From IMG/VR virus record IMGVR_UViG_3300036893_000017, positions 1 through 33,899 of that record: a stretch of 33,899 nucleotides of DNA, one strand, 5' to 3'. This DNA comes from a virus. Below the pieces are notes generated by a model. That model had not been told where the DNA came from. It searched no databases and worked only from the letters and a program-made list of their open reading frames with translations. Position 1 is the stretch's first letter. The number at the start of each line of letters is the position of its first letter. The translations under genes and the position numbers were made by a program. Below are positions 1 through 33,899 of the stretch, piece after piece.

Positions 1-214
1 GCCCGGCGCTGGCGTTCTCCCGCAGCACGGCGCTGGCGTTCTCCCCCAGCTCGGCGCTGGCGTTCCCCCGCAGCACGGCGCTGGCGTTCTCCCCCAGCTC
101 GGCGATAGTGATACCGACGGCCTTCGTGTCACGGATGACGATGCGCGTATATTCAGGGAACGACTTTGGCAGCGCGTCCCACTCGGCCTGCGTAGTTACG
201 ATGATCTCTTTCAT
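1..214 (-). CDS. Octapeptide-repeat (NASA repeat) phage protein, truncated by window edge
   Basis: This leftward gene runs off the left edge; 71 codons are visible. The start is the ATG at 214-212, preceded by a strong ribosome site (AAAGGAG, about 6 nt upstream). The N-terminal part (about residues 1-38, beginning MKEIIVTTQAEWDALPKSF) has the look of a conserved leader of phage repeat proteins. It is followed by four 8-residue repeats of the type A-[EV]-L-[GR]-[EG]-N-A-S. Such repeats are known from hypothetical phage proteins thought to form beta-helices; their role is unknown. It is probably co-transcribed with the gene at 455-270. A sibling family may be the Cys-repeat protein at the right edge of the window. 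Confidence 0.7.
   Translation of the reverse strand, partial: MKEIIVTTQAEWDALPKSFPEYTRIVIRDTKAVGITIAELGENASAVLRGNASAELGENASAVLRENASAG
5..100. repeat. 24-bp tandem repeat, four units, arranged as a 48-bp higher-order repeat
   Basis: Units begin GGCGCTGGCGTTC at 5, 29, 53 and 77. The units at 29-52 and 77-100 are identical; those at 5-28 and 53-76 differ from each other by one base, and differ from the other pair at their 3' end (CGCAGCAC against CCCAGCTC). A two-unit (48 bp) block has therefore been duplicated. The repeat is coding and gives the octapeptide repeats of the minus-strand protein. It is not a CRISPR, because there are no spacers. Confidence 0.85.
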
Positions 215-269
215 TCTCTTGCTCCTTTGGGTCTCCAGGTGGAAGCGGGTCAGGCTTGCTTCCGTGCTA

Positions 270-455
270 CTAGATGAGTGAGGTACTGAGACGGTCTATT
301 ACCAAGATCGTCTCTTCGCGGGAAAACACGAGCCGCGTTGTGTTGATATCACCATTCAGATCAAGTGCGATCTGATCGCCATAGTGGGTTCGCGCGCTCA
401 TGTCAATCCGAGCTTCCCGTTGAGTGGGTTCCTTGCCTAGCGTGTAAATCGTCAT
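270..455 (-). CDS. Small hypothetical protein (61 aa)
   Basis: Read leftward, with start chosen at ATG 455-453 because GGAGG lies 5 nt upstream of it; an ATG four codons further upstream (467) has a poorer site and contains the GGAGG in its own coding sequence. The protein (MTIYTLGKEPTQREARIDMS...) is mixed alpha/beta in character, with no signal peptide, membrane segment or cysteine. I do not recognise a family. It is the first gene behind the leftward promoter at 525-553 and is followed after 55 nt by the repeat protein, so it belongs to the leftward early-type operon. Confidence 0.6.
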   Translation of the reverse strand: MTIYTLGKEPTQREARIDMSARTHYGDQIALDLNGDINTTRLVFSREETILVIDRLSTSLI

Positions 456-524
456 ACCGCCCTCCATGTTTCTCTCCCGTGTCGCTGTCGGTCACCCAGT
501 CGCTAGTGGAAGATCACTGAAAGC

Positions 525-553
525 AGTATCGCATACGGCGTATGCGTTGTCAA
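525..553 (-). promoter_or_regulatory. Leftward sigma70-type promoter
   Basis: On the minus strand, -35 TTGACA (553-548) is separated by exactly 17 bp from GATACT (530-525), which matches 4 of 6 positions of the -10 consensus. The transcript would start near 518 and read the genes at 455 and 214. The 17-bp spacer is almost wholly filled by the palindrome at 531-545, so a repressor bound there would block polymerase. Confidence 0.6.
531..545. promoter_or_regulatory. Operator-like perfect inverted repeat GCATAC-GGC-GTATGC
   Basis: A perfect 6-bp inverted repeat with a 3-bp centre lies between the -35 and -10 boxes of the leftward promoter and 14 bp upstream of the -35 of the rightward promoter. 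The arm GTATGC recurs at 584-589. This is a probable operator controlling both directions. The regulator is not proven; the RHH gene at 594 is the nearest candidate. Confidence 0.6.
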
Positions 554-558
554 CCCCC

Positions 559-587
559 TTGACAAATATATTTTATGCGGATAGTAT
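559..587 (+). promoter_or_regulatory. Rightward promoter of the RHH regulator, leaderless geometry
   Basis: -35 TTGACA (559-564), 17-bp spacer, -10 TAGTAT (582-587, 4 of 6). Only six bases separate the -10 from the ATG at 594, so transcription should start at or next to the start codon and give a leaderless mRNA, as is known for lambda cI from PRM. No ribosome site precedes the ATG. The -35 box is 5 bp from the -35 box of the leftward promoter. Confidence 0.6.
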
Positions 588-591
588 GCGG
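574..591 (+). repeat. Direct repeat TATGCGG x2, 11-bp periodicity (putative operator)
   Basis: TATGCGG occurs at 574-580 and 585-591, 11 bp apart, so both lie on the same face of the helix and flank or overlap the -10 box. A third partial copy, TATGCG, is at 541-546. RHH dimers of the Arc/MetJ class usually bind short sites repeated at about one helical turn, so this is a plausible autoregulatory site for the gene that starts at 594. Confidence 0.5.
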
Positions 592-593
592 TT

Positions 594-767
594 ATGGTGA
601 GACGAGGGATTCTCTTCACTGATGACGATGAGAAGGTGCTGGCCAGCCTGAAGAAGCGGCTTCGCCTGTCACAAGGCCCAGTGAATATCACGATGATCAT
701 CCGGTTAGCGATACGGAAATATCATGCCGATCTTGACCCTAAACCCGCAGAGGCGCGACGTGACTGA
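594..767 (+). CDS. Ribbon-helix-helix type DNA-binding regulator (57 aa)
   Basis: The protein has the layout of Arc/MetJ-like regulators: a short basic strand (RRGILFT, residues 3-9), helix A (about residues 10-25, DDDEKVLASLKKRLR) and helix B (about 31-47, NITMIIRLAIRKYHADL), the latter with the typical I-I-R-x-A-I-R pattern. Length fits a minimal RHH repressor. The start is the only in-frame ATG and sits at the predicted transcript start. It faces away from the leftward early-type operon, with palindromic and direct repeats between, as expected for a phage control gene. The function is inferred from pattern only; a toxin-antitoxin antitoxin is an alternative, but no toxin neighbour is apparent. 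Confidence 0.6.
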   Translation: MVRRGILFTDDDEKVLASLKKRLRLSQGPVNITMIIRLAIRKYHADLDPKPAEARRD

Positions 768-849
768 GCTGCTCAAGCTCGGCATGGTGCCCTGCGCTAC
801 AAATCGGGGGGTGTGGGTGTGCCCGGAGTCAAGCGCAAAACGGACATAG
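724..849 (+). CDS. Possible small gene overlapping the RHH gene (41 aa)
   Basis: An open frame starts at ATG 724 (GGAA 6 nt upstream), overlaps the last 44 nt of the RHH gene in another frame and ends at 849, running 21 nt into the end of the convergent gene at 1206-829. The codons have strongly G/C third positions, like the real genes here. The product (MPILTLNPQRRDVTELLKLG...) has two Cys and ends KRT. No family is recognised. It could equally be a chance frame. Confidence 0.3.
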   Translation: MPILTLNPQRRDVTELLKLGMVPCATNRGVWVCPESSAKRT

Positions 850-1206
850 GTCGGTTTCCTGTATCGGATTGCCACGCGGAGTACGACGTGTGCGATGAAT
901 CTCTTTGGTTCCATTGCAGTGCGGGCACGCCTTTGGTTCGGGCCAGTCAATCGGCCTCCAATGCGTCACAGTTGCTCTGCTTTCCCACTCCGCACCATCC
1001 CACAGCCGCGACGTAGGCCAGCTGTTCTCTTTACGAATGACGAGGTATCCACCGTAAGCAGTCGGCCTCTCTTGGGGAAATTCGCGCCACCGGAACCTAT
1101 CGTCCACTTCGGGCATAAGATCCTCCAAATTCTTGCGGAGCGTTAGCGTTGTGGCTCTCACCACTTTCGTTTCCAACGTTGAGCACAACTGCGGAACGCG
1201 GGTCAC
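829..1206 (-). CDS. Small protein with C-terminal zinc-ribbon-like motif (125 aa)
   Basis: The start is GTG at 1206-1204, chosen because GGAGG lies 7 nt upstream; it overlaps the stop of the preceding gene (GTGA). The C-terminus carries CPHC and CPFC about 25 residues apart (the last residues are CPFCA), a likely zinc knuckle or ribbon. The rest is rich in Arg, Trp and Glu, with no membrane segment. This is a common type of small early phage protein, but no defined function can be given. It is the last gene of the leftward group 1690-829. Confidence 0.7.
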   Translation of the reverse strand: MTRVPQLCSTLETKVVRATTLTLRKNLEDLMPEVDDRFRWREFPQERPTAYGGYLVIRKENSWPTSRLWDGAEWESRATVTHWRPIDWPEPKACPHCNGTKEIHRTRRTPRGNPIQETDLCPFCA

Positions 1207-1358
1207 GATGTGGCCTCCTCATTTTGTAGGCTGCGCACAAAATCAAGGAACTCAGCCCGCTTCCGTCTAGCATCCAACTCGTGTTCGCGCAGAGCAGTAG
1301 CGGATTGCACCATGTCCTCCGCGAGCATCTCTATCTTGCGGCGTTCCTTGTCGGTCAT
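1203..1358 (-). CDS. Small helical charged protein (51 aa)
   Basis: ATG at 1358-1356; the TGA (1205-1203) overlaps the GTG of the next gene, indicating translational coupling. The sequence (MTDKERRKIEMLAEDMVQSA...) is highly charged and should be one or two long helices, possibly a short coiled coil. The ribosome site for this ATG is poor, and an internal ATG preceded by GGAGG is possible. No family is recognised. Confidence 0.55.
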   Translation of the reverse strand: MTDKERRKIEMLAEDMVQSATALREHELDARRKRAEFLDFVRSLQNEEATS

Positions 1359-1486
1359 CGCTGCGCCAAAAGTCGGAAGGTGCTGATCGTGGAACGGCTC
1401 ATGGCTGGAATCCTTCGCTGGGTTACCTACCGGCCCTCGCTACCACGCGAGAGGCACCGCTTACCCTTGGAACGGCGCGGCGGAGC

Positions 1487-1690
1487 TTATGCGTTTTCAG
1501 CCGCTTCCCATTTGCCCGTGTGGCTTGTACGGGTCGTGGGGCCTGTAGTTTCGCGGAAGCGGACTGCCCCACATTTGCATTCCTCGCGTATGGCGACTCC
1601 GCCGTGCGCGGCCTGCGAGTGGTATGCGTATGGATCGCAGCAGTGTGTCCAGCCGAAAGTTTCGCTCTTATTTACCGTATGCTTGTGCAT
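1487..1690 (-). CDS. Small Cys/His-rich phage protein (67 aa)
   Basis: Start ATG 1690-1688 has GGAG 8 nt upstream; an in-frame ATG seven codons earlier lacks a site. The protein has a dense set of Cys and His in W-T-H-C-C-D-P-Y-A-Y-H-S and later E-E-C-K-C-G-A-V-R-F, a pattern of small zinc-binding phage proteins. It is the first gene behind the promoter with the 17-bp palindrome (1730-1759). Its role is unknown. Confidence 0.65.
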   Translation of the reverse strand: MHKHTVNKSETFGWTHCCDPYAYHSQAAHGGVAIREECKCGAVRFRETTGPTTRTSHTGKWEAAENA

Positions 1691-1705
1691 TTTGTAGCTC
1701 CTATG

Positions 1706-1722
1706 GTGCATCGGTTATGCAC
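1706..1722. promoter_or_regulatory. Inverted repeat GTGCAT-N5-ATGCAC at the predicted transcript start
   Basis: A perfect 6-bp inverted repeat with a 5-bp centre begins about 7 bp downstream of the -10 box of the leftward promoter at 1730-1759. It could be a second operator or a small hairpin in the 5' leader of the gene at 1690. Confidence 0.4.
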
Positions 1723-1729
1723 TAAGAGG

Positions 1730-1759
1730 ATAGTACAGCAAGCGGCTTGCTGATGTCAA
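1730..1759 (-). promoter_or_regulatory. Leftward promoter with a perfect 17-bp palindrome in its spacer
   Basis: On the minus strand, -35 TTGACA (1759-1754), 18-bp spacer, -10 TACTAT (1735-1730). Inside the spacer, 1736-1752 reads CAGCAAGC-G-GCTTGCTG, a perfect palindrome with 8-bp arms. This is a textbook operator position for a dimeric helix-turn-helix repressor. No such repressor is recognised in the window. The promoter drives the genes at 1690, 1358 and 1206. Confidence 0.65.
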
Positions 1760-1773
1760 TAGGGTAGAGAGAT

Positions 1774-2007
1774 TTATTTTGCAGCTTTGCCCTGCGTCTG
1801 CATCTTGCACATCACACACCCGCATCCGAGCGCATGTGCCGTCCTAACGCTTGCCTTGTATCCCTCAACGGCAACAGCATCCGTCTTCCCAGGCCATCGC
1901 TTCGCCCGGACACGCGCTAACGTCTCAGCTGCAGCATCTCTCTTAGCCTGAGACTTAGACTCTCCCCCACGCTTCCCGATCTCCCGCAGATACTCTCTGA
2001 TCTCCAT
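1774..2007 (-). CDS. Basic small protein with CxCxxC motif (77 aa)
   Basis: Start ATG 2007-2005. No clear ribosome site is present; a possible -10 (TACAGT, 2020-2015) lies 7 nt upstream of the ATG, so this message may also be leaderless. Residues 1-41 are basic and helical (EIGKRGGESKSQAKRDAAAE and following), resembling the Gly/Lys/Arg-rich N-termini of many small DNA-associated proteins. The C-terminal part has CGCVMC, a possible metal site. It lies back to back with the late operon. No function is assigned. Confidence 0.6.
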   Translation of the reverse strand: MEIREYLREIGKRGGESKSQAKRDAAAETLARVRAKRWPGKTDAVAVEGYKASVRTAHALGCGCVMCKMQTQGKAAK

Positions 2008-2043
2008 ACGGCTTACTGTATCACGAAACGGCTTGGACTGGAG

Positions 2044-2074
2044 TTGACTAATTCTGTCAAGTTATGGCTATAAT
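2044..2074 (+). promoter_or_regulatory. Putative late-operon promoter
   Basis: -35 TTGACT (2044-2049) and a perfect -10 TATAAT (2069-2074), separated by a long 19-bp spacer. The -35 is one arm of an inverted repeat, TTGAC-N7-GTCAA (2044-2060), which could be an activator or repressor site. The transcript would start near 2081, just ahead of the small terminase gene. The long spacer suggests that an activator may be needed. Confidence 0.5.
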
Positions 2075-2092
2075 GCCTTGAGGGTTTCCGAA

Positions 2093-2497
2093 GTGCCAGC
2101 ACAGATCGAGTACACCGAAGCAATCGCCGATACGATCTGCGACAGGCTGATCGAAGGCGAGTCGCTGAGAAAGATATGTCGCGACGAAGCAATTCCCTCA
2201 AGATCAACAATCCTTAGATGGTTAGATTCTCTTCCAGAGTTTGAAGCCAAGTATGCGCGCGCGAGAGCTTATCAAGCGGACACAATGGATGATCTGATTC
2301 TAGAATGCGCCGAAACTGTTGATAACGATAACTTTCAGGCGATCAAAGTTAAGATGGCTGCTTACACATGGCGAGCTGCGAAGCTGGCCCCCAAGAAGTA
2401 CGGCGAGAAGGTGCAGCAGGAGGTCACCGGCGCGAATGGCGGGCCACTCCAGGCTGCGGTTACGGTAACGTTTGTCAAGCCTAATGGCCCTAGCTGA
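2093..2497 (+). CDS. terS: Terminase small subunit
   Basis: DNA-recognition subunit of the packaging motor; it binds the packaging site and presents DNA to the large subunit. The protein (134 aa) starts YTEAIADTICDRLIEGESLR and continues with a helix-turn-helix (about residues 8-45) ending in the R-S-T-I-L-R-W-L pattern shared by Sf6-type small terminases; the C-terminal half is helical. I chose GTG 2093, which has GAGGG 8 nt upstream; a TTG five codons earlier lies almost on the promoter -10. It overlaps terL by 14 nt, the usual partner arrangement. Confidence 0.88.
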   Translation: MPAQIEYTEAIADTICDRLIEGESLRKICRDEAIPSRSTILRWLDSLPEFEAKYARARAYQADTMDDLILECAETVDNDNFQAIKVKMAAYTWRAAKLAPKKYGEKVQQEVTGANGGPLQAAVTVTFVKPNGPS

Positions 2498-3770
2498 GTT
2501 CCCTGATAAATTCGCTCCGCTGTTCGAGGCTCATCCCTATAAAGTGCTTTACGGCGGTCGGGATGGCTGCAAGAGCTGGGCGATTGCTCGTGCTCTGCTC
2601 ATCATTGGGGCTGATCCTGGCATCCTATGGCCCGGACGGACTGATGGCCCACGCATCTTGTGTGGCCGCGAGACGATGGATTCGATTCGCGAGTCCGTCC
2701 ACCAACTTCTTAGCGATCAGATCGGCAACCTGGGGCTGCATGATTTCTATTCCGTGCTGCAATCGGAGATTCGTGGGAAGAATGGCACTGAGTTCGTATT
2801 CGCCGGCCTTCGTAAGCAATCGGTGTCCTCGATCAAGTCCTATGAGGCCATCGACATCTTCTGGGGTGAGGAAGCCAGCACTGTCAGCCGGCGGAGTTTG
2901 ACGATCTTACTTCCCACAATCCGCAAGCCTGGCTCAGAGATTTGGTGGTCCATGAATCCCGATCTTGAGACCGATGCCGTCTATCAGGACTTCGTGCTCG
3001 ACCCTCCACCCGGCGCTTTCGTCTGCCGCACATCCTACCTGGACAACAATTGGCTGAGTCCTGAGTCTCGCCAGAAGATCGAGACGCTGCGCCAGCGGGA
3101 CTTCGATACCTTCCACCATGTCTATGAGGGTGCGACCCGTTCCACGGTTGAAGGCGCTATTTACAAGGCCGAGATTCAAGCTGCGGAGCGAGAGGGGCGC
3201 ATTCGGACCGTCCCCTGCAATGGAATGCAGCCTGTGGACACGTTCTGGGACTTGGGCTATGCCGACCGCGTGAGTATCTGGGCGGCGCAGCGTGATCCAT
3301 TTGAGATCAAGATTCTGCGCTATTTCGAGGGAGATCATCAGGCCATCGACTACTATCTGCGCGAGATGCAGACGTGGGGGTATGTGTTTGGGACGTGCTA
3401 TCTGCCTTGGGATGGGGGAACGATCAGCTTGGGGACAGGCAAGTCCATCGAAGAGATCATGCGGACCAAGGGCTTCAAGACGCGGGTACTCAGGCAGATG
3501 GCTAAGGCGGATCAGATCAACGCTGTACGCACGATCTTCCCGCAGATGTATTTCGATGCCAAGCTGTGTGCGGATGGGTTACAGTATCTGAGACGTTACC
3601 AGTGGGGGCCAACCACTCAGTTGGGCGTGGCGCGACGGGAACCTTTGCATGACGACGCTTCACATCCCGCAGATGCACTTGCTACTATGGCCGTAGGGAT
3701 CAAGGAACCTGAGCGCAAGAAAGAGCTACCGCCAAGGCGGACAGTTCAGAGAGGGACGGGTTGGTCATGA
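2484..3770 (+). CDS. terL: Terminase large subunit (packaging ATPase/nuclease)
   Basis: Cleaves concatemeric phage DNA and pumps it into the prohead with ATP. It is 428 aa, the usual size of the PBSX/Terminase_3 group. The Walker A region is Y23-G-G-R-D-G-C-K-S31, with Cys29 where Gly or Ala usually precedes the Lys. Walker B is I123-D-I-F-W-G-E-E130. The RuvC-like nuclease starts near residue 250 with D-T-F-W-D-L-G-Y-A-D, and the late Asp/His motif is H-D-D-A-S-H-P-A-D-A-L near the C-terminus. ATG 2484 is preferred to a TTG four codons upstream. Its TGA overlaps the next ATG. Confidence 0.93.
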   Translation: MALAEFPDKFAPLFEAHPYKVLYGGRDGCKSWAIARALLIIGADPGILWPGRTDGPRILCGRETMDSIRESVHQLLSDQIGNLGLHDFYSVLQSEIRGKNGTEFVFAGLRKQSVSSIKSYEAIDIFWGEEASTVSRRSLTILLPTIRKPGSEIWWSMNPDLETDAVYQDFVLDPPPGAFVCRTSYLDNNWLSPESRQKIETLRQRDFDTFHHVYEGATRSTVEGAIYKAEIQAAEREGRIRTVPCNGMQPVDTFWDLGYADRVSIWAAQRDPFEIKILRYFEGDHQAIDYYLREMQTWGYVFGTCYLPWDGGTISLGTGKSIEEIMRTKGFKTRVLRQMAKADQINAVRTIFPQMYFDAKLCADGLQYLRRYQWGPTTQLGVARREPLHDDASHPADALATMAVGIKEPERKKELPPRRTVQRGTGWS

Positions 3771-4138
3771 ATCGCAGGAACTTCCTACAATTGTTTGCAT
3801 CGGCGAGCGCCGCCGCAGGTTTGGGGCTAACGGTTCCCGCCTTGGCTGCACCTATCGCTACCGGTCCACGCTGTAGCGTGCGATATGTGGAAGCATTCGA
3901 TGTGCTACACGCCCACATGACTTATCGCCTCGACTTCGGACGCGGTGTTACTCTTCAGGTTCCCAAGCAGATTGAGCGCGGCATGGTCTATCACGATGTC
4001 GGTGAGGGGCAGTTGCTTGAAGTCTGCGCTTTGATGCGCAAAGAGGTTCCTGATATTCCCGAGCGATCAGTGTTAGCCTCAATCATCGCCGATATGAGGG
4101 ATAACCAGATTTTTGGCGTGACTTGGAGTGTCGCATGA
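3767..4138 (+). CDS. Small protein with a Tat (twin-arginine) signal
   Basis: The 123-aa product begins MNRRNFLQLFASASAAAGLG and continues to P-A-L-A-A-P: a twin-arginine motif (R3-R4-x-F-L-Q), a hydrophobic stretch and a likely cleavage after A27. Tat signals send folded proteins across the cytoplasmic membrane, which is unusual for a gene wedged between terminase and portal. The mature part (about 95 aa) is soluble, with one Cys early and one in the middle; its family is not recognised. ATG 3767 overlaps the terL stop (ATGA), and its own stop overlaps the next gene, so it is co-translated with the packaging genes. Confidence 0.75.
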   Translation: MNRRNFLQLFASASAAAGLGLTVPALAAPIATGPRCSVRYVEAFDVLHAHMTYRLDFGRGVTLQVPKQIERGMVYHDVGEGQLLEVCALMRKEVPDIPERSVLASIIADMRDNQIFGVTWSVA

Positions 4139-4329
4139 AATTGACCGCATCCGCGCGCAAGAAGATTCCCGCCAGCAAGTTCGCCGGGCCCGGTCGCTCC
4201 TTCCCTATCGAAGATAAGAACCATGCACGGGCCGCACTGAGCATGGTGGGCCGTTCTGAGGCGAAGGGCAATGTTTCGGCATCGGCGGCTGCCAAGATTC
4301 GCCACAGGGCAAAGGAGATGTTGGGATGA
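4135..4329 (+). CDS. Small basic conserved phage protein (64 aa)
   Basis: MKLTASARKKIPASKFAGPG... with later H-A-R-A-A-L-S-M-V-G and A-A-K-I-R. This pattern (K-x-R-x-x-I/L-P-x-S-x-F-A-x-P, then H-A-R-A-A-L) recurs in small phage proteins and in domains attached to phage head or maturation proteins, sometimes filed as DUF6582. Its role is unknown. It overlaps its neighbours on both sides by ATGA (4135-4138, 4326-4329). Confidence 0.7.
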   Translation: MKLTASARKKIPASKFAGPGRSFPIEDKNHARAALSMVGRSEAKGNVSASAAAKIRHRAKEMLG

Positions 4330-4589
4330 ACGCTCACGAGGTCATGGATGTAAACATGCGCTCCGGCATGAAGAAGTCAAAGCCAGAGATGAAGTCGATG
4401 GAGTACGAGCGCAGCGCGAACGGTGGGCACATCTTCACCCATCGAATGAGTCAGGATGGCGGAGGCTATCACGAGTCAGAGGTGCATACATTCGGCGCGG
4501 ACGAGGGTGACAAGGTTATGGCGCACTTTGCTCAGAGTGCAGGTTTGCCGATGGGCGACAAGGACTCGGCGGCGGGAGCGGCCACCTAA
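4326..4589 (+). CDS. Small hydrophilic phage protein (87 aa)
   Basis: It starts by an ATGA overlap with the previous gene and ends in TAATG. The sequence is Met-, His- and Gly-rich, with a middle of likely beta strands (Y-E-R-S-A-N-G-G-H-I-F-T-H-R-M, then H-E-S-E-V-H-T-F). Similar short proteins with an E-x-x-x-N-G-G-x-x-x-x-H-x-M pattern occur near phage portals. No function is known. Confidence 0.6.
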   Translation: MNAHEVMDVNMRSGMKKSKPEMKSMEYERSANGGHIFTHRMSQDGGGYHESEVHTFGADEGDKVMAHFAQSAGLPMGDKDSAAGAAT

Positions 4590-4708
4590 TGACTTCACTA
4601 GAAGAAATGCAGGCATTCGTGAAGCAAGTCGTCATTCGTATCATCGACAAAAAGACTGGTCGATGGTTCGACTACCGAGACGGCAAAGAGATCGGACGGT
4701 CTATCTGA
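4589..4708 (+). CDS. Very small protein (39 aa)
   Basis: It starts in the TAATG overlap with the previous gene (4587-4591) and ends in TGATG, which starts the next one. The product begins MTSLEEMQAFVKQVVIRIID and ends G-R-S-I, with a helix followed by a beta hairpin-like part (K-K-T-G-R-W-F-D-Y-R-D-G-K-E). The tight coupling on both sides supports it as a real gene. Family not recognised. Confidence 0.55.
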   Translation: MTSLEEMQAFVKQVVIRIIDKKTGRWFDYRDGKEIGRSI

Positions 4709-4788
4709 TGCTGATTATTCGCAAGTGTCCAACATGCGGTAAAGTGACGGCTGGGGGTTGCCATTGTAAGGGGAAGCGATGCAACTAG
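4708..4788 (+). CDS. Micro zinc-ribbon protein (26 aa)
   Basis: The product is only 26 residues: K-C-P-T-C-G-K-V, a short linker, then G-C-H-C-K-G-K-R-C-N. This CxxC...CxC arrangement can hold one zinc. It starts in TGATG and its end overlaps the next gene by 10 nt. It would be missed by length filters. Its coupling with neighbours and Cys spacing suggest it is real, but 26 aa is near the limit. Confidence 0.45.
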   Translation: MLIIRKCPTCGKVTAGGCHCKGKRCN

Positions 4789-5108
4789 ACGAGCAACGCC
4801 GTGTCGAGAACTTCTGCATCGTCTGTCCACTCAAGGACATTGAGGATGTAGACATACTCGCGTTGATGGGGTCGCTGATTCAGGATCACGATCATCTACG
4901 GGAGAAGCTGTTGACCGAACCTGACCCTTTGAAGCGCAGGGAGAAGCTGGATGCGATGCGGCCTCACCTATCGTTTCGCGCCGATACTGCGGACGCTTAT
5001 GAGATGGCTGAGTTGGCGCGTAAGCATGGCGTTCAGCCGATCTATGCGGAGCAGGAAAGGCAGAGTCGTATAATCATGCCGGAATCTAGAATCCATGAGG
5101 TGTCCTAA
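4779..5108 (+). CDS. Hypothetical protein, helical (109 aa)
   Basis: ATG 4779 has GGGGAAG just upstream and overlaps the micro zinc-ribbon gene. The protein is charged and mostly helical, with E-N-F-C-I-V-C-P-L near the N-terminus and R-E-K-L-L-T-E-P-D-P-L-K-R-R-E-K-L in the middle. It contains Y-E-M-A-E-L-A-R-K-H-G-V-Q-P-I-Y-A, a helix-strand pattern. No family is recognised. It ends in TAATG, coupled to the membrane protein that follows. Confidence 0.6.
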   Translation: MQLDEQRRVENFCIVCPLKDIEDVDILALMGSLIQDHDHLREKLLTEPDPLKRREKLDAMRPHLSFRADTADAYEMAELARKHGVQPIYAEQERQSRIIMPESRIHEVS

Positions 5109-5281
5109 TGCTCTTGCTCTTGATCGTGCTGCTGTTCTTCGTTCCGATGGGTGGCGGGTGGTACAACAATGGTCAGTATCGGACTCCGGCTTATGGGCTG
5201 GGGTTTTTGATCTTCATTGTGGTGCTGTTTCTGCTGTTGGATGGTAATGGTCTAGCGTTCCCACATCTGGGGTGCCGCTAA
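5108..5281 (+). CDS. Small membrane protein, DUF3309-like (57 aa)
   Basis: Two hydrophobic segments (about residues 2-14 and 32-46) flank a short loop, G-G-W-Y-N-N-G-Q-Y-R-T-P-A-Y-G. This layout (Leu-rich helix, Pro/Trp/Tyr loop with a Gly-Tyr, second Leu-rich helix) is that of DUF3309 membrane peptides, which are common in bacteria and of unknown function. It starts and stops in TAATG overlaps. It lies between terminase and portal, away from the lysis genes, so a holin role is not suggested by context. Confidence 0.55.
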   Translation: MLLLLIVLLFFVPMGGGWYNNGQYRTPAYGLGFLIFIVVLFLLLDGNGLAFPHLGCR

Positions 5282-5493
5282 TGCCTTGGGACAAGGTGAT
5301 GGGGAAATGGAAGGCTGGCGATCTTCACAGTGGCTCTAAGTCTGGCCCGGAGGTCAAGAGTCAGAAGCAGGCAGTCGCCATCATGCTCAGTGAGAAGAAA
5401 GCAGCGGGCGAAGGCAAGAAGGAATACAAGTCCGAGTCTCATAACTACGATCAGGCGCGCCCTAAGCGGCCTGTGATGTCGAGGTATAAGTGA
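5281..5493 (+). CDS. DUF6496-like small protein (70 aa)
   Basis: Begins MPWDKVMGKWKAGDLHSGSK and continues with K-S-Q-K-Q-A-V-A-I-M-L-S-E-K. The sequence 'K-V-M-x-x-[FW]-K-x-G-x-L-H-S-G-S, then x-S-x-K-Q-A-[IV]-A-I-x-L-S-E' is the hallmark of DUF6496, a short domain common in phage and bacterial proteins near head genes; function unknown. Strongly basic C-terminus (P-K-R-P-V-M-S-R-Y-K). Start by TAATG coupling. Confidence 0.65.
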   Translation: MPWDKVMGKWKAGDLHSGSKSGPEVKSQKQAVAIMLSEKKAAGEGKKEYKSESHNYDQARPKRPVMSRYK

Positions 5494-5642
5494 ACGAATT
5501 AGCATTACGCGGACAGTTCGATCATTGCCGGTTCGTATCGTATTCTTATGGCTGGTGGGATAAGAAGTATTGCGTTCTCCTGCTGTTCAAGCATTTCGGT
5601 CTAGGATTTACTCGCTGCAATGGGCAGTACTTTAATGGCTGA
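5490..5642 (+). CDS. Small aromatic-rich protein (50 aa)
   Basis: GTG 5490 overlaps the stop of the previous gene (GTGA). The product, beginning MNELALRGQFDHCRFVSYSY, is rich in aromatics (Y-G-W-W-D-K-K-Y, F-K-H-F-G-L-G-F) and looks like a compact beta protein. The next gene begins inside it (5635). No family is recognised; the case rests on the unbroken coupled chain. Confidence 0.45.
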   Translation: MNELALRGQFDHCRFVSYSYGWWDKKYCVLLLFKHFGLGFTRCNGQYFNG

Positions 5643-5814
5643 GACAATGGAGCAAGTGATCGTGAGATATCGCGCTGGCCAGCCTATATCGGCGGAGGAA
5701 TTAGAGCTATGCGCCATCTGCGCTGGAATGGTGAGTCAACTGCACCGCGAAGCCCACAAGCAGTGGCACGATAAATTGCAACGCTCCCTTGATGAGAACA
5801 GGAAGAGTTGGTAG
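5635..5814 (+). CDS. Small helical protein before the portal (59 aa)
   Basis: MAETMEQVIVRYRAGQPISA, then E-E-L-E-L-C-A-I-C-A-G-M-V-S-Q-L and a basic helix. ATG 5635 is used because no better start is near; it overlaps the previous gene by 8 nt. The stop TAG (5812-5814) overlaps the portal GTG by one base. Probably an entirely helical protein; no family recognised. Confidence 0.55.
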   Translation: MAETMEQVIVRYRAGQPISAEELELCAICAGMVSQLHREAHKQWHDKLQRSLDENRKSW

Positions 5815-7937
5815 TGGCCGATAGCCAACCAGTCCGCAAGCAAGATGCTGGCGAGTCCGCAGACGAAGAACTCCTGCGCGAGATACGCGAGGACTACACC
5901 TACTATCGAGACTTCTGGCGCGACAACCATAACGAGATGAAGACCGATCTCCGGTTCATCTCAGGCGATCCGTGGGAGCCGGATGACCGGCGCAATCGGG
6001 AAGACAACAATCGTCCTGTACTATGCCCCGACGAACTGAGTCAGTACCAGAACGCCACAATCAACAATCTCAGGCAGAACAAGCGGGCGATCCAGGTCAA
6101 CCCCAAAGGCTCAGGCGCGACCGACAAGGATGCGGAGCGGCGCTCGGCGATCATCAAAGGCATCGAATACAAGTCGAATGCTCAGGGTGCCTACACGAAT
6201 GCGTTTGAGAACCAGATCAATTGCGGCATGGGCTTCTTCCGCATCACGACGAAGGTGGTCGATAAGAAGAGTGGCGATCAGGAGCCGCGCATCAAGGACA
6301 TTGAAAACCCCCTCTCAGTCCTGCTCGATCCCAATGCGAAGGAGCCGGACTTCTCCGACATGAAGCGATGCTTCGTGATGGACATTCTACGGAAAAGAGA
6401 CTTTGGCAAGCAGTATCCGAAAGCGAAGATGAGCAGCTTTGCGGCGGACGATATGAGTACCGCGCCCGATTGGTTCCAGGGCGAGAACATTCTGGTAGCC
6501 GAATATTGGCGAATCGACGGATATGATCCTGAGACCGGCGAGGGCGGAAAGGTCACGCAGTATGTGACGAATGGGGTTGAGATTCTCAGCCGAACGCCTT
6601 GGATCGGGTCATGGATACCGATCATTTCTGCGATGGGGAAGAAGGTCTACGTCCCGCACGGCTCGGAGATGAAGCGGTACTACTACTCGCAGATTCGCTT
6701 GGCGCGTGGGCCTCAGATGATGCTTGCTTACGGAGCCTCGCATGAGGCTGAGGTTGTGGGGATGCTTCCGCGCGTCCCGATGATGGGCTATGTGGGGCAG
6801 TTTGAGACGGACAAAGAGGCCTGGGATTCTCTCAACACAATTCCGAGGGCTTATATTCAAGTTGACCCAGTGGTGGACGAAGGGGGTGGTGGAGTTTTGC
6901 CTCTCCCCACCCGCGCTCAGTTCGGGCCTGACATTGCCGGATATGAAGCCTTCAATGAACGCTGGCGCAGAGCGATCCAGGCGGCGATGGGGATTACGCC
7001 TCTGCCCACGGCGGCGCAGCGGCAGAATGAGAAATCCGGTATCGCCTTGGAAAAGATTCAGAGCCAGCAGGCGATTGGATCATTCCATTTCACTGACAAC
7101 TTCGATCGCGCGATTGAGAATTGCGGGCGGCAGTTGGATGAGCTGATTACCTTGGTGATGGATACGGCGCGCGAAGTGACAGGGCGCAAGGCCGACGATA
7201 CGCATGACGTGATGCATGTAGTTCCCGGTGGAACGCCGCTGCCTCAAGCCGAACCGGGTCAACCGCCGATCACCGGAGATGACATTCTCGATCCCAAGCG
7301 CGGGGACTTTGACGTAACGATCTCATCGGGCATGAGCTATCAATCGCAGCGCGAGCAAGCCAGCGATTTCGTCGATACGCTCATTCAAAATCTCGACTCG
7401 TTGCCGCTATCCCCGCAGTCAAAGGCAACACTTCTGGCGAGAGCAATCAGCCTGAAGGACATTGGGCCGATTGGGGACGATCTCGCGAAGATCATCGACC
7501 CGCAAGGCGATGGGATGCCGGTGCCTCCGCAGGCCCAGCAGATGATCGCGCAACTCCAGCAGCAGCTTCAATTACTCCAGCAGGCCAACGTGCAGTATCA
7601 GACGAAGGTGAGCGAGTTGGAGTTTGAGAAGAAGGCTGGGATGGTCAAAGGGCAGAATGACATTATCCTCAAGAAAATGCAGATCGAGGCTGATCTTGCC
7701 GTAGCGGAGATCGAGACGAAATCTCAGGTGTTGGGCGAGCGTATAGAATTTGTGCATGATCTCGTGAAGCAACTAATCGGGCAGGCGCACGAAAGTGGGA
7801 TGGCGGCGCAGAATGCCCAGCAAACACAGGATTTGACGGCACAGCAGGGTCAACAGCAATCAGATTTGCAATCTCAAGCGCAGGAGGCAGACAATGGCGA
7901 TCAAAGTGATTCCAGCGCCCAAGCCGGTCAAGGCTAG
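5814..7937 (+). CDS. Portal protein (P22 gp1-like)
   Basis: Forms the dodecameric ring at one capsid vertex through which DNA enters and leaves, and the docking site for terminase. Length, 707 aa, is close to P22 portal (725 aa). The N-terminus (D-F-W-R-D-N-H-N-E-M-K-T-D-L-R-F-I-S-G-D, about residues 43-63) and the following N-R-P-V-L-C and Q-N-K-R-A-I-Q-V-N-P are typical of the P22-type portal family. The C-terminus (about 560-705) is Gln-rich and helical, resembling the long helical barrel of P22. GTG 5814 has AGGAAGAG upstream. Confidence 0.9.
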   Translation: MADSQPVRKQDAGESADEELLREIREDYTYYRDFWRDNHNEMKTDLRFISGDPWEPDDRRNREDNNRPVLCPDELSQYQNATINNLRQNKRAIQVNPKGSGATDKDAERRSAIIKGIEYKSNAQGAYTNAFENQINCGMGFFRITTKVVDKKSGDQEPRIKDIENPLSVLLDPNAKEPDFSDMKRCFVMDILRKRDFGKQYPKAKMSSFAADDMSTAPDWFQGENILVAEYWRIDGYDPETGEGGKVTQYVTNGVEILSRTPWIGSWIPIISAMGKKVYVPHGSEMKRYYYSQIRLARGPQMMLAYGASHEAEVVGMLPRVPMMGYVGQFETDKEAWDSLNTIPRAYIQVDPVVDEGGGGVLPLPTRAQFGPDIAGYEAFNERWRRAIQAAMGITPLPTAAQRQNEKSGIALEKIQSQQAIGSFHFTDNFDRAIENCGRQLDELITLVMDTAREVTGRKADDTHDVMHVVPGGTPLPQAEPGQPPITGDDILDPKRGDFDVTISSGMSYQSQREQASDFVDTLIQNLDSLPLSPQSKATLLARAISLKDIGPIGDDLAKIIDPQGDGMPVPPQAQQMIAQLQQQLQLLQQANVQYQTKVSELEFEKKAGMVKGQNDIILKKMQIEADLAVAEIETKSQVLGERIEFVHDLVKQLIGQAHESGMAAQNAQQTQDLTAQQGQQQSDLQSQAQEADNGDQSDSSAQAGQG

Positions 7938-8070
7938 TGGATTTCTGTTGCCGAAGATTTCGATGGCGCGTCCGATGTCCGCCAGTTCATCTGCCCGTTC
8001 GAGCGCTTCGGGCTATGGGATGTTGGGCAAGCTGGCGACACCGAAAAAAGGTGTGATTCCGCAGTTGTGA
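7894..8070 (+). CDS. Small basic protein overlapping portal 3' end (58 aa)
   Basis: ATG 7894 has an excellent ribosome site (GGAGG, 6 nt upstream) inside the last 44 nt of the portal gene, in another frame. The product begins MAIKVIPAPKPVKASGFLLP and is rich in Ser, Ala, Lys and Pro, probably disordered. The strong site and its position between portal and scaffold suggest a real gene. No family is recognised. Confidence 0.6.
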   Translation: MAIKVIPAPKPVKASGFLLPKISMARPMSASSSARSSASGYGMLGKLATPKKGVIPQL

Positions 8071-8084
8071 TATAAGGTATGGGT

Positions 8085-9053
8085 ATGAGTGAGACGGCAG
8101 TATTGGAATCGTCACCCACCGAAGTTCCCGCGATGGAAGTAGATCGCGGCCCTCTGGTGAACTTGAATCCAGAGCAGCGTCAGCAGTACCGCAAGACAGG
8201 CGAATTGCCGAAAGAGGCCCCGGCACCCTCATCCGAGCCCAACGTGGCGAAACCAGCAGCCGAATCGGAACCGGCAAAGCAGCAGGAGAAACCGAAGGCA
8301 GCTCCCAAGTCTGAGACCGCTGAAGAGCGGATCGCCAAACTTGAGGCCACCATTGAGAAGATACGGAAGACTCAGGGCAAAGTCACTAAGCCGGAAGCGG
8401 AATCGGCACCCGCGCCCAATCCCGTAGCGCAGGCCAAGCGTCCCACCCCAGAAGACACGAAGGCAGATGGTACTCCGAAATTTGCGACTCCCGCAGATTA
8501 TGAAGATGCCCTACTCGACTGGAAGTTGGAGCAACGCGACGCGGCAAAGGCCGCAACAGCGCAGCAAGAGGCCCATAGCAAACTTCTCAATGAGAAACTG
8601 GAAGACGCCCGCACTCGGTATACGAATCTGGATGAGGTGATCCAGCCTGCCGCCAATGTGATTTACCAAGACCCGAAAATCTCGCCGGTAATCAAGCAGA
8701 TGATTGGGGACTCGGATTTGATTGTCGATCTTGTCTTTACCATCGGAAACGATCAGGCTGAATTAGCCAAGTTCGTGAAGATGGCGCAAGACGATCCCGG
8801 CAAAGCTATCCGGTATATCGCATTGACGGAAAGCCTGATCGCGCAAGAACTGGAGGCCCGCAATGCTCCAGCGCCAGAGGAACCTCCTGCTAAATCTCGA
8901 ACCCAAGCCCCGAAACCGCCCGCAGAGGCCGGAGGTCGCGCAGCGACTCCCCCGGACAGTCTGCAAGCGGCTCTCGAAGGCAGCGGAGGGAAGCTCAACT
9001 CAGGATTGAAAGCTGAGTTCCTCCGAAGAGATTTGGCGAAGCTGAGAGGCTAA
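8085..9053 (+). CDS. Putative scaffolding protein
   Basis: A 322-aa, charged, Ala/Pro/Glu/Lys-rich protein with a disordered N-terminal half (A-P-S-S-E-P and similar) and a helical segment near residues 75-100 (E-E-R-I-A-K-L-E-A-T-I-E-K), then helical domains to a basic C-terminal tail (K-A-E-F-L-R-R-D-L-A-K-L-R-G). Scaffolds guide coat assembly and are expelled; they are helical, with a basic C-terminal coat-binding end, and lie just before the coat gene, as here. ATG 8085 has AAGG at proper distance; an in-frame ATG two codons earlier does not. The assignment rests on position and composition. Confidence 0.7.
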   Translation: MSETAVLESSPTEVPAMEVDRGPLVNLNPEQRQQYRKTGELPKEAPAPSSEPNVAKPAAESEPAKQQEKPKAAPKSETAEERIAKLEATIEKIRKTQGKVTKPEAESAPAPNPVAQAKRPTPEDTKADGTPKFATPADYEDALLDWKLEQRDAAKAATAQQEAHSKLLNEKLEDARTRYTNLDEVIQPAANVIYQDPKISPVIKQMIGDSDLIVDLVFTIGNDQAELAKFVKMAQDDPGKAIRYIALTESLIAQELEARNAPAPEEPPAKSRTQAPKPPAEAGGRAATPPDSLQAALEGSGGKLNSGLKAEFLRRDLAKLRG

Positions 9054-9066
9054 GCCGGAGGCCGTC

Positions 9067-10299
9067 ATGACGAATAGTTTTCTCGATACCAACTGGGTGT
9101 CTCTGCGGATTCTGTGGATTTTGCAGAATGCGCTTGAGGTGGCCAGTGTCTTCAATACGGAGTGGGAGTCGGAGTTCGGAAAAAACTTCCCGGTCGGATC
9201 GTCCGTCCAGGTGAAGCTCCCGCAGCGGTGGGTTGTGACGAATGGCCTTGGCTATCAGCCGCAAGGCATCAATCGTCTGGCCACCACCATCAACCTCGAT
9301 CAGGTGTTCGGCATCCACTTTGAGTGGGATTCCTATGAGCGCTTGGTCAAGATGGAGCGTTCGCAGGAGGAATTGGAAGAGAACTACCTGAAGCCTGCCG
9401 CTGTGCAGCTTGCTCAGGAAGTCGATTCCCGCGCTGCTCTGTTCGCCTATCAGAATGCCTCGAATGTCGTGGGGTCTCTGGGGACGGATGCTTCGACCAT
9501 CAATACCTTCGCGGCGGCTGAACGGAGACTCTACGAGAAGGCTTGCCCGAAGGGGCTCAGGCACCTCGTTCTGAGTCCATCGCTGATGCAGAGTTATGTT
9601 CAGGCCAACGTCACCCAGTTCAATCCGGCTCCGGAGATTTCCCGCATGTATCGCACGGGCGTTCTCGGCACTGCGGCTGGATGGGAGTGGTATCGCTCGA
9701 ACTCGCTCTATAAGCATACGGTCGGAACCGCTGCAACGAGCGGCGTCACCGTCACCGGCGCGAATCAGTCGGGCAACGTCCTCAGCGTGACGGGAACCAG
9801 TGGCCAGACATTCAATGTGGGGGACAAGTTCTCCATTGCGAACGTCAACGCCGTCAATCCCAGCACTCGACGGGCTGGGGCAATCGGGGCGCAGAACTTT
9901 ACCGTTCTGACGGCACTGACTCTCACGGGAGGCACGGACAGCCTGAATATCGCTCCGGCGATCTATGGCCCTGGCTCTCAATATCAGAATGTGGATGCTC
10001 TACCGGCCAACGGCGCGGCGTTCACTATCTGGCCCGGAACCACCTCACCGAGCGGCGTCAGCGGCACAGTGTCTCTAGGGCTTTCCAAGTTCGCCTTCGC
10101 GATGAGCGGTGGCAAGCTGGAAGTTCCGAAGGCTGTGGAGCGCGCAGAGCAGACCGAAGACCCGGAGACGGGTATGGCGGTTCGCTTCGTCCGTGCATGG
10201 GATCAGCGTGAGTCGAAGATGACGAATCGCTTTGACATGTGCCTTGGCTTTGGCAACCTGTATCAGGACAACGGCGTTGTAGCCGTTGCGGGAGCGTAA
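9067..10299 (+). CDS. Major capsid (coat) protein, P22 gp5-like
   Basis: Main HK97-fold shell protein, 410 aa (P22 coat is 430). The N-terminal helical arm (F-L-D-T-N-W-V-S-L-R-I-L-W-I-L-Q) precedes an extended-loop-like stretch. A region from about residue 222 (G-V-T-V-T-G-A-N-Q-S-G-N-V-L-S-V-T, then F-N-V-G-D-K-F-S-I-A-N-V) matches the pattern of the inserted I-domain of P22-type coat proteins. A strong GGAGG precedes ATG 9067, as expected for the most abundant product. It follows the scaffold and precedes head-completion genes. Confidence 0.88.
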   Translation: MTNSFLDTNWVSLRILWILQNALEVASVFNTEWESEFGKNFPVGSSVQVKLPQRWVVTNGLGYQPQGINRLATTINLDQVFGIHFEWDSYERLVKMERSQEELEENYLKPAAVQLAQEVDSRAALFAYQNASNVVGSLGTDASTINTFAAAERRLYEKACPKGLRHLVLSPSLMQSYVQANVTQFNPAPEISRMYRTGVLGTAAGWEWYRSNSLYKHTVGTAATSGVTVTGANQSGNVLSVTGTSGQTFNVGDKFSIANVNAVNPSTRRAGAIGAQNFTVLTALTLTGGTDSLNIAPAIYGPGSQYQNVDALPANGAAFTIWPGTTSPSGVSGTVSLGLSKFAFAMSGGKLEVPKAVERAEQTEDPETGMAVRFVRAWDQRESKMTNRFDMCLGFGNLYQDNGVVAVAGA

Positions 10300-10301
10300 T
10301 C

Positions 10302-10796
10302 ATGGCAACTGGCGGACCCAATCAGACTGCAACACCTCTTCCGGTTCAGGACTATACGCCCCAAAAAGGCTACCCTTCCTTTTCCGAAATCATCAACGAG
10401 TATTACAACCCCGTAGCTTATACAGCCACGGCTACTACCCTGCTTGCCTCGGACCTGCTTGGTGGGTATATCACGTCCACCAATGCCGCGGCTACCGCTC
10501 TGACGCTGCCCACCGCGGCTCTCCTTGTACCCGCAATCCAGGGCGCACAGGGAGCGCTTCCGGGCATCGCTCCGCCAGTTGGAACTGCGGGATCGGGCAT
10601 CCGATTCTTCATCTCCAACGGGGGGGCTGGAACCATCACGGTAGGAGTCGGAACTGGCGGAACACTGGCGACGGGAAGCACGGCGACGATTGCGGCGGGC
10701 CAGATCAAGGAATTTCTCTTGATTGTCACCGGTGTGGCAACGTTGACCGGAAACCCAACCTATACGCTTTATTCGCTGGGAACATCAACGCAGTAA
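10302..10796 (+). CDS. Putative head decoration/structural protein
   Basis: The 164-aa protein starts at ATG 10302 (GGGAG 7 nt upstream), directly after the coat stop. The N-terminus (P-L-P-V-Q-D-Y-T-P-Q-K-G-Y-P-S-F) is followed by a Thr/Gly/Ala-rich beta domain (L-L-G-G-Y-I-T-S, then N-G-G-A-G-T-I-T-V-G-V-G). Such beta-rich proteins next to coat genes are often capsid decoration or head-fibre proteins. The function is inferred from place and composition. Confidence 0.55.
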   Translation: MATGGPNQTATPLPVQDYTPQKGYPSFSEIINEYYNPVAYTATATTLLASDLLGGYITSTNAAATALTLPTAALLVPAIQGAQGALPGIAPPVGTAGSGIRFFISNGGAGTITVGVGTGGTLATGSTATIAAGQIKEFLLIVTGVATLTGNPTYTLYSLGTSTQ

Positions 10797-10803
10797 TTCC
10801 ACC

Positions 10804-10825
10804 GGGGGCGCTTGGACAGGCCCCC
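10804..10825 (+). terminator. GC-rich hairpin, possible partial terminator or processing site
   Basis: GGGGGC (10804-10809) pairs with GCCCCC (10820-10825) around a 10-nt loop, followed by AGATTTT. The T run has only four bases, so termination would be weak. It lies between the decoration and the next gene and could lower expression after the highly expressed coat segment. Confidence 0.4.
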
Positions 10826-10846
10826 AGATTTTCCTTCGGAGGTCAG

Positions 10847-11161
10847 ATGCCGTTTGCAATCGACACAGAAAAGCTGGAAAGCCCCAACATGAAGATTTTG
10901 GACATGGGCAATCCGCCGCTGAAATCCATCGCCCATCAGGAATACCCGAAGATGGTCTATCTGCATCCGAAGGACAAGGCGAAGGAGCATCGCACGAAGA
11001 TCGTCGCCAACGCCGAGGAACTGGAGGAGGCGGAGAGTAAGGGCTGGCGTATGCAGCCGCATATTCCTTCGCGGCCCGCAGAGGATTTGAGCGTGGACTT
11101 TGAAGCGGAAGCTCCGGAAGAAGTTCGCCGTGGGCCCGGACGCCCACGCGCCGCAGCCTAA
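10847..11161 (+). CDS. Hypothetical protein with YPKM domain and AT-hook-like tail (104 aa)
   Basis: ATG 10847 follows GGAGG at 5 nt, so the long upstream open frame is not coding. The middle (Q-E-Y-P-K-M-V-Y-L-H-P-K-D-K, about residues 27-40, then I-V-A-N-A-E-E-L-E-E-A and G-W-R-M-Q-P-H-I-P) is a short domain shared with the next gene. The C-terminus is R-R-G-P-G-R-P-R-A-A-A, like an AT-hook, which would bind the DNA minor groove. The place between coat and head completion suggests a structural or DNA-contacting role, but none is known. Confidence 0.7.
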   Translation: MPFAIDTEKLESPNMKILDMGNPPLKSIAHQEYPKMVYLHPKDKAKEHRTKIVANAEELEEAESKGWRMQPHIPSRPAEDLSVDFEAEAPEEVRRGPGRPRAAA

Positions 11162-11186
11162 CGAACGCCCAACCTAGGAGGTTGTC

Positions 11187-11528
11187 ATGGATGAACAGTT
11201 CCAAGAATATCCGAAAATGCTCTACAAGCACCCCTCCGACAAGACGCAGGAGCACCAGACGCTCGTGGTCAACAACCCCGACGAGGAGAATGCAGCGCTC
11301 GCGGATTGTCATCGGCTCTATCCCCATGTCCCAGTCGCTCCCGACGCGAATGCCTTCGATGCGGATTGTCAGGAAGCTCCGGGCTCTGGCTCTGAACGCT
11401 GGCCGAACGCTGGCTGGACAGAAGCTGGGGATGGGACAGGCTATCCGGGCGACGTTCCGACACAGGCTCAAGCCGATGCGGTAGCAGCGCAGGCGCAGGC
11501 AGAGCGAGACGAACGCAAGGCTGAATAA
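11187..11528 (+). CDS. Hypothetical protein with YPKM domain (113 aa)
   Basis: ATG 11187 has GGAGG 6 nt upstream. Residues 6-50 (Q-E-Y-P-K-M-L-Y-K-H-P-S-D-K-T-Q-E-H-Q-T, then P-D-E-E-N-A-A and Y-P-H-V-P) repeat the domain of the previous protein, so the two are paralogues. The C-terminal part is different: Gly/Trp-rich (E-R-W-P-N-A-G-W-T-E-A-G-D) and then an Ala/Gln helix. It ends in TAATG, coupled to the gp4-like gene. Confidence 0.7.
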   Translation: MDEQFQEYPKMLYKHPSDKTQEHQTLVVNNPDEENAALADCHRLYPHVPVAPDANAFDADCQEAPGSGSERWPNAGWTEAGDGTGYPGDVPTQAQADAVAAQAQAERDERKAE

Positions 11529-12295
11529 TGGCAAGCCCGAACTCCATCACGGTCTCCGCACTCGACATCATCACTGCGGCGATGATGGAGCTTGGGATTC
11601 TGTCGGCCAACGAGTCTCCGGCTGCTGCTGAGGCTCAGTGGGGGCTCGTCAAGCTCCAGCGAATCATTGATCGGTACAACGCACGCCGTCCGATGATCTA
11701 TAGCGTGAACTTCACTATGTTCACGATGCCTGCTGGAAATAACCCTTTCACCATTGGGCCGGGTGCGATGTTCGACGTGAACCAGCGTCCCGTCAGCATC
11801 CCGTCCATTGGACTGATCCTGCAAGGAACGCCGGGAGTCGAACTTCCTTTGACCCGCCGGGACAGCGATTGGTGGGCGGCAAACCGGATCAAGAACCTCA
11901 CCTCGACGCTGCCGACCGACTATTACTATTCCCCGGATTGGCAGGTGCAGAGCAATGGCAGTCAGTGGGGAAATATCTTCTTCTGGCCTGAGCCGACAGC
12001 TTCCTATCAGATCAATCTGCAATCGCGGCAAGTGCTGACTGAGTTTCAAGCCATTACGGACGACTTCACGCTGCCGCCAGCTTACTGGGACTTGGTGGTT
12101 TATGAATTGGCCCTCAGCCTCACTCCGAGCTATGGACTGACGCCGAATGAGATTCTGTTGGCGGGACGCGCTGCTGCTTTGAAGGCTGTGCGGGGGAACA
12201 ATATCTCATCGCCCAGACTAGCCAGCGATGCGCCGAGTCAGATCAGCGGACAAGGAAGGCCAGACTTCAATTTCCTCGACGGATTGAGTCGGTAG
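11528..12295 (+). CDS. Head-completion/portal-adaptor protein (P22 gp4-like)
   Basis: 255 aa. In P22, gp4 is the adaptor that docks under the portal and seals the head after packaging. The N-terminus (T-A-A-M-M-E-L-G-I-L-S-A-N-E-S, then A-A-E-A-Q-W-G-L-V-K-L-Q-R-I-I-D) matches the usual start of this connector family. The middle is beta-rich with several Trp residues. It lies between the coat segment and the gp10-like gene, in the order of P22. Start ATG 11528 overlaps the previous stop. Confidence 0.78.
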   Translation: MASPNSITVSALDIITAAMMELGILSANESPAAAEAQWGLVKLQRIIDRYNARRPMIYSVNFTMFTMPAGNNPFTIGPGAMFDVNQRPVSIPSIGLILQGTPGVELPLTRRDSDWWAANRIKNLTSTLPTDYYYSPDWQVQSNGSQWGNIFFWPEPTASYQINLQSRQVLTEFQAITDDFTLPPAYWDLVVYELALSLTPSYGLTPNEILLAGRAAALKAVRGNNISSPRLASDAPSQISGQGRPDFNFLDGLSR

Positions 12296-14023
12296 ATGGA
12301 CTACGGGGGATTCATCGGCGGGGCTTACACCTTGCAGAGCATTGCAGCGGAGTGCCAGCGATGCGTGAATCTCTATCTTCAGCAGGACGAGTCTGGGGTA
12401 GGAAAAAATACTGCCATCCTGCTCAGTACACCGGGCTTGACTCGAAGAGTGGACGTGACTGGCACCAACCCGAATAAGGGGGTGCGATGCGTCTATGTGA
12501 CTTCCAAAGGACGGCTCTTTACCGTCATCGGCTCCAATCTTTATGAGATTAGTTCCACGTGGAACATTCTGGGGACATATGCCCTGCCCGGAGAGACGGG
12601 GACAGGTTTAGTCAGCATGACCGACAACGGGTCGGACATGCTGATCCTGACCGGGCCGAATGGCTATTGGTTTCATTTCAGTAACGATGGGGCGATTGCG
12701 ACCATTGCGATCAATGCGCCGGGCCTGGCATGGCAGGTCGGAGACCAGTTCACAATCACCGGAGGGGGTGCCATTGGCACTATCACTTCGATAGGCGCTG
12801 GCGGAGCTGCCACGGGAGTCTCGCTTACAATTCCCTCCACAGGCTATGCCAATACTCTTGGCGTGCCCACCACGGCGTCCCTCCCTTCCGTGGGGACGGG
12901 TATGACCCTGAATGTCACCGTCATCCCAGGGGACATGCTGATGCAGATAACGGATGCTGTGTTTCAAGGGGGGACGCAATGCGGATTCCTCGACGGCTAC
13001 ATTCTCTTCAATCAGCCGGGCACACAGCAGTTCTGGATCACGAACCTTTATTCGACGGTCATCAATCCACTAGGTTTTGCCAGCGCGGAAGGCCAGCCGG
13101 ACATTCTGCTCGGATTATTGGTGGATCACCGGGAAATCTGGCTTTTCTCTTCGACGCACACGGAGGTGTGGTATGACGCTGGCGGCGCAAACTTCCCCTT
13201 CGCCTACATTCAGGGAGCCTATATCTCGCACGGCATTGTCAGTCCTTGGACGGCTGTGCGTCTGGATAACACCGTCTTTTGGCTGGGTGCTGACGAGTTC
13301 GGAAATGGCATCGTATGGCGCGCAAACGGCTATGCGCCCCTTCGGGTTTCCACCTTTGCGATGGAGCAGGCTTGGCAGCGATACCCCACGATAACTGACG
13401 CCTATGGGTGGACGTATCAGCAGGACGGTCATAGCTTCTATGTGCTCAACTTCCCCTCCGGAGATGCGACATGGGTCTATGACGCAGCCACGGGGAAATG
13501 GCATGAGCGGGCTTATCTCGGAACTCTTGCGCTGAACGATGGGCAGCTCCATATCGGGCGTCCTAATACCCACGCCTTTGCTTTCGGCCAACATGTAGTG
13601 GGGGATTGGCAAACTGGATACCTCTACACAATGAGTCCAACCGTTTATGAAGACGATACCCGCGAGATCGTCAGACTCCGGGCTGCGCCCTACATCAGCG
13701 ATGAGAAAAAGCGTATCTTTTTCTATGAGTTTGAGCTGGATATGGAGGTCGGAGAAGGCAATCCGAATGCGATTGATCCTGCGACTCCACCAGCCGAGCC
13801 GGTGAATCCAGTCATCAATCTGCGATGGTCCGATGACGGTGGATATACTTGGTCGAGCTATCTGCCGGTGAATTTTGGCCCAGCCGGAGCCTATCTGGAT
13901 CGCGTGATCTGGCGACGGCTGGGGAACTCAAGGATGCGAGTATTTGAAGTTTCGACGGGGCAGAACAATACGAAGTTGACGCTCATCAATGCTTATCTTG
14001 AGCTGAGGGGGACAAATAGCTAA
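12296..14023 (+). CDS. Packaged-DNA stabilisation/tail hub protein (P22 gp10-like)
   Basis: 575 aa against about 472 in P22. In P22, gp10 binds below gp4 and forms the tail hub to which needle and tailspikes attach. The N-terminus F-I-G-G-A-Y-T-L-Q-S, C-Q-R-C-V-N-L-Y and T-P-G-L is typical. About residues 138-210 form a Gly/Thr/Ile-rich insertion (W-Q-V-G-D-Q-F-T-I-T-G-G-G and following) that looks like a fibre-type beta module and partly accounts for the extra length. The ATG lies directly after the previous stop with a weak ribosome site, so translation is probably coupled. Confidence 0.82.
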   Translation: MDYGGFIGGAYTLQSIAAECQRCVNLYLQQDESGVGKNTAILLSTPGLTRRVDVTGTNPNKGVRCVYVTSKGRLFTVIGSNLYEISSTWNILGTYALPGETGTGLVSMTDNGSDMLILTGPNGYWFHFSNDGAIATIAINAPGLAWQVGDQFTITGGGAIGTITSIGAGGAATGVSLTIPSTGYANTLGVPTTASLPSVGTGMTLNVTVIPGDMLMQITDAVFQGGTQCGFLDGYILFNQPGTQQFWITNLYSTVINPLGFASAEGQPDILLGLLVDHREIWLFSSTHTEVWYDAGGANFPFAYIQGAYISHGIVSPWTAVRLDNTVFWLGADEFGNGIVWRANGYAPLRVSTFAMEQAWQRYPTITDAYGWTYQQDGHSFYVLNFPSGDATWVYDAATGKWHERAYLGTLALNDGQLHIGRPNTHAFAFGQHVVGDWQTGYLYTMSPTVYEDDTREIVRLRAAPYISDEKKRIFFYEFELDMEVGEGNPNAIDPATPPAEPVNPVINLRWSDDGGYTWSSYLPVNFGPAGAYLDRVIWRRLGNSRMRVFEVSTGQNNTKLTLINAYLELRGTNS

Positions 14024-14520
14024 TGTCTACGCCTATTCCTCAACCGCCGCCAGTCCCTACTCAATCGAAGATGCTCGACGAAAACGGTCTGGCAAGTCGC
14101 CCTTGGATTTATTGGTTTACGCAGATAAAAAACATCATCGTCGATTCTCCCGCTTTCACCGGAGTCCCAACGGTTCCCACCGCACCGCCTCTGACTGACA
14201 ACATCCAAGTTGCATCTACAGCTTATGCGGATGCCGCTGTGTTGGTTGAAACAAACCGCGCTGAGACTGCCGAAGGGATTCTCGCGGCTTCGATTGCTGC
14301 GGAAACAGCGCGAGCTGAAACTGCTGAGGCTCTACTTGCACCCAAGGCATCTCCCATCTTTACCGGGATAGTGACAGAGCCAACGCCTGCCGTTCTCACG
14401 GCAGCGGTAACGGCCACATCGGCCATCGCGGGGGCCGCAAGCGCGCTCCCTTCAAATCCATTAGGGTATCTGGAGATGAGCATAAACTCGGTCACAGTGA
14501 AGGTGCCCTACTATGCGTAA
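14023..14520 (+). CDS. Putative tail needle/short tail-fibre protein
   Basis: 165 aa. A Pro-rich start (P-I-P-Q-P-P-P-V-P-T) is followed by a W-I-Y-W-F segment, a fibre motif (F-T-G-V-P-T-V-P-T-A-P, then A-S-T-A-Y-A-D-A-A-V), a helical Ala/Glu/Thr region of about 40 residues (E-T-N-R-A-E-T-A-E-G, E-T-A-R-A-E-T-A-E-A; likely trimeric coiled coil) and a second F-T-G-I motif. The same place in P22 holds the tail needle gp26, also a trimeric coiled coil. It starts by TAATG overlap. Confidence 0.55.
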   Translation: MSTPIPQPPPVPTQSKMLDENGLASRPWIYWFTQIKNIIVDSPAFTGVPTVPTAPPLTDNIQVASTAYADAAVLVETNRAETAEGILAASIAAETARAETAEALLAPKASPIFTGIVTEPTPAVLTAAVTATSAIAGAASALPSNPLGYLEMSINSVTVKVPYYA

Positions 14521-15049
14521 CTTCCATCAGCTTACGAGCGGGATCAACGTGACGCCGTTGCTGAACCAACTCTATCGCCATCCTGAGTTGTGGAACCAGC
14601 ACCGTATTCGCACCGAGCATGATCAAAGTCCCCATAGTCAATGCGACGATATTTTGGTGCGCTTTCAGAGTGGCAAGGGGGTCGAGGTCGTCGATGACCC
14701 TGAGTGTATCTGGTATCCGGCATGGGACGTTTTGACAGAGCTGCATTCCATCCTCTTCAATCTTTGCCGGACAGTTTGCGCGGAGCGGATTGGGCGGATT
14801 CTGATTTCGCGGTTAGCCCCAGGAAAGGTCATCACTCCCCATGAAGATGGCGGTGCGGTCGCTACTTACTACACTCGGTACCAACTGCCTCTCCAAAGCG
14901 AAGCAGGCTGTGTGTTCGATTGCGATAGCGAACGTGTCCAAATGGCATCGGGACAACTGTGGTGGTTCGACAACCGAAAGACCCACTCCGTCACCAATAA
15001 TTCGCCCACCGACCGGGTAGCCTGCGTAATTGATTTGAGGACGAGATGA
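14513..15049 (+). CDS. 2-oxoglutarate/Fe(II) dioxygenase-like, Asp/Asn beta-hydroxylase family
   Basis: A 178-aa enzyme-like protein with the complete metal triad H110-x-D112 (I-T-P-H-E-D-G-G) and distal H158 (K-T-H-S-V), plus R168 ten residues on, the usual 2-oxoglutarate-binding Arg. The strand after the first His (Y-T-R-Y-Q-L-P-L-Q) and G-Q-L-W-W-F-D-N before the last His match the aspartyl/asparaginyl hydroxylase family. The reaction would be hydroxylation of a protein side chain or another substrate with O2 and 2-oxoglutarate. Sitting among tail genes, it may act on a virion protein (inference). It overlaps the previous gene by 8 nt and the next by ATGA. Confidence 0.8.
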   Translation: MRNFHQLTSGINVTPLLNQLYRHPELWNQHRIRTEHDQSPHSQCDDILVRFQSGKGVEVVDDPECIWYPAWDVLTELHSILFNLCRTVCAERIGRILISRLAPGKVITPHEDGGAVATYYTRYQLPLQSEAGCVFDCDSERVQMASGQLWWFDNRKTHSVTNNSPTDRVACVIDLRTR

Positions 15050-15513
15050 CAACCTACGCGTTGGAATCACTTTCGACTGTGCGTCCTGAGTTGGAAGAAT
15101 TACTGCCTCATCATTGGAGAGAGATTGCACGAGACAAAGACAACCCGAAGTTCCAGTTAAAGCCCGATTGGGACAGCTATCTCGCGTTGGAAGCGGCAGG
15201 GCAGTTCTTTATGATGGGTTGCCGGGTGGATGGGAGACTGGCCGGATATTTTATTGGGTTCGTTCGCAGGCAGTTGCATTATGTTGACTCGCTCGCGCTG
15301 ATCGCGGACATTTACTTTATCCTGCCGGAATACCGGACTGGCCGCATTGGAGTCGAGTTATTCAAGGAAACCGAGAAGGCCGCAAAGGCGCGGGGAGTGG
15401 ATAAAATCTATCTCGGATGCAAGTCGGCTCCGGGTCTGGATCGGACAAAACTCTTTGAACGGCTTGGATATAAGAAGATCGAATACACGTTTGCTAAACT
15501 GATCGGGGAATAG
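15046..15513 (+). CDS. GNAT-family N-acetyltransferase
   Basis: 155 aa. The acetyl-CoA-binding motif A is visible as D-I-Y-F-I-L-P-E-Y-R97-T-G-R-I-G102-V-E-L-F-K, a variant of the R/Q-x-x-G-x-G/A loop, followed by the helix and by strand V-D-K-I-Y-L-G-C. The end L-F-E-R-L-G-Y-K-K-I-E is the usual GNAT C-terminus. GNAT genes are known next to tail and ejection genes in some short-tailed phages; the substrate is unknown, perhaps a tail or internal protein. It is coupled by ATGA to the dioxygenase, which suggests that the two act together. Confidence 0.82.
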   Translation: MTTYALESLSTVRPELEELLPHHWREIARDKDNPKFQLKPDWDSYLALEAAGQFFMMGCRVDGRLAGYFIGFVRRQLHYVDSLALIADIYFILPEYRTGRIGVELFKETEKAAKARGVDKIYLGCKSAPGLDRTKLFERLGYKKIEYTFAKLIGE

Positions 15514-15515
15514 CC

Positions 15516-16322
15516 ATGTGGATTGACCTCGAAGATCGCCTGCAAGAGAAACATGAGCGGCTAGGGCAAGACTGCTTCATCGCGGCTGCGGCTATCGGAG
15601 TAGGTGGTTTAGTTTCCGGCGTGGGGTCGGTAATTGCGGGGCATGAATCGTCCTCAGCCGCAAACAACGCTGCCGGGATACAGGCGCAGGAATATCAGCA
15701 GAACCAGACGAACCAGGCTCCCTTCATTGGGGCTGGTCAGAATGCGCTTCAGACCATCGCGCAGGATCAGACGAACCAAACCGGCTTTGCAACACCCTTC
15801 AATCCTCAGACTTATATCGACACTCCCGGCTACCAGTTTCAGCAGCAGCAAGGCGAGAATGCAATCAATTCCAGCGCAGCGGCGACGGGAGGGGTGCTCA
15901 ATGGCGGCACTCTCAAGGCTCTGGATCAATACACAACGGGACTGGCCAATTCGACCTACAATACGGCTTACAATCAGTATCTCCAGAACGCGAATCAGCA
16001 ATACAATCAACTCTTCGGCGTGGCACAGTTGGGCGAGCAGGGGGCCGGAACTTTGGGGCAGCAGGGGACGCAATCTGCGGCGAATCAGGGAAGTCTTATC
16101 AATGCCGCTGGCCAGGATACGGCGGCGGGAATTGTTGGAGCTGGAACCGCGATCAACTCTTCGATTGGGGCAGGCGTGAATAACAGCAATTCGCAAGCGA
16201 TTCTCGCTCAACTAGGATCGCAATCTGGCTATGGGCAAGTCTCGCCGGGAGGGGCCACGATCCCTTTCAACTCTAATCCGGGGCAGGTCTCCACGGCCCA
16301 GCAGATAGCGAGCCAATTCTGA
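15516..16322 (+). CDS. DNA transfer/ejection protein (internal virion protein)
   Basis: 268 aa. A hydrophobic Gly/Ala segment near residues 21-42 (I-A-A-A-A-I-G-V-G-G-L-V-S-G-V-G) is followed by a Gln/Asn-rich body with a recognisable pattern: I-G-A-G-Q-N-A-L-Q-T-I, then T-P-G-Y-Q-F-Q-Q-Q-Q-G, G-G-V-L-N-G-G-T-L-K-A-L and Y-N-T-A-Y-N-Q-Y. These are typical of phage DNA-transfer proteins that leave the head with the genome and form a channel through the envelope. It is first of three such genes, at the same place as P22 genes 7, 20 and 16. Confidence 0.78.
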   Translation: MWIDLEDRLQEKHERLGQDCFIAAAAIGVGGLVSGVGSVIAGHESSSAANNAAGIQAQEYQQNQTNQAPFIGAGQNALQTIAQDQTNQTGFATPFNPQTYIDTPGYQFQQQQGENAINSSAAATGGVLNGGTLKALDQYTTGLANSTYNTAYNQYLQNANQQYNQLFGVAQLGEQGAGTLGQQGTQSAANQGSLINAAGQDTAAGIVGAGTAINSSIGAGVNNSNSQAILAQLGSQSGYGQVSPGGATIPFNSNPGQVSTAQQIASQF

Positions 16323-17770
16323 TGCCTGATTTCAACATCCCGACACCGCAGATCACCTCGCCTCTCGCGCTGATGGCGCAGGTTGGAGGGATTCAACAGC
16401 AGCAGCAGAATCTCCAGCGAGGGGGAATCGCGCTTACTCAGGAACAGCAGGGCCAGCAGGACGATGCCGATGGGCGTGCAGCGATGGCGGCTGCGACGAA
16501 GATTGACCCCACCACGGGCCAATATACGGTTGACCGCCCCACACTTCTCTCCACTCTGGCAAAGTTGAATCCGACACGCGCTGCTCAGACTGCGACGGCA
16601 CTGACGCAGCAGGACACCGCAGCGCAGACGGCGCAGGCGAACCTCACAGATGCCCAGCAGAAGGCGCAACAGGCCCAGCTTGCTACGGCGAAAGCGCATG
16701 TGGACATGAAGGATCAGCTTCTCCAAGGTGCGACAGATGAGCCGAGCTATCAGAACGCGCGGAATCTGGCAATCCAGAATGGCATCAGTCCAAATGAGAT
16801 GCCGCCGACTTACAATCCTCAGTGGGTGGCGCAGGCCCATGCTCAGACTTTGACTCAACAGAATCAGATTGCGAATGCCCAGAAAGTAGCGGAGCAGGCC
16901 GAGAATGTCCGCAAGGATACTGCGACTGAAGCGCAGACGGCGGCGACACAGCAGAATACGCAGGCTTATCGACAGGCGGACCTGGGAGTTCGGCGTCAGC
17001 AGGTAGGGATTGCCGGAGGTGAACTGGCATTGAAGCAGCAGCAAACGGGGATGAGTCAGAATGGACAACCCTCTGACCTCGCAGCGGCGATTGCACAAGG
17101 CCATGTCGTGCCGGATCGTTTGGGCTATCTGCTATCGCGCAATCCGACATTGATTCAAGGCGTTATGGCTGCTGATCCAACCTTTGACAGCTCTAAGGCT
17201 GCGTCCTATGCGAATACCTATAAAGACTTCACCAGTGGGAAGACTTCGGTTGCGCTGAATGCTGGCGGAACGGCTTTGCAGCATCTTCAAGAATTGCAAG
17301 GAATGAACACCGCAGAGAGTCATATTCCGGGCACGGCTGATTACAACGCCTACCAGAACAAGGCGGATACTGTTTCGGCTGAACTCGCCCGATTTTATGG
17401 GACGGATACAGTTCCGGGAATCGCGGCGATCAAAAGCACACTGACCTCGCAACTTCCGGGGACACGAGATGCAGCCATTTCGACCCAAGCGAAGTCAATG
17501 GGGGACAAGTTGGACAGCTACCAGCAGACTTGGCAAAATGCTGCACCTTCAGCCGCTTATCAAGCTCCCATGCCGGGTATCAGTCCGAAAGCCATTGCAG
17601 CGCGGGCAGCTCTCGATCCGGACTATAAGCCGGTGGGAACGGCGTCCTCGACGCCTACACCTCAAACGCATCAGTTCTCCGTTTCCGCATGGCAACGCGC
17701 TAACCCGAACGGTAATGCGAATGCTGCCAAGGCAGCGGCGACAGCGCAGGGTTATCAGGTGGCTCCCTAA
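16322..17770 (+). CDS. Second ejection protein, Gln/Ala-rich
   Basis: 482 aa, starting in the TGATG overlap with the previous gene. The first 240 residues are a long Gln/Ala/Thr-rich helical region (many Q-Q and A-Q pairs) likely to be coiled coil; the second half is more ordered (R-N-P-T-L-I-Q-G-V-M-A-A-D-P-T, then Y-Q-N-K-A-D-T-V-S-A-E-L-A-R-F-Y). Size and place match the middle ejection protein (P22 gp20-like, 471 aa). No sequence motif proves the role. Confidence 0.65.
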   Translation: MPDFNIPTPQITSPLALMAQVGGIQQQQQNLQRGGIALTQEQQGQQDDADGRAAMAAATKIDPTTGQYTVDRPTLLSTLAKLNPTRAAQTATALTQQDTAAQTAQANLTDAQQKAQQAQLATAKAHVDMKDQLLQGATDEPSYQNARNLAIQNGISPNEMPPTYNPQWVAQAHAQTLTQQNQIANAQKVAEQAENVRKDTATEAQTAATQQNTQAYRQADLGVRRQQVGIAGGELALKQQQTGMSQNGQPSDLAAAIAQGHVVPDRLGYLLSRNPTLIQGVMAADPTFDSSKAASYANTYKDFTSGKTSVALNAGGTALQHLQELQGMNTAESHIPGTADYNAYQNKADTVSAELARFYGTDTVPGIAAIKSTLTSQLPGTRDAAISTQAKSMGDKLDSYQQTWQNAAPSAAYQAPMPGISPKAIAARAALDPDYKPVGTASSTPTPQTHQFSVSAWQRANPNGNANAAKAAATAQGYQVAP

Positions 17771-18762
17771 TGGCCGTGCAAGCGATTGACCTAAGTGCGG
17801 GGCTCGTTCCGACTCCCTCGCAGTCTGGAGCAATTGACATCTCGGCTGGATTGACGCCGAAAGCCGCACCTACAGCCGATACGCGCTCTCTTTGGCAGAA
17901 GGCCGAGGACAATTTCAACTCCAACGCGCAAGGAGCACAGCCGGGCGACAACGCGGTCGAAGGATTCGTGAAGAATGTCAGTGCTGGGGGAGCGGATGTA
18001 GTTCGCTCCATTGCTCATGCTGTCGCCCATCCTCTCGATACTATCGAAGCTTCTCAGACCGCAGCCTCTCAGGAGATGCGCAAGCCGATTTCCCAGGTCG
18101 CTGCGGATACCGGGAACCAGATCAAGACGATGGTCACAAATCCAGGGCGCACCATCGGCCAGTTCGGAGTGGGGGCGCTTATCGGAGAATCTGGCCTTGC
18201 GGCTCCAAAGGCCATCGCCGCAGTGCCTGACGCTGTGCAGAGCGCTGTAGACGCTATTCCCAGTCGAGCTAACGCAGCCTCGGTCTTCAATGATCTCAAT
18301 ACCAAGCTAGCAACCCAACCTGTTCCGCTGAGTGATACAGTTGCGCCCCTCCAGCGGGCAACCGAGATTGGTGTGCGGGGTGGGTCGTTGCCGAAACCGA
18401 TCTCCGATCTTTTGACGCGCTCTCAGTCCCCAGTGCCGATGACCTTCCCTGAAGCGCGAGACTATCAGATGAGCCTTACCGATCTCTCGCGAGAGCAGCA
18501 AGCATCGCTCACGCCTCGTATGAAGGCTCAGGTTGCTCAGGTCAATCAGGGGCTTTTCAACGATATTCATGCTGCGGCTGAATCAGCGCAGCCCGGACTT
18601 GGCTCGGATTTTGCGAATGCCATGAAAGAATATCGACAGGCTTCGCAGGTCAAGAATGCGATTGATGCTGCAAAAAAGATTGCGCTTCCTGTCGCGGCAA
18701 CCGCGATAGCTGGAGGAGGCGGCGCATTGGCTCTTCGCTATCTTTCGGAGATTGGCAAATGA
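17770..18762 (+). CDS. Third ejection protein with C-terminal membrane segment
   Basis: 330 aa, TAATG overlap. The N-terminus repeats D-L-S-A-G-L and D-I-S-A-G-L, a short tandem motif known from large internal virion proteins; the body is helical and the C-terminus has a hydrophobic Ala/Gly helix (A-L-P-V-A-A-T-A-I-A-G-G-G-G, about residues 302-325) able to enter the host membrane. It is much shorter than P22 gp16 (609 aa). It completes the three-gene ejection set and precedes the fibre genes. Confidence 0.6.
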   Translation: MAVQAIDLSAGLVPTPSQSGAIDISAGLTPKAAPTADTRSLWQKAEDNFNSNAQGAQPGDNAVEGFVKNVSAGGADVVRSIAHAVAHPLDTIEASQTAASQEMRKPISQVAADTGNQIKTMVTNPGRTIGQFGVGALIGESGLAAPKAIAAVPDAVQSAVDAIPSRANAASVFNDLNTKLATQPVPLSDTVAPLQRATEIGVRGGSLPKPISDLLTRSQSPVPMTFPEARDYQMSLTDLSREQQASLTPRMKAQVAQVNQGLFNDIHAAAESAQPGLGSDFANAMKEYRQASQVKNAIDAAKKIALPVAATAIAGGGGALALRYLSEIGK

Positions 18763-21700
18763 TGAAACGCATACTTTTGACCCTGATGCTCGTCCTCTCC
18801 TTCTCGGCGCTGGCGCAGCGTCCCGCGCTTGTCTCGCCGGTGATTCGATTCTCTGACTCGAATGGAAAACCATTGGCGGGGGGCTTCCTTTACAGCTATG
18901 CTGCCGGGACGACAACCCCGCTCCAAACCTATGTAGATTCGACGACTGGCGCGCTCAACACGAATCCCGTGGTGCTCGATTCAACGGGCAGCGCGACCGT
19001 CTTCCTTGGCGCGAACGTTTACAAGCTCGTCCTCCAGAACTCCTCTCATGTCCAGCAATGGAGTGCCGACAACATCGCGCAGGGCATGTTTCAGTCTTCC
19101 TATGTGCAAAGCGTTTTCGGACGCACTGGAGTAGTGACGGCGCAGACGGGTGACTATAGCTGCTCGATGATTACTGGGGCCATCTGTTCTATTCCGAATC
19201 TCTACAATCAGACGGTTCAAGTTTCAGGTACTTCGGCGACTCAAAGACCTATTCTGAATTTCCTCCCCGGCGTCATTGGGTCGATCTTCACGTTCAGCGC
19301 ATCGGGCGGCACGAGCTATTCCACCGCGCCTACCGTGACCTTCACGGGAGGGGGATGCACCTCTGAGCCTACGGGAGGGGTTTCTGTTTCAGGGGGTGCC
19401 GTCACCAATCCGGTCATTACATTTGCCGGGTCTGGATGCACCACCCCTCCAACTCCAGGCTTCTCAGGTGGTGGAGGGGTGGGAGCCACTGGTTCGACGA
19501 CTCTCACTCCGACCGGCATCACCTGTGTGGATGATCCCAGCCATACCTCGACGGACTGCACTTTTGCATTTGGAACTGGCAGCGGCGGCGGAGGGGGAAG
19601 CTGCACGCTTACCGATGAGACTGCGAGCCGCTCCATCGGGGGAATTTACCAGAACACCACGACCGGCATTATGTATGTCAGTGGGTTCGGACTTACCTCT
19701 GGATCATCGGTGGGTTCTCTCTATATCGCAGAGGGGCCTTCCTATCCCACGATAACAGTATTTGGGCAGACGGCCACTGCGACGATTGTTGGAGGGAATC
19801 CGGGCTTTTTTGCGACCATTTTGCCTGGATACTATTATCAGATGACGGCTAATGGCGCAGTCTATGGCATTGAGAAATGGATCGAGATTACGGGCTGCGG
19901 TGGTGGAAGCAGTAGCGGGGTCTCATCCTTCAACACACGGACAGGGGCAGTGACCCTATCCAATGCGGATGTTGCCAGCGTAGGCACCCTCCCGAATGGC
20001 ATCAATAACTGCCCACTCCAAAATTCATCGAATCTGTGTCTCACGATCAGCAGCTCCGACCAGTCAGCCACCATCAATTCAGACATCTCCACTATTGCGG
20101 GACTGACAATCCCGCAAGGGGCTATCGGGTTCCCAGACAATGCAGGCGCGGTGACTACCTATAACCTCAATGGATCGCTGCAAGACCCCTCCGGCGCGAA
20201 TGCTGTTATTGTGATGCCCAAACTGCCCAACTATACGGGGCAGCCTGCAAAGATCACTTTGCGCGGATATACCGACCCTCCGGGTATTCAGACCTCAACA
20301 CCAGCTGGCGCGGTTCTTGCGACCACCCTCAATACGGCTGGGGCGAACCTGATTGGAGGATACGATTCGGCAACTGGAGGCGGCTATCCAAACTTCACCA
20401 ACGTTGATCTGGACATCTCTAACCTGACCATTCTTGCACCCGCCAATCCGTGCGCGACAATGGTCAATGCTTTCAATGTTCTCACGGCTGAGATCACCCA
20501 TGTCAGCGTCTACACCACTACGGAAGCCCTTCCATCCTGCACTACCGGCACGGGGATTGTCTTTCCCGCGACCGACAACAATGTCCGACTTGTTGGGGAT
20601 GATATTGCGGTGGCTGGGTTCTATAACGGGGTGGTCTTTGGGGAGCATCAACATGCAGGCGCGATATATGAGGCCAACAATGTCAATGGATTTGTGTTCG
20701 ATTCCCAAAATGATTCCTCGAACACAGTGCAGGCAGACTATCTGTGGTGTCAGGGATGCACAAATTTCATAGTAGGAGAAGGCAGTTGGCCCACTTGGAT
20801 TAGAGTGACGGTTGGAGATTCGGAAGGCACGACTGGCTATGACTGCTACGACCCCGGCAATGTCCTCTACGGGGACGCATACATTCATCACTCGTATGGA
20901 GGTGTGACTGTTCCAACTCGGAGCGGGTGCGCCAACCTTCGCCTTTGGTCGATTGATACCGGGATTTGCTATGGCGCAACCTGCCCCGCAACTGGCACCG
21001 TCACTCACACCGCTGGCGCACTGACGTTGAACCAACTCATGCTCGGCAATGGAGCAGCGGACTCAAAGGTCGATCCTGACGCGGGAACAGATGGAGCCGG
21101 GAACGGGAGTATGGTGAGCTTGACTACGACTGGCCCATGCCCTCTGGGTGGCAGTGGGGGATGCGAAGGATATGCGCAAGCTACCTTCCCGTCGGCAGGA
21201 ACCTCCGGCAATAACTGGCTCGCGGGCGATGCATCAGGCCTTGGGCAGGCTATTGGGACGGGCACATTCAGCCATTTCTGCACAGCGGCGAATTACTCCT
21301 CGGTCTGCCCCCCTGGTTCCACCGTAACGCTTCAGGTCAACAGCGTAAACAACACCAGTCAGACGACGCTGAACGACGAGACCTCGACAACAAATATCAC
21401 GGGCCTCACTATCACCCCATCGAATCCCTCCGGTGGAATCGTCAAGCAAGAGATCACGGGGACTGTAAATCTCGGCAACATGTCGCAGCTCTTCGTGGAT
21501 AATCCGCAGACCTCGACCTACAACGCGGTCACGGGCGACATGCTCGGTTGCAAGACCATCACCGTGTCATCGGGTACGTTCACCATCAACCTGCTTTCGA
21601 CCGTGCCTCTCTCCGGTCAGTGCCTCCAGGTCATCAACTACGGCGCTGGCACGATCACGGTGAGTCCGAACGGCCATAACCTGAACGGTTCTTCGTCGAG

Positions 21701-22604
21701 CGCGACGATCCCGCCCGGCTCGGCTTCGGCGGCGACGGGCGGCTACTTCCACAGCGACGGCGCGGCCTATGAAGGCGTGTGGAGCGGCAACCTTGCGGGC
21801 ACCTACTGCGCGCTGGCCGGATGCACGATGACCGGCTCGATCCAAATGGCGAGCGGACAGCTCTATCAGTGGAACGGAGACACGGGCCTCTCGCGGACGG
21901 GAGCCGGAACAGTTGCTTTGGGCAATGGGACAGCGGGCAGTGCCAACGGAACATTTGCTGCGGCAAACTTCAACGCGGGCACGGAGTTTGAGGCGCTAGC
22001 GCAAGGTACGGCTACCTCTGGTGCCAACTTCGGTTCCGGGGAAATGGAGTTCTTTGCAAGCTATTGGAATGGCTCTGCCGCAGCGGTGGACACGTGGACT
22101 TGCGCGACATCGCTGGCAACCGGGTCCAACCCAGCCAGCACGCTAGCCTGCAACTGGGGGGGCGGCGATGCGTCGGGTACCTTCCAAGTCCCAGCGTTGC
22201 AGGTTGGAACCATCACATCCTCGACTTTAGCGGGCACTTCCGGCATCTGCGCATCGGGAGCTAGTAACGCCTTAGCGCAGACCGGATGCATCTTTAAGAA
22301 CGCATCTGCAACGGCGTCCGCTACCCCTGGAACTGGGGTGACCTCCGTAACATGTGCGACGGCAACCTGCACCAACACGCGGGGAACCTACACCGTCGTG
22401 GGTGGGACGGCCACCACGGGAACGATCTTCTCGCTGTCATGGACAGCTACGGCGACGGCCTATGTCTGCACTGCGACGATGAACGGCGGAACGGGCTTCT
22501 TGGGAATTGGGAACTCGTTGGCCACCACCACAGGCATGAACATCACAGCCGGAGTAACGGTATTGGGCCTGACCTTCAACGTGAACTACAGTTGCCAACC
22601 ATAA
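18759..22604 (+). CDS. Large tail fibre/tailspike-like protein with Sec signal peptide
   Basis: 1281 aa. It begins with a signal peptide (MMKRILLTLMLVLSFSALAQ, cleavage likely at ALA-Q), odd for a virion protein. Next comes a tail-fibre/tailspike N-terminal domain (about residues 25-110: D-S-N-G-K-P-L-A-G-G-F-L-Y-S-Y-A-A-G-T-T-T-P) that usually binds the tail. Two fibre motifs follow, V-F-G-R-T-G-V-V-T near 118 and S-F-N-T-R-T-G-A-V-T near 388, then a beta-rich region (about 500-760) likely to be a beta-helix with several Cys, and further fibre domains. ATG 18759 has GGAG 8 nt upstream and overlaps the previous stop. Confidence 0.75.
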   Translation: MMKRILLTLMLVLSFSALAQRPALVSPVIRFSDSNGKPLAGGFLYSYAAGTTTPLQTYVDSTTGALNTNPVVLDSTGSATVFLGANVYKLVLQNSSHVQQWSADNIAQGMFQSSYVQSVFGRTGVVTAQTGDYSCSMITGAICSIPNLYNQTVQVSGTSATQRPILNFLPGVIGSIFTFSASGGTSYSTAPTVTFTGGGCTSEPTGGVSVSGGAVTNPVITFAGSGCTTPPTPGFSGGGGVGATGSTTLTPTGITCVDDPSHTSTDCTFAFGTGSGGGGGSCTLTDETASRSIGGIYQNTTTGIMYVSGFGLTSGSSVGSLYIAEGPSYPTITVFGQTATATIVGGNPGFFATILPGYYYQMTANGAVYGIEKWIEITGCGGGSSSGVSSFNTRTGAVTLSNADVASVGTLPNGINNCPLQNSSNLCLTISSSDQSATINSDISTIAGLTIPQGAIGFPDNAGAVTTYNLNGSLQDPSGANAVIVMPKLPNYTGQPAKITLRGYTDPPGIQTSTPAGAVLATTLNTAGANLIGGYDSATGGGYPNFTNVDLDISNLTILAPANPCATMVNAFNVLTAEITHVSVYTTTEALPSCTTGTGIVFPATDNNVRLVGDDIAVAGFYNGVVFGEHQHAGAIYEANNVNGFVFDSQNDSSNTVQADYLWCQGCTNFIVGEGSWPTWIRVTVGDSEGTTGYDCYDPGNVLYGDAYIHHSYGGVTVPTRSGCANLRLWSIDTGICYGATCPATGTVTHTAGALTLNQLMLGNGAADSKVDPDAGTDGAGNGSMVSLTTTGPCPLGGSGGCEGYAQATFPSAGTSGNNWLAGDASGLGQAIGTGTFSHFCTAANYSSVCPPGSTVTLQVNSVNNTSQTTLNDETSTTNITGLTITPSNPSGGIVKQEITGTVNLGNMSQLFVDNPQTSTYNAVTGDMLGCKTITVSSGTFTINLLSTVPLSGQCLQVINYGAGTITVSPNGHNLNGSSSSATIPPGSASAATGGYFHSDGAAYEGVWSGNLAGTYCALAGCTMTGSIQMASGQLYQWNGDTGLSRTGAGTVALGNGTAGSANGTFAAANFNAGTEFEALAQGTATSGANFGSGEMEFFASYWNGSAAAVDTWTCATSLATGSNPASTLACNWGGGDASGTFQVPALQVGTITSSTLAGTSGICASGASNALAQTGCIFKNASATASATPGTGVTSVTCATATCTNTRGTYTVVGGTATTGTIFSLSWTATATAYVCTATMNGGTGFLGIGNSLATTTGMNITAGVTVLGLTFNVNYSCQP

Positions 22605-22634
22605 GCTACACGCTGGTGAACTAAGGAGCGCACT

Positions 22635-23747
22635 ATGAATCTAAAACGATGGAGAAAACTGCTTTATCTGCTTCTCATCCCTGCGGCTCTGGCGGCGCAG
22701 ATAAACGTAAACTCAACCTACCTCTCTTCGCCTCTGACGGCGACGAGCCAGACCAGTGCGCCGATCAACCTGTCTAATCGCAGTTGGAGCGCGGGTACGA
22801 TTCAACTTACCGGAGTTAGCCTTACTACGGCAACCTTCGGAGTGTTGGGAAGTTCTGACCCAGCCTGCGGTTCAACTACTTTCCAACCCATCGCCATCAA
22901 CCTGTTCTCGACACCGGGAACAGTGGCGACGACGATGACCGCAACCGCGACTGCGCTCTATCAGGTCAATCTCGCGGGACTTTACTGTATCGAGTACCAA
23001 ACATCGGGCACCTTCACTGCAACCAGCATCACCCTGCTCCTCACTGCTTCGCCCAATGCCATCGTTGGGCGGAGTGGTGGGAGCAGCGGCTCAGCCGTGA
23101 CCGCAGTTTCAAACAGTGACGGCACACTGGCGATCTCCCCTACCACTGGCGTGGTGGTGGCATCCCTGGCGCTGGGCCATGCAAACACCTGGACTGCCAC
23201 CCAGACCTTTGCCACCATCTCCCCAACAACCATAACCAGCGCCGCACTGTCCGGCACGTTCACGGGCGCTCCGATCTTTAGCGGCAACGTCTCATTTACA
23301 GGCACACCGACCTTCTCGAATCCCTTGGCGCTGGGATCATCGACTTCTACCACGCAGACCCTCTGCGACAACTCGACCAAACTGGCGACTACGGCCTATG
23401 CGGGAATTGTCTGCAATCTGGTGGAGACGACCGGCTCACCATTGAGCGTGATAGCGACCTCAACATTATTTTGGAACAACAGTAGCGGAGCCTATGTCTT
23501 CGATTTGCCAACTCCCACATCAGGTCTGCAATTCTGCTTCGGCAACTATAAGACTGTTGCCCATGCAATATCAGCCGTGCCCCCATCTGGCGTGACCATC
23601 TACTACAAGGGCATCGCGGGAACGGCTGGCTCATCGACAGGGATTGTTTCCAGCGGTTTGGCTGGCGACTTCTTTTGCGTGGTCGGGACGGATTCGACCA
23701 CCTATGAAGTGACGGGTGCTGGGCAGGGAACGCTCACGAATAACTAG
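22635..23747 (+). CDS. Fibre-like surface protein with signal peptide
   Basis: 370 aa; GGAG precedes ATG 22635. The N-terminus is a classical Sec signal (MNLKRWRKLLYLLLIPAALA, then A-Q). Fibre-type repeats follow: H-A-N-T-W-T-A-T-Q-T-F and T-F-T-G-A-P-I-F-S-G-N-V-S-F-T-G-T-P-T-F, the latter resembling repeats of phage tail-fibre shafts. The rest is Thr/Ser/Gly-rich beta structure with scattered Cys. Likely a secondary fibre or receptor-binding protein; the signal peptide leaves open that it is exported from the cell instead. Confidence 0.65.
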   Translation: MNLKRWRKLLYLLLIPAALAAQINVNSTYLSSPLTATSQTSAPINLSNRSWSAGTIQLTGVSLTTATFGVLGSSDPACGSTTFQPIAINLFSTPGTVATTMTATATALYQVNLAGLYCIEYQTSGTFTATSITLLLTASPNAIVGRSGGSSGSAVTAVSNSDGTLAISPTTGVVVASLALGHANTWTATQTFATISPTTITSAALSGTFTGAPIFSGNVSFTGTPTFSNPLALGSSTSTTQTLCDNSTKLATTAYAGIVCNLVETTGSPLSVIATSTLFWNNSSGAYVFDLPTPTSGLQFCFGNYKTVAHAISAVPPSGVTIYYKGIAGTAGSSTGIVSSGLAGDFFCVVGTDSTTYEVTGAGQGTLTNN

Positions 23748-23757
23748 GAGATGACTG

Positions 23758-24564
23758 ATGAGACTACAACACCTATTGATCTGCACGGCTTTACTTGCCA
23801 CCTCCTGCACGGAAGTCGCGGTTGGGCCAGCGCAGATCAGCGTGGGCATTCTGAGTTCAGGCGGGAGTGCCACCAACTCATGTACTGGTATCGATGCACT
23901 GTTTACCGCCGAATATGCCAGCACAGGCTCACCCATCGGCTCTGTGACCACGATTCCCGATGCCACCGGCAATGGAAACACTGCCACGGTCGTCTCCGGC
24001 GCGCTGACTGTGAGTACGGTTACTCCGACGCCGAACGGCACGCAGACGTTTGCCCCAGTCGCAGCCTTGGCCACATTCACCGGATTGCCAACACCGACCT
24101 CATTCACGATTGTTGCCGTCTATCGACTTACTGCGACCGGGGGCGGTCAGACTATCCTTGGCTCGAATAATGTGGCAGGAGGGCCTATATATTATGCCTC
24201 AGAGTCATCGTATTCTGGGCACCCCCAAGGACTTACTAAGCAATTCGTGACTGACGTAGCCGAAGGAACAGCGGCATCGACAACCAATTGGGTAGAGACA
24301 GCCGTTAGCTCGGTGGCCGGGTCATCGGTGCAATTTTATATTGACGGCGCGGTCGATACGTTACAGCCCCACAGCATCTCGACCACCTACTCGAACGGCT
24401 TCGGTGCTTTGTTTTCCTCCGCCTCTGGAGGCTCGGAGCAGATATACGCGGTACTGGCCGAGATTGATTTTGTGAGTGCGTCGTCCGGGTCGGCTGGATC
24501 GCTCAGCGGATCGCAAATTTCCGCGATCCACGCTTGCCATGTGTCGAGATATGGAGCGGTCTAG
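23758..24564 (+). CDS. LamG/concanavalin-like domain protein with lipoprotein-like signal
   Basis: 268 aa. GGAG is 7 nt before ATG 23758. The N-terminus (MRLQHLLICTALLATSC) ends in a Cys at 17 in a weak lipobox (A-T-S-C); either lipoprotein or plain Sec signal is possible. The C-terminal 170 residues have the pattern of a concanavalin/laminin-G jelly roll: T-S-F-T-I-V-A-V-Y-R-L, then W-V-E-T-A-V-S-S-V, V-Q-F-Y-I-D-G-A-V-D and the final L-S-G-S-Q-I-S-A-I-H. This fold binds carbohydrate. Probably a sugar-binding surface protein acting with the neighbouring fibres. Confidence 0.65.
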   Translation: MRLQHLLICTALLATSCTEVAVGPAQISVGILSSGGSATNSCTGIDALFTAEYASTGSPIGSVTTIPDATGNGNTATVVSGALTVSTVTPTPNGTQTFAPVAALATFTGLPTPTSFTIVAVYRLTATGGGQTILGSNNVAGGPIYYASESSYSGHPQGLTKQFVTDVAEGTAASTTNWVETAVSSVAGSSVQFYIDGAVDTLQPHSISTTYSNGFGALFSSASGGSEQIYAVLAEIDFVSASSGSAGSLSGSQISAIHACHVSRYGAV

Positions 24565-24565
24565 C

Positions 24566-27500
24566 ATGAAGCGTCTTGTCTATCTCGCCCTGCTCTGCGC
24601 CTTCCCTATAGCGGCCCAGACCACGAACATTGCCATTCCTGCTGCCTCTGGAGGCGGCATCAAGACGACGCTCAACGAGCGGATGGGTGTCAACCTCGAC
24701 GATGCCTCCGATTATGGGCCGGGCCAGACACTCACCAACCTGATTGCATCGCCACCTGCGTCTTTCCCACTCCAGATTTGGAACCAAGCCTCCTTTTGCG
24801 CGTCCAGCGGGGCCACTACAACTGCGTGGCAGGATAATAACCCGTCCTCCCCGCAGCGGGCGAACTTTTGGGCTGGAGCGACCTTTCAGGTGGTCTCCGG
24901 GGCAGACATCAATGCGACGGGCACGATCACTTCGAGTACAGCTGCGAATGGCTCGACGACCGGGCAGGTCTTCACACTCTCGCCTGCGCTGGGTTCGCCG
25001 TGTTCCAGCAACGATACGATGATTCTGCGCTGCCGCTCTGCCTCAACTACGGGCTGCGCCAGTGGACTGACACCCGACAGCGCAGGCGGATATAGTGGGA
25101 TTACAGGCACAGGATCTTGGTCTGCCGCTTTGGAAAGCACAGACCTTTCCCCATCGTCGTCTGCTCCCCAGGCTTTGGAGTTGGTCGCACCCGGCTCCGC
25201 CACGGCACTCAACGATTTTGCTTTCGACCAAAGTCTGTCCTCAGTCTACGGCGGTGGTGTGTGGCTCAATCTGAATGGGAACTACGCGCTGACCTTCCGC
25301 GCCAAAGCAACTTCAGGAACTCCGACGTTCTCCTATGAGGTGTTCCGCAATGGAGGGACATCGACGGTCTTTCTCAATGGAAGCGTGACCCCCACGGTGA
25401 ACACTACGCCGGGAGCGGGCTGGACGAATTATTCCTTCCCCTTTACTGCCAGCGAGACCGGCGCGCAGAACACGGAAGCTGACATCCGAATCACTGCAAC
25501 TGGAGGGACGGTGCTGACACAGGACTGGGCCGTGACTGAGTCTACCTCTGGGGGCAACCCGACTATCTTCCGCAACACGGTCTATCAATATCTGCTTGCC
25601 CACAAACCCGGAACCCTCCGCTTTATGACAGGCAGCGGATGGGGCTGCACCCTCGACGCCATGATTACCAGCTACAGCGGGCGGCCCAGGTGCGGCTATA
25701 GTTCGTATGCCAATGTTGGCTATATAGTTACATACGGTTTGAACGACTTCTTGCTTCTGGCGGCTTCCGTGGGAGCAGACCCGTGGTGGACATTCAGCGC
25801 TTACTCACCCACGACGGATATGGCGAACATGGCCGCGTATTTCAACGCACCCTGCTCAAGCGGGAACAGCTACGCTACGATCCGCTGCAACTTCCTCGCG
25901 ACTGCGGCAGGAGGCATCTATGCTGGGATGACATGGCCGCAGGTCTTTACAGCGGCAGGGCACGGCCAAATCTATTTGGAGATGGGCAACGAGATTTGGA
26001 ACTCGCCCAACGGTGAAAACCTGTATGTCAACAATGGGCAAAATTATGGGTTGCTGCTGGGGGCCAATGTCGCGGCCTTCAAAGCATCTCCCTACTACAT
26101 AAGCTCCATGCACATCGTAGGTTCTGGTTTTGTCGGGGCCAACACCGGGAACTGGAACAACAATGTTCTAACGGCGGCCCAAACGATAACCAATGGCTTG
26201 CCGGACTTCATCGATGCCGCGCCTTACCAGTACACCTTTATGACGGACGTTAGCACCAATCAAAACGTCTTCGGCCCAATGTTCGCGGAGCCAGTAAATT
26301 TTAGCACCCTCACAACCGGCCCAGTCTACCAAGACCAGCATTTTGCGTACACAAACTTTGGAGTGAACAGCGCGCATTACGAAGAGAACATGAACACCAC
26401 ATACGGTTTGACTGGCGTCACGCAGGCGGAGCTATCTGACAATATAGCTGGGGTGGGCGCGGGACTGGCGATGACCGAAAATATGCTGCTGGCCGCGAGG
26501 GATGCGGGAATCAAAGTCCAGAATGCTTTTACTTTACCGAGTGTGGGCATATATCCCTATGTCTATAGTTGCTTGTATGCCTGCTCCAATTCGCAGGATA
26601 GTTCGGTGTACTCGCCAGTCTGGGGTGTAAGCAAATACATGTCGGGGCCAGGGTCATCGGGAATCATCGACAGGCCGACAGGAATTGCCCTCGGACTCGT
26701 CAACAACGCCATTGGCAACAAACTCTATGTGTTGAACACCGTCCAGACTGGAACGCCGACCTACAATATGCCGGGGGGCCAGCCCAATCCGGGGGGCAGT
26801 CAGACCTTCACCGGAACCACAACGATGGGATCGAACGTCATCACCAGTGTGGTGCCTCCAGGCCCTCCGGCCTGCGGTGGGTATTGTCTTGGCGAAATCA
26901 ACAATTCGATCACTGGCCCCGGCATTCCATCCGGCACCCTGAATACGGCTTACAACTCAGGGGCGAATACCCTGACCCTGAGTCAGAATGCGACATCCAG
27001 CGGGAGCAATACGTTCTACGAGACGATCTACTCGATCGCTCCCAATACATCAGTGCCGGAGGTGCAGGCGTTCGGGTTCGGGGACGGCGCGGGGAATTAT
27101 TCGGTCATCGCCTACAACTTTGACCTGACCAACAGCCATGCCATTACATTCTCCGGCAGCGGTGCCCCGACTGGAACATGCACGAAGACGGTATTCACCA
27201 GCACGAACATTACGGACAATAACGAGGGCGTTTACCTTGACGGGACGCCGGTGGTCAGCTCCCCATCTTCGACCAGCTACAACTGCGGGTCGGGGGGAGA
27301 CACGCTGGCCCCGTATTCGATGGTGACGTACACCTACACCGTAGGGACCGGCGCGCAGACGTGGTACATCCGGCAGGACGGTGCAGGACGGTACGATGCT
27401 GCGCGGGTCGCGGCAGGGTTTACCGGCTCGGCAATCGGCTGTGACGGTCTGGGCGATGTTGCCTACCCCGGCAGTGGAACGAATCAACATTGCGCCTTTG

Positions 27501-29173
27501 GCGACTTCCGCTTCCTCTACGACGACCAGACCTATGGAAACCGTGCGTGGGTCGCCGCAGGAGGAGATAAGGTGGTTGTCCGTGGGTGCGCGGCCATCAC
27601 CGGCAACTCCACCACTGCGGCAAAGCCTGCTGGCCCTTGCCGGATTGGATTTGATTTCCAAGGGCCATGCTCTGGGGCCGGATGCGGGGCTGGGTATACA
27701 TGGTGCTATGGAGGGGGAGGGGCATCCGGATGTGGCATTCCTGCGCCTCCAGCAGGCACGTCAGGACAGCCCACAGTCATCGAAGGCGGCTGTTACCCCT
27801 CGTGCTCGACGGGAACGCCAAATACGACGACCCTGCGCCCGAACCAATCAGTGCTGGCGGAACTCTTTGGAGACTTCTCCGTCAATACGGTTTTTGACCT
27901 CAGCGCAACGCAGTATGTCCTCTTGGACGGTCTTTACCTCAACACCCATGCGACCTGCATTATCCACATCAGCCCATCGGTTGCGCCCTGCTCTAGCTCG
28001 GCCCCATTCTCCAGCTATGCGAATGAGGGTGTCCGCCGTGACCCGACGACCTCGAATATCACATTGACCGATCTTCTGATCTCAGGGATGGAGGACTCTT
28101 GCCTCTATGGGCCGATGGATGGCGTTGAGACGCTCAACGATGTGGAGTGCGCCTACAACGGATACACCGGGGACAACTACGACGATGGAACCCACTCCCA
28201 ATCCGGGGGAACCGTCACGCGTACCAACTTCACCTCCATCTGGAACGGATGTGAACAGTACTACGGCTCATCCTATGCGATCCCAATCTCTTACTGTGCA
28301 GATGACTCATCGAGCGGCAATGGCGACGGCACAGCGACTCCGGGCGTGTCCAGTGATACCTTCGTGAACCGCTACGAGACGATGGCCTACAACACGCAGG
28401 ATGGAGACGATGTGGGGCATAATCAAGCTCCCGGCTCGGCTGCATGGTACAACTCCACCTCCTACGGCAACGAGGGAGGTTCATTCAAGAGCGGCGGCGA
28501 ATCTGCGATTCTCGTCAACTCGCTTTCGGTCACGAACTGCCGCAGGATGCTGGCGGCAATCACGGGCGCACCGAGCACCTTCAACACCTACCTGAGCGAC
28601 GCTTGCCGGGCCGGGGGGGATGGGGTTGGGTTCAACTTCCTCGGCGGTGGATCGGGCGAAACGATCCAGATTTACAACGACTCCATCGTAAGCTATGGCG
28701 GCACGATGATTGACGTGCAGATACAAGGCGGAGGGAGCTGCACAGGCTGTGTGATGAGCTTCCAGAACAATGCCATCATGGGGTATACCAACCCCAACTA
28801 CAACTCCGGCGCGCAGCCGACGATGTGGAACACGGTCTTTCCGACAACCCCGACCTACAACGACTATTACAATCTCAGTTCATGCCCAGCATCGGGCACT
28901 GGCGAGGTCTGCACAAGCCCTCTCTGGGTAGGGCAACCGGCCACACCAACGACAGATTCAGGGCTGGACAATTTCGACTTCTACCCCACCAATCCGGGTA
29001 GCCCCCTGATTCATGGCGGCGGAGGTGGCGGACTGACGCCGGTCGCGGACTACTTCGGGGTAGCGACCACCAGCCCTCCGGTCATTGGGGCGGTGAATGC
29101 AATGGCGGCAGCGGGATACAGCACGATCACCTCTGGGCATGTAAACAAATCGGGCCACACCATAACGCAGTAG
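24566..29173 (+). CDS. Giant glycosidase plus beta-helix depolymerase-like protein with signal peptide
   Basis: 1535 aa. ATG 24566 starts a Sec signal (M-K-R-L-V-Y-L-A-L-L-C-A-F-P-I-A-A-Q); a longer frame upstream lies in the previous gene and is rejected. About residues 30-720 look like a clan-A glycoside hydrolase: P-G-T-L-R-F, V-G-A-D-P-W-W-T-F and I-Y-L-E-M-G-N-E476-I-W-N, where the Asn-Glu pair is the usual acid/base site. A beta-sandwich follows, then from about 930 a right-handed beta-helix-like part (W-Y-I-R-Q-D-G, V-F-D-L-S-A-T-Q-Y-V-L-L-D-G-L) rich in Cys. It probably degrades host surface polysaccharide. Confidence 0.72.
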   Translation: MKRLVYLALLCAFPIAAQTTNIAIPAASGGGIKTTLNERMGVNLDDASDYGPGQTLTNLIASPPASFPLQIWNQASFCASSGATTTAWQDNNPSSPQRANFWAGATFQVVSGADINATGTITSSTAANGSTTGQVFTLSPALGSPCSSNDTMILRCRSASTTGCASGLTPDSAGGYSGITGTGSWSAALESTDLSPSSSAPQALELVAPGSATALNDFAFDQSLSSVYGGGVWLNLNGNYALTFRAKATSGTPTFSYEVFRNGGTSTVFLNGSVTPTVNTTPGAGWTNYSFPFTASETGAQNTEADIRITATGGTVLTQDWAVTESTSGGNPTIFRNTVYQYLLAHKPGTLRFMTGSGWGCTLDAMITSYSGRPRCGYSSYANVGYIVTYGLNDFLLLAASVGADPWWTFSAYSPTTDMANMAAYFNAPCSSGNSYATIRCNFLATAAGGIYAGMTWPQVFTAAGHGQIYLEMGNEIWNSPNGENLYVNNGQNYGLLLGANVAAFKASPYYISSMHIVGSGFVGANTGNWNNNVLTAAQTITNGLPDFIDAAPYQYTFMTDVSTNQNVFGPMFAEPVNFSTLTTGPVYQDQHFAYTNFGVNSAHYEENMNTTYGLTGVTQAELSDNIAGVGAGLAMTENMLLAARDAGIKVQNAFTLPSVGIYPYVYSCLYACSNSQDSSVYSPVWGVSKYMSGPGSSGIIDRPTGIALGLVNNAIGNKLYVLNTVQTGTPTYNMPGGQPNPGGSQTFTGTTTMGSNVITSVVPPGPPACGGYCLGEINNSITGPGIPSGTLNTAYNSGANTLTLSQNATSSGSNTFYETIYSIAPNTSVPEVQAFGFGDGAGNYSVIAYNFDLTNSHAITFSGSGAPTGTCTKTVFTSTNITDNNEGVYLDGTPVVSSPSSTSYNCGSGGDTLAPYSMVTYTYTVGTGAQTWYIRQDGAGRYDAARVAAGFTGSAIGCDGLGDVAYPGSGTNQHCAFGDFRFLYDDQTYGNRAWVAAGGDKVVVRGCAAITGNSTTAAKPAGPCRIGFDFQGPCSGAGCGAGYTWCYGGGGASGCGIPAPPAGTSGQPTVIEGGCYPSCSTGTPNTTTLRPNQSVLAELFGDFSVNTVFDLSATQYVLLDGLYLNTHATCIIHISPSVAPCSSSAPFSSYANEGVRRDPTTSNITLTDLLISGMEDSCLYGPMDGVETLNDVECAYNGYTGDNYDDGTHSQSGGTVTRTNFTSIWNGCEQYYGSSYAIPISYCADDSSSGNGDGTATPGVSSDTFVNRYETMAYNTQDGDDVGHNQAPGSAAWYNSTSYGNEGGSFKSGGESAILVNSLSVTNCRRMLAAITGAPSTFNTYLSDACRAGGDGVGFNFLGGGSGETIQIYNDSIVSYGGTMIDVQIQGGGSCTGCVMSFQNNAIMGYTNPNYNSGAQPTMWNTVFPTTPTYNDYYNLSSCPASGTGEVCTSPLWVGQPATPTTDSGLDNFDFYPTNPGSPLIHGGGGGGLTPVADYFGVATTSPPVIGAVNAMAAAGYSTITSGHVNKSGHTITQ

Positions 29174-29183
29174 TAGAATATGG

Positions 29184-29220
29184 GCGGCTGGACAGTAATA
29201 GTCCACCCTTCGGGGGCCGC
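29184..29220 (+). other. Perfect three-way-junction RNA fold with UUCG tetraloop
   Basis: Stem P1 GCGGC (29184-29188) pairs with GCCGC (29216-29220). Inside, P2 TGGAC (29189-29193) pairs with GTCCA (29201-29205) around a 7-nt loop, and P3 CCC (29206-29208) pairs with GGG (29213-29215) around the very stable TTCG loop. No junction base is left unpaired. It lies in the only gap between the fibre and lysis genes, just upstream of the GGAGG of the first lysis gene. No T run follows, so a simple terminator is unlikely; a processing or translation-control element is possible. Confidence 0.5.
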
Positions 29221-29247
29221 GAGAAGCATCTTAGGAGGGAGCATGAG

Positions 29248-29544
29248 GTGGGAGACTGGGACGTTGAGCGACTCGCCAGACTGGAGTTTGACTTGGAAGC
29301 CCTAAAGCAGCAACTGCTTGGTTCCCCCGGCACTCCCGGCCTCATCCCTGAGATGCGGACTTTCATGCAGAACAAGGTGGTGGCCGACGCCATCATTGCG
29401 GATCGCGTGGTACAGGCTGCGGGAGCTACCCAGACCCGCGACAAGAATCTCAAGAAGTTCATCGCTATCGGCGGTCTGCTTTTGGCCGTGGTGGATAGAT
29501 GGGAAGCTATCTGGAATCTCGTGAAAGTGGTGTTTGGACACTGA
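29248..29544 (+). CDS. Coiled-coil plus one membrane helix, lysis-cassette protein (98 aa)
   Basis: GTG 29248 lies 9 nt after GGAGG and opens the clearly coding frame; an ATG at 29243 gives only 20 codons. The N-terminal half is a charged helix (R-L-A-R-L-E-F-D-L-E-A-L-K-Q-Q-L), the C-terminal part a hydrophobic helix (F-I-A-I-G-G-L-L-L-A-V-V-D) followed by a short amphipathic tail. The layout is that of holin-associated or spanin-like small membrane proteins. First gene of the lysis group. Confidence 0.6.
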   Translation: MGDWDVERLARLEFDLEALKQQLLGSPGTPGLIPEMRTFMQNKVVADAIIADRVVQAAGATQTRDKNLKKFIAIGGLLLAVVDRWEAIWNLVKVVFGH

Positions 29545-29636
29545 TGACCGACCCTCAACTTCTCATCGCCGGAATACTCCTCATCGGCAGCATGACCGTA
29601 GTGGCCATCATTGAGCACTATGCGGGGAATAAATGA
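29544..29636 (+). CDS. 30-residue single-span membrane peptide
   Basis: It starts in the TGATG overlap with the previous gene and ends in the ATGA that starts the lysin. The product (MTDPQLLIAGILLIGSMTVV and ten more residues) is one hydrophobic helix with a short polar tail. Coupling on both sides, and its place between a membrane protein and the lysin, suggest a small lysis regulator or holin partner. The size is close to the limit of certainty. Confidence 0.5.
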   Translation: MTDPQLLIAGILLIGSMTVVAIIEHYAGNK

Positions 29637-30010
29637 GCTTTACCTATCAGCAATCGACCGGAATCCTAACCCACGACGGAGCCGAGGTTGAAGTTGGCTA
29701 TTCTGGCAACGGCCAGTGGATGAATGACCCGGCGAGCCAGGGCATCAAAGATCACGGCCCCATCCCACAGGGTGTCTATACCATCGGCGAGCCAGAGCAA
29801 GACCCTGTGACCGGCCCGGTAAGTATGCGGTTGCAACCGGCAGCGGGGAACGAAATGTTCGGGCGTGGGGACTTCCTGATCCACGGGGACAACGCTCTAA
29901 TGGATCATACGGCGAGTGATGGCTGCATCATCCTGCCCCACCCCGCACGATTGACGGTCGCAGCAGCAGTTTTGGGTGGAGACAATCAGCTAACGGTGGT
30001 ATCCTCGTAG
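29633..30010 (+). CDS. L,D-transpeptidase-like peptidoglycan enzyme (DUF2778-type), putative endolysin
   Basis: 125 aa, no signal peptide. The start S-F-T-Y-Q-Q-S-T-G-I-L, the middle Y-S-G, N-D-P-x-x-Q-G and G-P-I-P-Q-G-V-Y-T-I, and F-L-I-H84-G-D with S95-D-G-C98-I-I match the DUF2778/YkuD-like group, where His and Cys are catalytic on peptidoglycan cross-links. Known members include the T6SS effector Tlde1. It lies between membrane proteins in a lysis cassette with no lysozyme or amidase, so it is the best endolysin candidate. An alternative is an exclusion or wall-modifying enzyme. Confidence 0.7.
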   Translation: MSFTYQQSTGILTHDGAEVEVGYSGNGQWMNDPASQGIKDHGPIPQGVYTIGEPEQDPVTGPVSMRLQPAAGNEMFGRGDFLIHGDNALMDHTASDGCIILPHPARLTVAAAVLGGDNQLTVVSS

Positions 30011-30012
30011 CC

Positions 30013-30318
30013 ATGCACGATTGGAAGAGTACAGCTTCGGCAGTCCTAACCGGGATGATCGGGACGTGTACCACTGTCACGGCTTTTCTGGCCCCCTACC
30101 TAATGACTGCCCCGCACGGGGTAGCAGCCAGACTCAGCCTTGTGTCTGCGGGCTGCACACTTCTCGCTCTCATCCTCAAAGTCTGGGTTGGTGTCATCAC
30201 AAAGAACGCCGATGCTGGAGCAGTCGCCGCAGCCATCAACAATGCGGCTCAGGCTGGCCCCGGGGCTATGACCTATATTGCTTCCGATCTCACCGCTCCC
30301 CCCATCACGAAAGGCTAA
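30013..30318 (+). CDS. Putative holin, two membrane helices (101 aa)
   Basis: Two hydrophobic segments, about residues 8-32 (A-S-A-V-L-T-G-M-I-G-T-C-T-T-V-T-A-F-L-A) and 39-63 (A-A-R-L-S-L-V-S-A-G-C-T-L-L-A-L), with a soluble Ala-rich tail. Size and place directly after the putative lysin suit a class II holin that opens the inner membrane. It starts 2 nt after the lysin stop. No homology is claimed. Confidence 0.6.
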   Translation: MHDWKSTASAVLTGMIGTCTTVTAFLAPYLMTAPHGVAARLSLVSAGCTLLALILKVWVGVITKNADAGAVAAAINNAAQAGPGAMTYIASDLTAPPITKG

Positions 30319-30322
30319 TCAC

Positions 30323-30682
30323 ATGAAACTTGCCCGCCTCTCCATCTTCCTCGCGCTTCCACTGATGCTCTGCGGATGCGCCAACTTTGAATTGGATACG
30401 TTCAAGACCCTCGCGGCGTCGGATGCTGTTATCAATCAGGCCCAGAAGGACTACACCTCCGGCACGATCAAGCAGACGACATGCACCTACACGCTCATCA
30501 ATGACGCCAAGGCGGGCCAGACGGCAGCGGTGACAGCCTTGGAGGTGTATGCCACTGAGAAGCTGGCCGGAGACGATCTGACGGCCCAGACTGCGGCTTT
30601 GACGGGAGACATTGCCACCGTTGCCGCAACCGTTATTGAGGTCAAGGCTCTCTACTCCAACCCCACCGGCTGCAAGATTTAG
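30323..30682 (+). CDS. Lipoprotein of the lysis cassette (119 aa), possible outer-membrane spanin
   Basis: ATG 30323 is 9 nt after AAAGG. The signal MKLARLSIFLALPLMLCGC ends in a good lipobox, L-C-G-C19, then A-N-F. The mature part is helical and Ala/Thr-rich, with Cys in T-T-C-T-Y and near the end (T-G-C-K-I). In phages of Gram-negative hosts, a lipoprotein next to holin and lysin is often the o-spanin that joins inner and outer membrane at lysis; this one is long for an o-spanin and no separate i-spanin is clear. Confidence 0.6.
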   Translation: MKLARLSIFLALPLMLCGCANFELDTFKTLAASDAVINQAQKDYTSGTIKQTTCTYTLINDAKAGQTAAVTALEVYATEKLAGDDLTAQTAALTGDIATVAATVIEVKALYSNPTGCKI

Positions 30683-30691
30683 GAGATTCCC

Positions 30692-30952
30692 ATGACAGCA
30701 TTGCAGGTAACAGAAGACATTGCAGCAGTACAGGCGTCGGGGGATGCGATTCTTGCCTCCATCGAAGGAGCAGACCCCGCAGTCGCTCTACCGGCTGAGG
30801 CGGCTGCAACCGTGCTGAATCTGACCGCAAGTCTTGTGACAGCGGCGATCACAGCGTTTCAGAACGCCAGCGACACTCCTATCACAGCGGAGAGTATCGC
30901 GGCCCTGATGCCCGACGCTACCCCCCTACCAGCTCCGCCGTCGGGCACCTAA
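30692..30952 (+). CDS. Small Ala-rich protein, end of late operon (86 aa)
   Basis: ATG 30692 with GGAG 6 nt upstream. The product (MTALQVTEDIAAVQASGDAI...) is Ala-, Thr- and Pro-rich, helical, without Cys, signal or clear membrane span, ending P-L-P-A-P-P-S-G-T. No family is recognised. It is the last rightward gene, followed by the hairpin at 30984-31020. Confidence 0.6.
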   Translation: MTALQVTEDIAAVQASGDAILASIEGADPAVALPAEAAATVLNLTASLVTAAITAFQNASDTPITAESIAALMPDATPLPAPPSGT

Positions 30953-30983
30953 TCCTAATCTAGGAGGACGCGGCCACCTAGAG

Positions 30984-31020
30984 CGCACGGCCCCAGCTTC
31001 TACGGCTGGGGCTTAGTGCG
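30984..31020. terminator. Hairpin between convergent operons, likely bidirectional terminator
   Basis: GCCCCAGC (30990-30997) pairs with GCTGGGGC (31005-31012) around a 7-nt loop, and the outer arms CGCAC (30984-30988) and GTGCG (31016-31020) extend the stem across a small internal loop. It lies in the 106-nt gap between the ends of the rightward late operon (30952) and the leftward operon (31059). There is no T run on either side, so termination may need Rho or act by transcript stabilisation. Confidence 0.55.
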
Positions 31021-31058
31021 TTTGTGCTTGCTTCTCGGTATGGGGGAGAGGAAGGGCG

Positions 31059-31526
31059 TCAGGGCTTCATAAACGTCATCCAATGCGTCTTCGCTGAGTG
31101 GGTGGTAGTGTGTCCGAACAGTGGCTTCACTTGAGTAAGCGATAGAACCACAGCGATCTTTACCTGCGTCTCGTTCCATTTGAAGATGAGGACTCCATTG
31201 GCGGCGAGAACTCGAAAGCATTCTGAGAATCCGGCCGCCATAACTTCTCTCCACTTTTGCGGGAGCCTTCCATACTTCAGTCCTTGCCATCCCTTTGGGC
31301 CTACATTGTAAAGGTGTGGAGGGTCGAACACTACGAGGTGGAACTTCTCGTCGGGGAATGGGAGTGCGGTGAAGTCCAGAATCAAATCTGGCTGGATAAC
31401 GAGACTCCTGCCATCGCAGAGTATATGCGATTCACGCCGAATGTCCCCAAACACAGCTTCAGGGTTGCCCTTGTCGAACCAGAACATACGCGAACCGCAA
31501 CATGGATCAAGCACTCTCGCTTCCAT
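31059..31526 (-). CDS. SAM-dependent methyltransferase
   Basis: 155 aa. The SAM-binding motif I is V-L-D7-P-C-C-G11-S-R-M-F-W-F, and the catalytic-type motif IV is V-V-F-D68-P-P-H71-L-Y; between them are G-D-I-R-R-E and the acidic strand D-L-I-L-D-F. DPPH is a variant of the DPPY motif of amino-methylating DNA methyltransferases, so base methylation is possible, but the substrate is not shown. This family is common in phages and may protect phage DNA. The second of two ATGs (31526) is best spaced from GGAGG. It is the last gene of the leftward group. Confidence 0.78.
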   Translation of the reverse strand: MEARVLDPCCGSRMFWFDKGNPEAVFGDIRRESHILCDGRSLVIQPDLILDFTALPFPDEKFHLVVFDPPHLYNVGPKGWQGLKYGRLPQKWREVMAAGFSECFRVLAANGVLIFKWNETQVKIAVVLSLTQVKPLFGHTTTHSAKTHWMTFMKP

Positions 31527-31545
31527 CATCCCCTCCAGGGCATCA
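31524..31545 (-). repeat. 22-bp direct repeat, copy 1, carrying a ribosome site
   Basis: Identical over 22 bp to 32303-32324. On the minus strand it holds CCTGGAGGGGATGATG: a strong GGAGGGG and the double ATG start. Here it lies mostly in the 29-nt gap before the methyltransferase gene and does not code for its upstream neighbour. Confidence 0.85.
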
Positions 31546-31555
31546 GGCTTCCGCT

Positions 31556-31762
31556 CTAGCTCTGTTCTTCGTAGGAATACCCGCATCCAACGCACGTAAA
31601 CTCCACATACTCGCCCGGATTGTATTGGGAAGCATACCGGGAGTCGATGCCATTACGAGCCTTCCACTCGCGTTCGCTACACCGTGGGCATGGACGGCCT
31701 TGATGTGTACGTCCTCCCCTCTGTCGATTCGCTTCGTAAACACTGTCTGCAACAGTCATCAT
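31556..31762 (-). CDS. Small zinc-ribbon protein (68 aa)
   Basis: ATG 31762, with AAGGGG 6 nt upstream, starts MMTVADSVYEANRQRGG and continues with C-P-R-C-S-E-R-E-W and, about 28 residues later, C-V-G-C-G-Y-S-Y. Two CxxC knuckles at this spacing make a zinc ribbon. Such proteins in phage early operons may bind nucleic acid or host polymerase, but nothing here identifies a target. An upstream in-frame ATG at 31792 lacks a ribosome site. Confidence 0.65.
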   Translation of the reverse strand: MMTVADSVYEANRQRGGRTHQGRPCPRCSEREWKARNGIDSRYASQYNPGEYVEFTCVGCGYSYEEQS

Positions 31763-31825
31763 GGTTGACCCCTTATGCGACAACTCCGTCACCGGTTGGC
31801 ATCAGGCTTCCTTAGATTAGCGATC

Positions 31826-32305
31826 TCAGTTACGCATCGTGTCTTGCAAGGCTTGCTCCAGATTGGCGATCTGGGCACGAGCAGCGGATAGCTGGGCATT
31901 TAGCGCGGTAAATTCGCACTGAAGTGTGATGATTGCGTCCGGTTCCTGTCCACACATCAGCACTATGCCGCGAGTACAGCAATCGAGCACTGCCTGCTGA
32001 CGTTGGGCTAGAGGGAACCCATCCTGCGATTCAGGGACAGCGGCTTGACGCGCGGTAACTTCGGCAAGACGCTTCCTAGCCCACATAAAATCTTCCTCGG
32101 TTGGAGTTCCTGTCCACGCGAGCAAAGCCTGCCAAGGAATATCTTCACCGGGACTCGCGATTGTGAAAAGCGTGGCGATGTGATTGAGCCACGCTTGCTC
32201 CGATCTTCCCGAAAGCGTTGTCTGTGGCTGGTCGCGCTCAAGGGAATCGAGCGCATGATTTTGTGGCAGCATCGGCTCAAGGCAAGAACATCTTGGTTCG
32301 TTCAT
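31826..32305 (-). CDS. Hypothetical protein with C-terminal coiled coil (159 aa)
   Basis: The start is the second ATG (32305) after GGAGGGG in the repeated 22-bp element; it overlaps the stop of the zinc-finger gene upstream. The N-terminus has R-C-S-C-L-E-P-M; the middle is helical with several Trp (E-Q-A-W-L-N-H-I-A-T-L-F), and the last 25 residues (L-N-A-Q-L-S-A-A-R-A-Q-I-A-N-L-E-Q-A-L) form a probable coiled coil. No family is recognised. Confidence 0.62.
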   Translation of the reverse strand: MNEPRCSCLEPMLPQNHALDSLERDQPQTTLSGRSEQAWLNHIATLFTIASPGEDIPWQALLAWTGTPTEEDFMWARKRLAEVTARQAAVPESQDGFPLAQRQQAVLDCCTRGIVLMCGQEPDAIITLQCEFTALNAQLSAARAQIANLEQALQDTMRN

Positions 32306-32324
32306 CATCCCCTCCAGGGCATCA
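32303..32324 (-). repeat. 22-bp direct repeat, copy 2, carrying a ribosome site
   Basis: Identical to 31524-31545. Here it also encodes the last residues (V-M-P-W-R-G-stop) of the zinc-finger gene 32472-32305 while providing the ribosome site and ATGATG of the next gene. The coding constraint here and its absence at copy 1 suggest that copy 1 derived from this one, perhaps by duplication of a gene start. Confidence 0.85.
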
Positions 32325-32472
32325 CCTTTCTGGCGAACTTGCCTTTGACTCGATAGACGGTGATCCGACTCCGCTTGCACCATGCCTTATTCCGGCATTT
32401 GTCGGAGCAGTATTCCTGATCGCTCCGGCCTTGAGTAAAATCCTTCCTACACTGTGGACAAGAAATCCTCAT
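32305..32472 (-). CDS. YCS-type small zinc-finger protein (55 aa)
   Basis: MRISCPQCRKDFTQGRSDQE, then Y-C-S-D-K-C-R-N-K-A-W-C-K-R. The C-x2-C ... Y-C-S-x2-C-R-x2-A pattern is a well-known tiny zinc finger of bacteria and phages, with a basic tail likely to contact nucleic acid. ATG 32472 lies 7 nt after a predicted -10, with no good ribosome site, so the message may be leaderless. Its end overlaps the next gene's start. Confidence 0.72.
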   Translation of the reverse strand: MRISCPQCRKDFTQGRSDQEYCSDKCRNKAWCKRSRITVYRVKGKFARKVMPWRG

Positions 32473-32479
32473 TCCCGCC

Positions 32480-32508
32480 ACTCTACACGTCCTAGAAGGC
32501 GTTGTCAA
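32480..32508 (-). promoter_or_regulatory. Internal leftward promoter, leaderless geometry
   Basis: On the minus strand, -35 TTGACA (32508-32503), 17-bp spacer, -10 TAGAGT (32485-32480, 4 of 6), then 7 nt to the ATG at 32472. The 11 bp around the -35 (GTTGACAACGC on the minus strand) are identical to those around the -35 of the leftward promoter at 548-553, suggesting joint control. Confidence 0.6.
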
Positions 32509-32699
32509 CGGCTATTTGGTATAGGTGGGCATTCCTTTCGTTTCTTCCCCATCCGCACCCGTACAGGGTGAGGTTTTGAGCGCCAGGAATAGCTGCCTGT
32601 CGTATAGGACGTGCAGCGACTTCCTGCCGGGGCATAGCAAGCCGGACAGGGCACGCTCATCCACTTCGGTGGCTTCACTTTGTATGGGCCGCGTATCAT
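32505..32699 (-). CDS. Small zinc-finger-like protein (64 aa)
   Basis: ATG 32699 has AAAGGA 7 nt upstream and overlaps the previous stop (ATGA). After a basic start (M-I-R-G-P-Y-K-V-K-P-P-K-W) comes V-P-C-P-A-C-Y-A-P-A-G-S-R-C-T-S and later K-P-H-P-V-R-V-R. The C-P-x-C-x-A-x-x-G-x-x-C ... H-x-x-R pattern is a small zinc-binding module frequent in phage proteins. Function not known. The promoter at 32480-32508 overlaps only its last codons. Confidence 0.68.
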   Translation of the reverse strand: MIRGPYKVKPPKWMSVPCPACYAPAGSRCTSYTTGSYSWRSKPHPVRVRMGKKRKECPPIPNSR

Positions 32700-32899
32700 C
32701 CCAGTCCTTTCGTTAGCCGGAGATAAGCCTGCTCCCATGCACTATTTATCGAACTCACCCATGCACATATTCTTCGGCCTCCCTCAACCTTATGCGGGCC
32801 TGACCAGATGGCATATTGATCACAGTGAGCGTACACCCCAAAGACCACTACTGGAATTGCGAGCGGAAACTGCTCCATCACAAATTCTTTATGCGTCAT
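32696..32899 (-). CDS. Hypothetical small protein (67 aa)
   Basis: ATG 32899 is preceded by a purine-rich GGGGGAAGGG and overlaps the previous stop (ATGA); its own stop overlaps the next start. The sequence starts MTHKEFVMEQFPLAIPVVVF and continues with aromatic-rich strands (G-V-Y-A-H-C-D-Q-Y-A-I-W) and a C-terminal helix with W-E-Q-A-Y. Tight coupling supports it. No family is recognised. Confidence 0.55.
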   Translation of the reverse strand: MTHKEFVMEQFPLAIPVVVFGVYAHCDQYAIWSGPHKVEGGRRICAWVSSINSAWEQAYLRLTKGLG

Positions 32900-33237
32900 C
32901 CCTTCCCCCTTGCTTCGTACTTGGCCCGCATCGCTTCCAGTTGCTCAGGTGGTACGTCTGACCAGTCTTTATTGACGGAGACCTGCTGAGGCCGCTTTGC
33001 CTGTTCCTTCGCAGCGCGGGCCATCCAGCCATTCAGGAAGCGAGGCATACCGCGATGGGTCTTGCGGCGCGTCTTGTTTGCGTAGAGCCAAGCGTCGGCC
33101 TCCCCACACTGTTGAATGACGAACGCTGCTCCGTAGACCGCGCAGAGCTTGCCCCATAGCAGTCCTGAAGGAGTCCACGCCAATCCGCTCTTCGTGGGGC
33201 CTATGGATGGCTTGTGGTAGGAGGTAGGAGGGAGCAT
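32896..33237 (-). CDS. Hypothetical protein, resembling the tail of phage replication proteins (113 aa)
   Basis: ATG 33237 is chosen, with GGAGG 4 nt upstream; a GTG one codon before it is possible. The middle part reads N-K-T-R-R-K-T-H-R-G-M-P-R-F-L-N-G-W-M-A-R, which resembles the C-terminal 'R-K-T-x-R-G-M-x-R-F-L-x-x-W' ending of many phage replisome organisers and DnaT-like proteins. A full replication protein would be longer, so this may be a remnant or a separate small replication factor. The C-terminal 40 residues are charged helix. It overlaps neighbours on both sides. Confidence 0.5.
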   Translation of the reverse strand: MLPPTSYHKPSIGPTKSGLAWTPSGLLWGKLCAVYGAAFVIQQCGEADAWLYANKTRRKTHRGMPRFLNGWMARAAKEQAKRPQQVSVNKDWSDVPPEQLEAMRAKYEARGKG

Positions 33238-33890
33238 CACGCCTCCGCCAACACTTTCATGTCAGCCAAGGCATCCGCATTGTTATCGAAGAACCGGCAG
33301 GGATTGATTTTGAATCCTGGCGCACTGGCGTCATAAATCTTCATCGCCGCCAAATTCCATCCGAAGCGCTGCTCTAGCTCCTTCCCTTCCTTCCCCGCGA
33401 GTGTGATAACCCATCCGGCCCGGCAATGAGTATTGGCGCAGGTGTGAACGCTCTCCATTGCCAGTGAGCCGGGATGCGAAGCCTTGGCGTATACGACCTT
33501 GTGAATGTCGGGGATGATTGGGACGACGATTGGCTTGGTTTCGCCGCCATCGCCTTTTTTGCTGGAGCAGCCGGAGCAGCGGGAGCAGTCGGAGCAGCGG
33601 GAGCAGTCGGAGCAGTGGGAGCAGCGGGAGCAGTCGGAGCAGCGGGAGCAGCCGTAGCAGCCGTAGCAGTCGGAGCAGCGGGAGCAGTCGGAGCAGCCGT
33701 AGCAGCGGGAGCAGTCGGAGCAGCGGGAGCAGCGGGAGCAGCGGGAGCAGTCGTAGCAGCCGGAGCAGTCGTAGCAGTCGGAGCAGCGGGAGCAGTCGGT
33801 TAGAGTTTCGAGGGATTTCTTAGCGGCTTCTTTTGAACCCCACCGCTCGATAGATGCGCGATTGCCATTCTTACCTTCAATCCAAGTCAT
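33237..33890 (-). CDS. Cys-x-x tandem-repeat protein with conserved C-terminal phage domain (217 aa)
   Basis: The N-terminus (M-T-W-I-E-G-K-N-G-N-R-A-S-I-E-R-W-G-S) is a conserved leader. From residue 33 to 110 every third residue is Cys, 26 triplets of the form C-[SY]-[RDGHS] without a break. The C-terminal 100 residues (I-P-D-I-H-K-V-V-Y-A, H-T-C-A-N-T-H-C-R-A-G-W-V-I-T-L-A-G) form a domain known from phage hypothetical proteins that carry various short repeats. Function unknown; Cys stacking in a three-sided solenoid or metal binding are possibilities. If the window is circular, its ribosome site (AGGA) lies across the junction. Confidence 0.75.
   Translation of the reverse strand: MTWIEGKNGNRASIERWGSKEAAKKSLETLTDCSRCSDCYDCSGCYDCSRCSRCSRCSDCSRCYGCSDCSRCSDCYGCYGCSRCSDCSRCSHCSDCSRCSDCSRCSGCSSKKGDGGETKPIVVPIIPDIHKVVYAKASHPGSLAMESVHTCANTHCRAGWVITLAGKEGKELEQRFGWNLAAMKIYDASAPGFKINPCRFFDNNADALADMKVLAEA
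33561..33794 (-). repeat. 9-bp-periodic coding repeat for Cys-x-x triplets
   Basis: The sequence is almost wholly built of TGCTCC followed by CGC, GAC or GGC on the minus strand, with occasional TGCTAC or TGTTAC-type changes of Ser to Tyr. The TGC codon for Cys is invariant in nearly all units. The plus strand stays open in two frames (Gly/Ala/Val and Ser/Arg runs) only because of this low complexity. Confidence 0.85.
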
Positions 33891-33899
33891 TTGATTCCT

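Follow-up and report, generated by a model that had tools for sequence, protein, structure and literature searches.

A conserved oxygenase–GNAT gene pair ahead of the ejection genes of short-tailed phages, with a possible role in virion protein modification

In the late genes of a phage of the short-tailed type, a gene for a 2-oxoglutarate (2OG)-Fe(II) oxygenase overlaps one for a GNAT-fold protein, and the same pair recurs, mostly overlapping and next to ejection genes, in a large number of related loci. Because so many phages that are only distantly related keep the pair, it probably helps to mature the infection machinery. We tentatively propose that it is a late two-enzyme cassette that modifies virion proteins, of the ejection apparatus or the tail, during assembly. 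The DNA analysed, called the window below, is the whole stretch of 33,899 bases of an IMG/VR virus record, and the order of its late module is terminase, portal, scaffold, capsid, Hc3, fibre-like gene, oxygenase, GNAT and ejection protein. Features of the region are collected in Table 1; the oxygenase and GNAT reading frames share an ATGA exactly as a first-pass annotation of the sequence had claimed.

Table 1. Features of the late region of the window (positions are those of the window).
Feature	Position	Strand	Basis or conservation
Head closure Hc3 / P22 gp10-like gene	12296..14023	+	phrog_578, E 1.7e-107
Fibre- or needle-like gene	14023..14520	+	position of P22 gene 26; short tail-fibre PHROG matches, best E 2.9e-7
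2OG-Fe(II) oxygenase gene, PF05118 family, 178 aa	14513..15049	+	PF05118, E 7.5e-16
HxD of iron site, codons H110-E-D112	14840..14848	+	H and D in 66/66 distinct sequences
Distal iron ligand, H158 codon	14984..14986	+	66/66 distinct sequences
R168 codon	15014..15016	+	65/66 distinct sequences, K in one
ATGA shared by oxygenase stop and GNAT start	15046..15049	+	
GNAT-fold gene, 155 aa	15046..15513	+	PF00583, E 9.2e-10
Degenerate CoA-loop motif RTGRIG, codons 97-102	15334..15351	+	RxGxxG in 29/45 aligned sequences
P22 gp7-type DNA-ejection protein gene	15516..16322	+	phrog_598 'DNA ejection', E 2.3e-23
Ejection cluster gene 2	16322..17770	+	position only, order as P22 genes 7-20-16
Ejection cluster gene 3	17770..18762	+	position only, order as P22 genes 7-20-16

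The neighbours of the pair had been described as a needle-like gene upstream and ejection proteins downstream, and each description stands in part. The upstream gene, which overlaps the oxygenase gene by 8 bases, is needle-like by position, as P22 gene 26 lies there, and not by sequence, its tail-fibre PHROG matches covering a short stretch only. The gene before it is of the kind of P22 gene 10, which carries the Hc3 annotation. On the other side, the gene that starts 2 nt past the end of the GNAT gene is an ejection gene by family match, while the two after it are assigned by position alone, with no convincing family match in the PHROGs scan. A promoter and terminator scan of 12200-18800 gave no signal exceeding that of shuffled sequence. 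Two very long open reading frames lie further on, at 18759-22604 (1281 aa, unmatched in Pfam and PHROGs at E up to 1) and at 24476-29173 (1565 aa).

How general is the pair? The count was made over 155 oxygenase loci left after duplicate removal, loci found through the ejection gene included, and identical oxygenases were counted once, giving 124 distinct oxygenases. Here, as in the covariation analysis below, where identical oxygenases likewise entered once, the window itself (L011) and the duplicates L012, L031 and L033 (of L001, L003 and L004) were dropped, and L133-L212, near-identical relatives of P22 gp14, were left out. A GNAT gene follows directly downstream in 117 of the 124, being of the window type in 113 and of a second type, in the same slot, in 4. 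It is absent next to five oxygenases (L007, L126, L128, L132 and L265), and two others (L090, L120) stand at contig ends. Since the five exceptions fall in four clusters at 70% identity, the lack of the GNAT is not a single event. By clusters, 32 of 36 oxygenase groups at 70% identity and 7 of 10 at 50% have the GNAT. The distance between the two genes is -4 in 73 of the 117 distinct pairs and -1 in 24 (97 together), takes other small values in 16, and is widened by an inserted gene or stretch in four (L001, L041, L047, L291).

Wherever its family is known, the gene after the pair encodes an ejection or virion protein, and even without a GNAT the oxygenases of L007 and L132 adjoin an ejection gene, the order in L132 being Hc3, oxygenase, ejection gene. 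Co-occurrence of the two genes in related phages, which the earlier reading had set as a test of itself, is strongly borne out: the pair is conserved, mostly overlapping, and beside ejection genes in most lineages. The idea that the pair is striking because it is rare has to be given up, for it is common. A supposed loss of the GNAT in L044, L047, L048, L055, L059, L062, L064 and L069 was likewise rejected, as another GNAT type is present there; the GNAT beside the oxygenase can be swapped for a different type. The closest relative of the window, L001, has an oxygenase 90% identical to the window's and a GNAT only about 59% identical, with a 261-aa gene without family match between them (L001:6591-7376). 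In L047 and L048, at about 5530-5985, a 151-aa reading frame that by eye resembles HNH/AP2-type homing endonucleases lies between oxygenase and GNAT.

The loci come from several searches. Of the 478 stretches that an alignment of eight oxygenases returned from IMG/VR, 456 are relatives, and the best 80 of these were used. Thirty-three DC33-like loci and one relative of MW202665 came from further searches, and six loci were taken from bacterial genomes (two Cupriavidus species, Paraburkholderia, Variovorax and two MAGs). A search with the single GNAT protein found no GNAT relatives. Among named phages, tblastn found an oxygenase relative in 9 records and a GNAT relative in 20. The two genes stand side by side in Pseudomonas phage PfAn1 and Limnohabitans phage DC33, with proteins 32-36% identical to those of the window; neither the two records nor the accessible part of the DC33 paper (PMC12195039) treats them as a pair. 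In DC33, unlike the window, the pair lies between the terminase and portal genes, and in the DC33 group (DC33 and its relatives) it is followed by a protein of 107-119 aa without known function. In MW202665 the oxygenase has no GNAT beside it, and a DNA-ejection gene (phrog_21132) comes immediately after it. Five of the nine records with an oxygenase relative are Synechococcus phages, at about 25% identity; in the one examined, S-SM2, uvsX and gp41 flank the PF05118 relative and no GNAT accompanies it. Two peculiarities of the records may be mentioned: the DC33 record (L006, PQ492659.1) is filed under Inoviridae yet carries genes for a head-tail connector and the large terminase subunit, and in PfAn1 (L005:4850-6986) two tail genes, for a minor tail protein and head closure, are inverted inside the late module.

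The oxygenase belongs to PF05118 (58.8 bits against a cut-off of 22.6); its PHROG match is phrog_32420, of unknown function. The HxD...H...R triad that the first-pass annotation had read as intact is present and conserved in the 66 distinct sequences counted, the window's included. R168 is presumably the residue that binds 2OG, as expected from the superfamily. An AlphaFold2 model built on 53 sequences (mean pLDDT 92.7) is a double-stranded beta-helix that aligns with family members at Z of about 14 to 15.6. Foldseek ranks L-proline cis-4-hydroxylase first (E 4.0e-11), and three VIA-align matches are about level: a nucleoside-antibiotic beta-hydroxylase (Z 15.6, rmsd 3.4, 150 aligned), proline 3-hydroxylase (Z 15.6, rmsd 2.5, 147 aligned) and human AspH (Z 14.5, rmsd 2.9, 154 aligned). 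Since this fold is suited to free amino acids as well as to peptides and other substrates, it names no substrate. Within the 53-row alignment R122 never varies; it stands first in an R-x-[QH]-[LI]-x-L strand that recurs in the cis-4-hydroxylase alignment, and it may have a role on the substrate side.

With the PF05118 enzymes human AspH, L-proline cis-4-hydroxylase, LpxO and the nucleoside-antibiotic beta-hydroxylase, the window oxygenase has in common the family match, the beta-helix, the distal His and the 2OG Arg, at about 14-22% identity to the solved members. It is not an LpxO by profile (18.7 bits, far under the cut-off of 500). Nor does it belong with AspH proper, the EGF-domain Asp/Asn hydroxylase: in the alignment human AspH reads HT-G where the window has HED, and it carries a TPR domain according to PDB titles, whereas the 178 residues of the window protein hold no extra domain. 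Because it keeps the HxD Asp that human AspH lacks in this alignment, the window oxygenase is not an AspH orthologue.

The second protein is a GNAT by profile and by fold. It scores 39.3 bits against PF00583 (cut-off 20.7) and matches phrog_1249 'acetyltransferase' (E 2.3e-14), and its model (pLDDT 94.4) aligns with solved GNATs at Z up to 16.1 (rmsd 2.4, 144 residues). Catalytic GNATs have a canonical CoA-loop motif, [RQ]xxGx[GA]. It occurs in 6 of 45 aligned sequences, and the RTGRIG of the window does not fit it; since the loop is non-canonical, the window GNAT may not acetylate. Residues H23, Y45, Y68, Y79, D88 and K126 are invariant in all 45.

The place of the pair, between the tail genes and the first ejection gene, is that of T7 gene 13 and P22 gene 14, neither of which is accompanied by an oxygenase in the region examined, as the window GNAT is. 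To these two there is no direct sequence match: the window GNAT matches neither phrog_651 or PF11039 (the P22 gp14 family) nor PF11090 or phrog_308 (the T7 gp13 family), hhalign gives probabilities of 7.6% for the P22-gp14 group and 0.6% for the T7-gp13 group, and neither protein is recognisable among the 50 BFVD matches listed for it. A link of another kind is given by the slot protein of L217, which has matches to the P22 gp14 family (phrog_651, E 4e-17) as well as to GNAT families (phrog_4470, E 5e-9; PF13302, E 1.5e-5); P22 gp14 is tied to GNAT families through this locus only. A profile of P22 gp14 and five slot relatives, in which five of the six rows are thus not gp14, has 20 matches among solved sequences at E up to 1, by name all acetyltransferases or N-acyltransferases bar one MccE protein. 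In L261, a T7 gp13 relative (phrog_308, E 2.8e-19) lies ahead of a P22-type ejection gene.

The slot was also surveyed from the ejection gene. Nine gp7-type proteins were aligned, at least 600 stretches with at least 506 relatives were returned, and the best 80 were kept; two (L252, L274) have no room upstream, and 78 loci were counted. The slot holds oxygenase and GNAT in 31, GNAT alone in 19, oxygenase and a cupin in 1, and neither in 27. Thus a GNAT accompanies 31 of the 32 oxygenases among these best 80 of at least 506. The 27 others comprise cupins (7), P22-gp14-type or related GNAT-like proteins (10), T7-gp13-type proteins (4) and weakly GNAT-like ones (6), this last group resting on weak matches (L258: PF13673, E 0.033; phrog_4470, E 0.0082). 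An enzyme-type protein therefore precedes the ejection gene in 78 of 78 loci, as judged from scanned representatives. The ranking put first the loci that most resemble an oxygenase-bearing one, so that lineages of this kind are favoured; because the search was seeded with such a locus, the figure of 32 of 78 probably overstates how often these phages at large carry the oxygenase. Among the variants, cupin-like proteins (phrog_12032, 'short tail fiber protein') replace the GNAT in L232, L234, L240, L268, L269, L286 and L288, and one stands beside the oxygenase in L265. A scanned protein in L253 (3388-4449), directly before the ejection gene, fuses a sulfotransferase-like N-terminal part to a GNAT part, and the slot proteins of L256, L266, L276 and L287 resemble it by eye.

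Single GNATs in this slot and PF05118-type oxygenases in phages are each already in print, as far as the accessible parts of the papers go. Cobaviruses, SIO1 and the Zobellviridae Vibrio phages have a GNAT between tail and internal virion genes, as the window does. VpV262 presumably has one in the same place. The GNATs of all these phages are related to the window's in sequence or fold and, unlike it, come without an oxygenase in the regions examined. In the portion of PMC6775973 available, a GNAT beside internal virion proteins is likened to T7 gp13 and a role in virion morphogenesis is suggested. For the oxygenase, the accessible text of PMC12195039 names DC33 ORF8 an aspartyl/asparaginyl beta-hydroxylase and handles it as a metabolic gene, that of PMC7029224 makes an aspartyl/asparaginyl beta-hydroxylase-like gene part of the Pelagimyophage core, and that of PMC11288001, on Roseobacter phages, counts GNATs, 2OG oxygenases and an aspartyl hydroxylase among the auxiliary genes, each on its own. 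The coupled pair was not found in the literature searched, which consisted mainly of openly accessible papers.

Do the two proteins evolve together? In 78 loci with oxygenase, GNAT, Hc3 and ejection genes, the oxygenase and GNAT distances correlate at 0.65; with the Hc3 backbone removed, a partial r of 0.41 is left, equalled by none of 999 permutations. The corresponding values are 0.08 for GNAT and ejection gene and 0.24 for oxygenase and ejection gene. Adjacency alone accounts for part of any oxygenase–GNAT covariation, but linkage by itself is a poor account of it, because the GNAT and the ejection gene are neighbours too. The covariation points to a task that the oxygenase and the GNAT would share, and it would speak somewhat against the ejection protein as the sole partner of both. 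Both enzyme genes are under purifying selection, with dN below dS in every pair for which dS could be estimated (oxygenase, window against L001: dN 0.056, dS 0.348). In the ejection protein, no D/N, K, S/T or P column separates 32 oxygenase-plus from 48 oxygenase-minus sequences, the largest frequency difference being 0.36; a substrate site in that protein is rejected for now, as no residue tracks the oxygenase.

We picture the proposed cassette, the likeliest of the readings considered though at less than even odds, as follows. Late in infection, judging from gene order and overlaps, one transcript would carry the tail, oxygenase, GNAT and ejection genes, and translational coupling through the overlap would hold the two enzymes at a fixed ratio. 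The oxygenase would hydroxylate an Asp, Asn or Pro residue of a virion protein, and the GNAT would acetylate an amino group on the same protein or complex during its synthesis. The most likely target would be the neighbouring ejection protein or its partner in the head-tail interior. Modification would precede the entry of this one late protein or complex into the head, and the target would then fold, be packed or cross the envelope properly. In favour of the cassette are the slot, the conservation and overlap of the pair, purifying selection, covariation, both folds and the intact iron/2OG site; against it are the lack of an ejection-protein column that tracks the oxygenase, the position of the pair in the DC33 group and the non-canonical CoA loop. 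Of the virion-modifying pair first suggested, then, a joint, late and virion-linked role is supported by conservation, overlap and the ejection genes alongside; hydroxylation and acetylation of virion proteins would go further than these features show, given the three points just listed.

Might the enzymes act elsewhere? Their late targets could instead be small molecules or host components (RNA polymerase, translation factors, ribosomal proteins), with the two genes as mere riders in a structural operon; we hold this reading to be somewhat unlikely. There are precedents: the phage GNAT Rac is cited, in the accessible part of PMC10504331, as the means by which a phiKMV-like phage inactivates the RNA polymerase of its host, and some prokaryotic 2OG oxygenases take EF-Tu or ribosomes as their targets (PDB title 4iw3; a reference list). 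Free-amino-acid hydroxylases are among the nearest solved relatives of the oxygenase, the distant PF05118 member of cyanophage S-SM2 sits among replication genes, and in what is accessible of PMC12195039 and PMC11288001 such genes are listed as auxiliary metabolic genes. However, close relatives are tied to one slot before ejection genes, in overlap with a GNAT, which would be unusual for metabolic cargo. It is very improbable that both enzymes travel in the virion and leave it along with the ejection proteins, to work in the newly entered cell as infection begins: their genes adjoin the ejection cluster, from which P22 and T7 make ejected proteins according to annotation, but the virion mass spectrometry of a T7-like phage, in the part of PMC4517105 available, does not list the slot protein. 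A role in defence or counter-defence was rejected, PADLOC giving no match at E up to 1.

A further alternative takes the GNAT-fold protein for an assembly factor without catalysis, comparable to T7 gp13 or P22 gp14, and the oxygenase for a separate passenger or loose partner. The non-canonical CoA loop, the shared slot and the double match of the L217 protein agree with this, as do the description of T7 gp13 in Pfam as a probable scaffold protein and, within the accessible part of PMC4517105, the listing of homologues of gp14, gp15 and gp16, and not of gp13, in virions of a T7-like phage. Yet the six invariant residues would suit an active site better than a binding surface, a different GNAT type can replace the window type beside the oxygenase, and the window GNAT has weak or no profile similarity to the P22-gp14 and T7-gp13 groups; we regard this alternative as improbable. 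A wider proposal joins the virion-modifying cassette to its counterparts: phages with P22-type ejection proteins would keep a slot for protein modification immediately before the first ejection gene, the oxygenase–GNAT pair would be its most elaborate form, maturing one protein of the ejection machinery by hydroxylation and acetylation, and T7 gp13 and P22 gp14 would do, or would once have done, likewise. We consider this rather unlikely as a whole.

The jobs of T7 gp13 and P22 gp14 are poorly explained, and the slot that they occupy holds an enzyme-type protein in all the loci examined. A conserved two-enzyme version present in two cultured phages, PfAn1 and DC33, makes chemical modification of ejection proteins directly testable. 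Where oxygenases and acetyltransferases of such phages stand on lists of auxiliary metabolic genes, they may instead be enzymes of virion assembly.

Follow-up and report, generated by a model that had tools for sequence, protein, structure and literature searches.

The window is the whole stretch of DNA analysed here, an IMG/VR contig of 33.9 kb. By gene content, it comes from a P22-like podovirus. Its virion genes are followed by four consecutive genes (ORF1 to ORF4) with predicted export signals. The features are listed below.

2078..18762, +, terminase, P22-type portal, scaffold, coat, gp10-like head closure and DNA-ejection genes (PHROG matches)
18759..22604, +, ORF1, tailspike, 1281 aa, 34 Cys in the mature chain
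18759..18815, +, Sec signal peptide of ORF1, residues 1-19, MMKRILLTLMLVLSFSALA followed by Q (signal scan, start-site evidence)
18825..19079, +, head-binding domain of ORF1, about residues 23-107, P22/Pam1/Pan3 type (profile match, Foldseek)
22635..23747, +, ORF2, predicted exported, no family, 370 aa, 6 Cys
22635..22697, +, Sec signal of ORF2, MNLKRWRKLLYLLLIPAALAA followed by Q (signal scan)
23758..24564, +, ORF3, predicted exported, probable lipoprotein, 268 aa, 2 Cys plus the lipid Cys
23758..23805, +, lipoprotein-type signal of ORF3, MRLQHLLICTALLATS followed by C, lipobox-like (LLATS before C) (signal scan)
24566..29173, +, ORF4, predicted exported, 1535 aa, 36 Cys in the mature chain
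24566..24616, +, Sec signal peptide of ORF4, residues 1-17, MKRLVYLALLCAFPIAA followed by Q (signal scan, start-site evidence)
24617..26540, +, N-terminal module of ORF4 (about 640 residues), CBM4/9-like carbohydrate-binding part plus GH51-like glycosidase
25991-25993 (GNE) and 26381-26383 (YE), +, invariant Glu pair of ORF4, the first following Asn as an acid/base Glu does (alignment; reported as E460 and E590)
27344..29092, +, C-terminal region of ORF4, homologous to a signal-bearing 'virion structural protein' of Tunturi_1, 2 and 4

ORF1 lies at the spike locus, 3' of the ejection genes and within the P22-type virion gene set. Its N-terminal domain matches by profile the head-binding domain structure of the Pam1 cyanophage tailspike (7eeq, E 6.5e-14) and also Pan3 (9vyg). 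Likewise, the predicted model of ORF1 (pLDDT 76.5) gave Foldseek matches to Pan3, Pam1, Sf6 gp14N and the head-binding domain of the P22 tailspike. Since these are solved head-binding domains, residues 23-107 or so would be the part that holds the spike on the virion. By sequence and predicted fold, ORF1 is a P22-type tailspike. Beyond this domain it presents no family match; a receptor-binding beta-helix body like that of P22-type tailspikes is suggested by its helical look, judged by eye alone. Pfam and PHROGs gave no match for the whole of ORF1, for ORF2 or for ORF3.

The N-terminal module of ORF4 matches 2vrk and other arabinofuranosidases (E 3.7e-11 over about 190 aligned positions). NCBIfam ArfA was matched in 7 of 11 members of the ORF4 family, the ORF4 of the window not being among them. 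The structure prediction, made from three sequences, was poor (pLDDT 37), and profiles are the basis of the enzyme call. According to these, the module is a GH51-like glycosidase. The best Acidobacteriota relatives of this part include signal-bearing proteins of an exopolysaccharide locus, which also holds Wzx, Wzy, Wza and glycosyltransferase genes.

An earlier note on this DNA had described four fibre or spike proteins ending at 24640. The description clearly suits ORF1 only. ORF4 is instead a predicted glycosidase with a fibre-like C-terminal part and extends to 29173, and for ORF2 and ORF3 no family was matched. The suggestion that the genes were captured from secreted host proteins is supported for the N-terminal part of ORF4 only, through its exopolysaccharide kin, and transfer may have gone either way.

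Other small genes of the window were also observed. Between terminase and portal, an ORF at 3761-4138 (+) with a TTG start has the N-terminus MNRRNFLQLFASASAAAGLGLTVPALAA, a twin-arginine-type signal. The phrog_24118 protein at 29633-30010 (+) carries an HGD...SDGCI motif resembling L,D-transpeptidase-type enzymes. A small probable lipoprotein (LMLCGC) at 30278-30682 (+) lies 3' of a membrane-type ORF at 30013; both genes are of lysis or spanin type in appearance, with no family match. Finally, the protein at 33237-33890 (-) is 13% Cys, with CSRCSDC-type repeats and matches to phrog_31265 and phrog_15341 (function not assigned).

Signals and start codons

The signals show a positively charged start, a hydrophobic core and an A-x-A cleavage site, at supported start codons. 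The ATG of ORF1 overlaps the stop of the preceding ejection-type gene (ATGATGA) and has GGAG upstream. Shine-Dalgarno sequences precede ORF2 (AAGGAG) and ORF3 (AGGAG), both at normal spacing. ORF4 starts 1 base past the ORF3 stop, again with GGAG upstream. With these sites and the tight or overlapping junctions, the claim that the genes at 18759, 22635, 23758 and 24566 begin with Sec or lipoprotein signals is borne out.

Signals were called by a home-made rule, not by SignalP. Applied to internal Met positions and to shuffled N-termini, this rule called a signal in 1.1% and 2.4%, respectively. The four consecutive signals are therefore not due to chance. In the packaging, head, tail and ejection genes 5' of ORF1, the signal scan found none (13/13 without signal). 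The home-made rule and the alternative starts of some relatives could point to an artefact of wrong start codons or loose calling. We consider it very improbable, given the low false-positive rate, the Shine-Dalgarno sites at many signal starts among relatives, and the cysteine statistics described below, which are independent of the start codon.

Scans of viral and bacterial sequences gave 193 ORFs with the head-binding domain, and 106 distinct complete ones were compared. Of these, 20, the window included, have a signal precisely at the domain boundary. In the remaining 86 no signal was detected, and nearly all begin directly at the domain. As the earlier note stated, the domain of ORF1 comes directly behind its signal. 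The predicted mature N-termini lie 1-10 residues (mostly 3-8) ahead of the domain core, and most signal-less starts lie 2-6 residues ahead. Cleavage of the signal would therefore restore about the usual N-terminus, like that of the signal-less virion-bound homologues.

This cleavable form bears on the idea that uncleaved signals were reused as hydrophobic anchors in virions or membranes. Hydrophobicity alone favours it. However, the signals have normal length, charge and A-x-A sites, and cleavage restores the usual domain start. Also, the ORF4 signal has fully diverged between the window and its relative L002, where the mature protein is conserved, and is still a signal in both. Anchoring seems highly unlikely. 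It was rejected on cleavage form, as wrong starts and chance signals were on start-site and false-positive-rate evidence.

The earlier note named better start codons downstream of the signals in homologues as a sign against its reading, and such starts were looked for. In the window, no start backed by a Shine-Dalgarno sequence lies between signal and domain, whereas an in-frame ATG stands at the domain itself in L019, L023 and L027. Such an ATG could start a cytoplasmic form. The signal might then be inefficient or bypassed, with a cytoplasmic fraction of the spike going to virions and an exported fraction serving as free depolymerase or receptor blocker. Strong selection on the head-binding domain is consistent with this split. 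On the other hand, the window, L005, L032, L048 and L054 have no ATG at the domain, and many paired cysteines are ill-suited to a cytoplasmic fold. We regard the split as unlikely, although it is the strongest of the alternatives.

Homologues, hosts and cysteine content

The cultured phages Rhodoferax P26218, Xanthomonas PBR31, Thalassomonas BA3, Vibrio VvAW1, Vibrio 41E34.2 and Shewanella X14 carry the same domain. Their spikes start at or near it, with no room for a signal. Because these checked relatives form virions normally, the head-binding domain does not need export.

On the domain tree, the signal-bearing homologues tend to group together. The best tree needs 11 changes of the signal label, and supported branches force only 2. 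With a tree this weak, the homologues are not fully independent. Signals recur in the next four genes after the spike, in 33/67 genes behind signal-bearing spikes versus 36/260 behind signal-less ones (p 4e-9). The L048 spike matched only itself as a scan query, and no cultured relative of the second exported gene of L019 was found. In L068, at about 9844-10000, MSRRRFFGRFVSAITGAAGG stands 5' of the spike domain start and may be a twin-arginine signal; another candidate start Met lies at the domain.

Among cellular sequences, Acidobacteriales bacterium 59-55 has the closest relative of the N-terminal part of ORF1, its signal included, and two more Acidobacteriota genomes hold signal-bearing versions. 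The host of the window phage is probably a soil acidobacterium, judging from these sequences. In one Acidobacteriales chromosome (L083, 10001-11731), a signal-bearing head-binding-domain spike stands alone, with no phage genes nearby. It is flanked by methyltransferase and ExbB/TonB/TolB/OmpA-type genes and could be a remnant or a domesticated spike. In another Acidobacteriota genome, G242 (L098, 9692-15679), three signal-bearing genes lie in a row, the first being a head-binding-domain spike; clear phage genes were not seen around them. Homologues of ORF4 with even Cys counts occur inside runs of signal genes in phage contigs of 35-231 kb (L089, 5654-15334, and also L090-L093).

The cultured podovirus Tunturi_1 has signals on its annotated tail spike, gp14, and on gp12, gp13, gp16 and gp17; in its other genes checked, the signal is absent. 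Its four large signal-bearing proteins have 20, 10, 20 and 32 Cys. The siphovirus Tunturi_4 has two signal-bearing, Cys-rich genes. The Tunturi annotations were made by prediction, and the authors do not mention signals and name proteomics as a task to come (PMC11924767).

Signal-bearing spikes differ from the rest in their cysteines. They contain 2.02% Cys, versus 0.68% in signal-less spikes (p 9e-7), and the excess persists when each spike is compared with the rest of its own phage's genes (p 2e-5). These other genes have about equal Cys in both phage groups (0.47% versus 0.46%), on which ground host composition was rejected as the cause. An even number of Cys is found in 17/20 signal-bearing spikes versus 29/63 others (p 0.002). 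A CxxC pair, and never a single Cys, occurs in 5/20 versus 0/86 (p 1.5e-4). In these five, the conserved L and G of a PLxGG turn are both replaced by Cys. Taking one neighbouring gene per cluster, 85% of signal genes (27 clusters) have even Cys versus 47% of non-signal genes (58 clusters). The exceptions are L032, L048, L054 and L074, which have signals yet only about 0.7-0.9% Cys.

A protein folding in an oxidising compartment is expected to have paired cysteines. In statistical terms, content, even parity and CxxC pairs all fit export with disulfide bonding. The paired cysteines suggest that these spikes are exported and disulfide-bonded outside the cytoplasm.

Probable export and proposed docking of the spike

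The proposal that the phage really exports the set is well supported by the cysteine content, parity and CxxC pairs and by the start sites. On this sequence evidence, we consider export of the spike set likely. The premise that virion proteins stay in the cytoplasm seems to be broken by these phages.

The spike also appears to keep its virion function. Between the window and L002, dN/dS is 0.05 for the head-binding domain, as against 0.27 in the remainder of ORF1. In the L019-L027 pair, signal and domain are both under strong purifying selection (few pairs were available, and dS is high in some). The domain is single-copy in 19/19 signal-bearing contigs, although these may be incomplete, and the portal phrog_156 is present in 9/13 of such contigs.

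These observations bear on a role outside the virion, in which the exported set would strip or block surface polysaccharide, freeing progeny or stopping superinfection. The GH51-like glycosidase ORF4, with kin in exopolysaccharide loci, speaks for it, as does the lone bacterial spike gene beside tol-pal-like genes. Nevertheless, ORF1 lies at the spike locus past the ejection genes and is the only head-binding domain copy per contig, with the domain far more constrained than the remainder of the protein. We think this role improbable, somewhat more so than the split between cytoplasmic and exported spike.

The best joint explanation, which we favour by a narrow balance of probability, is that exported spikes attach to virions when the cell lyses or later. 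The Sec system of the host would export the tailspike and its three companion proteins. The signal would be removed in the oxidising periplasm, where the Cys-rich spike would fold and form disulfide bonds. Meanwhile, spikeless heads would be assembled and filled in the cytoplasm. Lysis would bring spike and head together, and the head-binding domain would dock on the tail. The glycosidase ORF4 and the lipoprotein ORF3 may act from outside on host exopolysaccharide, aiding release or spread. Reportedly, Israel et al. in 1967 (cited in PMC2989905 and PMC3741392) found that P22 spikes are able to join heads in vitro. The proposed docking at lysis resembles this joining of spikes to spikeless heads in the test tube.

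More broadly, spikes made outside the cytoplasm, bonded in the periplasm and fitted at or after lysis might be wide in Acidobacteriota phages, in more than one tail type. We put this forward tentatively, as slightly short of an even chance. In the textbook view, tailed phages are assembled wholly in the cytoplasm. If the export model is true, assembly gains a step at or after lysis, and intracellular virions would be unable to bind receptors. Spikes may also gain stability in soil through disulfides. It would account for the many soil-phage spike genes that resemble secreted host proteins, and annotators should then keep signal-bearing genes in virion gene sets. The model is open to test now, as Tunturi phages are cultured.

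Comparison with known systems

Tailed-phage spikes and Sec export are each known. Searches of open-access papers turned up neither a tailed-phage spike reported to have a Sec signal nor a description of the combination. Filamentous phage coat proteins are virion proteins with signals that cross the inner membrane. Those phages assemble in the membrane, whereas the phages described here are tailed, with heads formed in the cytoplasm. Phage endolysins with signals (fOg44 Lys44 type) and SAR endolysins pass through Sec during infection (PMC6116005). They are likewise Sec-routed phage proteins, but lysis enzymes and not virion receptor-binding proteins.

The N-terminal module of ORF4 resembles GH51 alpha-L-arabinofuranosidases and the Acidobacteriota exopolysaccharide-locus proteins, with both catalytic-type Glu positions invariant. 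However, overall similarity to the GH51 enzymes is weak, and in ORF4 the module is fused to the fibre-like C-terminal part.

Tunturi_1 and Tunturi_4 (PMC11924767) have, like the window, runs of signal-bearing, Cys-rich spike and structural genes, and they share the C-terminal homology of ORF4. They differ in that a head-binding-domain match to ORF1 was not found in them. The P22 and Sf6 systems, with those of Pam1 and Pan3, share the gene order past the ejection genes and the P22-type portal, coat and tail genes. The spikes of P22, Sf6, Pam1 and Pan3 are like ORF1 in the fold and sequence family of the head-binding domain. In contrast, they are signal-less and made in the cytoplasm, and spikes of the ORF1 kind bear a Sec signal together with numerous paired cysteines.
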